A stretch of DNA of 52,762 nt from the NCBI GenBank assembly GCA_002401445.1, contig NVTD01000037.1, forward strand, positions 1 through 52,762, given 5' to 3'. Both the position numbers and the translations under genes were made by a program. Shown here piece by piece: positions 1 through 52,762 of this stretch (positions are counted from its first letter, which is position 1; the number at the start of each line of letters is the position of its first letter). Origin of the DNA: Candidatus Wolfebacteria bacterium (GTDB lineage: Bacteria; Patescibacteriota; Minisyncoccia; Phycocordibacterales; GCA-2401445). The notes beneath the pieces were generated by a model that was not told the DNA's origin, searched no databases, and saw nothing but the letters and a program-made list of their open reading frames with translations.

Positions 1-51
1 TCTTTCATACAAGAAGAAAATTATATCACATTTACGTAGTTTGTAAATGGA

Positions 52-1029
52 TTATTCAAGAGTGACTCCAATCTTCTCTCGCACTTCCTTCATTTTTTCT
101 GATGCAATTACTTTTGCTTTTGCGGCACCCTTTTTTAATATCTCTACTATCCGCTCTGGATTTTCCGCCAACTCCTCTCGTCTAGCACGCATTGGAGAAA
201 TGTATGTAATGATTTTTTCTGCTAACAACTCCTTTGTTTCCTTGTATCCCATGTCCCCACTCTCATACTTCTCTCTTTTTACCTGTAGCTCATCTTTATT
301 TAAAAATGCAGAAAGAAGGGTGAACAATGTATCATCCGATTTATTTGGTGTACCTGCGGCATTTGATGATGTTACAACACTCATACAAGCTTTTGTTATT
401 TCCTCATCAGTTCCAAAAAGTGGAATAGTATTGTTATAACTTTTGCTCATTTTTTGTCCGTCGAGTCCTGGGAACGTTGCCGTATCAGCGAGGATGTATG
501 GTTCTGGTAATTTAAATGTTTCTCCATAAACGCGATTAAATTTTTCTGCTGTGTCGCGAGCAATTTCAATATGTTGTTTTTGATCCTTCCCTACCGGAAC
601 AAGGTCTGGACTGTATAGCAAAATATCTGCAGCCATCAACATAGGATAATCAAATGTTCCCACTGTAATGTCTTTGTTCTTTGCCTCGGCGTCCTTGAAT
701 GCATGCGCACGCATTAAATACGGCATGGTAGTTATAGTATTAAATATCCATCCCAGCTCGGTGTGTTCCTGAATATCTGACTGTTTAAATAGGACAACTT
801 TCTCTGGATCAAGACCGATCGCTAAATAGTCGAGTGCGACATTTCTAATATTTTCCTGCAATTCCTCTTTGCTCTGTACTGTATTGAGTGCATGATAATC
901 AGCAATAAAAATATAGAGTTTATTGTCTCCATTTTGAAGATCCACAAATTGCTTCATTGCACCAAAATAGTTACCGATATGTGGTCGGCCACTTGGCTTT
1001 ACACCTGAGAGAATAACTTTCTGTGACAT
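52..1029 (-). CDS. trpS: Tryptophanyl-tRNA synthetase
   Basis: Class I aminoacyl-tRNA synthetase that charges tRNA-Trp in the cytoplasm. The 325-residue product is a normal length for the family. The HIGH-type motif is RPHIGNYFGA near the N-terminus, and the KMSKS loop is GQKMSKSYNN at about residue 190. The open frame extends 37 codons further upstream, but the product should begin MSQKVILSGVKPSG. That is where family similarity begins, the upstream part is repeat-derived (QTCLPTGR), and an extended -10 box (TGC-TACAAT) ends 6 nt before this ATG. That spacing implies a leaderless mRNA. The gene stands alone, convergent with nothing visible at the left edge. Confidence 0.97.
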   Translation of the reverse strand: MSQKVILSGVKPSGRPHIGNYFGAMKQFVDLQNGDNKLYIFIADYHALNTVQSKEELQENIRNVALDYLAIGLDPEKVVLFKQSDIQEHTELGWIFNTITTMPYLMRAHAFKDAEAKNKDITVGTFDYPMLMAADILLYSPDLVPVGKDQKQHIEIARDTAEKFNRVYGETFKLPEPYILADTATFPGLDGQKMSKSYNNTIPLFGTDEEITKACMSVVTSSNAAGTPNKSDDTLFTLLSAFLNKDELQVKREKYESGDMGYKETKELLAEKIITYISPMRARREELAENPERIVEILKKGAAKAKVIASEKMKEVREKIGVTLE

Positions 1030-1035
1030 GGGGGA

Positions 1036-1041
1036 ATTGTA
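1036..1041 (-). promoter_or_regulatory. -10 box of trpS (leaderless type)
   Basis: TACAAT with an upstream TGC (extended -10) lies on the minus strand. Its end is 6 nt before the trpS ATG at 1029, so transcription should begin at or next to the start codon. TTTCAA sits 17 nt upstream as a weak -35. Confidence 0.6.
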
Positions 1042-1082
1042 GCAAATTAAGGCTCTATTTGAAAGATAGAAGTTGCTGATTA

Positions 1083-1110
1083 CCCTACCCGTCGGTAGAC
1101 AGGTTTGGGC
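1083..1110. repeat. GC-rich hairpin repeat upstream of trpS
   Basis: The stretch contains CTACC and GGTAG arms plus a GACAGG block, making a small hairpin in an otherwise AT-rich spacer. It resembles short dispersed palindromes of the CCTGYCTRCCGRCAGG type that I associate with many environmental genomes. Only one copy is visible here, so its repeat status rests on memory rather than on this window. Confidence 0.3.
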
Positions 1111-1188
1111 AAAAAAACGGACGCAGTACGAAATGTACATGCGCCGTGTTGTATCTTGTTTCCCGATTCTTTCGATTTCCAGATCTAC

Positions 1189-1605
1189 CTAGCAGAGATT
1201 TACTTCCATGTCTGGTCCTAATAGTTCGACTAGCTGTTCAGGAGAAATTACCGAGTATTCACAGTCTCTCATATTTGGACAATCTCGAATGCTTTGTGCT
1301 ACGAAATTACTAGCCTGCTCAAGTGAGTTTACCTCTAAAATTGTTCCTACCTCGTAATGCTCTCCTGTAGGTAATTGACCCACCCTATGGTGAAGAGCAA
1401 GGTATGCCCACTCACCTGATAAATTAAGGAAAATTGCCCCTGTTCTTGCAGAATCATCTTTTACAGCTGTAAACCTCTCCATTATTCTCTTTCCAATATC
1501 ACCAGTAAATAATTTCCTTACTAGCTCTTCGAACACAAGTTCACCCTGTGTTTTTGATTTCTCAGATACCACAGAGGGTTTTAGTTCATTCATTTTCTCT
1601 TCCAT
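1189..1605 (-). CDS. Unrecognised 138-residue protein
   Basis: I do not recognise this protein. It is soluble, with no signal peptide or membrane segment. A charged N-terminus is followed by a mixed alpha/beta region and an acidic C-terminal part containing two cysteines in a CPNMRDC segment. I start it at the third codon of the open frame (MEEKMNELK) because GAAAGG lies 7 nt before that ATG, whereas the first ATG is only 1 nt from the same site. It has its own promoter with a palindromic operator-like sequence and follows the histidine kinase gene, so it may be separately regulated. It could still be a lineage-specific regulator or toxin-like protein; nothing in the sequence decides this. 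Confidence 0.75.
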   Translation of the reverse strand: MEEKMNELKPSVVSEKSKTQGELVFEELVRKLFTGDIGKRIMERFTAVKDDSARTGAIFLNLSGEWAYLALHHRVGQLPTGEHYEVGTILEVNSLEQASNFVAQSIRDCPNMRDCEYSVISPEQLVELLGPDMEVNLC

Positions 1606-1679
1606 ATTCATACCTTTCAGTACTGGTGTGTTTGGCCCACCTACTTAAAGCTCGTTTTTTGTTTGTTAAAGCCAGCACC

Positions 1680-1708
1680 ACATTATCACAATAACTTGTG
1701 ATTGTCAA
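1680..1708 (-). promoter_or_regulatory. Promoter with palindromic operator for the 1189-1605 gene
   Basis: On the minus strand TTGACA (1703-1708) and TAATGT (1680-1685) are 17 nt apart. The spacer is almost entirely filled by a perfect 7-bp inverted repeat, ATCACAA-4nt-TTGTGAT (1685-1702), resembling a binding site for a dimeric repressor. The resulting leader is about 70 nt and ends in a Shine-Dalgarno site. Confidence 0.55.
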
Positions 1709-1711
1709 TAT

Positions 1712-3337
1712 TTACTTCCCAACCACAGGCAGCTCTACAATAAATGTTGATCCCTTCCCTTCTCCATCAGATGTAGCCCAAACTCGCCCACGATGATCCT
1801 CTACCAATTGTCGTACAACATACAAACCAAGACCTGAACCCATCACGTTTGCTGTGCTCGCGTTTTCAGCACGACTGAATTTCTCAAACAAAATTGGAAT
1901 TGTCTCTTTGGACATACCTATGCCTGTATCACTTATTGCAAGTTGAATGCGATTACCCTTTTTCATTAGCTTAATCTCAATTGATCCTTCCTTTGTATAC
2001 TTCACTGCATTGTCCAGTAGATTTCCGACAACCTGCTGCATTTTCCCAACATCAGCATTAATGATATATGGTCCATTATTGTCATCAGAAAAAGAAACTG
2101 ACAAACCAGCCTGCTCTACAGAAGATGTCATTTCTTCCATAGTCTTCTCTGCTATGTCTCTGAAGTCTGCATTCACACATGCATACTTCAATCTACCCAG
2201 ATCAATTCTGGATATATCCAAAAAGTCATTTACAATTAATACTAGAGCGCTGCTTGAATGCAAAATTCTTTCTACTGCTTCTTTTTGTTTTATATTTTCG
2301 ATAGAACCAAATGACCCTTCGAGCATAAGAGACGCATATCCCTTTATAGCTGCGAGCGGCCCTCGGATTTGGTGCGTTGCAATCGAGATAAATTCAGACT
2401 TTTTTTGATCTATCTCCTTTAATTTACTATTTGCTTTTTTAAGATTCTCCGCCAAACCTGCAATTTCCTCCCGTGATTTAACTTCTTTAATAACGCTACG
2501 TGTAAGAAATGTACCGGCAACAACAGCAAGAGCAAGAACAAAAACACCAAATATCTTATTCTGTGTACTTTCTGATATAAGAGTCTGGAGAGCAATTGCA
2601 ACCCAGAGAGAAAATACAAAAAGTTCTGTTGTGACTACCTTTAAATCAAATAGCTGGTGTCTAAATATTGCATATCCACTTATAATTGGGTACAAAGAAA
2701 ATAAAATAAGAGGATATGGTGGAATACCAGTATTAAATGTTAGTAAAAATACACTTCCCCCTCCTCCAAAGCCAGCGATTGTAAAAATTAGTATATATTT
2801 TAACCTTTGCCTATCTTCGTAATTTGTCTCTGACAAAAATTTCTTAAACGTTATGACAAGTGAATATATAACAACGGCAAAGAAATAAAATGCAAAATAT
2901 GCATACAATGGACCTGGTTCAGGTGCAAAATTAAATGGTCCTTTTGGAATGACATCTTTAACAAAATAACTTGTGGGATTCATCACTAAAAATATTAGTG
3001 CAGGGACTATCGTCAAGAAAAACATGCCCTTATGCTTCTCAAAAGTTTTTGTAATTCGAAGTATAAATAGGAAGTACGCCAACGGCAAAAATATTGCAGC
3101 GGCATGAAGCGTAAGATTACTTAACCATGCAACGTCGTGGTCTCTCGTTGTTACCATTATGAAGTACCCTAAGCTCCACACAGCAGAACTTATATTGAGT
3201 AAAAACCAAGCAAGGTTCTCCTCCTTGGTTCTGTTGTGTAAAAATACAACAAAACCAGATACCAATGCAACAAAAAAACCTAGCAAAAGAGAGATGCTAT
3301 AGTAATCAAAAACAGCATACTCTAGAACATAATACAT
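1712..3337 (-). CDS. Membrane-bound sensor histidine kinase
   Basis: Two-component sensor kinase of 541 residues. The first ~275 residues form a bundle of about seven or eight hydrophobic segments, like the 7TM input domains of other kinases. A short coiled-coil linker follows, then the dimerisation/phosphoacceptor helix with H-box ATHQIRGPLAAIKGY (His at about residue 322). The ATPase domain shows N-box NLLDNAVKY, G1 DTGIGM, an F-box-like LFEKFSR and G2 GSGLGLYV. All catalytic motifs are intact. No response regulator lies next to it. The gene follows the 545-residue unrecognised gene by 14 nt, so the two are probably cotranscribed, and that protein may belong to the same signalling route (inference). 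Confidence 0.93.
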   Translation of the reverse strand: MYYVLEYAVFDYYSISLLLGFFVALVSGFVVFLHNRTKEENLAWFLLNISSAVWSLGYFIMVTTRDHDVAWLSNLTLHAAAIFLPLAYFLFILRITKTFEKHKGMFFLTIVPALIFLVMNPTSYFVKDVIPKGPFNFAPEPGPLYAYFAFYFFAVVIYSLVITFKKFLSETNYEDRQRLKYILIFTIAGFGGGGSVFLLTFNTGIPPYPLILFSLYPIISGYAIFRHQLFDLKVVTTELFVFSLWVAIALQTLISESTQNKIFGVFVLALAVVAGTFLTRSVIKEVKSREEIAGLAENLKKANSKLKEIDQKKSEFISIATHQIRGPLAAIKGYASLMLEGSFGSIENIKQKEAVERILHSSSALVLIVNDFLDISRIDLGRLKYACVNADFRDIAEKTMEEMTSSVEQAGLSVSFSDDNNGPYIINADVGKMQQVVGNLLDNAVKYTKEGSIEIKLMKKGNRIQLAISDTGIGMSKETIPILFEKFSRAENASTANVMGSGLGLYVVRQLVEDHRGRVWATSDGEGKGSTFIVELPVVGK

Positions 3338-3351
3338 CTATATATTCTACT

Positions 3352-4989
3352 TTATAAATATTTATTTCCTAATTCTGTAGCGCTTGGATTCTCAATAAAA
3401 ATCTTCGCAAGATCAATAAGATTTGTAAAATTGATATTCGAACCATGATGAGGCTCGACATGTATATCCCCCACATATGTTTTTCCAGTGTTGTGCATTT
3501 CTATAAAATTTGATAATTTTCCATCCAATGCATATATCGCCGACTGTGGAGAGGAGCAAGATACATGAGGATTATTCCTACCATACACCGAATGGTGGAC
3601 TGGGATATGATTTGAGTGCATGTATCCATGCCAATGACATATTCCCATTCCAAATTCTTCAATATTATTTGCTAACTCGGATGCAGAATCAAAAAAACGA
3701 GATATTGAAGCAACCATTGCATTTCCAACAGCGTGAGCCAGTATAACTTGCGTGTCGAATGACGGGCGTGATGTAATCTTTTTTCCAAATCCCTGAGGTG
3801 TATCCAATAACATTCTTCCATTAACCAGTCCAAGCTTCAGAATGTCATTCTCAGGATCAATGTTAGTTTTATCTGATCCTGACCTTTGGCTCAATACTGA
3901 AATATCTGGGATCTTCATTACATAGTGTTCCCCATCGTCAACAATCTGAAACTTTACGTATATTCCGTTTTTATTTTGAATGTAATCACTATCACCAAAT
4001 TCTAAATTCGACAATTTGTCTGGGAGAGAATTTTCCTTATGCACAAGCGACAAATGTGTCGGTAACTGTTTGGCAAGAAATCCAAAGCTCATACCATTTC
4101 GATTATCAAGATGCATTTTACCAATCAAACGGTGGAAATTACTACGGAATGGAAGATCATCTATGTTACGTCCATCAGGAAATAAATTAGTGCTGGCAAA
4201 TTTACTTGATGCACTAATTAGATCTTCTGAGCTTTCTTCGTGTCGTTTATCACTAATTTCAAAAGCATCTTTAGTAACCAGAAATTCGGAAATTTTGTAT
4301 GGTCGAATTGGTGCAACAAGTTTCGGTACAAGTGCATCAATTACACCCCTCTCGATACCTTCTCCTCTACTGAAAACTGGATGGGACGCATTAAAATTGT
4401 ATAGCATCCAATTTTTATCATTTACACATATAGCGATGTTGGTCATATGATGTGCAAACAAAGACATTGATGCGCGAAAATGCTCATCAAAAGATGAATC
4501 CTCAGTAATATGTGAAGGGAAATCAACAAGTGTTATAACAGAATTCTCTTTAAAACTATTGATGCGCTCCATGGGTAAATTGCCAATATCATTTTCCCCC
4601 AGAACAACAATCGAGACTCCTTTTTTTATTCTTTTTCGTCGTAGCATTGCACGTGCATCCTTCCATGGAATATATAGAGATTCTATATTTCTCGCTTTGT
4701 TAAACAATGCAATAATATTGCCAATGAATATTTTAAAAGCCCTACGTACAACTCTTTTACGAGGCAATAAATACATTGACTCACTATATGGGATTATAGT
4801 TACACCAAGCTTGTCGAAAGCTTCTCTAAGTTCGATACTAAATTCTTTGACGTTCTCGCTGATTTTCGTATTTCCAACCGGATAGTATGTAATCAAAAGT
4901 TTCTTTGCCATTCTATCAGTAGTAATATCAACATCTTCCTTAATGCCCAAAATTGCTTGTATCGCTTTTTGTGAAAGTATTTTTCTCAT
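3352..4989 (-). CDS. Unrecognised 545-residue protein, histidine-rich C-terminus
   Basis: I do not recognise this protein. It looks soluble. The N-terminal ~250 residues read like an alpha/beta domain (LLITYYP, VSIVVLGE, SVITLVDFPSH strands). The C-terminal part is dense in histidine (CHWHGYMHSNHIPVHHS, then GDIHVEPHHGSN), which suggests a metal site, though no known metalloenzyme motif is evident. The start at 4989 follows the stop of a 12-codon micro-ORF by one base (TAG-T-ATG), so translation may be coupled. There is no Shine-Dalgarno site. Upstream lies a conserved leader with a terminator, shared with plsC. The histidine kinase gene follows 14 nt downstream. Confidence 0.8.
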   Translation of the reverse strand: MRKILSQKAIQAILGIKEDVDITTDRMAKKLLITYYPVGNTKISENVKEFSIELREAFDKLGVTIIPYSESMYLLPRKRVVRRAFKIFIGNIIALFNKARNIESLYIPWKDARAMLRRKRIKKGVSIVVLGENDIGNLPMERINSFKENSVITLVDFPSHITEDSSFDEHFRASMSLFAHHMTNIAICVNDKNWMLYNFNASHPVFSRGEGIERGVIDALVPKLVAPIRPYKISEFLVTKDAFEISDKRHEESSEDLISASSKFASTNLFPDGRNIDDLPFRSNFHRLIGKMHLDNRNGMSFGFLAKQLPTHLSLVHKENSLPDKLSNLEFGDSDYIQNKNGIYVKFQIVDDGEHYVMKIPDISVLSQRSGSDKTNIDPENDILKLGLVNGRMLLDTPQGFGKKITSRPSFDTQVILAHAVGNAMVASISRFFDSASELANNIEEFGMGICHWHGYMHSNHIPVHHSVYGRNNPHVSCSSPQSAIYALDGKLSNFIEMHNTGKTYVGDIHVEPHHGSNINFTNLIDLAKIFIENPSATELGNKYL

Positions 4990-4990
4990 A

Positions 4991-5029
4991 CTAAATTTTG
5001 TGTACTGTACTTATTATTTTTTTACTCAT
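4991..5029 (-). other. 12-codon micro-ORF, plsC-start remnant
   Basis: The frame reads MSKKIISTVHKI and then TAG; the next gene's ATG follows one base later. PlsC at 8081 begins MSKKVIKIWHIV, so this looks like the first codons of a duplicated plsC that were cut off when the region was rearranged. It may now act as a coupled leader peptide for the 545-residue gene (inference). Confidence 0.45.
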
Positions 5030-5041
5030 TTAGGAAAATAA

Positions 5042-5061
5042 AAAACGCCATACGGCGCTTT
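5042..5061 (-). terminator. Terminator/attenuator before the 545-residue gene
   Basis: The minus strand reads AAAGCGCC-GTAT-GGCG followed by TTTTTTATTTT, an intrinsic terminator only about 13 nt before the micro-ORF start. Any transcript from upstream must read through it, so it could be an attenuator. Confidence 0.6.
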
Positions 5062-5075
5062 ATGATTCATATTAA

Positions 5076-5147
5076 TTAATATCCAATAGAAAATATCACA
5101 GACTGCTCGTCCTTGTTACATTCCTGTCTGTATGAATAGTTTTTCAT
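5076..5147 (-). other. 23-codon ORF in leader copy 1
   Basis: The frame is MKNYSYRQECNKDEQ... ending SIGY-TAA. It is the same length and frame as the ORF at 8128-8199 with no indels, but most of the base differences change amino acids. Conserved length argues for a leader peptide; the replacement pattern argues against strong protein selection. Confidence 0.35.
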
Positions 5148-5217
5148 ATGTAGACTCATCATAGCAAAACACCAAACATTGTGGCAAGTAATCAAAGGCA
5201 ATTATATTGCCACAACC

Positions 5218-5249
5218 AAACGGCTCAACCTCTCGAGGTTGAGCCGTTT
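5218..5249. repeat. 32-nt palindrome, copy 1
   Basis: Arms AAACGGCTCAACCTC and GAGGTTGAGCCGTTT enclose 2 nt. Near-identical palindromes lie at 6776-6807 and 7330-7361, each just past a gene end on the minus strand. This copy follows the remnant at 5263-5304. A perfect 8-bp inverted repeat (TGTGGCAA/TTGCCACA, 5180-5214) lies beside it. The rest of the 4990-5387 spacer holds the leader repeat and a terminator. Confidence 0.85.
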
Positions 5250-5262
5250 GATGTATTTCGTA

Positions 5263-5304
5263 CTAAAAACTACCAACTGGCACGCAATATATTCCCATCT
5301 CCAC
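5263..5304 (-). pseudogene. Remnant of the 3' end of a 6833-7159 paralogue
   Basis: The minus strand encodes VEMGIYCVPVGSF then TAG, matching the last residues VGTGVYYVLVGSL of the membrane winged-helix protein at 6833-7159. The bases beyond the stop also match up to the shared palindrome. The upstream part of this paralogue is not visible, so only a gene-end fragment remains. Confidence 0.55.
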
Positions 5305-5344
5305 TTTTCGCCCATAAGTAGACGTTATTTTTTTATACAAAAAA

Positions 5345-5370
5345 GTTGTATGCAATTTCTTGCATACAAC
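5345..5370 (-). terminator. Intrinsic terminator of the 5388-6650 gene
   Basis: GTTGTATGCAA and TTGCATACAAC form a perfect 11-bp stem with a 4-nt loop, followed on the minus strand by TTTTTTG. It sits 17 nt past the stop codon. Confidence 0.9.
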
Positions 5371-5387
5371 TCGTACTCTTTAGGAAT

Positions 5388-6650
5388 TTAAGCAGCTTTG
5401 TCAAACACTGAAGGAATCAAGTAAGTATTATCCCCACTCATACCAAGTACTTTTTCAATACTCTTTCTTATGACCGCGACACCATGTTTTTTCACAGCAT
5501 CTGTATTGTTCTCAAGACAGGATTCTGCAATAACTGGATGCAACTTAGCGACACCTTCTGCACTTCTCAAGTCAAAGTGCAATCCCAGCACTTGAGTAGA
5601 GACCATGTCAGGAACAACTTTCTTTATAATCTCGTTCTCAATTGGCAGAAGTTCCATTGTCCATTGTTCAACAGCTTTGTCATCATCACCTTGTGAGCTA
5701 CTCTGCCAAAGATCACTCAGTTTTTTATTCGACGCCACTTTCTCCTGAACCATAGAAAAAAATGGAGTTTGTGGTATACGCATAGTAAAATGCTCACCTT
5801 TAGTCCGTCCACCTCCGAGGTGTGTGATTTTTCCCATAGAGGTTTGTCCTGAAACAATCATGAAGCTACTTCGGTTAGGCATAGAATGCAACAAGTCGTC
5901 AGATGCGCCCATGTTATGCAAACTTGCCCCACCACTTGCAGCAGGAGCACTCATACGCACCATTCCGTCCTTTATAAAGGGAACTCCTTTGTGATTGCAC
6001 TGATTACGAAGTTCATTCATGGCTCCAGCCAAGTGGCAAAATGGACGCAATTTAGCTTCGAGATCACATGCTATTCTTGCCAAAGAAGACAATCCTTTCT
6101 TTTTCATGCGGTTGAGTCTCTCCGCCACTTCCGAAAGACTGTCAACAAACAATATAGATGGAGTACCAACGTAATTCCAACCTGCAGATGTGTCATTCCA
6201 CTGCTCGTGATTTTGTAGCGATTTAAAACCAAAACAATTTTCGCTAATCTTCTTGAGTTCTGTAACGAACTCATTGACCTCATGACCAAAACACTTAGAG
6301 TTATCTTCCCATTCGCTGAAAAGTGACTCATATTTACGAAAATGATGCATCAATCGCATATTCGCAAAACATACCCCAAGTTCAATTCCGAGATATGACT
6401 CCCCCCCATGAGAGATGAAATCACCAGTCCCAGCCCCACACCCAGGAAGTCCATCCGGTGTAAAATGAACATTCATCGTGTACATCATTTCATAATAACG
6501 TTGAGCGATTTCATCTGGAATTACCAAGACACTGTCCATTACAGCACCTTTATAATTTGTTAGCACTGAGCTCAATGAACTCGCTAGATTATCAAGTCTT
6601 TTGACAAGATCATCTTTTACCTCTAGTACCTCTGACAATTTCTGTAGCAT
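5388..6650 (-). CDS. Unrecognised 420-residue protein, faint MutS-like features
   Basis: Not recognised with confidence. The product is soluble and mostly helical in its N-terminal half. A stretch near residue 255-280 reads FMIVSGQTSMGKITHL, which resembles the MutS-family P-loop (TGPNxxGKST) but lacks the Ser/Thr after Lys. The preceding segment NELRNQCNHKGVPFIKDG resembles the clamp-to-ATPase linker of MutS proteins. No Walker B (DE) motif follows, so a functional ATPase is doubtful. The start is set by AAAGGA, 6 nt before the ATG. The gene stands alone with a TTGACT/TATACT promoter, a ~75-nt leader and its own terminator. Confidence 0.75.
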   Translation of the reverse strand: MLQKLSEVLEVKDDLVKRLDNLASSLSSVLTNYKGAVMDSVLVIPDEIAQRYYEMMYTMNVHFTPDGLPGCGAGTGDFISHGGESYLGIELGVCFANMRLMHHFRKYESLFSEWEDNSKCFGHEVNEFVTELKKISENCFGFKSLQNHEQWNDTSAGWNYVGTPSILFVDSLSEVAERLNRMKKKGLSSLARIACDLEAKLRPFCHLAGAMNELRNQCNHKGVPFIKDGMVRMSAPAASGGASLHNMGASDDLLHSMPNRSSFMIVSGQTSMGKITHLGGGRTKGEHFTMRIPQTPFFSMVQEKVASNKKLSDLWQSSSQGDDDKAVEQWTMELLPIENEIIKKVVPDMVSTQVLGLHFDLRSAEGVAKLHPVIAESCLENNTDAVKKHGVAVIRKSIEKVLGMSGDNTYLIPSVFDKAA

Positions 6651-6730
6651 TCTCTATCCTTTCGTTTTCAAGTTTCCTAACGGTTTCTTAATTCAGCATA
6701 TATAGCGTGAACTAATATCTATCTAGTCGC

Positions 6731-6758
6731 AGTATACATATTTTACCATATAAGTCAA
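6731..6758 (-). promoter_or_regulatory. Promoter of the 5388-6650 gene
   Basis: TTGACT (6753-6758) and TATACT (6731-6736) are 16 nt apart on the minus strand. The leader that follows ends in GAAAGGA before the ATG. Confidence 0.6.
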
Positions 6759-6775
6759 TGGTTTGTTCCATAGAC

Positions 6776-6807
6776 AAACGGCTCAACCTCGCGAGGTTGA
6801 GCCGTTT
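6776..6807. terminator. 32-nt palindromic terminator, copy 2
   Basis: A perfect 32-nt palindrome (arms AAACGGCTCAACCTCG/CGAGGTTGAGCCGTTT) lies 25 nt past the stop of the 6833-7159 gene. T-rich sequence lies beyond both ends, so it may stop transcription in either direction. It belongs to the same family as 5218-5249 and 7330-7361. Confidence 0.75.
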
Positions 6808-6832
6808 AGTTTTTCATACTAAAAACTACTGT

Positions 6833-7159
6833 TTAAAGACTACCAACTAGTACATAATATACTCCCGTTCCCACTGTGCCGATTTGTTGTATTTTTTCTT
6901 CCTCTTCCAATTCACTCAAATACCGAGTAGCGGTAGCGTCTGATACGCCAAGTAATTGCTCAACATCCTCATTTGTTATCCTCTCCATCGACTGCGCCAA
7001 TTCAAAAATTTTCTTTTTATTTTCTACTTTGGCTTCAAACTGATTTAGCTCTTTTTCTTGCGCTTTTGAATCAGTAGTAGCGGTAGTAGTAGTCACACCT
7101 CGCCCTTTAATCCAAAAACCTAGAGCAAGTCCTGCGATGAAATAGAGTATATTTTCCAT
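6833..7159 (-). CDS. Small membrane-anchored winged-helix protein
   Basis: 108 residues. One N-terminal membrane segment (ILYFIAGLALGFWI) is followed by a threonine-rich linker, a short coiled coil, and a C-terminal helix-turn-helix of winged-helix type (ITNEDVEQLLGVSDATATRYLSELEEE, then a beta-wing ending VYYVLVGSL). Membrane-tethered DNA-binding or adaptor proteins of this build are common but poorly characterised in these lineages. A fragment of a second copy survives at 5263-5304. The function is unknown; transcription control from the membrane is an inference. Confidence 0.75.
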   Translation of the reverse strand: MENILYFIAGLALGFWIKGRGVTTTTATTDSKAQEKELNQFEAKVENKKKIFELAQSMERITNEDVEQLLGVSDATATRYLSELEEEEKIQQIGTVGTGVYYVLVGSL

Positions 7160-7329
7160 GAATTTACTGTAGCACTTTTATAAAGAGTTATATGGTATAT
7201 AGATATCCTAAAAAGATAGTTATCCCTTTACTCCTACTCGCAAACCTAGCCTCCATTTTGATTTGAGTGATTTGTTGTTGCAATGATTCTATTCCTTACA
7301 TTATGAAAAGTCAAAAAGTGTATTGTAGC

Positions 7330-7361
7330 AAACGGCTCAACCTCTAGAGGCTGAGCCGTTT
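7330..7361. terminator. 32-nt palindromic terminator, copy 3
   Basis: Same family as 5218-5249 and 6776-6807, with one mismatch in the stem. It lies 33 nt past the plsC stop and probably ends that transcript. Confidence 0.7.
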
Positions 7362-7394
7362 AACTTTTTCATCCTAAAACTGAAACCAAACATT

Positions 7395-8081
7395 CTACAA
7401 CCCATACACCTTACTCATTATCATATCTGCTCCCTCTCTATAATCATCTACTGTTGGGTTATATGCTGGTACAAGTGTTTGTGCATCAAATGCACTGCCA
7501 AAAGTCACTGTAACCTTCATCCTGAAAAATAGGAAACGAAAGAATGATGGATTCTCCAGTCCAGTAATTCGAACCGGTACAACAGGTACACCGGTCGCGT
7601 GTGAAAGGAAACTGACTCCCCCATGTGATTTACCTGCTATACCCGTTAGATTGCGCTTACCCTCTGGAAATATACAAATAGTTCCGTCCTGTCTGAGAAT
7701 TTCAAGGAACCATGCTAATGAATCCTTATAATTCTTGTTCCCTGGAAAGGTTGGGTAAGCTCCAAACATTTTGAAAAATTCTCCTCGATACAAAAAACGC
7801 CGAAAACCAAAGTCTTTCCCATACCCACCCTCACGCAGACCTACAAAATACATTGGGGACCAATCACGTGAAAAGAAAGGGAGACATGTACGTATCAGAG
7901 GTCCATCCCATTCACTCACATGGTTTGAAGCAAAAATTGCCGGCCCTACATTGCGCACATTCTCACGCCCCTCGATTTTTAATCCCGCAAAAATTGTAAA
8001 TACAGCCCTAGTGAATATATAGATAGGAACCTGCAGCAATGCTGGGACTATGTGCCAAATTTTTATAACTTTTTTGCTCAT
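7395..8081 (-). CDS. plsC: 1-acyl-glycerol-3-phosphate acyltransferase
   Basis: PlsC-family acyltransferase of 228 residues, expected to transfer an acyl chain to lysophosphatidic acid at the membrane. Visible motifs are NHVSEWDGP (HX4D catalytic block) and FPEGKRNLTG (motif III), followed by VPVVPVRITGLE. The N-terminus is hydrophobic. The start MSKKVIKIW lies just past a terminator-like hairpin with no Shine-Dalgarno site or -10 box between, so expression may depend on read-through from uppP. A finished phospholipid pathway cannot be judged from this window. A second copy of this leader lies at 5024-5169. Confidence 0.92.
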   Translation of the reverse strand: MSKKVIKIWHIVPALLQVPIYIFTRAVFTIFAGLKIEGRENVRNVGPAIFASNHVSEWDGPLIRTCLPFFSRDWSPMYFVGLREGGYGKDFGFRRFLYRGEFFKMFGAYPTFPGNKNYKDSLAWFLEILRQDGTICIFPEGKRNLTGIAGKSHGGVSFLSHATGVPVVPVRITGLENPSFFRFLFFRMKVTVTFGSAFDAQTLVPAYNPTVDDYREGADMIMSKVYGL

Positions 8082-8094
8082 TTGGGAAAAAGAA

Positions 8095-8112
8095 AAACGC
8101 CATACGGCGCTT
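8095..8112 (-). terminator. Terminator/attenuator before plsC
   Basis: Minus-strand AAGCGCC-GTAT-GGCG plus TTTTTCTTTTT ends about 10 nt before the plsC ATG. It would stop uppP transcripts unless overridden. Confidence 0.6.
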
Positions 8113-8127
8113 AATGATTCATATTAA

Positions 8128-8199
8128 TTAATATCCAATAGAAACTATCTCAGACTGCTCGTCCTGACTACCCTCCTCTTTGTATGAACAGTTTTTCAT
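8128..8199 (-). other. 23-codon ORF in leader copy 2
   Basis: The frame is MKNCSYKEEGSQDEQ... ending SIGY-TAA. AAAGG lies 5 nt before the ATG, so it could be translated. It ends 16 nt before the attenuator-like hairpin, an arrangement seen in leader peptides. No run of a single amino acid points to a classical amino-acid attenuator. Confidence 0.4.
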
Positions 8200-8210
8200 A
8201 TGTGCCTTTA

Positions 8211-9011
8211 TCATAACAGAATTAAAATGAGTAATGCAAGCGCGACACGATATACAACGAAAATCATTAGAGTATGTTTTCGCAAGTAATACACGAGGAA
8301 ATGTATTGCTCCAAGCCCTACGATAAACGCAGTGAATGCTGAAACCACTGTTGGAAAATCAATAACATTCCAACCACCATCTGAAACTAGTTCATGTAGT
8401 TTTAATAATCCACCTCCAGCAATCACAGGGATTGCCAGCAGGAAGCTGAACCGAACTGCGCTCTCACGATTCAATCCTGCGAGCAGCCCTCCTGATATTG
8501 TTGCACCAGATCTAGAAAATCCAGGGAGTAATGCGAGTGCCTGAAACAATCCAGCTACTATTCCGCGCGAAACCGTTAGATTACCTTCTGCAATTCGTTT
8601 ATGTACTAATTCAGCAAGGATAAATAGTAAACTACCTGCAATCAACATCCACGCAACAAAGGTACTTGTTCTGAAATATGCCTCAATTTGATCTTCAAAC
8701 TGTAGTCCTATTACTACTGCTGGTATTGTTCCTAGAACTATCGCCCATCCTAGTACCTTGTTTGTGGCATCAATTCCCTTCCCGGATATATATCCACCAC
8801 ACGATCTACATAATCGAAATATATCTTTTCTAAAATAGAGTACAACGGCCAATAGCGTAGCCAAGTGAAGCAATGCATCAAATGCCAATCCAAATTCGTC
8901 ATTTATCCCGAATAGCTCTCTGAAAATTATCAAATGGCCGCTTGAAGACACTGGTAGGAATTCTGTAATACCTTGGACGATGCCTAGGCCAATTGCTTCA
9001 AAAATTGTCAT
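8211..9011 (-). CDS. uppP: Undecaprenyl-diphosphatase (BacA/UppP)
   Basis: Integral membrane phosphatase that recycles undecaprenyl pyrophosphate for cell-wall synthesis. The 266-residue product begins MTIFEAIGLGIVQG and carries both family motifs: EFLPVSSSGH near the N-terminus and LPGFSRSGAT near residue 165. Multiple membrane segments are evident. The open frame extends 10 codons upstream, but TATAGT with an extended TG ends 6 nt before this ATG, which supports a leaderless start here. The gene ends in TGA, showing that UGA is a stop in this organism. plsC follows through the conserved leader. Confidence 0.96.
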   Translation of the reverse strand: MTIFEAIGLGIVQGITEFLPVSSSGHLIIFRELFGINDEFGLAFDALLHLATLLAVVLYFRKDIFRLCRSCGGYISGKGIDATNKVLGWAIVLGTIPAVVIGLQFEDQIEAYFRTSTFVAWMLIAGSLLFILAELVHKRIAEGNLTVSRGIVAGLFQALALLPGFSRSGATISGGLLAGLNRESAVRFSFLLAIPVIAGGGLLKLHELVSDGGWNVIDFPTVVSAFTAFIVGLGAIHFLVYYLRKHTLMIFVVYRVALALLILILL

Positions 9012-9017
9012 AAGAAA

Positions 9018-9023
9018 ACTATA
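9018..9023 (-). promoter_or_regulatory. -10 box of uppP (leaderless type)
   Basis: TGG-TATAGT on the minus strand ends 6 nt before the uppP ATG. Confidence 0.6.
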
Positions 9024-9104
9024 CCATGCACAGGAATGCACCCACAGTGGATAGAGAATTTCTTTTTTGATACAATTTGAAGATTACAATCTAATTATAT
9101 ATTC

Positions 9105-9869
9105 ATGCCCAATCAGAAAGTAGAAGAAAAACAGGCGGCTAGTAGAAGTTCAGACTCTGGATCCGCACCGACAGGTGGTCTCAGTATATCTATGGCGATT
9201 ATACTTGCAGGAGCAATTGTCGCAGGTGCTATCGTTATGACAAGCAGTGGAGGAGGTTCGGAGCAAATGGCAGCAGTTGCTGATTCAAATGTTGTTCATG
9301 AGACAAATACAACAATTCCATTACCGAATTCGGATGACCATATCCTCGGAGATCCAAATGCTCCGATTATTATAGTTGAATACTCTGACACCGAATGTCC
9401 TTTCTGTAGTAGATTCCACGAGACTATGAATCGAATTGTTGATACATACGGAAAGAATGGTGACGTTGCATGGATATATAGACACTTCCCTCTTGATCAA
9501 TTGCATTCACTCGCGCGAAGAGAAGCAGAAGCAACCGAATGTGCAGCAGATCAAGGTGGGAACGATGGATTTTGGTCATTCACAAACCGTCTATTTAAAG
9601 TGACTCCAGGAAACGACGGATTAGATCCAAAACAACTACCAATCATAGCGGGAGAAGTTGGACTTGATGTAGATGAATTTAACGAATGTTTAGAGAGTGG
9701 ACGATTCGCGGAGAAGGTTGATAATCAAGCAAAAGATGCGTTCGCTGCTGGAGCAAACGGAACACCTTTCAATATAGTAATTGTTGGTGATCAAATGATT
9801 CCTCTTGCAGGAGCTCTTCCGTATGAATCAATGGCAAGCACAATAGAAGAAATTCTTGCAGCCCAATAG
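9105..9869 (+). CDS. DsbA-like thioredoxin-fold oxidoreductase, membrane anchored
   Basis: 254 residues. A hydrophilic N-terminal tail of about 25 residues leads into one membrane segment (LSISMAIILAGAIVAGAIVM). A thioredoxin-fold domain of the DsbA/Thioredoxin_4 type follows on the outer side. The active site is TECPFCSRFH, a CPFC redox pair, after the typical GDPNAPIIIVEYSD strand. The cis-Pro region GTPFNIVI is present near the C-terminus. It probably forms or isomerises disulfides in exported proteins such as the cysteine-containing pilins encoded at 40 kb (inference). It is transcribed divergently from uppP, with TGA-TACAAT about 29 nt upstream, and ends in a strong terminator. Confidence 0.92.
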   Translation: MPNQKVEEKQAASRSSDSGSAPTGGLSISMAIILAGAIVAGAIVMTSSGGGSEQMAAVADSNVVHETNTTIPLPNSDDHILGDPNAPIIIVEYSDTECPFCSRFHETMNRIVDTYGKNGDVAWIYRHFPLDQLHSLARREAEATECAADQGGNDGFWSFTNRLFKVTPGNDGLDPKQLPIIAGEVGLDVDEFNECLESGRFAEKVDNQAKDAFAAGANGTPFNIVIVGDQMIPLAGALPYESMASTIEEILAAQ

Positions 9870-9890
9870 ATTATTGAAATAAAAGCTTTA

Positions 9891-9914
9891 AACCACCTTT
9901 GCAGGTGGTTTTTT
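9891..9914 (+). terminator. Intrinsic terminator of the DsbA-like gene
   Basis: AACCACCT-4nt-AGGTGGTT followed by TTTTTTG. Its T-tract overlaps the -35 box of the next gene. Confidence 0.9.
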
Positions 9915-9941
9915 GTTATTTAGCACACGCTATGCTATCGT
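9913..9941 (+). promoter_or_regulatory. Promoter of the 9971-10513 gene
   Basis: TTGTTA (9913-9918), a 17-nt spacer ending TGC, then TATCGT (9936-9941). The -35 lies in the T-tract of the upstream terminator. The predicted leader starts with a GTTTGG-ACA-CCAAAC hairpin directly before GAAAGG. Confidence 0.5.
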
Positions 9942-9970
9942 CAGTTTGGACACCAAACGAAAGGCTAGTA

Positions 9971-10513
9971 ATGTTACTTATAACAGATGTAGTTTCCTTC
10001 AGAACCAAATTCGGTCAGATTCTAGACTGCTCACTCATTTTGATTATCTATGAACTGCTTGGGGAAAAAGTTTGCTCCAATATTAATGGGCAGCATATTA
10101 GTTCAATTGCCTTTAATATTTCAAAACATATTGGTAGTAAAACAACTCATATGGATGAAGTCACAGAACTGGTAATAGCCGCACTGAGGCGCTATGGATA
10201 TAGCGTCGTAGACAGAGACAATTCTCAAAATACTGGCGGGATTAAAAGACTTAGTTTCTCAGAACTTGACGCTACTCTCATTCGATCTGAACTAGAGTTG
10301 ATAAAATATCTCAGAGCTGGAATTGACGCCGTGAAATTATCGGAGGGAGACTTGTTGGTGATTTCAGGATTCAGACCAATTATCAAAGATTTATGTGGAT
10401 GTAAGCGTTGGAGTAATAAGCGCTGCATTGGCCTTCACACACATCTTGTTCAGGTTATGCGCAATCATGTTGCAAAAATGAGTATTCTGAATTTCACAAT
10501 TACTCTGAACTAA
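9971..10513 (+). CDS. Unrecognised 180-residue protein
   Basis: I do not recognise this protein. It is soluble, with a helical N-terminal half and a C-terminal stretch holding cysteines (DLCGCKRW, NKRC) and LHTHL. The open frame begins at 9899, inside the preceding terminator, so the first codons cannot be used. The start chosen is MLLITDVVSF because AAGG precedes it by 6 nt; MLSSVWTP at 9932 is a less likely alternative. It is a single-gene unit between the DsbA-like gene and the helicase, convergent with the helicase. Confidence 0.7.
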   Translation: MLLITDVVSFRTKFGQILDCSLILIIYELLGEKVCSNINGQHISSIAFNISKHIGSKTTHMDEVTELVIAALRRYGYSVVDRDNSQNTGGIKRLSFSELDATLIRSELELIKYLRAGIDAVKLSEGDLLVISGFRPIIKDLCGCKRWSNKRCIGLHTHLVQVMRNHVAKMSILNFTITLN

Positions 10514-10528
10514 ACGTGAGTCATCGTG

Positions 10529-10556
10529 ACCAGTCATTCCAGGCTGGTTATTTTTT
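10529..10556 (+). terminator. Terminator between convergent genes
   Basis: ACCAG and CTGGT arms around 10 nt, followed by TATTTTTTT. It overlaps the helicase stop codon and serves the plus-strand gene. Confidence 0.7.
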
Positions 10557-13511
10557 TACATTTTCTGCTAGTTCACAATATTCACAATCATTCTTTTCAC
10601 ATTGTGAATCCCAGAATGACATTCCTATAATCTCCTCTGAGACTTTTGAAATCTGATCTTTCAATTCATCTACGTCCGTATCACTTATCTCAAACTTTTC
10701 TTTGTGATGCTTACCTTTTGCATCTGGTTCAATGAAATCAATCTCACCAGTACGCATTGTGTATTCGCCATCGTTATATAGTTTCAGCAAAAGTTTATAA
10801 AAAACCAACTGACGTTTAATATCTCCATTTGAACTCTTTGTTTCTCCCTCAATGTCATTTCTACTTTTTACCTTACCGGTTTTGTAATCGATTACGTTTA
10901 CCTCGCTCCCCTCTCCAATCTCAACCTTGTCGAGATTTCCTTTGAGCAAGATCTCCTCATCGCCAATTGATAAATGTACTCCGCGTATTCCAAACTCATT
11001 TTTAAGTTTGCGATGCCATGTATCTTTGTATGTATCATAAAATCCTTCAAGGGCAATGATGCCTTTTTTCTCTGAAGCAGAGAGGTCCTGTGCACTTAAT
11101 GGCTTCTTTCCAATGTATTCCTTGAATCGCTCTGACAGATCACTTTTGGACATATCTTTCTTGCTCGCATAGGCGTCAAAGAAATCTTTTAGTGATTCAT
11201 GTATCGCTGTTCCGTATAGTTGGTGCTTAACTGGAGAATGTGGAATCCGAATAAGGTTTGTAAAGAAATATTGCCAAGGGCAGCGTAGATAATTATTTAA
11301 TGCAGTCACTGATAAACCTTGCTCGCGAAAAAGTGAAACAAGATAATCTTTTTCATCAGTGTCAATTGGAGATGTAACATAGGTTGCTACCGGTTTCTTG
11401 TCCTCCATTTCATCAATATCTTTTGTGTCGAGCTGTTCTACATGTGATTCATCAATCTCGGAAATAAACTGGCTTGGGATTAATTCACGCCCCTCGCTAT
11501 TTGCTCGTGCACCAGAAATGGTCACCTGTTGTTTCGCTCGAGTAAGTGCTACATAGAAAAGTCGACGTTCGTCATCAACAAAGTGATCGTCATTTCCCTC
11601 ATCGTAAATTGGTAGATTAAAATAGTTACGATGTGTTTTCTTTTCCCAACTTTTCTCGGTTGCATCTACAATGAACACATGTTCAAACTCAAGACCTTTT
11701 GATTTGTGCGTTGTCATAAGATTCACTTTCCCACTCACAGAATTACTCTCGCGATTTGTAATCCTAATATTGTGATCCTCGAGTGCTTGCAAGTGATTCA
11801 TATAGTCCGACAAAGTCGCAAACTGTTTTGATTGTGTACTGTCCCGAACATGATCAAGAAACGCACGAACTGTTTTTGTTCCTGCAACATAGTCATCCCT
11901 ATTTACCAGATGTTCACGCAATCCTGATTCTGAAAATATTTGATCAATAGTTTCCAATACCGACTCGTTCTTTGCAAATGTGCTCCACTCTCCCATTCTG
12001 TCCGAGAATTCCTTTACCGAACTATTCGTGCTTGCAATAAGAGCTTCATATACGGATATGTGCTCACTTCTTGCTTGTTGTAGGAGTTTGTACACATCTA
12101 GATGAGAAAGTCCTATAGTGTCTAAAAATAGGGCTTCAGTGAGTATCTCATCGTCCCCATAGCTATTAACGGCACGCAAAAGAATCAGCAGTCGCCGCAC
12201 TGTCTGATCGGTGAACAAATCATTGTCTCCTCGGACATGTGTCACTATTTCTTCCTCACGAAGTATTGGCACGAGCCAAAGTGCATCTTTATTGCTTCGA
12301 TACAATACAGCGATGTCTTCTGGTTCAACATTGTTCTTTAAAAGTTTGTTTATTTCGGTTGCAACAAGAATAGCCTCTGCATTTTTATTCGCAGTCTCTG
12401 CACGACGGATCAACTTAGAGCTCGGAGCTCTTAATTGTGACTTAAGCTCCACTCGTTCTATCTCTTCACTTCCTGATGCATTCCCTATCAAACTATGTGC
12501 GCCATCCAGAATAGTTTGTGTTGATCGATAATTATCTACAAGAGAAATCATCTGTGCAGTTGGGAATCTTTTTTTGAAGTATAGAAAGTTTTCGAGAGAC
12601 GCACCTTGGAATCGAAAGATCGCTTGCTTCTCATCTCCTACAATAAATAGGTTTGGCTCATCAAAGAAACCTGAGAGCAATTCAAGGATGTGGTTTTGTG
12701 CTTGGTTTGAATCTTGATGTTCGTCTGCTAATACGTATTGATATGTCTCTTGGAGTTCGAGAAGTAATTCTTTTTCTTGCTTTAACATACGCACGACTTC
12801 CATGATCATGTCTTCATAATCGTATTGATGTCGTTTTGCAAGTTCGTTTTGATACGCCTCGTAGAGATCTACAAGTTCTTTATTATTTTCTATCTTTTTT
12901 TGCTCACGGGTGTACTTCCCCTTCATTTGTCCTTCGTACTTCCCGCTCGTATTATAGAGATCATCGGTTCCGAGAAATATCTCTTCTTGTTCGGAAACGC
13001 GTTTTCGGAATTCATCAACAGAAATATCCTCGCGTTTCAATTGTTGAATAGATGAGAGAACCGGGCGTACATAGAATAGTGGGTCGCCATATGGTTTAAG
13101 GTTTTCCAGGCTCGCAATTGATATTATCTCCTCCATCATTACGACTCTATCTACATCAGTAATAGGTTCGCCTCCAATAATTCGTGGAAACGATTGCGGG
13201 TTCTCCTTAATAACTTCATTACAAAAACTATGGAATGTATAGACGTTCACTCGATATCCGACAGGTCCCATAATTGAAACAAGTTTGCGTCGCATCGCGG
13301 CTACTCCTGATTCGGTAAAAGTAAGCGCGAGAATACTTTCTGGAGCGGTGTCCGTCTCACGCAGAATATTTGCAATGCGGAGTGTCAGAATAGTCGTCTT
13401 CCCTGTTCCCGGCCCTGCAATAACCATCACTGGTCCATCTATAGTATCAACGGCTTCGCGCTGTTTTGTATTGAGATTTTTGTAGAGTTTTTCGAAGATT
13501 TGGTCGGCCAT
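10548..13511 (-). CDS. UvrD/PcrA-type helicase fused to a PD-(D/E)XK nuclease
   Basis: 987-residue superfamily 1A DNA helicase with a C-terminal RecB-like nuclease, in the manner of AddA/AddB. Helicase motifs: Walker A AGPGTGKTT, LADEHQDSNQAQ (motif II, with DEHQ in place of DEFQ), DEKQAIFRF (III), LVDNYRST (IV), TTHKSKGLEFEHV (V), YVALTRAK (VI). The C-terminal part has GTAIHESLKDFF and VIDYKTGK of the nuclease, plus CPWQYFF and a terminal CEKNDCEYC cluster, which together supply four cysteines for an AddB-type iron-sulfur clasp. It likely acts in double-strand break repair. The start is MADQIFEK, because TGT-TATACT ends 7 nt before it; the open frame runs 10 codons further. Confidence 0.94.
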   Translation of the reverse strand: MADQIFEKLYKNLNTKQREAVDTIDGPVMVIAGPGTGKTTILTLRIANILRETDTAPESILALTFTESGVAAMRRKLVSIMGPVGYRVNVYTFHSFCNEVIKENPQSFPRIIGGEPITDVDRVVMMEEIISIASLENLKPYGDPLFYVRPVLSSIQQLKREDISVDEFRKRVSEQEEIFLGTDDLYNTSGKYEGQMKGKYTREQKKIENNKELVDLYEAYQNELAKRHQYDYEDMIMEVVRMLKQEKELLLELQETYQYVLADEHQDSNQAQNHILELLSGFFDEPNLFIVGDEKQAIFRFQGASLENFLYFKKRFPTAQMISLVDNYRSTQTILDGAHSLIGNASGSEEIERVELKSQLRAPSSKLIRRAETANKNAEAILVATEINKLLKNNVEPEDIAVLYRSNKDALWLVPILREEEIVTHVRGDNDLFTDQTVRRLLILLRAVNSYGDDEILTEALFLDTIGLSHLDVYKLLQQARSEHISVYEALIASTNSSVKEFSDRMGEWSTFAKNESVLETIDQIFSESGLREHLVNRDDYVAGTKTVRAFLDHVRDSTQSKQFATLSDYMNHLQALEDHNIRITNRESNSVSGKVNLMTTHKSKGLEFEHVFIVDATEKSWEKKTHRNYFNLPIYDEGNDDHFVDDERRLFYVALTRAKQQVTISGARANSEGRELIPSQFISEIDESHVEQLDTKDIDEMEDKKPVATYVTSPIDTDEKDYLVSLFREQGLSVTALNNYLRCPWQYFFTNLIRIPHSPVKHQLYGTAIHESLKDFFDAYASKKDMSKSDLSERFKEYIGKKPLSAQDLSASEKKGIIALEGFYDTYKDTWHRKLKNEFGIRGVHLSIGDEEILLKGNLDKVEIGEGSEVNVIDYKTGKVKSRNDIEGETKSSNGDIKRQLVFYKLLLKLYNDGEYTMRTGEIDFIEPDAKGKHHKEKFEISDTDVDELKDQISKVSEEIIGMSFWDSQCEKNDCEYCELAENVKK

Positions 13512-13518
13512 GAGGCCA

Positions 13519-13524
13519 AGTATA
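13519..13524 (-). promoter_or_regulatory. -10 box of the helicase gene (leaderless type)
   Basis: TGT-TATACT on the minus strand ends 7 nt before the ATG at 13511. Confidence 0.6.
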
Positions 13525-13622
13525 ACACGCAGGAATACCAAACTTGAGATTGTGGGTTGTGGGCTGTGAATTGTGAATGCTCTAAAATAAAATTAAAAGT
13601 TCCCTATATCTATTCCAATATT

Positions 13623-13695
13623 CAACATTACACCACATCTCAAAAACATCCTACCGAGGCGAGGCCTCGGTATTTGAAAATGTGGTGTAATGTTG
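13623..13695. repeat. Nested 73-nt palindrome
   Basis: Perfect 16-bp outer arms (CAACATTACACCACAT / ATGTGGTGTAATGTTG) enclose a second perfect 9-bp hairpin TACCGAGGC-GAG-GCCTCGGTA. There is no T-tract. It lies about 100 nt before the 13791 gene and just before a TTGACA sequence. It could be a cruciform, a small mobile element or a structured leader. Confidence 0.85.
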
Positions 13696-13790
13696 CAAAT
13701 TTGACAATACCCCAAAAAAGGAGCAGTATACGTTTAGATTAATCGATCTACACAACTACATAATTCTAAAAAAACGAAAGGTAAACGATA

Positions 13791-14561
13791 ATGTTTAAAA
13801 CGTGGTTAGCAGAACTATTAGACAATTTTTGGCAAGCAACAGGTGTACGTATGGCAAACAAAATACTGTCGCGCGACAATCACCTCGACGACCTCATTGA
13901 GAAAATGAACTGGGCAGAAGATGTGACCGGTCTCAAAGAGGTCATCCTCTCTGAGGGAATATTTCCCAATGAAGCAAGAAAAATACTTGCTTTGAGATAC
14001 CTACTCAGAGTATGTGAAGAAAGAGAAGGCCTTTTATTCTATTTTGAGGAGCCTGCAGTACGTCGACTCACACCACATTACAATACGGATGATAGAGTCG
14101 CTATTGATTGTAGAATAATGGCTAATCTGGAGAGTAAGCTGGAGCAACTGCCCATGACTAAACTCAGCAGTATATGTGATGCACTTAATAGAAGTGTTTA
14201 TTTATTATCCACTGAGAATCGTGAGAATGTCATTGGCCGTGTGTTTTGCATACTACATGAACGCACAACAAGTGAGTCTGCTGATGTACCCGGTTCGCTT
14301 AGTGATACACAATGGCATCCAGTCATCATATCTGCGCTCCACTTTAGGGAGCACTTTGTCTATGCTGTTGCTTTCACAACACTATTGCTTGATGCTGCTC
14401 AGGAGACAGATAGGATTCTGGAGTCAGAAGGTACACTCACCTTTGATTTTGACGCTCTCTTCCAGAAGCATGAATCACTGCGGAAAGCATGCGCTCCGGC
14501 AATTAGTAGGTCCCGTTATCTTACTCGCACAATGCGTAGTAAAGATGAATGTTCTTCTTGA
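13791..14561 (+). CDS. Unrecognised 256-residue protein
   Basis: I do not recognise this protein. It is soluble and mainly helical with repeated Leu/Ile patterns; no catalytic motif or membrane segment is evident. The start is supported by GAAAGG, 9 nt before the ATG. The unit is self-contained: a nested palindrome and a TTGACA sequence upstream, then two terminators downstream. Its gene style matches the other scattered single-gene units of this window rather than the core genes beside it. Confidence 0.75.
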   Translation: MFKTWLAELLDNFWQATGVRMANKILSRDNHLDDLIEKMNWAEDVTGLKEVILSEGIFPNEARKILALRYLLRVCEEREGLLFYFEEPAVRRLTPHYNTDDRVAIDCRIMANLESKLEQLPMTKLSSICDALNRSVYLLSTENRENVIGRVFCILHERTTSESADVPGSLSDTQWHPVIISALHFREHFVYAVAFTTLLLDAAQETDRILESEGTLTFDFDALFQKHESLRKACAPAISRSRYLTRTMRSKDECSS

Positions 14562-14589
14562 TTCAAAGCTTAAATCAGACCCAATCAGA

Positions 14590-14622
14590 AACCCGAGTCC
14601 ATCCTTTGGACCGGGTTTTTTC
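14590..14622 (+). terminator. Terminator of the 13791-14561 gene
   Basis: AACCCG and CGGGTT outer arms, GTCCA/TGGAC inner stem with one bulged A, followed by TTTTTTC. Confidence 0.9.
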
Positions 14623-14629
14623 TTTATTT

Positions 14630-14664
14630 AAAACAGCCGAATCCCTGCGGGATTCGGCTGTTTT
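14630..14664. terminator. Bidirectional terminator, gene 13791 and rpoD
   Basis: AAAACAGCCGAATCCC and GGGATTCGGCTGTTTT form a perfect 16-bp stem with a TGC loop. T-tracts lie on both strands. Confidence 0.9.
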
Positions 14665-14712
14665 ATTTTTTAATTTTTTACTTTACCCCAGACTCTTAAC
14701 CCTATACCCTAA

Positions 14713-16068
14713 CTAATAACTCTTCAACTGCTGTGCCCGTTCGTGCTGACGAATCTTTTCATGTGCTTTCGCTTCGATCTGTCGAATACGTTCACGAGTC
14801 ACACCGAACTCTCTTCCCACTTCCTCAAGTGTATGAGTAATACCATCGAGCAATCCATTTCTCATTTCAAGAATCTTTCGTTCCTTTTCTGAAAGATCTC
14901 CCAAAATGTTTTTAACCTGATCTGAGAGAATACGTTGTGATGCTTCTTGATCTGGAGAGAGAATTTTCTCATCTGGAATAAAATCCTTCAAAGTAGACTT
15001 GTCTTCGCTGTCATCTCCTACAGGACTCTCAAGCGAAACGGTATCTTGATTAATCTTTTCAATATTATGAATCTTACTTACATCCAATCCCATCTCAACA
15101 GCAATCTCCTCTGGAAGAGGATCACGACCGAGGTCTTGCGATAGACGTCGTACTACTTGTTTATATTTAGCAATCGTCTCTACCATGTGCACAGGAATAC
15201 GAATTGTTCGTGACTGATCTGCAAGAGCACGTGTAATCGCCTGACGAATCCACCATGTCGCATATGTTGAGAATTTATATCCCTTAGTCCAGTCAAATTT
15301 ATCAACAGCCTTGAAGAGGCCTAGGTTCCCCTCTTGAATCAGGTCGAGCAATGTGAGGTCTGGACTTCGTCCAACATATTTCTTTGCAATAGATACAACA
15401 AGACGTAGGTTCGCTCGTGCAAGAAGGTTTCGCGCTTCTTCATCTCCAGCAACAATTCTCTGTGCCAATTCACGTTCTTCTGCTGCACTCAAAAGCGCAT
15501 ACTGTCCAATACCCTTCAGATACATTTGGATTGAATCATGTGAATTGTCGCTACGTCCTCCATATTTGTATTTACCTGGCGTTGGCTCTGGATCAAGAGA
15601 AAGTAGATTTCCACCCTCTAGTACATCAGTTCCCGCAGTATGAAGAACCTCATATATTTCCTCAAGAAATGCTATGTCTTTTTCAATAGTTGAAAACTCC
15701 TTAAGAATTTCATTATAGGTAACAAACCCTCTGTCTTTTCCCTTTTGAAGAAGTCGTCTCAGCTTTGTATCCTTTTCCTTTTGCTTTGCTGTTTTCTTTG
15801 GTGCCTTTGCTTTCTTTACTGGCTTCTTTTTTGCAACTTTCTTTTTTACGACAGCTTTCTTTGCAACTTTCTTAACAATCTTCTTCTTTGCAGGCTTTTT
15901 AGCGGGAGCCTTCTTTTTAGTAACTTTCTTTGCTGCCTTTTTTACCGGTGCCTTCTTTTTAGTAACTTTCTTTGCAGCAGGTTTCTTTGCAACCTTTTTC
16001 TTGCCCTGAGCTTGTCGAAGCGTTGCCACCTTCTTCTTTATGACTTTTTTCTTTTTTGCTGGAGACAT
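14713..16068 (-). CDS. rpoD: Primary sigma factor with lysine-rich N-terminal tail
   Basis: Sigma-70 family factor of 451 residues. Residues 1-95 are almost entirely Lys/Ala/Val/Pro repeats ([11 protein letters not shown] type), resembling histone-H1-like tails, in place of region 1.1. Region 2 is intact ([49 protein letters not shown]), followed by regions 3 and 4 ([21 protein letters not shown]). It directs RNA polymerase to housekeeping promoters. The tail carries an in-frame copy of the RQAQG repeat. It follows dnaG by 21 nt, recalling the dnaG-rpoD operon of many bacteria. Confidence 0.96.
16004..16020. repeat. RQAQG repeat, copy 1 (in rpoD)
   Basis: CCCTGAGCTTGTCGAAG on the plus strand. 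Translated from the minus strand in the gene's frame it gives ATLRQAQG. Other copies are at 37686 and 48215, in the same frame. Confidence 0.8.
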
Positions 16069-16089
16069 AATATATAAGTAATTCTATTA

Positions 16090-17772
16090 TTAATGTTGTA
16101 TCTTTTGGGATATGGTTTTGTGCTCTGCAAGCAATTGATCGACTCGGGCTTGTTCTCCTCTTCCCTCTGCTTCACGTAATGAACGAGTAATGTGTTCCAA
16201 TTCCTTTCTCAAATATTCTTGCTCTAAATTATGTAAAAGATTTTTTGCCTCATCGGCTATTACTTCTGGTGAGTATAGTTGTTCGACTTCGTATACGTAT
16301 TTCTCGGTCTTCGGGGATTCAAGTAAATTCTTGAGTCTTTCTTTATCGACAATAGATTCGCATTTCTGTCGCAGTTCTACGTCATCTTTGCGACTCAGAA
16401 TAATTCCCGCTATCTGTTCCTCAAGGGTTGTGATACGAGAGCGCACAGGCGTCACCGTACTTTCTTTAACTGGAGTTTGTTCAGAATTGTTACCGGATGC
16501 TAGTTTGAATTGTATCTTCTGAACTTCTTCTCGAACAGCGTCAGGTGTACTGCCTAATGTGTCGCTCGTAACCTGAACAAAGTGTTCCTGCTCAACTTTG
16601 TTTCCAATGCGCGCAATAAACGGCAAAACATTTGATTGAGCATAACGAAGCTTTTCTCTCACTCCCGTCACGTCATATGTTTTGTGTAAATAAAACAAAA
16701 CAATATTCTCGGCACTTTCAATCATATCTTTCCATTTTGATTCACTTTCAATTATTACATCTGCTGGGTCAGATCCGTCAGGTAGTGCAACTACCTTAAC
16801 TTCCATATCTAGACCAAGAGCGATCTCAGCACTTCTTGAGGCTGCACGGAGTCCTGCACCATCGGCATCAAATGCAAGAACTATTGTATTGGTCAATCTC
16901 TGTATCCGAGTCAACTGTCCTAGTGTCAAAGCAGTTCCAGATAGTGCAACAGTATTTTTGAATCCAGCCTGGTGACTCATCACCAAATCCATCTGTCCTT
17001 CTACTACAATACATTGATCTTTCTCTCTCATTTCCTGCTTCGCTCGATCAAATCCATAGAGTACTTCTGATTTGTTATATAAATCAGTTTCTGGACTGTT
17101 AATGTATTTTGCTGGTGCTTTCTCCACCTGTTCATGCTCTGGCAATATACGTCCAGAAAATGCGATTGGGCGACCCGACACATCGAATATTGGAAAAATA
17201 ACACGACCACGAAGTCTGTCATAAAATCCACTCGGTCCCGCCTTTATGAGACCAGCCTGCTCTACTTCTTCTTTTGTGTATCCATTCTTTGTTAGCCAGT
17301 CAAAAAGCATTCGCCAACTATTTGGTGCATATCCAATACGAAATGATGTAACCGTATCGTTTGCGATTCCTCTCTTTTCAATGTACTCGAGCGCCTTTGG
17401 TACCTTTACAAGCACCTTCTCATAGAACCGTGTCGCATCGTGCATTACTTTGCGAAGTCGATCGTTCTTGTTTCCGCTTCCCTGTTCTTGCCACTCGATA
17501 GGTACATGTGCCTTATCTGCAAGAATCTTTAGTGCTCCAACAAAATCAACACCTTCAAACTGTTCTACGAAACTAAAAATGTCACCGTTTTCTCCACAAC
17601 CAAAACAATAGTAGGAACCACGATCTGGAGAGATATGAAGTGATGGTGTCTTTTCATTATGAAATGGACACAATCCTTTAAAATTACCTCCAGCTTTCTG
17701 AAGTTTAATATACCCACCTATTACTTCCTCGATTGGAAGCAATTCTTTTATTTTTTCAGTTGTGTCAGACAT
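16090..17772 (-). CDS. dnaG: DNA primase
   Basis: Primase that lays down RNA primers at the replication fork. 560 residues from MSDTTEKIKELL. The zinc-binding domain shows CPFHNEKTPS and YCFGCGENGD (Cys-His-Cys-Cys set). The RNA polymerase core has the usual RGRVIFPI and GRILPE blocks, and the TOPRIM fold has VVEGQMDLVMSHQAG and LAFDADGAG. The C-terminal helicase-binding part is short and diverged. The open frame extends 18 codons into a palindrome upstream, which is not used. It is cotranscribed with rpoD, as in many bacteria. Confidence 0.96.
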   Translation of the reverse strand: MSDTTEKIKELLPIEEVIGGYIKLQKAGGNFKGLCPFHNEKTPSLHISPDRGSYYCFGCGENGDIFSFVEQFEGVDFVGALKILADKAHVPIEWQEQGSGNKNDRLRKVMHDATRFYEKVLVKVPKALEYIEKRGIANDTVTSFRIGYAPNSWRMLFDWLTKNGYTKEEVEQAGLIKAGPSGFYDRLRGRVIFPIFDVSGRPIAFSGRILPEHEQVEKAPAKYINSPETDLYNKSEVLYGFDRAKQEMREKDQCIVVEGQMDLVMSHQAGFKNTVALSGTALTLGQLTRIQRLTNTIVLAFDADGAGLRAASRSAEIALGLDMEVKVVALPDGSDPADVIIESESKWKDMIESAENIVLFYLHKTYDVTGVREKLRYAQSNVLPFIARIGNKVEQEHFVQVTSDTLGSTPDAVREEVQKIQFKLASGNNSEQTPVKESTVTPVRSRITTLEEQIAGIILSRKDDVELRQKCESIVDKERLKNLLESPKTEKYVYEVEQLYSPEVIADEAKNLLHNLEQEYLRKELEHITRSLREAEGRGEQARVDQLLAEHKTISQKIQH

Positions 17773-17803
17773 GTGGATTAATCTATGTTTGCAATATATG
17801 TTT

Positions 17804-17835
17804 GTTATAGGGGGCGATGCCCTCATGCCTATAAC
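17804..17835. terminator. Palindrome between rpoC and dnaG
   Basis: GTTATAGG and CCTATAAC outer arms with an inner GGGC/GCCC stem. It probably ends the rpoBC transcript, though its T-tract is weak. Confidence 0.5.
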
Positions 17836-17853
17836 ATACAGTACAGAACAAGA

Positions 17854-20800
17854 TTATTCCCCATCCTCTACAACCTCTTGGTCCGCACCTTCAACTAACT
17901 TGCTCTTTGGACTACCAGAAAATCCTGTTCCTGCTGGAATAAGTTGTCCTATAATCACGTTCTCCATCAATCCCCTCAACGGATCGCTGTTTCCTTTTAT
18001 TGCTGAGTTGATCAGAACTTTAGTTGTGTGTTGGAATGACGCTGCTGATAGGAAACTATTACGGGTCAGTGATACTTCAGTAATACCCAATACAACATGC
18101 TTTCCTACGGCTGGAGCTCCTCCCGATTCTTTCATTTCTTCATTCTTTTCATCAAGCAATGCATTTTCAACAACCTCTCCAACGGCAAGACTTGTGTCTC
18201 CTCTGTCAGTAATCTTTCGTCGTGCAAACATTTGTCGAACAATAACCTCAATATGCTTTCGTGATACTGCTGCTCCTTGCAGTTCATAAATCTTACTTGT
18301 CTCACGAATCACATACTGTTGTGTAATCTCTAGTCCAGCATACTTGAACAGTTCCTGTAAATCTGCAGAACCATCTGTAAGCATTTGACCCTTTTTGAAC
18401 TTGTCTCCTACAGCTACAAGTGGCATACGTCGGAAACTAACTGTGTATTCTATTTCACTCTTTGCTTTCTTTGTCTTTGGCTTGTCTTCAATATCTGGAA
18501 CAACAATAAGTAGTTTTTCTTTTCCTAGATCCTTGATTTCTGTAACCGTACCTGATACAGATGCAACTATTGCTGGGTTCTTTGGAGCACGTCGTTCGAA
18601 CACCTCCTCAACACGAGGTAGTCCTGATGTAATATCTCCTCCAACTGATGCTGTTCCTCCTGAGTGGAAAGTACGCATAGTCAACTGTGTTGCAGGCTCT
18701 CCAACAGCTTGAGCCGCTATTGTTCCTACTGCTTCACCAAGCTCTACTGGCTCGTTTGATCCGAGGTCCTTACCATAACACTTTCGGCAAAGTCCTCTTG
18801 GGGTGTCACAAGTAAGAGGTGAAAACACCTTTACTTCTTCTACACCAGCTTCTTCTACTTCTTTTGCATTAGCATTAGTTATGAAAGAACCTTTCTTGTA
18901 CATAACTTCTCCGTCGCCATTAATAATACTTTCAGCAATATAGCGTCCCTTGAGGTTTTTTGATATTGGAACATCAATTCCAGATATACTTTCTTTCTTG
19001 AGTATTATGTGTCGCTTTGTTCCACAATCAAGCTCACTAATAATTGCATCCTGTGCAACTACGAACAATCGACGTGTAAGATATCCAGCCTTTGCGGTAT
19101 TCAGTGCTGTATCGGCAAGTCCCTTTCTAGATCCGTGAGTTGTTCGGAAATATTCAATTGGTGAGAGACCTTCCTTTGCAGATGAAATAACAGGATATTC
19201 AATAGTTTCTCCAGCTGTGTTCTGAATCAATCCCTTCATTCCTGACATTTGAACAATAGAGTTAAGTGACCCACGAGCGCCCGACGTAAGCATGTCACTT
19301 ACTGAACCATTTGGATCAAGTGTCTTGGGCATTACCTTTTCAACTTCTCCCTTTGCTCCGTGCCAGATCTCGGTATTTTTTCGTCTACGTTCCTCCTCTG
19401 AAAGAAGTCCATCATTGAACTGTTCATTTATTGCATCAGATTTTTCTTGTGCTGCTGCAATAATAACAGGCTTCTCCACTGGAACTTGAACTTCATCCAT
19501 TCCAAACGTTATACCTGAGTGTGTCATGTACTTGAATCCAAAAGTTTTCATTCGGTCCAAAATTGGTGGTGTACCATCAATTCCATATTTCACAATCAAG
19601 TCATCAGCAAGAGCGGACATAGTTTTCTTGTCAGTCTCCTGGTTTAAATATGGATAATCTTCTGGAAGAATTTCGTTGAACAAAAGTCGTCCCACTGTTG
19701 TCTCAAATAGCTCTCCATTAAATATTTCAAATTTTTCTTTCCCTTCTGGTGGTAACACTTTTATCTTTGCTCGATAATCAACGTAACCAAAGTTGTTACC
19801 CATGATTGCTTCTTGAGGTGATGTAAATATTTTTCCCTCTCCAGTTGCACCATCAATTTGCTTTGTAACCCAATAACATCCAAGAACGATATCTTGTTTT
19901 GCAGATACAATAGCGTCTCCTGTTCCAGGTGACAAAAGGTTCTTGTTTGATGCCATGAATTCGCGTGCCTCTATCTGGGCCTTCTCTGAAAGTGGTACGT
20001 GCACAGCCATTTGGTCACCATCGAAGTCAGCGTTGAACGCGGTACAAACAAGTGGGTGTACTTGGATTGCATTACCTTCAATAAGCTTTGGTTGGAAAGC
20101 CTGCATTCCTAGTCGGTGAAGAGTAGGTGCCCGGTTAAGCAACACATATTTGTCTCGAATAACATCCTCAAGAATTGACCATACTTCATCTCTTCGCTCA
20201 TCAATTAATTTTCCAGCCCCACGAATATTGTAGGCAAGTTCTTGTTTTAGAAGTTGTGAAATAATGAACGGTCGGAATAGCTCAAGAGCCATGTGCTTTG
20301 GTAGACCACATTCATGTAGTAGAAGTGTTGGTCCAACAACAATCACGGAACGTCCAGAATAATCAACTCTCTTTCCAAGAAGGTTCTGACGTAGTAGACC
20401 CTGCTTTCCTTTTAGGTTATCTGAAAGAGATTTAAGAGGTCGTCGCTGTGCCTGACTCATAGCAGAGAATGCACTGTTTCCATGACGAATAGAGTTGTCG
20501 ATAAGTGCATCAACAGCCTCTTGAAGAATACGTTTCTCGTTACGTAAAATCACATCTGGAGCCATGATGGCCAGAAGTTTCTTCAAACGATTATTTCGGT
20601 TGATAACACGTCGATACAGATCGTTCACATCACTTGTTGCATGACGTCCACCTGTTAGGGCTACCATTGGTCGAAGTCCTGGTGGAATAACTGGAATGCT
20701 CTTTAGGAACATCCATTCAGGTCGTACATTAGCAGCATCCATCGCCTTAATAACACCAAGTCTCTTATCGATCTTAGCTCGCTCAATAGCACCAACACGT

Positions 20801-21525
20801 CCGTGTGCCTCTTCCAATTTTAGAGTAAGCTTTTCAAGATTTATTCCCTTTAGAATGTCGTAAATCGCCTCTGCACCAATACCTGCCTCGAAAATAGTAC
20901 CGAACTTCACTGCATATTTGTGATACTTAACCTCATCTAGAACAACTCCCTCTTTGATACTTTCGATATCATGCTTCATTGTTGTAAACAATTCCTTGAG
21001 AGCTTCTTTTGATCGATCATCCTGAAGTGTCTTCACCTTTGTTTTGTATTCTGTCTCAAGCTCTTTTAATATTCGTGATCGCTCTGCTTCTTGAACCTTT
21101 GTCACAATATATCCTGCAAAGTAAATAACCTTTTCAAGATCTGATGCATTTATACCGAGCATTAGTCCGATTCGTGATGGAATACCCCGCAAGAACCAAA
21201 TATGAGAAACCGGACTCGCAAGTTCGATGTGTCCCATTCGCTCTCGTCGTACGATGCTTCGTGTGATTTCTACTCCACATTTTTCACATTCAATTCCTTT
21301 GTATCGAATACCACGATATTTTCCACAGTAACATTCATAGTCCTTTTCTGGACCAAAAATTTTCTCATCAAAGAGACCTCCCTTCTCACTTCTCTGTGTT
21401 CGGTAGTTAATTGTTTCTGGCTTTGTAACCTCACCAAATGACCACTCATGTATCTTTTCTGGAGATGCAAGACGAAGTGCTAGGACTTGTGAGTGATTTT
21501 GCTTTTGTTCGTATACTTTTTTCAT
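17854..21525 (-). CDS. rpoC: RNA polymerase beta' subunit
   Basis: 1223 residues, within the normal bacterial range. The N-terminal zinc finger is CYCGKYRG...CEKCGVEI. The catalytic loop [12 protein letters not shown] near residue 500 holds the three metal-binding aspartates. The second zinc site is [13 protein letters not shown], and the trigger-loop region is [11 protein letters not shown]. It lies 18 nt after rpoB with no separate promoter visible. No Shine-Dalgarno site precedes the ATG. Confidence 0.98.
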
Positions 21526-21543
21526 AATAATTTATTGATGAGA

Positions 21544-24500
21544 TTATGCTTTATCACTTTCTACGACCTTTTCTACAGTTGGTGCTTTCTTCAGTTCGAC
21601 ATCAAGCGCTAGCCCCCGAAGATTATTTAGCAAAATATTAAACGATGCTGGAATGTTTGGATGTGTAATCGGCAAACCTTTCACAATCGCATCGAATGCT
21701 GCTGACCTTCCAACAATATCATCCGATTTGATAGTAAGAACTTCACGCAATGTATGAGCGGCTCCATATCCAAGAAGTGCCCAGACTTCCATTTCTCCAA
21801 ATCTCTGCCCACCATTCTGTGCCTTTCCTCCGAGAGGTTGCTGTGTGATCAAAGAGTATGGACCAATTGATCTCATGTGAATCTTGTCTTCAACCATGTG
21901 ATGAAGCTTCAGAATGTACATATACCCAACAGCTGTTTCCTGATCAAACCTATCTCCTGTCCGTCCATCCAATAGCTGCATCTTTCCATCCGTACTGAAC
22001 CCGGCCTGTGCTAGTTCATCCTTGATTTCATCATCAGTTGCACCAGCAAAAGGTGGAACGATTGCTTGATAGTTAAGAGTGTGTGCTGCCAATCCCAAGT
22101 GCATTTCTAGAATCTGTCCCAGGTTCATACGACTCGGTACTCCAAGGGGTGTCAGGATAATATCTATAGGTGTTCCATCTTCCATATATGGCATATCCTC
22201 CTCTGGAAGAATACGAGAGATAACTCCCTTGTTTCCATGACGTCCAGCCAGTTTGTCTCCAACAGAAATTGGTCGAAGTTGCGCAACTGTTATAAATACC
22301 TTCTTTATAACTCCTGAATCAAGATTGTCTCCGTTCTCTCGTGAGAATACTTTCACACCAATAATACGTCCCTCCTTACCGTTCGGCATTCGAAGTGAAC
22401 TATCTTTTACATCTCGTGCTTTCTCTCCAAAAATAGATCGGAGTAATCGCTCTTCTGGTGTTAACTGTGTCTCACCCTTTGGTGTAATCTTTCCAACAAG
22501 AATATCTCCTGGTCGAACTTCTGCACCGATTCGCACAATACCGTCCTCGTCCAAGTTCTTTAGCTTCACTTCTCCTACATTTGGAATATCGTGAGTAGTA
22601 ACCTCTGAACCAAGCTTTGTATCATGTACATTCACAGAGAACTCATCTATATGTATGTTTGTAAATTTACTATTCTTTACAAGACGATTTGAAATAATGA
22701 TTGCATCCTCGTAGTTTGATCCACTCCATGACATAAACGCAACAAGTACATTTTGTCCCAGAGCTGCTTCTCCTTGATCAGTAGAAGATGTATCAGCAAT
22801 AACATCGCCTCTTGTTAGTACATCATCAACATTAACTATTGGACGTTGGTGGAATGTCGTAAATCCGTTTGTACGTGTGAAATTAATTAAAGGATACTCC
22901 TGTGTCTTTCCTCCCTTAGTATTTTTTATCTTAACCATTCGGGCGTCTACGTATGTAACAGTACCTGCCTCTTTTGCAATAATTACACGTCCTGTATCAA
23001 TGGCTGCGGGCCCTTCAATACCAGTAGCAACAAGTGGAACTTCAGGAATAATACAAGGAGTTGCCTGCTTTTGCATGTTTGATCCCATGAGTGCTCGGTT
23101 TGCATCATCGTGATTCAAGAAAGGAATCATACTTGTTGCAACTGAGAATGCTTGGTTTGTAGCAACATCTAGAAAATCTACTTTCTCTTTCGGTAGAACA
23201 ATTCGACGTCCAGCAAGTCTGGTCTCTATTTCATCTTCAAGAAAGATACCCTTCTCTCCATCAAAAGGTACTCCTGCATGCGCAATATTATATTGCTCTT
23301 CCTCAAGAGCATTAAGAAACACAATTTCATCAGTTATCTTTCCCTTAACAACTTTCGCATATGGTGTCTCAATGATTCCAAAATCATTTATACGAGCATA
23401 TGTTGCAAGTCGAAGAATCAATCCAATGTTAGGACCCTCAGGTGTGTGAATAGGACAAACTCGTCCATAGTGAGACTGGTGAACGTCACGAACCTCGATT
23501 CCTGCGCGCTCACGCTCAAGACCTCCGGGACCAAGCGCTGAAAGAGTTCGTAGATGCTCTACTTCTGCCAGAACGTTCTCCTGGTTCATAAACTGTGAAA
23601 GTTGGTTTGTTGTAAAGAACTCTTTTATACGTGCCTGCAAAGGACGTGGGTTCACAAACTGTACAGGAAGAGTTGCATCGATATCTATAGTAGACATTCT
23701 GTCCTGAATATTTCTCTTCATGTGAGTCATTCCAACGCGAAGTTTCTGCTGGATCATCTCGCCCATGTAACGAACGCGACGACTTCCTAGGTGATCAATA
23801 TCATCAGCCTCTGATTTTGGATCCTCATTAAGCTCTCCGATTTTATTTAAAATAATTACTATGTCCTCAAGAGAGATAACCTGCTTTTCGATCTCCTTCT
23901 TACCAAGACCAAGATCGAATCTTTTATTGAATCGAAATCGTCCAACACGTGAGAAATCGTAGCGCTCCTGACTAAATATTGAGGTAATAAATTCTCTTGC
24001 ATTATCCGCTGTGGCAAGGTCTCCATCACGAAGTCTCTTGTGAATCTCAATATATGCATCGCTCACCGTTTTTGCTGGATCACTTTCAAGAGTCTTTTCA
24101 ATAGTCTCCAAGATGCCAGATCCCTTTTTGAATAGTTTCAGTATATCCTCGTCTTTTGTGGCACCTAGAGCGCGCAGCAATGATGTTGCTGGGAATTTTC
24201 GCTTTCTATCAATTCTAACCTGCAGAGTACCGTCAGAGTCCCCTTCTATTTCAATCCATGCTCCACGTGATGGAATAATCTTTGATCCAAAATATCTCTT
24301 TCCCTTAATCTCTTGAACAGTGAAAGAAACTCCAAATGATCGAATAAGCTGTGGAACGATAACACGCTCAACACCATTGATCACAAAAGTTCCGTGTCCT
24401 GTCATCACAGGAAAATCCGCCATAAAAATCTTTTGCTCCTTATCACCTCCATGTGTAAGGTTTCGCAAAAGTATTGTTGCCGATAGTGGTGCGTCGAATG

Positions 24501-24735
24501 TCAGCTTGTTTGCCTTTGCATGATGCTCTGTGTATTTTGGTTTACCAATCTCAAAATTTTTGAACTCAAGTTCAAACTTTTTCTTTGAGTAATCTGTTAT
24601 TGGAGAGAACTCTTTAAAGATAGTCTTAAGTCCGTTCTGCAATAGGTCGTTGTATGAGAGAATTTGGTTCTCCACAAGGTTGGGCATTGTGGTCAACGGC
24701 TTCTTGTATCGCGCAAAATACTTTTTCTTGATCAT
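21544..24735 (-). CDS. rpoB: RNA polymerase beta subunit
   Basis: 1063 residues, a compact version of the subunit. Signature blocks include SQFMNQENVLAEV followed by LSALGPGGL (fork/rifampicin region), GRVCPIHTPEGPNIG, and GDKLAGRHGNKG near the C-terminal third. In the rifampicin pocket Asn replaces the usual Asp516 and Thr replaces Arg529 (E. coli numbering), while His526 and Ser531 are kept. It heads the rpoB-rpoC operon. The 5' leader contains a small hairpin. Promoter assignment is uncertain. Confidence 0.98.
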   Translation of the reverse strand: MIKKKYFARYKKPLTTMPNLVENQILSYNDLLQNGLKTIFKEFSPITDYSKKKFELEFKNFEIGKPKYTEHHAKANKLTFDAPLSATILLRNLTHGGDKEQKIFMADFPVMTGHGTFVINGVERVIVPQLIRSFGVSFTVQEIKGKRYFGSKIIPSRGAWIEIEGDSDGTLQVRIDRKRKFPATSLLRALGATKDEDILKLFKKGSGILETIEKTLESDPAKTVSDAYIEIHKRLRDGDLATADNAREFITSIFSQERYDFSRVGRFRFNKRFDLGLGKKEIEKQVISLEDIVIILNKIGELNEDPKSEADDIDHLGSRRVRYMGEMIQQKLRVGMTHMKRNIQDRMSTIDIDATLPVQFVNPRPLQARIKEFFTTNQLSQFMNQENVLAEVEHLRTLSALGPGGLERERAGIEVRDVHQSHYGRVCPIHTPEGPNIGLILRLATYARINDFGIIETPYAKVVKGKITDEIVFLNALEEEQYNIAHAGVPFDGEKGIFLEDEIETRLAGRRIVLPKEKVDFLDVATNQAFSVATSMIPFLNHDDANRALMGSNMQKQATPCIIPEVPLVATGIEGPAAIDTGRVIIAKEAGTVTYVDARMVKIKNTKGGKTQEYPLINFTRTNGFTTFHQRPIVNVDDVLTRGDVIADTSSTDQGEAALGQNVLVAFMSWSGSNYEDAIIISNRLVKNSKFTNIHIDEFSVNVHDTKLGSEVTTHDIPNVGEVKLKNLDEDGIVRIGAEVRPGDILVGKITPKGETQLTPEERLLRSIFGEKARDVKDSSLRMPNGKEGRIIGVKVFSRENGDNLDSGVIKKVFITVAQLRPISVGDKLAGRHGNKGVISRILPEEDMPYMEDGTPIDIILTPLGVPSRMNLGQILEMHLGLAAHTLNYQAIVPPFAGATDDEIKDELAQAGFSTDGKMQLLDGRTGDRFDQETAVGYMYILKLHHMVEDKIHMRSIGPYSLITQQPLGGKAQNGGQRFGEMEVWALLGYGAAHTLREVLTIKSDDIVGRSAAFDAIVKGLPITHPNIPASFNILLNNLRGLALDVELKKAPTVEKVVESDKA

Positions 24736-24786
24736 GGGTGATATGAGTTATTATCTAAAAGGCTGACTTAGTAACACGAAAAATTC

Positions 24787-24802
24787 ACCTCAAATATGAG
24801 GT
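24787..24802. promoter_or_regulatory. Hairpin in the rpoB leader
   Basis: ACCTCA-4nt-TGAGGT, a 6-bp stem about 50 nt before rpoB. On the minus strand it is followed by GAATTTTT, so it could be a weak attenuator. The rest of the 24736-24951 spacer shows nothing I can name. Confidence 0.35.
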
Positions 24803-24951
24803 TTTGTCTTACTCCACTTGTAACTACTCTGTTAAATAGCGCAAAATACTATGTGTATAGATAAAGGGGATACTGCAATAACTCAATCAAACCCTAATTC
24901 AAACTAGTATACACAGTATTTCGAGAGAGTCAAGCACTTATCCACAGATTT

Positions 24952-24992
24952 ACCCCTCACCTTTTTGCATTTCTATAAAAAAGGTGAGGGGT
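24952..24992. repeat. CCCCTCACC palindrome, copy 1 (after trmD)
   Basis: ACCCCTCACCTTTTT and AAAAAGGTGAGGGGT are perfect 15-bp arms around an 11-nt unpaired loop. It abuts the trmD stop codon. The same arms occur at 41454 and 51429 with different cores. Confidence 0.85.
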
Positions 24993-25655
24993 TTATTTGC
25001 CTTTCTGCTTCTTGGTTCGCCATGCTTCTATCTTGGCATGGTGTCCTCCAAGTAAAACCTTTGGAACTCTGTACGACTTTTTATTAAAAATAATGATTTC
25101 AGGTCTGGTATATAGCTCTGAACTTGCAGCTCGTTTTTCCTCAAGCGATTCATCATTTCCTAGAACACCTTCAATCTGACGACTAACAGCATCAAGTACA
25201 ACCATCGCGGGAATCTCTCCTCCAGTAAGAACATAGTCACCAATTGATAATTCCTCTGCCTTTAAAATTTTCTTAACTCGAGCGTCAACTCCCTCGTATC
25301 TACCACATATAAGAACAATGTGATCATACTTATTCGCTAGACCTCGCGCTGTTGCGTTTGTAAACTTTTTCCCACTTGGTGAGAATATAAATATTTTGAC
25401 CTGTGACTTTTGACTTTTAACCTTTAACAACGCTTTCTTAACAGCATCCAATATTGGCTGCGCAGTCATTACCATTCCTGGTCCACCCCCATATGGTTTG
25501 TCATCAACTTTATTATGCTTATTTTTAGTGAAGTCACGTGGATTGTAGAAATTAAACTTCACTTTCTTTTCTTTCTGTGCACGCCACATCATAGACGTAT
25601 TAATGTACGTCTCAAAAACCTCTGGGAAAATTGTCACTATATGGAAGTTTTTCAT
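24993..25655 (-). CDS. trmD: tRNA (guanine-37-N1)-methyltransferase
   Basis: SPOUT-class enzyme that methylates G37 of tRNAs to prevent frameshifting, using S-adenosylmethionine. 220 residues from MKNFHIVTIFPEVFE. Diagnostic blocks are PRDFTKNKHNKVDD, DKPYGGGPGMVM, ICGRYEGVDARV and the knot region LSIGDYVLTGGE. The open frame has 27 extra upstream codons that run back into a terminator; the real start is shown by TGT-TATAAT, which ends 7 nt before the ATG. rimM and rplS, its common neighbours, are absent. Confidence 0.97.
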   Translation of the reverse strand: MKNFHIVTIFPEVFETYINTSMMWRAQKEKKVKFNFYNPRDFTKNKHNKVDDKPYGGGPGMVMTAQPILDAVKKALLKVKSQKSQVKIFIFSPSGKKFTNATARGLANKYDHIVLICGRYEGVDARVKKILKAEELSIGDYVLTGGEIPAMVVLDAVSRQIEGVLGNDESLEEKRAASSELYTRPEIIIFNKKSYRVPKVLLGGHHAKIEAWRTKKQKGK

Positions 25656-25662
25656 TGGTAAT

Positions 25663-25691
25663 ATTATAACACGTTTATTGATTATGCACAA
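25663..25691 (-). promoter_or_regulatory. Promoter of trmD (leaderless type)
   Basis: TTGTGC (25686-25691), 17 nt, TATAAT (25663-25668), then 7 nt to the ATG. The -35 continues directly from the T-tract of the preceding terminator. Confidence 0.65.
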
Positions 25692-25697
25692 CAAAAA

Positions 25698-25720
25698 ACC
25701 ACGGTCACTCCAACCGTGGT
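25698..25720 (-). terminator. Terminator of the 25736-25996 gene
   Basis: ACCACGGT-7nt-ACCGTGGT with TTTTTTG following on the minus strand. Confidence 0.9.
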
Positions 25721-25735
25721 CCAAAGAGGCGTTCA

Positions 25736-25996
25736 TTATTCTCCCTTCTCTTTTTTGATTTTACGATGAATTTCTATGATATTTTCACACCCAAATCTCT
25801 TCAGACCATGAGCTTCTGGATACTCAATTGCTTCTCTACTAATAGAATCGTATAGAAAAGTTTCGTCGTCACAGATAACATCAAGCGCAGCGAGGGCTAA
25901 TTGAAATACTTCCTCATTTGTAACCTCTAATTTTGCTTTTAACCGTTCATAAATCGGCCCACTCTGTCCTACAAACTCTAGCGAGATCTCTTTCAT
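25736..25996 (-). CDS. Unrecognised 86-residue protein
   Basis: Small acidic/basic soluble protein with an N-terminal strand (ISLEFVGQSGPIYERL) and a helical middle (VTNEEVFQLALAALDVICDDETF). The helix-rich middle recalls ribbon-helix-helix or antitoxin-like folds, but no motif is decisive. AAAGG before the ATG supports the start. It sits between the EEP hydrolase and trmD with its own promoter and terminator. Confidence 0.7.
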   Translation of the reverse strand: MKEISLEFVGQSGPIYERLKAKLEVTNEEVFQLALAALDVICDDETFLYDSISREAIEYPEAHGLKRFGCENIIEIHRKIKKEKGE

Positions 25997-26043
25997 GATT
26001 ACCTACCTTTCTAAAGTACATTTCAAATATGTCCTCTGCCAAT

Positions 26044-26072
26044 TTTATACCATCAACGTAACGAGAAATCAA
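26044..26072 (-). promoter_or_regulatory. Promoter of the 25736-25996 gene
   Basis: TTGATT (26067-26072), 17 nt ending TGG, TATAAA (26044-26049). The -35 lies in the 3' end of the preceding hydrolase gene. Confidence 0.5.
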
Positions 26073-26811
26073 TTAGCAAAGGTTGATGATCTGATACCAC
26101 ATCTGGAAGTACTTTGAAATCTCTCACATATATTTCTTTTGATACGTGACAATAGTCTGCAAAGTGTGGCGCGCCATAATACGCACTATAATTCGGATTG
26201 CGTGTATTAGTTATTCCATACTCTGCAATGAGATTTTTCATACCCATTTCCGTATCAAGGATAGCCATACTGTCTGTATCAGGAAGAAGATTGTAATCCC
26301 CTATCAATATTTTTGGTGTATCAATTGCATTTAGAAAGTCACGAATTATCTCTGATTGCTTTATACGTTCTGGAATATCCATCTTGTTTACATCTCTCTT
26401 CCAAAGCCCGTGAAGATTGGCAATGAGAATCTCTTTGCCGTCCTTTTGAATTCGACTATATTGCACACTACGAGGATAGCTATTTGGATCACTTGGATCA
26501 AATGCGTCTCGCTCAAGATATACAAGAAAATCATCGTGTTCTGTAACCGTTATGTCCTTATGTATAAACATAGCCAATTCAAATACCCCGCTTTGCACTG
26601 GTGCAAAATATCCCACATGGTCTGGTAAAAGCTTTTGTATATCGTCATAAAGCGTAGCAACACTTCGGTCATCCATAACCTTTATACCTGATACTCCTCG
26701 GCACATTTCCTGAAAACAAAAAATGTCTGTTGTTGTACTTTTGGCATCTACAAAAGTCAAAAGGTCTTTGTGAAGCTTCCCTTCCCACGCATTAAGTGAA
26801 ATTATATTCAT
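26053..26811 (-). CDS. Endonuclease/exonuclease/phosphatase-family hydrolase
   Basis: Metal-dependent hydrolase of the EEP (DNase I/AP endonuclease/phosphodiesterase) fold, 252 residues from MNIISLNAWEGK. Motifs in order are SLNAWEG, FCFQEM (metal-binding Glu), ANLHGLW (catalytic His), IGDYNLLPD (in place of GDFN) and SDHQPLLIDF. All catalytic positions appear present. No signal peptide or membrane segment is seen, so the substrate is probably intracellular: nucleic acid, nucleotide or phosphoester. It interrupts the usual khpA-trmD neighbourhood. The start seven codons into the open frame fits the family alignment. Confidence 0.88.
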   Translation of the reverse strand: MNIISLNAWEGKLHKDLLTFVDAKSTTTDIFCFQEMCRGVSGIKVMDDRSVATLYDDIQKLLPDHVGYFAPVQSGVFELAMFIHKDITVTEHDDFLVYLERDAFDPSDPNSYPRSVQYSRIQKDGKEILIANLHGLWKRDVNKMDIPERIKQSEIIRDFLNAIDTPKILIGDYNLLPDTDSMAILDTEMGMKNLIAEYGITNTRNPNYSAYYGAPHFADYCHVSKEIYVRDFKVLPDVVSDHQPLLIDFSLR

Positions 26812-26827
26812 ATCATATACGACAAAA

Positions 26828-26844
26828 ACCACCGGCTTGGTGGT
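26828..26844 (-). terminator. Terminator of khpA
   Basis: ACCACC-5nt-GGTGGT with TTTTTG following on the minus strand, 16 nt past the khpA stop. Confidence 0.8.
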
Positions 26845-26859
26845 TCTTGAAAAACAAAT

Positions 26860-27198
26860 TTATATTTTTAGATCTTCCATTGCCTGATCAACAGACTTAG
26901 ATATATCGCTTGGTTGTGAATCATTATTCTCCCCTGACTTTAGTCCTCCTTCTGGCTCGTTAATTTTTAGGTTAACTCGAGAATTATTCTTCATTCCAAC
27001 AACACGCAAAAGTGTTCGTATTGCTTTGGCTGTGTTACCTGAACGTCCAATAATCTTTCCCATGTCTTCTGAATGAACATCGAGTGTAATCAGAACTCCC
27101 ATTTCATCAACTGTTCGATTAATCTTTACTGTATCTGGGTGATCAACAAGTGCTTTAATAAGATACTCTAGAAATACTGCATCACTTTCCTTTTCCAT
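26860..27198 (-). CDS. khpA: KH-domain RNA-binding protein
   Basis: 112 residues holding a single KH domain with the GxxG loop IIGRSGNTAKAIRTLL. KhpA-type proteins bind RNA and act in cell-division and sRNA-related control in other bacteria. The N-terminus FLEYLIKALVDHPDTVKI is typical. An acidic C-terminal tail of about 35 residues extends beyond the domain. The start MEKESDAVF is chosen over a frame beginning 10 codons earlier because of family length. It follows rpsP as in many genomes, but an extended -10 (TGT-TACAAT) in the spacer suggests its own promoter too. Confidence 0.9.
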   Translation of the reverse strand: MEKESDAVFLEYLIKALVDHPDTVKINRTVDEMGVLITLDVHSEDMGKIIGRSGNTAKAIRTLLRVVGMKNNSRVNLKINEPEGGLKSGENNDSQPSDISKSVDQAMEDLKI

Positions 27199-27307
27199 GT
27201 CATATTGAATTAATGATAATCTCTGCACCTATTGTAACAACAGATTGCTCTGGGTCAAACCCATCAAACTATTCGGGGTGGATAAAATTGTGTAGATAAA
27301 AAATTAC

Positions 27308-27796
27308 TTATGCTGCAACTTCTTCTTTTACTTCCTTTTTTGCCTCTTCCTTTACTTCTTCTTTTGGAGCCTCTGCTACCTCTGGAGTAGCCTCTGTTGC
27401 AGAGGCCTCAGTTGGCGCTTGCGCTGGTGCTTCTTCTGCTGGCTTAGATGAAGAGTCATCTGATGGTGTTTCTGCTGCAGAGGCCTCTGCTGCCTTTTCC
27501 TCCTCAGTCTTTTCTGCAACTATGGGAGATTTTTTTGGCAATACGTTTATTTTCTTACCTTCAATTACATTGTTTGCAATAAGGAGATTATGAACGGTAT
27601 CAGAAGTCTGCGCTCCATGTGCAATATGAGCTTTAATTTCATCTCCCTTCAAAATAGTTTTATCAGTTCGAGCATCATATGTCCCAAGAACCTCTTGGAA
27701 CTTTCCACTCTGTGGTCCATTCTTAGAATCAGTCAGAACAACACGAAATGATGGATCGTGTTTTCGCCCTACTCGTTGTAATCGAATTTTTAACAT
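27308..27796 (-). CDS. rpsP: Ribosomal protein bS16 with long acidic tail
   Basis: Small-subunit ribosomal protein. The first ~80 residues (MLKIRLQRVGRKHDPSFRVV onward) are ordinary bS16. They are followed by a ~75-residue tail rich in Glu, Ala, Pro and Lys (EEAPAQAPTEAS, KEEVKEEAKKE), probably disordered. The true start is the second ATG of the open frame, with TTGACC-17nt-TAGTAT ending 7 nt before it, so the mRNA should be leaderless. It is transcribed divergently from rnr. Confidence 0.95.
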   Translation of the reverse strand: MLKIRLQRVGRKHDPSFRVVLTDSKNGPQSGKFQEVLGTYDARTDKTILKGDEIKAHIAHGAQTSDTVHNLLIANNVIEGKKINVLPKKSPIVAEKTEEEKAAEASAAETPSDDSSSKPAEEAPAQAPTEASATEATPEVAEAPKEEVKEEAKKEVKEEVAA

Positions 27797-27803
27797 GGAT
27801 CTC

Positions 27804-27832
27804 ATACTAACAGATTATCTAGCAATGGTCAA
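27804..27832 (-). promoter_or_regulatory. Promoter of rpsP (leaderless type)
   Basis: TTGACC (27827-27832), 17 nt, TAGTAT (27804-27809), then 7 nt to the ATG at 27796. Confidence 0.6.
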
Positions 27833-27842
27833 CACATTCTGC

Positions 27843-27848
27843 TATAGT
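27843..27848 (+). promoter_or_regulatory. -10 box of rnr (leaderless type)
   Basis: TGC-TATAGT ends 6 nt before GTG at 27855. This suggests rnr starts at that GTG and not at the ATGs that lie upstream of the box. Confidence 0.55.
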
Positions 27849-27854
27849 GGCACA

Positions 27855-29810
27855 GTGAAAGATTCTAGAAAGAAGCAAAGCAAGAGCACAAAGACTAGGA
27901 CAGGTGAAATATCTTTAAGCGCTAGAGGCGTTGGCTATATTGCTGACCCAGAAAATGACGCGGATATAGAAATCCAACCTGAAAGTCGAAATTCTGCTCA
28001 GCATGGCGACACTGTAGAAATAGTGCTCGAGGGGAAGATTCGAGGACGCACCCAAGGACGTGTGGTTAAAGTCACACATAGAGCAAGGAATACTTTTGTT
28101 GGTACTGTTGAAAAAGGGTCCAATGGACTAATACTCAAGGCGGACAGTAGAAAGATGAGTGATTCAATATCTCTCTCACTTCCACATAATGCAAAAGTTG
28201 GCGACAAGGTCGCAGTTAAAATATCACAATGGAAAACAAGTAGCGGTAATCCCACTGGAGAGATCACTCGTGCGATCGGAAAATCAGGAACACACAATGC
28301 CGAGATGGAGGCGATTGTTTTTGAAGGTGGATTTGAAATAGATTTCTCTAAACAAGTTGAAGAGGAAGCGAATGGTATAAAAGCACGTCAATCTGAAATA
28401 ATGAAAGAAGAGGAGAAAACCCGTCGTGATATGCGCGGAGTTACTACCTTTACAATAGACCCGGCCGATGCAAAAGATTTTGATGATGCAATATCACTCA
28501 AGACTCTATCTAACGGTGATACAGAGATAGGTGTACACATTGCTGATGTATCGTTCTATGTTCGAGAAGGAACCGAGCTAGACAAAGAGGCATTAAAACG
28601 ATCTCTTTCTGTATATCTTGTGGATCGAACAATTCCAATGCTTCCAGAGGTTCTATCAAATGATCTGTGTAGTCTCAACCCACATACAGATAAACTGGCC
28701 TATTCTGCTATATTCAAAATAAATTCATCTGGAAAAGTATATGACAGATGGTTTGGGCGTACGATAATACACTCCGACAAAAGATTTTCTTACGAAGATG
28801 CGCAAGAGGTACTAAATAAAAAATCTGGTGACTACAGTACAGAGCTCACAACTCTAAACGCTCTTGCAAAAAACATGCAGCGTGAGCGACACAAAAATGG
28901 TGCAATAGATTTTGGAGATGACGAGGTTAAATTTGTACTGGATGAAGACGGCAAGCCAATTGATGTTGTTCGTCGAATACGTACTGATTCTCATAAACTA
29001 GTTGAGGAATTTATGCTTCTCGCGAACCGTGAAGTTGCAACTTATTTCTACAACCTTCATCAAAAAAATAAGACGAGGGAAAATAGTCTTCCTCTAATCT
29101 ACCGCGTGCATGATATTCCTGATGCCGAGCGTGTTGCGAACCTTGCTGTATTTGTTCGAGCACTTGGATTTGAACTTCCTGCCGACACTGAGAACCTCTC
29201 TGCAAAAGATATCAATGCCCTTCTTGAGCGTGTACAGGGGGACGCCCGCGAGCAATTAATCAAAACAGCTGCATTGCGAACTATGGCAAAGGCAATCTAT
29301 ACAACCAAGAATACAGTGGGTCACTTTGGTCTTTCGTTTAAATATTACGCGCACTTCACCTCCCCTATCCGTCGATATCCAGATCTCGTTGTGCATCGCA
29401 TGCTTGATCTCTGTCAGAAAAAATTAAAATTTGATTCAGGTCTTTGGAGAAAATTGGAGGACATTGCTATTAGGGCCAGCGAACAAGAAAAAAAAGCAGT
29501 GGACGCAGAGCGTGCCTCAATAAAATACAAGCAAGTTGAATACATGAGTGATCATATTGGTGAAGAGTTCCAGGGAACTATTACCGGGGTAACTGAATGG
29601 GGTGTCTATGTTGCTGAAGACAATAGTAAATCAGAAGGAATGATAAAAGTACGTGATCTTCCGGATGACTATTATAACCTCGACCAAAAGAACTACGCAT
29701 TGGTTGGAGAGAGAACAAAAAGAATGTTTACTCTTGGAGATACTGTCCACATGAAAGTTGCAGGCGCCAGTCTTGAGCAACGCACCATTGATTACGTGTT
29801 GGTTGAGTAA
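27855..29810 (+). CDS. rnr: Ribonuclease R
   Basis: Processive 3'-5' exoribonuclease of the RNB family, about 651 residues. N-terminal cold-shock-type domains are followed by the RNB core, beginning FTIDPADAKDFDDAISL with its metal-binding aspartates and continuing through SPIRRYPDLVVHR. A C-terminal S1 domain (GTITGVTEWGVYVAED) ends in QRTIDYVLVE. The frame is open from 27795, but a -10 box just before GTG 27855 points to a leaderless GTG start. The last 33 nt recur at 32693-32725. Confidence 0.95.
   Translation: MKDSRKKQSKSTKTRTGEISLSARGVGYIADPENDADIEIQPESRNSAQHGDTVEIVLEGKIRGRTQGRVVKVTHRARNTFVGTVEKGSNGLILKADSRKMSDSISLSLPHNAKVGDKVAVKISQWKTSSGNPTGEITRAIGKSGTHNAEMEAIVFEGGFEIDFSKQVEEEANGIKARQSEIMKEEEKTRRDMRGVTTFTIDPADAKDFDDAISLKTLSNGDTEIGVHIADVSFYVREGTELDKEALKRSLSVYLVDRTIPMLPEVLSNDLCSLNPHTDKLAYSAIFKINSSGKVYDRWFGRTIIHSDKRFSYEDAQEVLNKKSGDYSTELTTLNALAKNMQRERHKNGAIDFGDDEVKFVLDEDGKPIDVVRRIRTDSHKLVEEFMLLANREVATYFYNLHQKNKTRENSLPLIYRVHDIPDAERVANLAVFVRALGFELPADTENLSAKDINALLERVQGDAREQLIKTAALRTMAKAIYTTKNTVGHFGLSFKYYAHFTSPIRRYPDLVVHRMLDLCQKKLKFDSGLWRKLEDIAIRASEQEKKAVDAERASIKYKQVEYMSDHIGEEFQGTITGVTEWGVYVAEDNSKSEGMIKVRDLPDDYYNLDQKNYALVGERTKRMFTLGDTVHMKVAGASLEQRTIDYVLVE
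29778..29810 (+). repeat. Direct repeat at the rnr 3' end (left copy)
   Basis: The last 33 nt of rnr, beginning CAACGCACCATTGATTACGT. They match 32693-32725 at 30 of 33 positions, the first 20 being identical. The pair brackets two minus-strand genes and resembles the flanks of an element inserted at a gene end. Confidence 0.8.
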
Positions 29811-29816
29811 AAAAAT

Positions 29817-29838
29817 ACAGCGCCTAAAAGGACGCTGT
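29817..29838. terminator. Terminator between rnr and the 29860 gene
   Basis: ACAGCG-10nt-CGCTGT. The T-tract is strong on the minus strand and weaker on the plus strand, so it serves both converging genes. Confidence 0.8.
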
Positions 29839-29859
29839 TTGTAAAATATGTACACTATT

Positions 29860-31197
29860 TCAAGTGGATGGTTTTGACAATCGACTTGCCTGAGCCATCA
29901 TATCAATGGCGCTCTTGTGTTTACTTGAGTTGATTATGCGAGTTAACTCTAGTTTTTCCTTTCGCTTTCCACGAAGATCTGTAATGCACAATTTGAGCAA
30001 TTGATATGTCTCTGCTAAATGATGGTCCACCATTTTTAGCTCATCCTCCGCAGAACGATATTCGCGCGCGAGCTCAACAAGCTCCATAAAATACACGCCT
30101 ATATCATCTCCATTTTTTTCAGAGGATGAATTTTCCAACTCTTCGTCTGGAAGATCATCGCTAGTAATATCATTCGACTCTTCTGGGAGAACAGCTATGG
30201 AAACTGACTCCACAATTTCTGGTGTAACATCATTTCCAGCATCTATGATCTCTTTCGAAAACACAGGGAGCTTCTGTTTGAGTGTCTCACGATATCTGTC
30301 AATTAAATCAAGTCCAGATCGCCCCAGACTCACCTTGATCCCTGTAAATACAAGGAATCCTTGTTTTTCTTGCCATCCAATAATGATGGGACGGATAATT
30401 GCGATACTGTGCATTAATCCAAATCTGAGCCGGTTATTGAGTATATCGCAAAGCGGATTGATTTTAGGACTACTTTCGTTATTGATAATATCCAACGCTC
30501 TCGCTATATTCTCTGGAACCTTAAAGAATTCTTCTGGCTCACTCGAACTAGTTTGTTGAATAGAATTTAAGTCGTCGCCATTGATTGGCTCATCTTTCAC
30601 TATTACAGCAGGATCTATAAATTCATAGAATTTACTGCCTCGATTAACAAGAAGTCCCACGGCTTTTGATCTCTGAATAATTGGACCAGCTTCGTGAGAT
30701 GAGATATCCAGAATTTCTGCAAGACTACTACCCATACCATTGCGAGCAATCATAGATTCCTCATTTACTATCAGCCGAAATGCCTCAAGAATTTCTGGGG
30801 GAACAGTCGGATTTTCATCAACTACTCCTTTCTTCAAATTAGCCTTTCTTTTACTTTCAAGTAAACTAGGAACCATTATCTTACCATTTGGATACCTGTG
30901 AATAATCTGATTGTACAAACTATTTGGACCTGAAATCTGAAAGGTACCAGTAGCTGGCTGCTCATCGACAAATGGCTTTATCTCAACATATATAAAGCCA
31001 CCTTTAACCATTGTGAAATGCACATAGCGAGGCCCTTTTTTGCGTGTGGAGCGTGCCTTCTGATATGTAGGACTAAATACACCATGTCTAAGTGGGTCCA
31101 CGTCCAACTTAAGTATGTCTACCAAAACGTATTGTATTAGTTTAAGGCAATTACCAGTAGCTATCAATGTACCACTTATTTCTAGTCGTTCTCTCAT
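29860..31197 (-). CDS. Unrecognised 445-residue protein
   Basis: I do not recognise this protein. It looks soluble and modular: a basic alpha/beta N-terminal domain (to about residue 130), a helical segment with a possible winged-helix (SLAEILDISSHEAGPIIQRSKAVGLLVNRG), an acidic linker, and a C-terminal helical part. The start MRERLE is preferred because GGAG lies 6 nt before it; the frame has one earlier ATG. A TTGACA/TATAAA promoter lies ~75 nt upstream. It sits in the segment bracketed by copies of the rnr end, next to the DGQHR-like gene. Confidence 0.75.
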   Translation of the reverse strand: MRERLEISGTLIATGNCLKLIQYVLVDILKLDVDPLRHGVFSPTYQKARSTRKKGPRYVHFTMVKGGFIYVEIKPFVDEQPATGTFQISGPNSLYNQIIHRYPNGKIMVPSLLESKRKANLKKGVVDENPTVPPEILEAFRLIVNEESMIARNGMGSSLAEILDISSHEAGPIIQRSKAVGLLVNRGSKFYEFIDPAVIVKDEPINGDDLNSIQQTSSSEPEEFFKVPENIARALDIINNESSPKINPLCDILNNRLRFGLMHSIAIIRPIIIGWQEKQGFLVFTGIKVSLGRSGLDLIDRYRETLKQKLPVFSKEIIDAGNDVTPEIVESVSIAVLPEESNDITSDDLPDEELENSSSEKNGDDIGVYFMELVELAREYRSAEDELKMVDHHLAETYQLLKLCITDLRGKRKEKLELTRIINSSKHKSAIDMMAQASRLSKPST

Positions 31198-31275
31198 TTT
31201 AAACTCCATATGTTAAGTTGCTCCATTTGGGATCATAATTGGCCACCAGACCAATACCAAACAGCTCTATGCATT

Positions 31276-31304
31276 TTATATCATAAAAACTCTATTTTGT
31301 CAAA
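31276..31304 (-). promoter_or_regulatory. Promoter of the 29860-31197 gene
   Basis: TTGACA (31299-31304), 17 nt ending TGA, TATAAA (31276-31281). The -35 is fused to the T-tract of the preceding terminator. Confidence 0.75.
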
Positions 31305-31310
31305 AAAATA

Positions 31311-31334
31311 CCCTGCGTCCTCAGACACAGGGTT
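31311..31334 (-). terminator. Terminator of the DGQHR-like gene
   Basis: ACCCTG-12nt-CAGGGT followed by ATTTTTTTG on the minus strand. Confidence 0.85.
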
Positions 31335-31352
31335 TGAATTGTATGAGATGGG

Positions 31353-32498
31353 CTATTCGTCGGTAAGATCCGGACCCTGACCATTTGTCTCTGGGTCAGC
31401 TTCCAGCTCCAGAACATCAGCGATTGGATCAGGCTCAGTATTCTGATTTATGTATTTTGGATTCACTTTGAGCCAGTTTTTTTTCTGTAGCCCTTTGTTC
31501 ATATCATCACGCATAAGCGCATATAGCATATCAAGGGCAGAGCCACTTGCACCGGCCAACTGCTCAATACGAGGATCCGCAACACTAAACATCCCTAGTT
31601 TCCTCCGTGCTTTAACCTTCACCACAAGTTCTCTACCATTCCAAAAGTCGGTATGGGTGGAAAATAGACGAGCTAGGGTCATGACAAATCCGGCCTTCAT
31701 CCAAGAGGCTGAGCCTGGAGCGAGTGACAGCCGTTTAATGCCCCATGCACCGTCAATGATATCGAAAAAGGTGGTGATGTTTTTAACAAACTTATCGTCA
31801 CCAATTTCATCAGCCAACTTACTCAGCGATTGTGCAATTATATTTATTTTCGTTGCTATTCCCGGCACAATGTGAGCATGCAAGCGTGTGATAACTTTGA
31901 CTAACGTTGCTGCGGTCATCATCTCCTTTGACTTCATTCGCTGTTCCCAACAAATGCGGTTGTGCATGGCGAAATCCTGATTGCCATTTGTATTTGTGGC
32001 CATCTGATGAATCAGTGCAATCGCCTGATTCTCATGTCGCATATTGCGCACCAAAATACTTGCTGATAATCTGGTACGTTCTGCATTAAGCCGATAAAAC
32101 AACGCACGCTCCCATTCGACAGTAGTGTCAAAATACAACGAGGCACCCAGGGAAACATCCTTCCTTCCGTCTGGATCTGCAATCGCTGCAAGCGCTGCGT
32201 TTACACGTTGCCAGCCGTCGATTGTGTACACGTTGCCTGTGATAGAAAACCGTCCATCACGTTGATTGTACTTGTGTCCTCGTAAACCAAGAACAATGTC
32301 CGGTACAGAATCTCCGATGATGAACGCCTCCTTAAGAGAAGCAGCGCGAGCGCCGGGGAGAATCTCCCGTTGATAATCATCAATTTTGAGCAAAGATAGA
32401 ACTTCTGGTAGCAATGCGCCCCTGAGTATTCTTCCACCTTTTTCACCTGGTAATTGCTGCAGTGCAGCATGAGTCAGTACAATATTCGTGTTTCTCAT
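31353..32498 (-). CDS. DGQHR/DndB-like protein (tentative)
   Basis: 381 residues from MRNTNIVLTHAALQQ. The segment YTIDGWQRVNAALAAI resembles the DGQHR motif of DndB-type and ParB-like proteins, with Trp in place of the second Gln. It is followed by FYRLNAERTRLSASIL, which resembles the F-x-x-I-N-x-x-Q-x-x-L-S-x-S block of the same group. DndB relatives regulate DNA phosphorothioation, and DGQHR proteins often occur in mobile or defence loci, but no dnd or restriction genes are here. The frame opens 47 codons earlier, over the promoter and operators, so that start is unlikely. No Shine-Dalgarno site is visible. Confidence 0.6.
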   Translation of the reverse strand: MRNTNIVLTHAALQQLPGEKGGRILRGALLPEVLSLLKIDDYQREILPGARAASLKEAFIIGDSVPDIVLGLRGHKYNQRDGRFSITGNVYTIDGWQRVNAALAAIADPDGRKDVSLGASLYFDTTVEWERALFYRLNAERTRLSASILVRNMRHENQAIALIHQMATNTNGNQDFAMHNRICWEQRMKSKEMMTAATLVKVITRLHAHIVPGIATKINIIAQSLSKLADEIGDDKFVKNITTFFDIIDGAWGIKRLSLAPGSASWMKAGFVMTLARLFSTHTDFWNGRELVVKVKARRKLGMFSVADPRIEQLAGASGSALDMLYALMRDDMNKGLQKKNWLKVNPKYINQNTEPDPIADVLELEADPETNGQGPDLTDE

Positions 32499-32591
32499 AG
32501 TATGTGCAATGGTGTTGATTCCGCAATGGAATATGAACCACTTTGTTTTTTCAATGATCAATGTTATTACACCAAATCCGTAATGGACTAT

Positions 32592-32639
32592 ACGGTGTAC
32601 CGTCCATACATTGGTACCATGTATAAGTAAATTTGTCAA
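32592..32639 (-). promoter_or_regulatory. Promoter with two palindromic operators
   Basis: TTGACA (32634-32639), 17 nt, TACCAA (32611-32616). A near-palindrome ATACATTGGTACCATGTAT (32606-32624) covers the -10, and a perfect one, ACGGT-GT-ACCGT (32592-32603), covers the likely transcript start. This looks like repressor control of the DGQHR-like gene, perhaps autoregulation. Confidence 0.5.
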
Positions 32640-32692
32640 TGATATATTTTCTCGGACCTACTCCACACCGAGACTATATTGAGACAGCAAAA

Positions 32693-32725
32693 CAACGCAC
32701 CATTGATTACGTTTTGGTGGAGTAG
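32693..32725 (+). repeat. Direct repeat of the rnr 3' end (right copy)
   Basis: It encodes QRTIDYVLVE and a stop in one frame, like the end of rnr, but has no upstream rnr sequence. It matches 29778-29810 at 30 of 33 positions. Confidence 0.8.
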
Positions 32726-32754
32726 TTTACACCTTTCGGAAAATGTGGTATTCT
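32726..32754 (+). promoter_or_regulatory. Promoter of the 32800-33144 gene
   Basis: TTTACA (32726-32731), 17 nt, TATTCT (32749-32754). It starts immediately after the rnr-end repeat. Confidence 0.65.
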
Positions 32755-32799
32755 CACATGAGAAGCCAACCTCACCAACAAACGAAATGGAGTAACAGA

Positions 32800-33144
32800 A
32801 TGAAAGAAAAAGGAGAAAAAGGAGAATTTGCTGATGTTTTCACACTAAGGGATGCAAAAGTTCTTGAAGTAGGTGACCCGGAAATACGGTCATCTGTATT
32901 TAGATTTTGGGATAGTCAGGAGAAGATACATCTCTTCTGCTACCGAACAAAGAATAATAAACCAGTGATTCTGATCCGATCCTCATGGGAGATTCCCCGT
33001 CTTATAGACAATGGGTTAACCAATTGCACTGTTGGAGACAGTACCCTAACTTTGATTCGAAAAGCTATCGAGGACTGGAAGAATGGGCTACGCGGTGCAG
33101 AAACATATGAAGAATTGGTTGCTAGTATTTGTAAGGAATGCTAG
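32800..33144 (+). CDS. Unrecognised 114-residue protein
   Basis: Small soluble protein with a charged N-terminus (MKEKGEKGEFADVF), beta-rich middle (KIHLFCYRTKNNKPVILIRS) and helical C-terminus ending CKEC. Not recognised. The start is set by GGAG, 7 nt before the ATG; the frame opens 19 codons earlier, overlapping the promoter. It has its own promoter and a terminator shared with smc. Confidence 0.75.
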   Translation: MKEKGEKGEFADVFTLRDAKVLEVGDPEIRSSVFRFWDSQEKIHLFCYRTKNNKPVILIRSSWEIPRLIDNGLTNCTVGDSTLTLIRKAIEDWKNGLRGAETYEELVASICKEC

Positions 33145-33161
33145 ATCAATTAATATCTCAA

Positions 33162-33190
33162 AAAACCATCGATACAGTATCGACGGTTTT
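33162..33190. terminator. Bidirectional terminator, gene 32800 and smc
   Basis: AAAACC/GGTTTT outer and TCGATAC/GTATCGA inner stems, T-rich beyond both ends. It overlaps the smc stop codon. Confidence 0.9.
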
Positions 33191-35436
33191 TATTTTGCCA
33201 CACTCACTGCTTCGTCGAATTTCACAGACAAGAGTTTTGAAATACCATCACTTCCCATCGTTATACCGTAGAGTACTCCTGCGCGGCTCATTGTCTCACG
33301 GTTGTGCGTTATTAAAATCAATTGAGAATTCTCCGAAAGTTTTGCAATCATATCTCCATACTTTCGTGAGTTGGCCTCATCGAGTGCCGCATCTGTCTCA
33401 TCAAGAATAACAAACGGTGGTGGGTTAACTTGAGAGATGGCAAAAAGAAGTGCGATCGAGGTAAGAGCTCGCTCCCCTCCTGAGAGCATCATCAATCCCT
33501 TTGTTTTTTTATGAGGAAGAGCAATGTCTACTTCAATACCCTTTTCTACTTCCTCCTCCTCAGATGTATCAACATCATCTCCTAGCAACTCATCCATAAG
33601 TTTTCGCCTTCGCTTTTTCTCTTCCACAACAAATATTTTCGCGGAACCACCTCCAAACATGAGGGTAAAGAAATCATGGAACTGAGTATTTATTTTATTT
33701 ATACCGATGTTGAATTCCTCAGACAATTTTTTTGCAAGTTCATCAATGAGCACACGCAATGCATCTGCTGACTTTTCCAAGTCTGCAACCTCTCTGCCGA
33801 GAAACGCATCACGTTCTGTTGCCTCTTCATATTCTTTTATAACATCGTCGCTTCCACCGCCACCCATGTCTTCAAGTCGTATTTTTATTCGCTCGATAAT
33901 ACGAATTCTTTCCTCTTGTTTAGAGCGATCCTCTGACATGACCTCGTCTACTCTAACTGTGGCACTATCATATTGAAGCACTCCTCTTCCTATCAATACA
34001 GCTCCTTCGTTTAGTTCACCTTCAAATGAATTCTTAACACGCTTCAGTTGATCGAGGGAAGAAGTCAGATTGTTTAGTAACAACATTACTTCGTTTTGTC
34101 TTGTCATTGCTTCAAACAGTGTTCTCTCTGCCTCTCTGTTCTCGCTACGACCACGATCAAGCTCAGCGCGTAATTCCTTCATGTCTCTTGTTAGTCCTTC
34201 TTCTACATCGCGAACAGATTTCATTTCTTTTTCTATTTCATCCTTTTCACGAATTAAGTTATCGTGCGATACAACATCCTCCTCCTCAACCTTTGAGGTA
34301 TCTGTCATATAGGCAGTCCTGAAATCTGAAATGACTGTATCAATTTTTGACAAAACAACACGAATTTTTTCAATGTCATTACTCTCTCTCGCATCCCTTA
34401 AAGAGTCACGAATGTCTGAAAAAACTGATTGTACTTTTGATCGAGCTACATTTCCATCCGTGTTCGCATTTCGAGCACGTCTTTCAACGTCTCTTGCATA
34501 CGCATCAAGTGATCCTTCAATACGACCTAATCGACGCACCAACTCCCCTTTCTTTACTTGTGTTTCCTGTGTTCTACTCTCAATGGAAATTATTTTGTCC
34601 TGACTACCGTCTTGTTTGTCATCGTCCTCCAAAGTACTCTTTGATGCAATAATCTTTTTTGCGAGTGTATCTCTCTCTATCTTCAATGGCCCAGATTCTC
34701 TTTCAATTCTTTGTCCTTCTTCCTTTATGTATACCTCCTCACGTGCCAAATAGTCATTATATAAATCTCTTAATTCAACGCGCATCTCTGCTGCCTTCTC
34801 AATCTTTTTTACTTGTCTATTTAAAAATTTAATATGCGGTGCAATTTCACGTCGCAGGGATTCAACAGATTTTATATTCTCTTCTGTCTTGCCAAGCTTT
34901 CGTTCACTCTCAAGACGTTTGTATTGATATATTTTAAGTCCAAGAGCATCCTCAATCATCTCGCGTCTCTCTTTTGGGCTTGCACTCAAAATACGATCGG
35001 CTTCACCTTGTGAAATAATATGGTGTCCAGATGACCCAATATTGGCAGCAGCGAGCATTTCTCCAATGTCTTTAAGTCTTACAGCACTCTTGTTTATAAA
35101 GTAATCATTGCTCCCATCACGATGCACGATACGCTCTACAATTACCTCATCAAAATCAATATTAAAAAGCCTGTCTTTGTTATCAAAAATAACTTTTACA
35201 CTTGCCCGATTTGCCTTTGGAGAATTCTTTGCACCATTAAAAATAAGATCTTCTCCCTTCTTTCCACGTAGTGATTTAATAGATTGCTCACCGAGAGCAA
35301 ATCGAAACCCTTCTGCAATGTTTGATTTACCAGATCCGTTTGGACCAACAATTGCAGTTATGGGTGTATCGAAATGTAAATCGCCTTTCTTGGCAAATGA
35401 TTTGAAACCCGAGAGTTCTAGAGACTTTAAACGCAT
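33190..35436 (-). CDS. smc: Short SMC-type chromosome segregation ATPase
   Basis: 748 residues, far shorter than the ~1170 of ordinary SMC. The N-terminal head has MRLKSLELSGFKSF and Walker A GPNGSGKSN. The C-terminal head has the signature LSGGERALTS, Walker B FVILDETDAALDEAN, and ITHNRETM. Between them are charged coiled-coil segments, but I see no glycine-rich hinge domain. It still probably acts as a dimeric DNA-loop or chromosome-compaction ATPase. The start is supported by TGC-TATTAT ending 6 nt before the ATG. ScpA and ScpB are not in the window. Confidence 0.93.
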   Translation of the reverse strand: MRLKSLELSGFKSFAKKGDLHFDTPITAIVGPNGSGKSNIAEGFRFALGEQSIKSLRGKKGEDLIFNGAKNSPKANRASVKVIFDNKDRLFNIDFDEVIVERIVHRDGSNDYFINKSAVRLKDIGEMLAAANIGSSGHHIISQGEADRILSASPKERREMIEDALGLKIYQYKRLESERKLGKTEENIKSVESLRREIAPHIKFLNRQVKKIEKAAEMRVELRDLYNDYLAREEVYIKEEGQRIERESGPLKIERDTLAKKIIASKSTLEDDDKQDGSQDKIISIESRTQETQVKKGELVRRLGRIEGSLDAYARDVERRARNANTDGNVARSKVQSVFSDIRDSLRDARESNDIEKIRVVLSKIDTVISDFRTAYMTDTSKVEEEDVVSHDNLIREKDEIEKEMKSVRDVEEGLTRDMKELRAELDRGRSENREAERTLFEAMTRQNEVMLLLNNLTSSLDQLKRVKNSFEGELNEGAVLIGRGVLQYDSATVRVDEVMSEDRSKQEERIRIIERIKIRLEDMGGGGSDDVIKEYEEATERDAFLGREVADLEKSADALRVLIDELAKKLSEEFNIGINKINTQFHDFFTLMFGGGSAKIFVVEEKKRRRKLMDELLGDDVDTSEEEEVEKGIEVDIALPHKKTKGLMMLSGGERALTSIALLFAISQVNPPPFVILDETDAALDEANSRKYGDMIAKLSENSQLILITHNRETMSRAGVLYGITMGSDGISKLLSVKFDEAVSVAK

Positions 35437-35442
35437 GAGGAT

Positions 35443-35448
35443 ATAATA
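35443..35448 (-). promoter_or_regulatory. -10 box of smc (leaderless type)
   Basis: TGC-TATTAT on the minus strand ends 6 nt before the ATG at 35436. The upstream terminator of the 35516 gene ends about 20 nt away. Confidence 0.6.
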
Positions 35449-35470
35449 GCATTTCAATGGGTAACAAAAA

Positions 35471-35492
35471 ACCCACCGTTTGTACGGTGGGT
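35471..35492 (-). terminator. Terminator of the 35516-36172 gene
   Basis: ACCCACCGT-4nt-ACGGTGGGT followed by TTTTTTG on the minus strand. Confidence 0.9.
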
Positions 35493-35515
35493 TTGAATGA
35501 TATTGAAAGATAGAA

Positions 35516-36172
35516 CTAACTAATATTCAGTACCGCAAGAAAACACTCCTCAGTAGGTAATGAGCTCAGCTCCAAATCCTTTCTTCCGAATCCTCCATTT
35601 GCATCAATACTTAATGCCTTTACATATCTGCCTTTTTTTTCTGGCTTAGAAAATATTGCATCAGCAAATATAATATACCGGTTGCATTTTATACTCGATG
35701 CCCCTTTCCACCATGAAAGAATTTTTTGCTGTGAATACTCAAGAACAAACAACGCATCTAGGATAGACGGATGCAATACATCATTTTTTGAGATTAATTC
35801 ATAAACATCATCATTCTTGCACGGCAACAATGCGACATTTCCACGCTTCTTCATGTTCAGAAAAATGGACATTCGATAGCCTCCACTCCCTATCTGAGTC
35901 CACCCCTTGCTCTTTGGTGAACACAGTATTCTGTTTCCGACATGCCTATCAATAGCACAATTGTCACTAATCTTTACCATAAGGGTATCCTGATCAATTT
36001 CATACCATAATCTCTCATCCTTGAATTTTTCTGTAAGAAGAGTGATGCTATTTCGAAGGGAGTTCTTGCCATCACGCACCAACCAATCGACAAAACCTTC
36101 ACCTACATAATTCTCTCTCATTACTTCAATAAAGAAGTTAATAAACGAAACAAACTGTCCAATACTACGCAT
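35516..36172 (-). CDS. Unrecognised 218-residue protein
   Basis: I do not recognise this protein. It is soluble, helical at the N-terminus (QFVSFINFFIEVMREN), then mixed with many aromatic and basic residues. No motif was recognised. AAGGA, 4-5 nt before ATG 36172, decides the start over one 11 codons upstream. The unit has a TTGACA promoter that begins in the T-tract of the preceding terminator, and its own terminator. Confidence 0.75.
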   Translation of the reverse strand: MRSIGQFVSFINFFIEVMRENYVGEGFVDWLVRDGKNSLRNSITLLTEKFKDERLWYEIDQDTLMVKISDNCAIDRHVGNRILCSPKSKGWTQIGSGGYRMSIFLNMKKRGNVALLPCKNDDVYELISKNDVLHPSILDALFVLEYSQQKILSWWKGASSIKCNRYIIFADAIFSKPEKKGRYVKALSIDANGGFGRKDLELSSLPTEECFLAVLNIS

Positions 36173-36279
36173 TACTTCCTTTCTGCCTCCGCGAATTCTT
36201 CGCATCAGCTTTTGTTATATTTATTTGTTATCTCCGCCTTTTAGGCATCAACATATGAAGCACTCACTTCACTGTTGTG

Positions 36280-36308
36280 AGACTACTCTCAAAGAGGCAC
36301 TGTGTCAA
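36280..36308 (-). promoter_or_regulatory. Promoter of the 35516-36172 gene
   Basis: TTGACA (36303-36308), 17 nt, TAGTCT (36280-36285). The -35 follows GGGTTCTTTG of the preceding terminator without a gap. Confidence 0.5.
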
Positions 36309-36315
36309 CAAAGAA

Positions 36316-36335
36316 CCCGTCGCGCATGCGACGGG
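36316..36335 (-). terminator. Terminator of the 36392-36811 gene
   Basis: CCCGTCGC-GCAT-GCGACGGG followed by TTCTTTG on the minus strand. Confidence 0.85.
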
Positions 36336-36391
36336 CTGTAAATACTTATGTTTTCATTAATGATGTCAAAGAGGCATCAACTGCGATATCT

Positions 36392-36811
36392 CTAGTAGCG
36401 ACTAAATAACCGCCTAGCAATTTCGAGTGGACTTTCTCCGTGTGTCTGTTCAAAACCAGAGACTTCATCCTCAGTAGGACCGGCGACTATCTTTGCTTCT
36501 AATTGCGTTAGCGGAACTGAATCAACATTAGAATAAGTCATACGACCATGATTAGTACTGTGAAATATCTGCTGCGCCAGTTCCTCTCTTGCACTTGATT
36601 CCAACAAATTCCATTCGGGTAATTGTGGTAGACCAAAGGGTCCAACAAAGGGCAACTTGCAATGCTTACACAAATGGTTACAGTAAACTACCTTACCCCC
36701 ACAACTACTACAGCGAGAGCCGCTGCATCCCACTTCGTTGTCCGGAATATTCAAGGCAAACCTACAACTTTTATCAACTGCAAAAACTTTAATACACTTA
36801 TCTACTATCAT
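36392..36811 (-). CDS. Unrecognised 139-residue cysteine-rich protein
   Basis: The N-terminal half contains GCSGSRCSSCGG and YCNHLCKHCKLPF, seven or more cysteines plus a histidine, which should bind one or two zinc ions in a treble-clef or zinc-ribbon style. The C-terminal half is acidic and helical. The function is unknown; RNA, DNA or protein binding are all possible. A perfect Shine-Dalgarno AAGGAG lies 7 nt before the ATG. It has its own promoter and terminator, chained to those of its neighbours. Confidence 0.8.
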   Translation of the reverse strand: MIVDKCIKVFAVDKSCRFALNIPDNEVGCSGSRCSSCGGKVVYCNHLCKHCKLPFVGPFGLPQLPEWNLLESSAREELAQQIFHSTNHGRMTYSNVDSVPLTQLEAKIVAGPTEDEVSGFEQTHGESPLEIARRLFSRY

Positions 36812-36863
36812 TTCAAATCTCCTTCCATTTAATACCGCCTACAGAAATGTAGGTTCTAGGAAA

Positions 36864-36892
36864 ACATTACCTCTTAAACTGTCACCCGTCAA
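36864..36892 (-). promoter_or_regulatory. Promoter of the 36392-36811 gene
   Basis: TTGACG (36887-36892), 17 nt, TAATGT (36864-36869). The -10 is the same as that of the 1189-1605 gene. The -35 follows GGGTTTTTTG of the rnc terminator. Confidence 0.6.
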
Positions 36893-36898
36893 CAAAAA

Positions 36899-36920
36899 AC
36901 CCACCGTTTGAAGAGTGGGT
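36899..36920 (-). terminator. Terminator of rnc
   Basis: ACCCAC-10nt-GTGGGT followed by TTTTTTG on the minus strand, about 8 nt past the rnc stop. Confidence 0.8.
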
Positions 36921-36928
36921 TTAATATA

Positions 36929-37618
36929 TTACTTATCTTGTAATTCAAGCGCTTGCTTTGCGGCTTCCTGTTCTCCTTCTTGTTTTGACTTACCGCTTCC
37001 CTCTGCAATTTTCTTTTTATTGAAAAATACTCCAACGGTGAATACTTTGTCATGATCAGGACCTACTGAACGTATGACATCATACGTAGGGGTTATACTG
37101 TGCTCTTCTTGTACGAGCTCTTGTAACCTACTTTTAGCATCACGGTAAGATTCATTCTTGATTATGTCATCAACCAAAACAACAATATGAGTACCTATAA
37201 ATTCACCCGCTGCGTCATACCCTTGGTCTAGATATAATGCACCAATTACTGCCTCAAGAGTGTCTGCCAATATAAACTGTCTTCCACGTCCTTTCTCTTT
37301 GCTCTCCCCTTTTGATAGCAACAGGTAGTCATTCATTCCCAAGCTGTCTGCTGTTGTAGATAATGTTGTTGTGTTCACAAGAGCGGATCGTAATGCGGTC
37401 AGATCTCCCTCTGGCTTGTCTGGGAATTTCTTAAACAAAGCATCGGTAACAACCAATTCTAAAACCGCGTCTCCAAGAAATTCGAGGCGCTCATTGTGAA
37501 CAATACCGTTCCCACGGTTTTCATTAATATATGATCGGTGCGTAAACGCCGTACGAAGTAGTTCGATATCGTTAAATTTCACTCCGAGTTTCTCTTCAAA
37601 CTGTTTTATATCTGTCAT
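36929..37618 (-). CDS. rnc: Ribonuclease III
   Basis: Double-strand-specific endoribonuclease that matures rRNA and cuts structured RNA. 229 residues, a normal length. The catalytic signature is HNERLEFLGDAVLELV, with LADTLEAVIGALYLDQG as the second acidic block. The C-terminal double-stranded RNA-binding domain ends SGKSKQEGEQEAAKQAL. It follows the NusB-Nudix gene by about 30 nt, with a possible AATACT box 6 nt before the ATG, so it could be both cotranscribed and separately started. Confidence 0.97.
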   Translation of the reverse strand: MTDIKQFEEKLGVKFNDIELLRTAFTHRSYINENRGNGIVHNERLEFLGDAVLELVVTDALFKKFPDKPEGDLTALRSALVNTTTLSTTADSLGMNDYLLLSKGESKEKGRGRQFILADTLEAVIGALYLDQGYDAAGEFIGTHIVVLVDDIIKNESYRDAKSRLQELVQEEHSITPTYDVIRSVGPDHDKVFTVGVFFNKKKIAEGSGKSKQEGEQEAAKQALELQDK

Positions 37619-37648
37619 GCTCTCAGTATTATTCTAATAGTATAAAGT

Positions 37649-38629
37649 TTACTTTTCCTTTTCCTCTGCTTGTTGGAGTGACCCGCCCTGAGCTTGTCGA
37701 AGGGTTGATTTAATCGGATCTCCTTCTTCTTTGCCATTGAGAATATTTATTGCTTTTGTGATTAAAGGAATAATATCATCGTAAAGATTTAGTGTTGGTA
37801 TTTCATCCATTGTGAACCATGATGCATTGTCCAATCCCCCAGACTCTTCGAGTACTACTGGAACAAACGGAGACTCGGCTAGGAAATATGTAACATGTTT
37901 TCTGATTTTTCCTTCCTCTGGATGATTGGCAACATATTCATTCTCACCGAGGATTGCCTGCAATTCAATATCAAGGCCTATCTCTTCCTTTATTTCACGT
38001 TTGGTACCACTCTCTACATCCTCTCCTGCTTCAAGCTTTCCTTTTGAAAGAGTCCAGTGTCCAAAAATATCGTGTACAAATGCAAGATGTAATGTGTCGC
38101 CGTCTTTGGCATACACAACAGCACCTCCCAATTGCTTCAGAGGCATTTTCTCATAAGGAATTTCCTCTATCTTTTTTTTCTTTTTTGTACCCTCGTCTTT
38201 TCCTGGCTCCCCTATTTCTTTATAGACTGCACCAAGAACTCCATTAACAAATTTGCTGCTATTCTCTCCACCAAATGCTTTTGCTAATTCAACTGCCTCA
38301 TTGATTGCAACTTTTGCTGGAACCTGGTTACGTTCTCCAAATAATAGTTCGAAAAGACCGATACGCAATATGTTGCGATCGATTACTGATATTTTTTCAA
38401 TTGGCCATTCAGGAGCTGCTTTTACAATAATGTCATCAATATCTTTTTGTTTATCGACAATATTTTTTGCAAGAGTATTCATGAACGATAGATCGCTCAT
38501 CCCTGGAGCAAATTCTTCCGCATTACGAATAAGTATTGAATCAAGATTTCTCTTGTCCGTATTCTCATCAAAATCCCATTCAAAGAGAGATTGAAGTACT
38601 AGTGATCTTGCTAGGTGTCTATTGGCCAT
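37649..38629 (-). CDS. nusB: NusB antitermination factor fused to a Nudix hydrolase
   Basis: 326 residues in two parts. Residues 1 to about 135 are NusB (RHLARSLVLQSLFEWDF at the start, VNGVLGAVYKEIG at the end), which helps transcribe rRNA operons. A lysine-rich linker leads to a Nudix domain (about 160-300) with an intact box, GKLEAGEDVESGTKREIKEEIGL. Nudix enzymes cleave nucleoside diphosphates linked to another moiety, and some remove RNA 5' ends. No stop or frameshift separates the halves. The C-terminal tail carries an in-frame RQAQG repeat. It is followed by rnc. Confidence 0.92.
   Translation of the reverse strand: MANRHLARSLVLQSLFEWDFDENTDKRNLDSILIRNAEEFAPGMSDLSFMNTLAKNIVDKQKDIDDIIVKAAPEWPIEKISVIDRNILRIGLFELLFGERNQVPAKVAINEAVELAKAFGGENSSKFVNGVLGAVYKEIGEPGKDEGTKKKKKIEEIPYEKMPLKQLGGAVVYAKDGDTLHLAFVHDIFGHWTLSKGKLEAGEDVESGTKREIKEEIGLDIELQAILGENEYVANHPEEGKIRKHVTYFLAESPFVPVVLEESGGLDNASWFTMDEIPTLNLYDDIIPLITKAINILNGKEEGDPIKSTLRQAQGGSLQQAEEKEK
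37686..37704. repeat. RQAQG repeat, copy 2 (in the NusB-Nudix gene)
   Basis: CCCTGAGCTTGTCGAAGGG, translated on the minus strand as STLRQAQGGS close to the C-terminus. Confidence 0.85.
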
Positions 38630-38741
38630 ATATTTAAGAACATACGCTCATTTGCGAGCTTTGTAGAATAGTTATACCAAAAAGTAAAAACTTGCACCAT
38701 AACCTATGTGGGTAATGGTAAATACTTAATCCTTGGCAGAA

Positions 38742-39032
38742 CTATTTTTTTGATAGAGTGTTTGCATCAAGTGCCTTTTCCTCATTCTTTGGAGTCTCCT
38801 CTTCAAGACCCATGTCTTTGTTTCGCTTTGCTTTTCTGGCAAGCTTCTTTGATTGTATTCCAACAACATCAATAATTTGTCGTCCTCGATACGTTCCACA
38901 AGTAGCACATGTTTGGTGTCGAATATGCTGTGAACCACATTTTGAACATGTAGAAGTACGCACTCCTTTAAGTGCGTGGTGGCTTCGCCGATTGGCGGTA
39001 TGAGAACGTGTATGTCGCATTCGTACAGTCAT
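38742..39032 (-). CDS. rpmF: Ribosomal protein bL32
   Basis: Large-subunit ribosomal protein with a C-terminal extension, 96 residues. MRHTRSHTANRRSHHAL and a zinc ribbon, CSKCGSQHIRHQTCATCG, identify it. The last 40 residues are charged and probably disordered. The ATG at 39032 (MTVRMRHT) is supported by TATACT ending 7 nt before it. It sits next to the nusB-rnc group, as bL32 often neighbours rnc-linked operons. Confidence 0.94.
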   Translation of the reverse strand: MTVRMRHTRSHTANRRSHHALKGVRTSTCSKCGSQHIRHQTCATCGTYRGRQIIDVVGIQSKKLARKAKRNKDMGLEEETPKNEEKALDANTLSKK

Positions 39033-39039
39033 AGGGGCC

Positions 39040-39045
39040 AGTATA
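39040..39045 (-). promoter_or_regulatory. -10 box of rpmF (leaderless type)
   Basis: TATACT on the minus strand ends 7 nt before the ATG at 39032. Confidence 0.6.
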
Positions 39046-39074
39046 CTATAAATATGGGTTTACGCAAGACATGT

Positions 39075-39171
39075 AGAACCTGTCTATAATCTCACCGCAA
39101 CTAACAACAATCAAGCTTGTCGACTGAAACCACGAAATTTTCACCACGACATGAGATTATAAACAGGTTCT
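39075..39171. repeat. 97-bp element with 20-bp terminal inverted repeats
   Basis: AGAACCTGTCTATAATCTCA (39075-39094) and the reverse complement of AGAACCTGTTTATAATCTCA (39152-39171) differ at one base. Each arm carries a TATAAT pointing inward. The right arm supplies the last codons and stop of rnhB (RTCL-TAA). The 57-bp interior encodes nothing visible. Confidence 0.8.
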
Positions 39172-39738
39172 TAGAAAAGATCTCCTATGTAGCTCGCTAA
39201 GACCATTTTTGGATATCCCATCATAATGTGCTCGCGTTCCATAGCCCTTATGCTGTTTAAAGCCATATCCTGGGTATTTTCTATCCTGTCTAGTCATATA
39301 TCTATCACGAATCACTTTTGCTGCAATCGAAGCCAATGCAATCGCAGGCTCACTCTCGTCTCCCTTGATAATTGTCTTTTGATCAAAATACTCTAGAGGA
39401 GCCTTTAGTGATCCATCTAAAAGTACGCTACATTCTGTAGGGTGTATATTGAGAGAGTTTAGCGCGCGAGCAAGCGCGCGTTTGATCGCAACTGCAATAC
39501 CTATTCTATCTATTACTTTTGCAGAAACAGACGCAACTTTGTATTCGAGAATTCCTTTGTCTCTCAAATCATTTATAAGCAAAAACCACTCATCACGCTG
39601 ACTCGGTGAGAGTTTTTTTGAATCACGAAATGTTTTTAGAATCTTTTTGGGTAAAGGCCTCTTTAATGCCAGTGCACACAGAGTCACCGGACCAGCAATT
39701 GGTCCCCGACCGACTTCATCTATTCCTATTGTTATCAT
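39157..39738 (-). CDS. rnhB: Ribonuclease HII
   Basis: Removes ribonucleotides and RNA primers from DNA-RNA hybrids. 193 residues from MITIGIDEVGRGPIAGP, which carries the Asp-Glu catalytic pair; further acidic residues are in SVLLDGSLK and KGDESEPAIALASIAAKV. The open frame extends 11 codons upstream. The final residues LRTCL come from the palindromic element at 39075-39171, so the natural C-terminus may have been replaced by insertion. Confidence 0.96.
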   Translation of the reverse strand: MITIGIDEVGRGPIAGPVTLCALALKRPLPKKILKTFRDSKKLSPSQRDEWFLLINDLRDKGILEYKVASVSAKVIDRIGIAVAIKRALARALNSLNIHPTECSVLLDGSLKAPLEYFDQKTIIKGDESEPAIALASIAAKVIRDRYMTRQDRKYPGYGFKQHKGYGTRAHYDGISKNGLSELHRRSFLRTCL

Positions 39739-39811
39739 ATTGTGATTTACCCTAACTCTCTGGTACGACATTTTCTAGATCATTTCTACAGAAATTACCT
39801 CCTCCTTTCAA

Positions 39812-40276
39812 TTACCAAGAAGTTGATTGATTACCAAAATAGGCACAAATGTCATCTCCGACTGGAGGATTATCAGCAGATTGCAGTACACCATCCGGAC
39901 CAGCAGAACACACCGATGTCTTCCACGCTCCTAATTCACATGTTCCAGCAGCACAGCTACCGCATGGTCCAGGACATCCTAGGTATTCATACGACCTCCC
40001 CCAAGGATCCATTCCTATACCATCAAGAAAATTTATTTCTGAATTAAGCTCCGCTGGTGTCAAAAGAGTTTGAGACAATGGGAACCGTCCGATATCAGCC
40101 TCTGTTGAAATAACTGAGTTATATATAAGAGTAACTTCTTCTTGTGCCTTTGCATTCTTTGCTTTAACTCTTGAATCGCTCAAGTTTGCAAATACAATAG
40201 CTGACAAAATTGCCAATATTGAAATTGAAACCATTAGTTCGATAAGTGCCAAACCTCTATTGTTTTTATTAAACAT
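39812..40276 (-). CDS. Type IV pilin-like protein, module 2
   Basis: 154 residues. Class III signal peptide MFNKNNRG before LALIELMVSISILAILSAIVF, with Glu at mature position 5 and the usual hydrophobic helix. The C-terminal domain is cysteine-rich (GCPGPCGSCAAGTC), suggesting disulfides. It is probably exported and assembled or anchored by a type IV pilus-like system whose other genes are not in the window. It follows the 85-residue membrane protein at 40280 by 3 nt. Confidence 0.88.
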   Translation of the reverse strand: MFNKNNRGLALIELMVSISILAILSAIVFANLSDSRVKAKNAKAQEEVTLIYNSVISTEADIGRFPLSQTLLTPAELNSEINFLDGIGMDPWGRSYEYLGCPGPCGSCAAGTCELGAWKTSVCSAGPDGVLQSADNPPVGDDICAYFGNQSTSW

Positions 40277-40279
40277 AAC

Positions 40280-40537
40280 TTAATAGAATAAATCTTCTTC
40301 TAGTCCTGGGAAATTTGAAAAATCTGGAGGAGGAGGATCCCCTATTCGACTGGACACTATATAAAATGACAAGGATGACGCAAAAATAGCAATACTTATC
40401 AAAACAATATTTGCCTGCTTCATATTTTTTACAATTCCAGCATTCATTAGCCATGTAACCATTTGTGGTCTACCGGTTGTCGCACCGACTGATGATTGTC
40501 TATACCCATATTCGTCACTAAATTGTACGTTAGACAT
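40280..40537 (-). CDS. Small pilin-associated membrane protein, module 2
   Basis: 85 residues with a motif-like N-terminus (VQFSDEYGYRQSS), a Gly/Met-rich segment and one membrane helix (ANIVLISIAIFASSLSFYIV), then a proline-rich acidic tail. It is paralogous to 41510-41767 (VQFNDEYGYGRS, same layout). The function is unknown; consistent pairing with pilins suggests a role in their assembly (inference). Confidence 0.8.
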   Translation of the reverse strand: MSNVQFSDEYGYRQSSVGATTGRPQMVTWLMNAGIVKNMKQANIVLISIAIFASSLSFYIVSSRIGDPPPPDFSNFPGLEEDLFY

Positions 40538-40587
40538 ATTGTTTATATTATACTGCGTAGTTTTTCAAATACAACAACGTTTGCAGA

Positions 40588-41526
40588 CTATTGAATTACC
40601 TTGTTTGCGAATAATCTACTTTTTCCTTCCTCATACAATGCTGCGACTTCCCTTTCATTAATTGCACCCTTATATACACGTACATCATCGATCATACCCT
40701 CAAAGTTGTTCCAAGTGCCTCCTAATTTGTAACCAATAGCAACAAGATCTTTATAGTCAAGAATGACAGTTTCTGGAACACTACCAACTTTGTCCAGTTT
40801 ACCGTTTATATAATAGGTCCATCCAATACCTGCTTCAACAGAAAATACAACGTGTGTCCATTCGTTCTTTTTTACTGCGACATCAGAATGTGGCCACTGA
40901 TTTATATAACCACCAGAACAAGGTGGTGTATCACCTGCCCCAGGACAACGGGCTATCATAATCTGAATACGACGATCATTGTCACTACTGTATTCCATGT
41001 AATGTAGTCCACCTATTCGACGTAGAATTGTTTCTCCGTCCACTCCAACATCTCGCGTAGGATATATCCAAACAGAAATTGTGGATTTACCTGTATCAAC
41101 GCCACCATAACTATCAGGGTCACGTAAACTGTCTGGCAATTCAACATAATCATTCGCGCCATCAAAAAGTAAACATCCACCCATTTTATTTCCGCATTGA
41201 TCTTCGCTTTGCCATGTTGCACCATTAATTGTTGCTATTTCACTTGTGTAAAGATTTGCTAAAGTACTTCCGCTCCCTTCATTAAACTGCCAACCTCCTA
41301 AACCGTTTGCACCCAGAGCATGGTCAACAGTGCTCATGAACTTCTGCCCAGCTGCAATTCGTCCTTTTTTACGAACCCCATCCATTGAGGCAAACACAAT
41401 ACTAGAGAGTAATCCGATAATTGCGATTACTACAAGGAGTTCAATCAACGTAAACCCCTCACCTTTTTTGGGGGTACCCCAAAAAAGGTGAGGGGTGAAC
41501 CCTTTTTGTTTATGGAGATAAGTCAT
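40588..41526 (-). CDS. Type IV pilin-like protein with LamG-like domain, module 1
   Basis: 312 residues. The hydrophobic pilin helix FTLIELLVVIAIIGLLSSIVF is preceded by an abnormal 24-residue leader (MTYLHKQKGFTPHLFWGTPK then KGEG). The ordinary MTYLHKQKG-FTLIE junction has been split by a palindromic repeat. After the helix comes a concanavalin/LamG-like domain (WQFNEGSGSTL, LLFDGANDYVELPDS, STISVWIYPTR, EWTHVVFSVEAG, GMIDDVRVYKGAI), which in other surface proteins binds glycans or forms adhesive heads. The cleavage Gly is retained next to Phe. Confidence 0.9.
   Translation of the reverse strand: MTYLHKQKGFTPHLFWGTPKKGEGFTLIELLVVIAIIGLLSSIVFASMDGVRKKGRIAAGQKFMSTVDHALGANGLGGWQFNEGSGSTLANLYTSEIATINGATWQSEDQCGNKMGGCLLFDGANDYVELPDSLRDPDSYGGVDTGKSTISVWIYPTRDVGVDGETILRRIGGLHYMEYSSDNDRRIQIMIARCPGAGDTPPCSGGYINQWPHSDVAVKKNEWTHVVFSVEAGIGWTYYINGKLDKVGSVPETVILDYKDLVAIGYKLGGTWNNFEGMIDDVRVYKGAINEREVAALYEEGKSRLFANKVIQ
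41454..41496. repeat. CCCCTCACC palindrome, copy 2 (in frame in a pilin gene)
   Basis: Perfect 20-bp arms (ACCCCTCACCTTTTTTGGGG and its complement) with a 3-nt centre. It adds 15 codons to the pilin leader and is flanked by GGGTTCAC / GGGTTTAC, like a target duplication. Confidence 0.9.
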
Positions 41527-41767
41527 ATTGATCTATTGGAATAGGTTCATGAAATGGTGGATCTCTTCCGTCAATGTGACTTGAAAAAATAATTACGGCC
41601 AGAATTGAAGTAACTATTGCTACACCTACCAGTATATTATTTGCAGTTTTTGAATTTTTTGCTAATCCAACTTTAAAAAGCCAAGCATGCATTTTGGATT
41701 TATTCTCGGCGAGAGCTAGCCTAGATCGCCCATAGCCATACTCATCATTAAATTGTACTTGTGGCAT
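41510..41767 (-). CDS. Small pilin-associated membrane protein, module 1
   Basis: 85 residues; paralogue of 40280-40537. N-terminus MPQVQFNDEYGYGRS, then a basic segment (KMHAWLFKVGLAKNSKTA), one membrane helix (ILVGVAIVTSILAVIIF) and an acidic proline-rich tail. Its 3' end overlaps the pilin gene by 17 nt, implying coupling. TATAAT lies 25 nt upstream and shares bases with the dnaE -10 on the other strand. Confidence 0.8.
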   Translation of the reverse strand: MPQVQFNDEYGYGRSRLALAENKSKMHAWLFKVGLAKNSKTANNILVGVAIVTSILAVIIFSSHIDGRDPPFHEPIPIDQYDLSP

Positions 41768-41792
41768 ATAATTTCATATTTTGCTCTCATAC

Positions 41793-41800
41793 ATTATACT
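41793..41800. promoter_or_regulatory. Overlapping divergent -10 boxes (dnaE and pilin module)
   Basis: ATTATACT contains TATACT for dnaE on the plus strand (41795-41800) and TATAAT for the pilin module on the minus strand (41793-41798), so both promoters share the same DNA turn. Confidence 0.6.
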
Positions 41801-41809
41801 TGATGCATT

Positions 41810-44800
41810 ATGGATAGGAAATTCGTACATTTGCATAACCACAGTCACTATAGTCTGCTTAATGCTCTACCCAAGATCCCTGAATTGGTAAAGCAAGCAA
41901 AGAAGGAAGGTATGAATGCGCTCGCACTTACCGATGATTGCAACATGTACGGGGCAATTGATTTCTATCAAACATGCAAAAAAAATGACATCAAACCCAT
42001 ATTTGGAGTTGATGCATTTCTTGCTACGCGTACACGTCACGACAAACAAGCCGGCATAGATAATCGAAGGCCAAGAGTTGTCCTGCTTGCAGAAAACATG
42101 GCGGGATACAAAAACCTCATAAAGCTAATGACCTATGCCAATCTCGAGGGCTTCTATTACAAGCCACGAATTGATCATGAATTAATGGAAAAATATTCTG
42201 AAGGACTCATCTGTATTGTTTCTACAAACAACAGTGAAATCAGTAACGCTCTTCGCGATAACAACAAAGAGAAAGCGAACGAACTTCTATCTTGGTACAA
42301 AGGTGTCTATGGAGCTGACAATCTATTTCTAGAAATCACTCATCATCCCAATCTAGAAGGACATACTGAACTTGTTACTAGAATTAAGGAATTTTCAACT
42401 GAAACGAATACACCACTCGTTGCCGCACACAACATCTATTACATGACACCGGATGACAAAAAAGCTCGTACGACTCTCATGTCAGTACAAACGAGCGGTG
42501 GTGCTAGTCAACAGTATGGAACTGAAGATGACTTTTCTTTTGTCAGTACAAAAGACATGTTGAAATGGTTTCGTGACTCTCCGGATGCAATAGACAATAC
42601 TCAAAAAATTGCTGACAGATGTAATGTGGAACTCACACTTGGTGAATGGTTCTTCCCAAACTTTCCTGTTCCAGAGGGAGAGACATATGAAAGCGTTCTG
42701 CGCAAACTTGTATACGACGGAATTTCTATGCGTGGATTGGAGAGAACAGACGAATTGATCACACGTATTGAGTATGAACTTAAGGTTATTAAAGACAAAG
42801 GTTATGAGGGATATTTCCTTGTAGTTGCCGACTTACTTAATTTTGCACACAAAGAAAAGATACTAACAACTATTCGAGGTTCTGTTGCTGGATCCATGGT
42901 GACCTTTCTCGCACGCATCACGAACGTAAACCCATTTGAATATAAACTTCCCTTTGAGCGTTTCCTCAATCCAGAGAGACCGAGTGCTCCTGATATCGAT
43001 ATGGACTTTGCTGACAATAGACGCGATGAAGTTATTCAATATGCTCGTGAAAAATATGGTGAAGATAAAGTTGCACAAATTGGTACCTTTGGAACCATGA
43101 TGGCTCGTGGGTCAGTTCGCGACACAACACGTGCACTCGGGTTTCCATATGAAAAGGGTGACCAAATCGCAAAATTGATACCGATGGGTAGTCAGGGATT
43201 TCCTATGACGATTACGCACGCTCTTGAACTAGTTCCAGAACTCTCTGGGTTGTACAAAAAAGATGCAGACACAAAAGAGATCATCAACATGGCAAAAAAA
43301 ATTGAAGGCTGTGCGCGTCACATTTCAGTTCACGCTGCTGGAGTTGTAATAGCACCAGAACCCCTAGAGAATTTTGTACCAGTTCAATACGATACGAAGG
43401 GAGACAAGAAAATTATCACGCAGTACGACATGTACAGTGTTGGTGAAGATGGAATAGGTCTTTTGAAGTTTGACTTTCTTGGTCTAAAGAACTTGTCTAT
43501 TCTCGCAGATGCGGTTGATAGGATACAGAAAATTGAGGGCCACACAGTCGATGTTGAAAATGTACCAGTTGACGACGAGAAGACATTTAAAATGCTTGCA
43601 CGAGGCGAGACTATTGGATTGTTTCAATTGAACGGAGCTGGAATGACAAAAGCACTGAAAGAACTAAAGCCATCCGTAATCCATGATATCAATGCAATGG
43701 TTGCGCTCTACCGACCAGGTCCCATGGAATCAATTCCACAGTACGTAGAGCGCAAGCATAATCCAAAGTTGGTTACTTTTCTCGATGACAGGATGCGTGA
43801 TATTTTGGATCAATCGTATGGAGTAATAACGTATCAAGATGACGTTATGATGATTGCTATTAAGCTTGCTGGATATTCATGGTTAGAAGCTGACAAGTTG
43901 CGTAAGGCAATGGGAAAGAAAATCCCGGAACTCATGGAGGAGCAAAAAAAGAAATTGTTTGCAGGACTTCTTGAACATGGAATGGCGAACGACAAGGCAG
44001 AGAAACTATGGAGTCTCATTGAACCTTTTGCCGCATATGGATTCAACAAAGCTCACGCAGCGAGCTATGGAAAGGTCGCCTATCAGACTGCATATATGAA
44101 AGCGCACTTCCCTGCTATATATATGTCGTCCGTTCTCACCGCAGACTCTGGCGATGTAGAAAAGGTTGCAGAGTTCATTACAGAGTGTAAACGAATGAAG
44201 ATACCAGTTCTCCCTCCTGATATCAATGAAAGCTTTAGTGACTTTACTGTAGTAAGAAATGCAGGTGAGCCCGACAAAATTCGATTTGGACTGACGACTA
44301 TAAAAAACTTTGGTGAAGGCATCGCAAAGGCAATCATTCACGAAAGAAAAGAAAATGGAAAATTTGAATCACTCACTGATTTTCTTGATCGTGTACATGA
44401 TAAAAATTTAAATAAGAAATCTCTGGAGGCTTTAATTAAAGCTGGGGCAATGGATACGTTTGGTGATCGCTCGACACTTTATGGAAACCTGGAACTCCTT
44501 CTCACATATAACAAAGAGTCCATCCAAAATGGTGGAACTCAAGACTCTCTGTTTGGAGGTCTCAGTGATACATCGGCTCTAACACTTGCGCATGTAGATC
44601 CAATAGAACATGACGAGCAGCTTGCATGGGAGAAAGAGTTACTTGGTCTATATATTTCTGGACATCCTTTGGAGAAATTTAAAGAAAAGCTGGACAAGCG
44701 TGATAGGGACATAAAGAAGATCCGCACTGAAATGAAAACCGGGATGACAGTTGTTGTGGCTGGAATCGTAGAAGAAGTAAAGGAAATTATCACAAAGAAA

Positions 44801-44989
44801 AATGATGTGATGGCATTTGTACGTGTTGGTGATCTTTCTGGAACAATTGAGTGTGTTATTTTTCCAAAAGTATATACGACGTATAAAAATCTACTAACGA
44901 CAGATAACTGTATCGTATTAAAAGGACGTCTAAATGATAGAAATCAGGAAATAAGTCTCTTGGTTGAAAAAGTGAAGGTACTTGAATAA
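41810..44989 (+). CDS. dnaE: DNA polymerase III alpha subunit
   Basis: Replicative polymerase of the C family, DnaE1/DnaE3 type, 1059 residues. The PHP domain starts FVHLHNHSHYSLLNAL. Catalytic aspartates lie in PDIDMDFADNRRDEV, and the third in LLKFDFLGLKNL. TIRGSVAGSMV replaces the usual GRGSGAGS loop. Helix-hairpin-helix and OB-fold regions follow (VVVAGIVEEVKEI). The tau-binding C-terminus of E. coli DnaE seems absent. TATACT ends 9 nt before the ATG, so at most a few leader bases are expected. Confidence 0.96.
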   Translation: MDRKFVHLHNHSHYSLLNALPKIPELVKQAKKEGMNALALTDDCNMYGAIDFYQTCKKNDIKPIFGVDAFLATRTRHDKQAGIDNRRPRVVLLAENMAGYKNLIKLMTYANLEGFYYKPRIDHELMEKYSEGLICIVSTNNSEISNALRDNNKEKANELLSWYKGVYGADNLFLEITHHPNLEGHTELVTRIKEFSTETNTPLVAAHNIYYMTPDDKKARTTLMSVQTSGGASQQYGTEDDFSFVSTKDMLKWFRDSPDAIDNTQKIADRCNVELTLGEWFFPNFPVPEGETYESVLRKLVYDGISMRGLERTDELITRIEYELKVIKDKGYEGYFLVVADLLNFAHKEKILTTIRGSVAGSMVTFLARITNVNPFEYKLPFERFLNPERPSAPDIDMDFADNRRDEVIQYAREKYGEDKVAQIGTFGTMMARGSVRDTTRALGFPYEKGDQIAKLIPMGSQGFPMTITHALELVPELSGLYKKDADTKEIINMAKKIEGCARHISVHAAGVVIAPEPLENFVPVQYDTKGDKKIITQYDMYSVGEDGIGLLKFDFLGLKNLSILADAVDRIQKIEGHTVDVENVPVDDEKTFKMLARGETIGLFQLNGAGMTKALKELKPSVIHDINAMVALYRPGPMESIPQYVERKHNPKLVTFLDDRMRDILDQSYGVITYQDDVMMIAIKLAGYSWLEADKLRKAMGKKIPELMEEQKKKLFAGLLEHGMANDKAEKLWSLIEPFAAYGFNKAHAASYGKVAYQTAYMKAHFPAIYMSSVLTADSGDVEKVAEFITECKRMKIPVLPPDINESFSDFTVVRNAGEPDKIRFGLTTIKNFGEGIAKAIIHERKENGKFESLTDFLDRVHDKNLNKKSLEALIKAGAMDTFGDRSTLYGNLELLLTYNKESIQNGGTQDSLFGGLSDTSALTLAHVDPIEHDEQLAWEKELLGLYISGHPLEKFKEKLDKRDRDIKKIRTEMKTGMTVVVAGIVEEVKEIITKKNDVMAFVRVGDLSGTIECVIFPKVYTTYKNLLTTDNCIVLKGRLNDRNQEISLLVEKVKVLE

Positions 44990-45019
44990 TTACTCCGCCT
45001 GTGCCAATATAATAGTGTT

Positions 45020-45235
45020 AGTGAGTGAAATGATATTGCTTTCACTCATCGTGTTTACCAAATTAGGCACGCACAATGTCTAAGTTCTCCCTAAGATTAT
45101 AAAAATTAGAGCCTTCGTTGATAAGTTGTCATAACTATCTGGAAAAGGAACCTCGTTGGAGGAGTATGTGATCCATATCATGTATCTCATTGTGCGATTA
45201 CTCGGCAGCATCATTATGTTGTCGAGTACTTTTTT
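45020..45235 (+). ncRNA. Possible structured RNA between dnaE and thrS
   Basis: TATAAT (about 45009-45014) starts the region. A hairpin TGAGTGAAA/TTTCACTCA (45022-45048) follows. A perfect 9-bp long-range pair CGCACAATG (45070-45078) / CATTGTGCG (45188-45196) then encloses small hairpins (CCTC-GTTG-GAGG and TATGTGAT/ATCATGTA). The region ends in a strong terminator. It matches no RNA family I know from sequence alone. It could be a 6S-like RNA or a thrS leader. Confidence 0.4.
45200..45235 (+). terminator. Strong terminator upstream of thrS
   Basis: ACTCGGCAGCAT-CATT-ATGTTGTCGAGT is a 12-bp stem (two G-U pairs) followed by ACTTTTTT. No protein gene ends close before it, supporting an RNA transcript here. 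Confidence 0.85.
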
Positions 45236-45263
45236 GCCTATACAAATAAACAACTAAAAATGA

Positions 45264-45269
45264 TATAGT
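45264..45269 (+). promoter_or_regulatory. -10 box of thrS (leaderless type)
   Basis: TGA-TATAGT ends 7 nt before the ATG at 45277. Confidence 0.65.
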
Positions 45270-45276
45270 GTCTTTC

Positions 45277-47019
45277 ATGAGTAATCAAAACCTAGAGGAA
45301 CAAAGACACTCTCTCGCCCATCTATTAGCTGCGGCGGTTCTTGAACTATATCCTGATGCATTGCGAACTATAGGTCCCGCAATCGATGATGGCTTTTACT
45401 ATGATTTTGACAACCTTTCAATTGGGACCGATGACTTGAGAAAGATTGAGAAAAGAATGAAGAGACTACTTCCCTCTTGGAAGACTTTTGATGGGCAAGA
45501 AGTGTCTGAATCTGAGGCACGAGAAGCATTCCGGAGCAATCCATACAAGCTAGAGCTGATTGATGAAATTATTGCTAAGGGCGAGAAAATAACACTATAC
45601 ACTTCTGGAAACTTTGTAGATCTTTGTCGTGGCGGACACAGCAGTGAGATGAACAAAATTGATCCAGAATCATTTAAGCTGGACCGTGTTGCTGGTGCAT
45701 ACTGGCGTGGCGATGAGAAAAGAAAAATGCTTACTCGTATTTATGGAGTGGCATTTGATAGCAAGACAGAGCTAGAGCGATTCGAGCAAATGCGCAAGGA
45801 TGCGAAAGAGCGCGACCATCGCAAGATTGGAAAGGAGCTAGATCTCTTTACGTTCTCAGATTTGGTTGGTTCTGGACTTCCTTTATTTACTCCACGCGGA
45901 ACTCTGATGCGTGATTTAATTATTGAAAAGATTCAAACTCTCCAAAAGAATTTTGGATATGAAAAAGTAACTATTCCACACATAACTAAAAAAGCATTGT
46001 ACGAAACCTCTGGACACTGGGATAAGTTTGGTGATGAGCTATTTAAAGTACACGGGAAAAAAGAAAATGATGATTTTGTGATGAAGCCAATGAACTGTCC
46101 TCATCATACGCAGATATATGCAGCACAACCTAGGAGTTACAAGGACCTTCCATTACGTTACATGGAATCCACAATGGTGTATCGTGATGAACAGGCAGGA
46201 GAACTATTAGGACTTTCTCGCGTACGAAGTATTACACAGGACGATGGTCATGTGTTCTGTACACCTGATCAAATAAAGACTGAGGTAAAAAATATTGTTT
46301 CAGTTATAAATGATTTCTATACTTCTGTAGATATGTTGAAACCTGGACAATATTGGGTATCTCTCTCTGTTCGAGATCCAAAAACTCCAGAAGAATACCT
46401 TGGTGACGGTTCTAAATGGGATGCTGCCGAGGCCGCTCTTGAAGAAATCGCAAAGGAGGAGAACCTTCCATATAAACGTGTTGAGGGTGAAGCTGCATTT
46501 TACGGACCAAAACTTGATTTCCAATTTACAGATGCAATTGGACGCGAATGGCAATTAGGAACGGCACAGCTTGATTTTCAAATGCCTGAGCGTTTTGGGC
46601 TTGAATATACTGATTCGGATGGTGAGAGAAAGACCCCCGTAATGATCCACCGAGCAGTTGCGGGATCACTGGAGCGCTTTATGGCTGTAATGATCGAGCA
46701 TTTCGCTGGTAATTTCCCATTATGGCTCGCACCTACTCAAGTGTCAGTAATTCCTATTGGTGATGATCATGTAGAGTTTGCACAAAAAATACATAGTGCC
46801 CTAACCGAAAAAGGATTGCGAGCAGATATAAACATAACCAATGACGGTTTCGGAAAAAAGGTTCGTAAGGCAAAGAAATTCAAAATCCCCTATTTCCTAA
46901 TTATTGGAGACAAGGAAGTCGCTGATGGCAACATAACAGTTGAGAGTCGCGATGATGGAAATCTCGGACGTATGACTATTGAAGAGATTGTTGAGAAGCT
47001 TTCAAAGGAGAACAATTAA
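45277..47019 (+). CDS. thrS: Threonyl-tRNA synthetase lacking the TGS domain
   Basis: Class II synthetase of 580 residues. It begins directly with the editing domain (RHSLAHLLAAAV, GPAIDDGFYYDFD, CRGGH), so the ~60-residue N-terminal TGS domain of ordinary ThrRS is missing. Catalytic motifs 1-3 are present: MNCPHH zinc site, YRDEQAGELLGLSRVRSITQDDGHVFC and IHRAVAGSLERFM. The anticodon-binding domain ends SKENN. Editing histidines remain. The start is fixed by the leaderless promoter; the frame opens three codons earlier. Confidence 0.97.
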   Translation: MSNQNLEEQRHSLAHLLAAAVLELYPDALRTIGPAIDDGFYYDFDNLSIGTDDLRKIEKRMKRLLPSWKTFDGQEVSESEAREAFRSNPYKLELIDEIIAKGEKITLYTSGNFVDLCRGGHSSEMNKIDPESFKLDRVAGAYWRGDEKRKMLTRIYGVAFDSKTELERFEQMRKDAKERDHRKIGKELDLFTFSDLVGSGLPLFTPRGTLMRDLIIEKIQTLQKNFGYEKVTIPHITKKALYETSGHWDKFGDELFKVHGKKENDDFVMKPMNCPHHTQIYAAQPRSYKDLPLRYMESTMVYRDEQAGELLGLSRVRSITQDDGHVFCTPDQIKTEVKNIVSVINDFYTSVDMLKPGQYWVSLSVRDPKTPEEYLGDGSKWDAAEAALEEIAKEENLPYKRVEGEAAFYGPKLDFQFTDAIGREWQLGTAQLDFQMPERFGLEYTDSDGERKTPVMIHRAVAGSLERFMAVMIEHFAGNFPLWLAPTQVSVIPIGDDHVEFAQKIHSALTEKGLRADINITNDGFGKKVRKAKKFKIPYFLIIGDKEVADGNITVESRDDGNLGRMTIEEIVEKLSKENN

Positions 47020-47040
47020 AGACAAATAGAGAGGCATAAA

Positions 47041-47073
47041 AAAAACTTAGAGCTCCGAGCTCTAAGTTTTTTT
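47041..47073. terminator. Bidirectional terminator, thrS and sortase operon
   Basis: CTTAGAGCT-CCG-AGCTCTAAG with runs of A before and T after, serving both convergent transcripts. Confidence 0.9.
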
Positions 47074-47089
47074 GTTTACTTTTGTATGT

Positions 47090-47431
47090 TTATGTCTTCT
47101 TTAACTTCTTAATTTTCTTTTGCTCCGTATGAACAATATGAACCTGACGAGTCATCAACCCTGCAAGTATTAAAAGTGTTAGTAAGGTTATAATAGAACT
47201 CCATGTAACCGCTATTCCTGTATCTGGAATGTCTGCAAGTGAGAGATCTCCATTAGCAGACTCTGCATCAAACGCGGCCTGGCGTGCTGCTGCTTCACGT
47301 GCAGCAGCCTCACGTGCCGCTGCCTCATCACTAGGCAAAATAATAACTGCATCATACAGTGTCGTTACCGCAGAAGCAGAAATTGGCAAAAGTAGTGATG
47401 TAATAATAAATATTGATACTAAAATTTTCAT
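47090..47431 (-). CDS. Secreted protein with sortase-type sorting signal
   Basis: 113 residues from MKILVSIFIITSLLLPISASA, a clear signal peptide. A short Ala/Glu/Arg repeat (REAAAREAAARQAA) follows. The C-terminus reads ADIPDTGIAVTW, then a membrane helix (ITLLTLLILAGLM) and a basic tail (KKIKKLKKT). IPDTG plus helix plus positive tail is the layout of an LPXTG-type cell-wall sorting signal. It starts one base after the sortase stop (TAG-T-ATG), so it is likely the dedicated substrate of that enzyme. The open frame extends 16 codons into the sortase gene and is not used. Confidence 0.8.
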   Translation of the reverse strand: MKILVSIFIITSLLLPISASAVTTLYDAVIILPSDEAAAREAAAREAAARQAAFDAESANGDLSLADIPDTGIAVTWSSIITLLTLLILAGLMTRQVHIVHTEQKKIKKLKKT

Positions 47432-47432
47432 A

Positions 47433-47981
47433 CTATATTCTGTGAGCCTCAACAACAAATCTCTCCTGTGTAGCTCCAAAAGAATTACACGTTGAAAGTG
47501 TGAGCGAATACCCTGTATCTTCTAGCGTAACATATTCTTCACTCGCATCAACAAGACGCACATCATCAACAATATACTCATACTCCTTTTCTGATGACTC
47601 TACAAAAATACTGTCACCTACCTTTAAATCCCCGAGTCCATTTAGTGCTCGATAATTTTGATTATGCACAACTGTAAGCGAACTAGAATGCCCAAAGACA
47701 AACATACGTCCACGCTCTCCAAGTCTTACAGAATCAGGATGGCGCACAGCACCTTCTTTTAGTGCAGAGTCCAGCGTTGCAATATCATTCTCAATTGGAT
47801 TCTCGATTGTTGTATCAACGCCAATAACAGGTATGGTAATTTTTATTGGATCATTCACATCCTCGGAGAATAAATAGTTAACTCCAGCAAAATCGCTAAC
47901 AGCGATAACACCAGCAAAAAGAACACCGAATAGTGCAATCCAGATTGCAATCAATATACTAGCCTTTTTTATATGTACCAT
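47433..47981 (-). CDS. Sortase
   Basis: Cysteine transpeptidase of 182 residues anchored by one N-terminal membrane helix (ASILIAIWIALFGVLFAGVIAV). Sortase hallmarks are IPVIGVDTTIENP, catalytic His in FVFGHSSS, catalytic Cys in TLSTCNSFG and Arg in QERFVVEA. It is expected to cleave an LPXTG-like signal and join the protein to a surface acceptor. The next gene, one base away, encodes a protein with IPDTG. It lies 2 nt after gyrB and may be cotranscribed with it. Confidence 0.92.
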   Translation of the reverse strand: MVHIKKASILIAIWIALFGVLFAGVIAVSDFAGVNYLFSEDVNDPIKITIPVIGVDTTIENPIENDIATLDSALKEGAVRHPDSVRLGERGRMFVFGHSSSLTVVHNQNYRALNGLGDLKVGDSIFVESSEKEYEYIVDDVRLVDASEEYVTLEDTGYSLTLSTCNSFGATQERFVVEAHRI

Positions 47982-47983
47982 AA

Positions 47984-50900
47984 TTATACGTCCAAGGTTG
48001 CCATTTTGGCATTGCTTTGAATGAAAGCCTTCCTCGCTGCAACATCTGTACCCATCAATACATCAAATACCTTGTCTGCTGCAGTTCCGTCATCAATAGT
48101 CACTTGCTTCAATACACGTCTCTCCGGATCCATAGTTGTCTCCCATAGCTCTTCTGGATTCATCTCTCCGAGACCCTTATATCGCTGTATGCTTACTTTT
48201 GGTGCTTTCTTGCTCCCCTGAGCTTGTCGAGGGGTTGCTTTTCCATCATCATCGTCCTCGTCAGGATCAGCCTCTGCATCAGCCTCGTCATCAAGATTGA
48301 TACCTTCTTTTTTCAACCACTCAGTTTTTGAATCTTCTGTGTAAAAATACAGAACCTCCTTTCCTTTCTTAATTTTATACAAAGGTGGCTGTGCTACATA
48401 TACAAATCCCCCTTCTATTAATGGCTTGAAATATCTATACAGCAGAGTGAGAAGGAGTGTTCGAATGTGTGCTCCGTCTACGTCAGCATCAGTAGCAATA
48501 ATAATTTTATGGTATCGCAATTTATCAATATCAAATACATCCCCAATTGCTGTTCCAAGAGCAACAACCAAAGACTTAATTTCTGTGTGTGCAAGCATCT
48601 TATCTAAACGAGCGCGCTCAACATTCAAAATCTTTCCTTTCAGGGGCATGATTGCCTGAGTCACACGGTCTCGTCCTTGCTTAGCACTATTATGAACAAA
48701 TACCCCTGAAGCCAATGCAAAATTATGAGTATGAGAAACCTCAATATCATACACGTCCTGCGTCTCTTGTAGCTTCTTTATACTCAGAACTTTGTGATTA
48801 TACGTTTCTAGTGTCGCCAACAATTTCTTATTGTCCTGTTCAAAATATCGACTCAAGACAGACTGATAAGTTAATCTGCTTTTATCATTTTGCTCAATTC
48901 GTACTTCATCATACTTACCTAGCTGATCTACATCATACAATTCCTTCAAAAGAGACATGCTTTTCTGATAGTAGGTTTTATTCAAAGCCTCTTTCCTTTT
49001 AGCACGAAAATCTGCAGTCCACTGCTTTTTGGTCTTTTCTGCCCTCCATGTACGCAGTGCCTCATCTTTCCATTGATCATGAGCTAACTCCGACAAGTAT
49101 TTCTTAGCTTTTGGATTTTCTGAAAAATGCTTTTTTACTCTTATAGCTTGATTTTCTACATTTTGATTAACACTCCAATACTTTTTTTGCTCTTGATTTA
49201 ACCTTTGAATATTTTCCTCTCGATATTTCTCGTTACTATTATAAAACTTGAGAAATTGCTCTCCCATGTATTTTTTATACACTGGATCAGACCATTGTTT
49301 TTTTGCTTTTTCAGACAACATTGCACTATGCTTTTTTGAAATTTCGCTTGCTCGTAATTTATATTCTGGTTTTTGGTGTGCTATTCTTGCTTTTTCTTTT
49401 GCTAGAGGGGTATGCAAAGTGAGACTGGCGTGTTTTTGATGCACTTCTAAATGTGCGTCTTTACTTAACCTTAGAATATTTGCTGGATTATTATTTAATT
49501 TATTAAAATCGACATGATGGCGATGTGTTCCATTATTTTTTTCATACACATCATTTGCCAGATTCCACTCATCAGATAGCATGTGTGTAAATATCCACCT
49601 ATCCTCATTGGGACTCAATACCATTTCATATCCCTCAATTGTTATTCTCTTACCAATTTTAGAAAACTGCCTATAGAGTGGCATAAGACTGGAACCACTC
49701 TGTAAATTTTGTGCCTCAATATATACACCATCTCTCATCATAAACTTATGATTAGGAGTACATTTTATCTTTTCACCATTATCAAGCGTCACTTCAACTA
49801 ATTCTGCATTAAGCTTCGTCCTTCTTGGATTCGTCACTTTCTCAGTACCAATAGTGCCATCTTCCTTAATGGTATAACAAAAATTGGTCTTACCCTCACT
49901 ATCCTCCTTTATGAGATCCACAAAGGAAATATCACGACCATCAGTAAGAGCAACCTTTGTATCGGCTGAAAAACAACCTCCAGCTGAATCTCCCTCAACA
50001 ATGAATATTTCTGAAAGTGCTGGGTCTTTGCTTTGACAATCAGCGAGCTTACCTGGAAGAGTAATTCCCTCGAGAGCTCCCTTTCGCATTACATTATCTT
50101 TTGCTGCCTTTGCAGCTTTTCGTGCGCGAAGAGCAAGAAGTGACTTATTAATAATCACTCGTGCATCATCTGGGTTCTCCTCCAAGAAACTTGCCAATGC
50201 ATCCCCGAACACATTTGCAACAGCGCCTTGTGCCTCTGTACTTCCTAGTTTCGCCTTTGTTTGTCCTTCGAACTGAGGATCTGGTATCTTGACTGAAATA
50301 ACAGCAGTCAAACCCTCAAGAACATCATCTCCAGTAAAGTTCTCATCTTTTTCCTTTATTAATCCATTCTTTCGTCCATATGCATTAATAGTACGAGTAA
50401 GTGCAGTTTTAAAACCAGTAAGATGTGTCCCTCCCTCGGCAGTATGAATATTATTTGCAAATGGTGTTATACGTGAAGAAATGTCATCTACATATTGCAG
50501 AGCCACTTCGACAGTCACATCATCTAATTCTTTATCAACATAGAAAATATTTTTGTGTAGTGCTTTTTGATTTTCGTTTTGAAATTGTACGAGTGACTTC
50601 AATCCTCCTTCAAAATAGAAAGTCATACTTGGAACATCTAGTTCAAGATCACGAACATATACAACTGCATCCGAGTCAAAAGAGTCCTCTTCACGTGCAT
50701 CAATAACAGTTATTCGTAATCCCTTCACAAGATACGCTTGCTGTCTCAAGTGATCAATAATTTTCTTCCACTCAAAATCAGTTCCCTCCTTGAAAATAGT
50801 AGCGTCAGGCGAAAAGGTAATAATAGTTCCTGTATGTTTTGTCTTGCCAAGTTTCTTTACTTTTGCTTTTTGTTTTCCTTCTGAGTATTCCTGGAAATAT

Positions 50901-51355
50901 ACATCGCCTCCTCGGTGAACCTCTGCACGTGCATAAGTAGAAAGTGCATTCACAACAGAAGCTCCTACTCCGTGCAGACCTCCAGACACTTTGTATCCAT
51001 CTCCGCCAAATTTTCCTCCAGCATGGAGTGTGGTCATAATAGTTTCAAGAGCTGATACTTTTGTTTTCTTATGCATATCAACTGGAATACCTCGTCCATT
51101 GTCTACAACTCGCACTTTATTGTCAGGAAGTAAAACGACCTCAACATCATCAGCAAAACCACCCATCGCCTCGTCGCGTGAGTTATCAAAAATCTCCCAT
51201 ATAAGGTGATGAAGCCCATCTGGTCCTGTTGTACCAATATACATTCCGGGACGCTTACGCACGGGATCTAGCCCCTCTAGAACAGTAATGTCCTGCGCAT
51301 CATAGTGATGTCCTTTTCCAGCCTTTTTATCGTCTTTTTTAGCCATCTTAAACAA
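47984..51355 (-). CDS. gyrB: DNA gyrase subunit B with intein
   Basis: ATP-dependent type II topoisomerase subunit, 1123 residues including a 429-residue intein (residues 461-889). Mature length would be 694. The ATPase site has EIFDNSRDEAMGG and GLHGVGASVVNAL; the TOPRIM site has VEGDSAGG, interrupted there, and DADVDGAHIRTLLL. Near the C-terminus an acidic insert (DEADAEADPDEDDDD) carries an RQAQG repeat. ParE cannot be fully excluded. The start is a TTG codon, 5 nt after a perfect AGGAGG, giving MFKMAKKDD. gyrA is not in the window. Confidence 0.95.
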   Translation of the reverse strand: MFKMAKKDDKKAGKGHHYDAQDITVLEGLDPVRKRPGMYIGTTGPDGLHHLIWEIFDNSRDEAMGGFADDVEVVLLPDNKVRVVDNGRGIPVDMHKKTKVSALETIMTTLHAGGKFGGDGYKVSGGLHGVGASVVNALSTYARAEVHRGGDVYFQEYSEGKQKAKVKKLGKTKHTGTIITFSPDATIFKEGTDFEWKKIIDHLRQQAYLVKGLRITVIDAREEDSFDSDAVVYVRDLELDVPSMTFYFEGGLKSLVQFQNENQKALHKNIFYVDKELDDVTVEVALQYVDDISSRITPFANNIHTAEGGTHLTGFKTALTRTINAYGRKNGLIKEKDENFTGDDVLEGLTAVISVKIPDPQFEGQTKAKLGSTEAQGAVANVFGDALASFLEENPDDARVIINKSLLALRARKAAKAAKDNVMRKGALEGITLPGKLADCQSKDPALSEIFIVEGDSAGGCFSADTKVALTDGRDISFVDLIKEDSEGKTNFCYTIKEDGTIGTEKVTNPRRTKLNAELVEVTLDNGEKIKCTPNHKFMMRDGVYIEAQNLQSGSSLMPLYRQFSKIGKRITIEGYEMVLSPNEDRWIFTHMLSDEWNLANDVYEKNNGTHRHHVDFNKLNNNPANILRLSKDAHLEVHQKHASLTLHTPLAKEKARIAHQKPEYKLRASEISKKHSAMLSEKAKKQWSDPVYKKYMGEQFLKFYNSNEKYREENIQRLNQEQKKYWSVNQNVENQAIRVKKHFSENPKAKKYLSELAHDQWKDEALRTWRAEKTKKQWTADFRAKRKEALNKTYYQKSMSLLKELYDVDQLGKYDEVRIEQNDKSRLTYQSVLSRYFEQDNKKLLATLETYNHKVLSIKKLQETQDVYDIEVSHTHNFALASGVFVHNSAKQGRDRVTQAIMPLKGKILNVERARLDKMLAHTEIKSLVVALGTAIGDVFDIDKLRYHKIIIATDADVDGAHIRTLLLTLLYRYFKPLIEGGFVYVAQPPLYKIKKGKEVLYFYTEDSKTEWLKKEGINLDDEADAEADPDEDDDDGKATPRQAQGSKKAPKVSIQRYKGLGEMNPEELWETTMDPERRVLKQVTIDDGTAADKVFDVLMGTDVAARKAFIQSNAKMATLDV
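48215..48234. repeat. RQAQG repeat, copy 3 (in gyrB)
   Basis: CCCCTGAGCTTGTCGAGGGG, translated on the minus strand as ATPRQAQGSK within an acidic insert between conserved gyrase blocks. Confidence 0.85.
48689..49975 (-). other. Intein in GyrB with HNH-type endonuclease
   Basis: It lies between GDSAGG and SAKQGRD, a known GyrB intein insertion site. It begins CFSADTKVALTDG (block A), has the block B-like CTPNHKFMM, and ends YDIEVSHTHNFALASGVFVHN with Ser as the next residue. The middle carries THRHHVDFNKLNNNPANI and SKDAHLEVHQ, an HNH homing endonuclease signature, then a lysine-rich DNA-binding stretch. All splice residues (Cys1, His-Asn end, Ser+1) are present, so splicing should be active. 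Confidence 0.93.
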
Positions 51356-51381
51356 AAAAGCCTCCTGCTTTATTAGGGCTA

Positions 51382-51387
51382 ATTATA
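51382..51387 (-). promoter_or_regulatory. -10 box of gyrB
   Basis: TGC-TATAAT on the minus strand. The leader of about 20 nt carries AGGAGG within a small AAAGC/GCTTT hairpin, which might hide the ribosome site. Confidence 0.55.
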
Positions 51388-51428
51388 GCAAATTATGGCC
51401 TAAAATGGAAGCAAAATATGGAGTATTT

Positions 51429-51474
51429 ACCCCTCACCTTTTTACAACCAAATGGTTGTAAAAAGGTGAGGGGT
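51429..51474. repeat. CCCCTCACC palindrome, copy 3
   Basis: Perfect 22-bp arms (ACCCCTCACCTTTTTACAAC plus CA, and complement) with a 2-nt centre. It has the same outer arms as 24952 and 41454 but a different core. It lies upstream of gyrB. Confidence 0.9.
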
Positions 51475-51517
51475 TTACCCACAGGTTTATGGTTCCAATC
51501 ATGCACTAATAAAGTGC

Positions 51518-51545
51518 TTGACAAAACACTTACTTATGATATACT
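51518..51545 (+). promoter_or_regulatory. Promoter of a small transcript
   Basis: TTGACA (51518-51523), 16 nt ending TGA, TATACT (51540-51545), among the best matches to consensus in the window. Confidence 0.75.
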
Positions 51546-51564
51546 GGTGTTCAAGGTATTTGGC

Positions 51565-51672
51565 ATGGCGTATTGTATGCAATGTCTAACTTACTTATCC
51601 AAATCCAAAATCAGCCGAACTTGTGTAAACAAGAGAAAGGAGTACATTAACATGTGCCCACCCGATACTTAA
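51565..51672 (+). CDS. Possible 35-residue cysteine-containing small protein
   Basis: MAYCMQCLTYLSKSKISRTC and on to MCPPDT; basic, with CxxC and two further cysteines. It lies between a strong promoter and a strong terminator. AAGG lies 8 nt before this ATG. A better Shine-Dalgarno, AAAGGAG, lies 9 nt before an internal ATG at 51652 that would give only MCPPDT. So the transcript is well supported but the product is not: a small zinc protein, a six-codon remnant of a lost gene, or a small RNA. Confidence 0.4.
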   Translation: MAYCMQCLTYLSKSKISRTCVNKRKEYINMCPPDT

Positions 51673-51682
51673 CTAATATAAC

Positions 51683-51705
51683 AGCCCCAGATAAACTCTG
51701 GGGCT
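51683..51705 (+). terminator. Terminator of the 51518 transcript
   Basis: AGCCCCAGA-5nt-TCTGGGGCT followed by TTTTACTTTAT. It may also serve pheT on the minus strand, but its T-tract there is poor. Confidence 0.9.
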
Positions 51706-51721
51706 TTTACTTTATATAAAA

Positions 51722-52762
51722 CTACCGCACCTCCCACCCAGCGTTTGTTTCCAAACGCTGGGTAATTTTTTGCATCACTATATTTACCTCCTCATCTGTA
51801 AGAGTTTTCTCATGTGATTGAAATACAATACGAAATGCATATGATGTTCGCTCATCTTTTGCAAAAGTATCGACGAGTCGTGGAGGACTTGTAAGCAACT
51901 CCCCTGCATTGTCTACAAGTATTTTCTCTACATCCTCTGCAGTGGTTCCCTCCGGGGTCCACACAGCTATATCACGAGTAATTGACGGATAAGATGAATA
52001 TTTTTTGTACTCGACATTTTTACCCTTCCACACAACTGCATCACTGGGTAAATCGTTTAGGTACGATTCAATATCAAATTCAACTACCCCTCCTTTTACA
52101 TGTGCCGGCAAAGAAATTGAAAATGTTGCATTAATCTTTTCAATGTTTTCAGAAATAAGTGCATCTATTTTCCCTTCTTTCATCCTACCGATAATACCGA
52201 GCGAAAGTGAAAGTCTTTCTCTGCCGTCAGCAAAGACCTTTCCAATCTCAAATTGTTTAATCATGTCCAGTCCTAGCAAATCCATATGACGCAGATTCTT
52301 ATCCAAAGATATACGCATCATGTCTCTAAGATTTGTTCTCATAAATCCCTTATCACTTGCGATTGCATTTTCAAGCTTTATATCTCCTTTATCAGAAAAC
52401 GATGTTGTAATAATTTCAGAGAATCCCAAATTAATTAAAGCCATCTTTAATTGATACACGGAATTAAAAGTTCCTTCTTGTTTTGTTTGAACATCTGCAG
52501 AAGGCAGCACTCCTTTTATATTATCTAATCCATGAATACGTCCAACCTCTTCTGCTATGTCATGGGGAATACGTAGATCCAGTCGCGCACTTGGTATCGT
52601 GCATGTAATAGCATCGCCATCAATTACAGTAACAATTCCCAACCTTCCCAATGTATCGACAATCATATCCTCACTTATCTCTATACCAATAACGCGTACT
52701 ATTTCCTTTGCAGTGACGTTTACACTATATTCTGTTCTGTATTGTGTTGATTTATTAACCAA
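51722..52762 (-). CDS. pheT: Phenylalanyl-tRNA synthetase beta subunit, C-terminal part
   Basis: The gene runs off the right edge; 346 C-terminal residues are visible and the first codon shown is internal. It includes the end of the B5 region (TCTIPSARLDLRIPHDIAEEVGRIHG), the catalytic-like domain (INLGFSEIITTSFSD, FMRTNLRDMMRISLDKNLRH, FEIGKVF) and the ferredoxin-fold anticodon domain (YPSITRDIAVW, SYAFRIVFQSHEKTLTDEEVN). It pairs with PheS, presumably further right, to charge tRNA-Phe. The frame is intact. Confidence 0.95.
   Translation of the reverse strand: MVNKSTQYRTEYSVNVTAKEIVRVIGIEISEDMIVDTLGRLGIVTVIDGDAITCTIPSARLDLRIPHDIAEEVGRIHGLDNIKGVLPSADVQTKQEGTFNSVYQLKMALINLGFSEIITTSFSDKGDIKLENAIASDKGFMRTNLRDMMRISLDKNLRHMDLLGLDMIKQFEIGKVFADGRERLSLSLGIIGRMKEGKIDALISENIEKINATFSISLPAHVKGGVVEFDIESYLNDLPSDAVVWKGKNVEYKKYSSYPSITRDIAVWTPEGTTAEDVEKILVDNAGELLTSPPRLVDTFAKDERTSYAFRIVFQSHEKTLTDEEVNIVMQKITQRLETNAGWEVR

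Follow-up and report, generated by a model that had tools for sequence, protein, structure and literature searches.

The question raised by this locus is how 2.9 kb of DNA came to lie directly behind rnr, the gene for RNase R, between two copies of the end of that gene. The locus was analysed within a window of 52,762 nt, i.e. the whole stretch of DNA from a Candidatus Wolfebacteria bacterium (contig NVTD01000037.1). Regeneration of the end of a target gene, with the displaced fragment left at the other border, is a hallmark of genomic islands (PMC4383910, PMC12884075), and a first-pass annotation had accordingly proposed a small island here, brought in by site-specific integration. We find this reading right in outline: foreign DNA sits at the 3' end of rnr, the gene has been restored and its old tail displaced. 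However, site-specific integration is unproven, as there is no integrase except an Xer-type one, no palindromic core in the repeat, and the same scar at unrelated genes. We consider this last point, a scar seen again at unrelated genes with no integrase to account for it, more interesting than the island reading itself. Most likely, with a probability of roughly 0.45, the 2.9 kb are imported DNA that entered by Campbell-type homologous recombination and not by an integrase reaction.

The two copies of the rnr tail (Table 1) have the same orientation and, as annotated, are identical at 30 of 33 positions, with a perfect match over the first 20 nt; both translate to QRTIDYVLVE followed by a stop codon. 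The three differences all fall on third codon positions and are synonymous (GTG/GTT, GTT/GTG and TAA/TAG), which shows that both copies evolved as the ends of working genes. The likeness stops at the stop codon, and the non-coding sequences that follow are not alike. When the whole 1.12-Mb genome was searched with the tail, only these two places were found, and the next best match within the window reached 19/33. Among 400 random 33-mers taken from the window, whose best matches were mostly 19–21, not a single one had a 30/33 match elsewhere in the window (two reached 29), ruling out a chance origin of the repeat. The window contains no tRNA gene that might have served as the target, a search of 27–36 kb for structured RNAs at the junction gave no Rfam match, and a literature search for rnr as an integration site returned nothing relevant.

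Table 1. Features of the rnr–smc interval (positions in the window)
Feature	Position	Strand	Basis or remark
rnr (RNase R), target gene, intact	27795..29810	+	RNB, CSD2, S1 domains
Tail copy 1, functional rnr end; part past the crossover presumed donor-derived	29778..29810	+	sequence comparison
Predicted hairpin directly 3' of rnr, T-run on minus side	29817..29839	.	fold energy ~-12 kcal/mol
P0001, 449 aa, orphan	29860..31209	-	predicted coiled coil near C-terminus
P0002, DGQHR-like ParB/Srx-fold protein	31353..32498	-	listed ORF reaches 32639
Tail copy 2, resident rnr end moved aside, in frame up to stop	32693..32725	+	sequence comparison
Promoter-like TTTACA-17 nt-TATTCT directly 3' of copy 2	32726..32754	+	sequence reading
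P0003, small orphan from the resident rnr–smc gap	32800..33144	+	listed ORF start 32743
smc, conserved convergent neighbour of rnr	33190..35457	-	SMC_prok_B; synteny

We found rnr and smc as convergent neighbours at 100 distinct loci, with a median gap of 605 bp and gaps of 110 bp or less in 18 of them; the gap of 3,383 bp in this genome is near the top of the range. Since the pair is conserved and its gap usually short, the interval here appears to have been enlarged by inserted DNA. The short gaps in this comparison, like all relatives compared, come from families other than that of this genome. Longer gaps of relatives hold unrelated, mostly metabolic genes, and the 25 most frequent families in other rnr–smc gaps include no integrase. 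In fact, G040, a genome of a different family within the same order, was the only one among the other distinct rnr–smc loci to show the scar, and with unrelated metabolic cargo elsewhere we rejected the idea that rnr is a dedicated hotspot for one element. Behind the insert, the resident rnr tail and P0003 are still present. P0003 more likely starts at the ATG that is preceded by GGAG than at the listed position, and the predicted promoter in front of it, in the sequence that begins directly after copy 2 (TTTACACCTTTCGG), probably serves this gene. Homology-facilitated illegitimate recombination is expected to delete resident DNA of about the size of the insert; of the resident DNA, at least the gene end is still present here. 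The smc gene beside rnr is short, with 755 aa here and 797 aa in G040 versus 1,181 positions in the bacterial SMC model.

Only two genes, P0002 and P0001, both on the minus strand, lie between the tail copies, and neither contains an integrase domain; on both counts the first-pass annotation was correct. The hairpin behind rnr is probably the terminator of a P0002–P0001 unit and common to rnr, and transcription of this unit would begin from a promoter-like TTGACA near 32634, which suggests that the insert is a self-contained transcription unit on the opposite strand. P0001 belongs to no family in Pfam, NCBIfam, PADLOC or PHROGs, is absent from the 98 other genomes searched, and its structure prediction (pLDDT 32) gave no confident model. 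P0002 had been described as DGQHR/DndB-like. This likeness holds for TIGR03187, albeit below the curated cut-off (E=2.2e-6, 27.6 bits; cut-off 58.85 bits), and extends to a ParB/Srx fold, while the start had to be moved to 32498 because four homologues from four other genomes align from Met48. The N-terminal domain was modelled at a pLDDT of ~80, and its fold matches Noc (Foldseek E=3.5e-4, probability 1.00), further ParB proteins and, weakly, the GmrSD enzyme BrxU. This modelled fold together with a DGxxR-type motif places P0002 in the ParB/Srx-fold superfamily; DGQHR, GmrS and ParB/Srx domains are known to be related (PMC4619093). Like DndB and other DGQHR proteins (TIGR03187, PF14072), P0002 combines the DGxQR motif, present in 5 of 5 homologues, with a YQR further upstream and an N-terminal fold of the ParB/Srx type (PMC4619093). 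Unlike them, it scores under the family cut-offs, reads DG[WL]QR instead of DGQHR, has no dnd genes alongside and is partnered by an orphan protein. DndB is a regulator (PMC4507180), and by analogy the likeliest role of P0002 would be that of a nucleotide- and DNA-binding regulator. Searching PDB sequences with the P0002 family gave no match. PADLOC matched neither gene, and the suggested defence-type cassette is thus unproven.

Of several hundred genomes searched, only a handful have a relative of P0002 (loci L138, L249 and L250), at varied chromosomal places and in two cases with sec genes alongside. This scattered occurrence points to a patchy, probably transferred gene. Three relatives of P0002 lie in differing settings, with downstream partners not recognisably related to P0001, and we therefore dismissed a conserved P0002–P0001 pair. 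Phages, plasmids and viral contigs as carriers of the element were likewise discarded: they yielded no relative of either gene, and the core of the rnr tail is absent from 2.9 million viral contigs.

For every ORF end we looked downstream for a displaced tail in frame, covering ~333 kb of the 1.12 Mb of this genome. Two clear cases were found among its 314 ORF ends and three displaced tails among the 322 of G040, as compared to none among 1,637 ORF ends of other genomes (~1.84 Mb of distinct control loci), where the single hit belonged to a paralogue, being the last part of a long ORF. An upstream control scan of the same two genomes found no displaced tails. Besides rnr (33 nt), a xer-type gene of this genome (contig C23) has a displaced tail of 38 nt with two differences, one synonymous and one K/R. 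In G040, the last 45 nt of rnr are repeated 376 bp downstream (four differences, all synonymous), smc has a 57-nt displaced tail around a RelE-like toxin gene (three synonymous differences), and an aminotransferase gene has a more diverged one of ~42 nt. The targets are unrelated genes. Taken together, the four clear cases contain 12 differences, 11 of them synonymous (P ~6e-7 if the synonymous fraction is taken as 0.22), which argues that the second copies were functional gene ends and not ageing duplications, and that the insertions are recent relative to the decay of displaced tails. The first-pass annotation had taken relatives that lack the two genes and still carry both repeats as speaking against an insertion. 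G040 formally is such a relative, but what is repeated there is the rnr tail of G040 itself, and the cargo between the copies is different, which points to an independent event at the same place. Together with the conserved short rnr–smc gap and the synonymous differences, this scar supports the view that foreign DNA was inserted.

A distant integrase, which had been suggested as a possible source of the reaction, was sought in the whole genome. The only tyrosine recombinase (PF00589) is a single gene of the Xer type, as in most of the 25 genomes compared; G040 also has no tyrosine recombinase beyond one Xer-type gene, and none of the tail-flanked inserts contains an integrase gene. One serine resolvase occurs, in this genome only and on another contig. 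We rejected it as the cause since serine integrases are not known to leave repeats of 33–57 nt. No displaced tail has a palindromic or inverted-repeat core (P 0.45–0.92 versus other gene tails). ComEC is present in both genomes and a ComM/YifB-type gene in this one; Patescibacteria have been described as competent, with recombination genes retained (PMC12455944).

A restored gene next to a displaced tail points to one crossover within the tail that joined the resident gene to a molecule with the tail of a relative. The incoming DNA would have been circular at the crossover and would have brought along a short rnr tail from a relative, with the self-contained opposite-strand operon P0002–P0001 behind it. 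One Campbell-type crossover within the common rnr tail would then add the 2.9 kb, leave rnr whole, and displace the resident tail and the old gap gene P0003 to the far side of the insert. Most likely the DNA was taken up from related cells and recombined by homology, through a RecA-type enzyme; we infer the circular intermediate, the order of events and the enzyme. Homologous recombination would fit the varied targets, the varied left boundaries and the presence of ComEC in both genomes. In an E. coli experiment, a single crossover of a shortened, re-circularised molecule gave a partial duplication of a gene end as the main product (PMC3240628). As in those products, the insert here stands beside a truncated second gene end whose left boundary is variable; in contrast, the repeats comprise 33–57 nt and not 109–950 bp, and the donor is diverged (PMC3240628).

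This shortness is a weakness of the recombination reading. The perfectly identical stretches of the different cases measure 18–48 nt, near or below the usual RecA need, which counts against homologous recombination; that longer repeats were lost later by recombination is only an argument. An att-site reaction naturally yields short repeats. It is quite possible that an island integrated by its own tyrosine integrase, with the rnr 3' end as attB and an attP carrying the replacement tail, and that the integrase and most of the element were lost later or the enzyme was supplied in trans. A restored gene with a displaced fragment in the same orientation and a short repeat is the Islander signature for tRNA genes (PMC4383910), and many islands target protein-coding genes and restore them (PMC12884075). 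Indeed, as in Islander/TIGER-type islands, the rnr end was regenerated by incoming sequence and the displaced fragment downstream marks the border; moreover, rnr was targeted in two genomes of different families, and the 331-bp interiors in G040 resemble remnants. Unlike such islands, however, neither inserts nor genomes offer any integrase besides Xer, no tail has the inverted-repeat core, several kinds of protein genes are targeted, and the inserts span ~0.3–2.9 kb. With four different target genes, several integrases would have to have been lost, and the missing rnr-tail core in viral contigs also argues against this origin. We narrowly favour homologous recombination over such a decayed integrase-driven island.

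Two further explanations are much less likely. An assembly artefact, in which two co-occurring strains were spliced so that the rnr tail and gap of strain B follow the gap of strain A, appears improbable. The assembly is of the metagenome type with 62 contigs, synonymous differences resemble strain polymorphism, and a single small gene lies between the displaced tails of rnr and smc in G040, much like the variant gap of another strain. Yet the junctions are free of Ns, the copies agree for 20, 13, 8, 48 and 6 nt up to their first difference, which is no constant k-1 overlap and in three cases is below any usual k, and strains ~9% apart in the tail should assemble separately along the whole gene. 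We give hardly any credence to copy 2 as what is left of a complete second rnr that was acquired or arose by duplication and was then deleted except for its last 33 nt: an in-frame tail with synonymous differences would be expected here too, but five independent deletions would have to end 33–57 nt before a stop codon.

The locus also resembles the minimal mobile elements known from Neisseria (Saunders and Snyder 2002, described in PMC4269198) in having unrelated cargo between the conserved rnr and smc, no mobility genes, and competence genes in the genome. The cargo between rnr and smc indeed differs among relatives. The locus differs from those elements (PMC4269198) in that DNA was added and the resident tail kept, with no clean gap-for-gap exchange. 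How the ultra-small, streamlined Patescibacteria gain genes is largely open, as competence genes are common and integrases scarce. Some of them might repeatedly gain cassettes at core-gene 3' ends via short homology and without an integrase, displaced tails being the scars, though we regard this generalisation as rather doubtful. Such scars date an insertion, locate its borders to the nucleotide and reveal which way the DNA was transferred. Scanning for them is feasible in any genome and needs no integrase, whereas island finders such as Islander depend on one. If the insertions were integrase-free, the tails would document a route of gene gain missed by such tools.

Further repeat structures were seen in both genomes. 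In the window, at 5217–6865, the tail of a winged-helix gene (6833–7159, minus strand) is repeated ~1.56 kb downstream at 5263–5295 (26/33, with changes that are not only synonymous), and its terminator is repeated as well, as a 33-nt hairpin at 5217–5249 with 1 mismatch. The copies flank an unrecognised 420-aa gene (5388–6650, minus strand), and by its sequence the arrangement looks like an older, more degraded tail-flanked insert. In G040, at locus L037 (4006–5619), a copy of the rnr tail is followed by a 148-aa orphan gene and then by a copy of the smc tail, with a RelE-like remnant and a RelE-like toxin gene on either side; this represents either two insertions or one variant gap within another. 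Another tail-flanked insert of G040 (L286, ~14800–16600) contains two small ORFs with identical 34-residue C-termini around a methyltransferase-like gene. Within the tail-flanked insert of the xer-type gene on contig C23 (L140), and adjoining that gene, we noted a cassette-like array at 3185–4640 of small plus-strand ORFs of 272, 136 and 86 aa, one of which matches the Janus/Ocnus family; they have in common the leader AGGTGTTCCCxAACAATACACCAGTACAGGA and a 58-nt trailer. A reverse transcriptase gene (RVT_1, E=1e-12) lies at 898–1848 of the same locus, near the displaced xer tail. Finally, an 88-nt direct repeat (81/88) occurs in the window at 5021–5108 and 8073–8160; it spans the start of an acyltransferase gene (7395–8081, minus strand), with a hairpin leader resembling an attenuator and the first codons, and in its other copy it stands ahead of a short remnant, MSKKIISTVHKI-stop.
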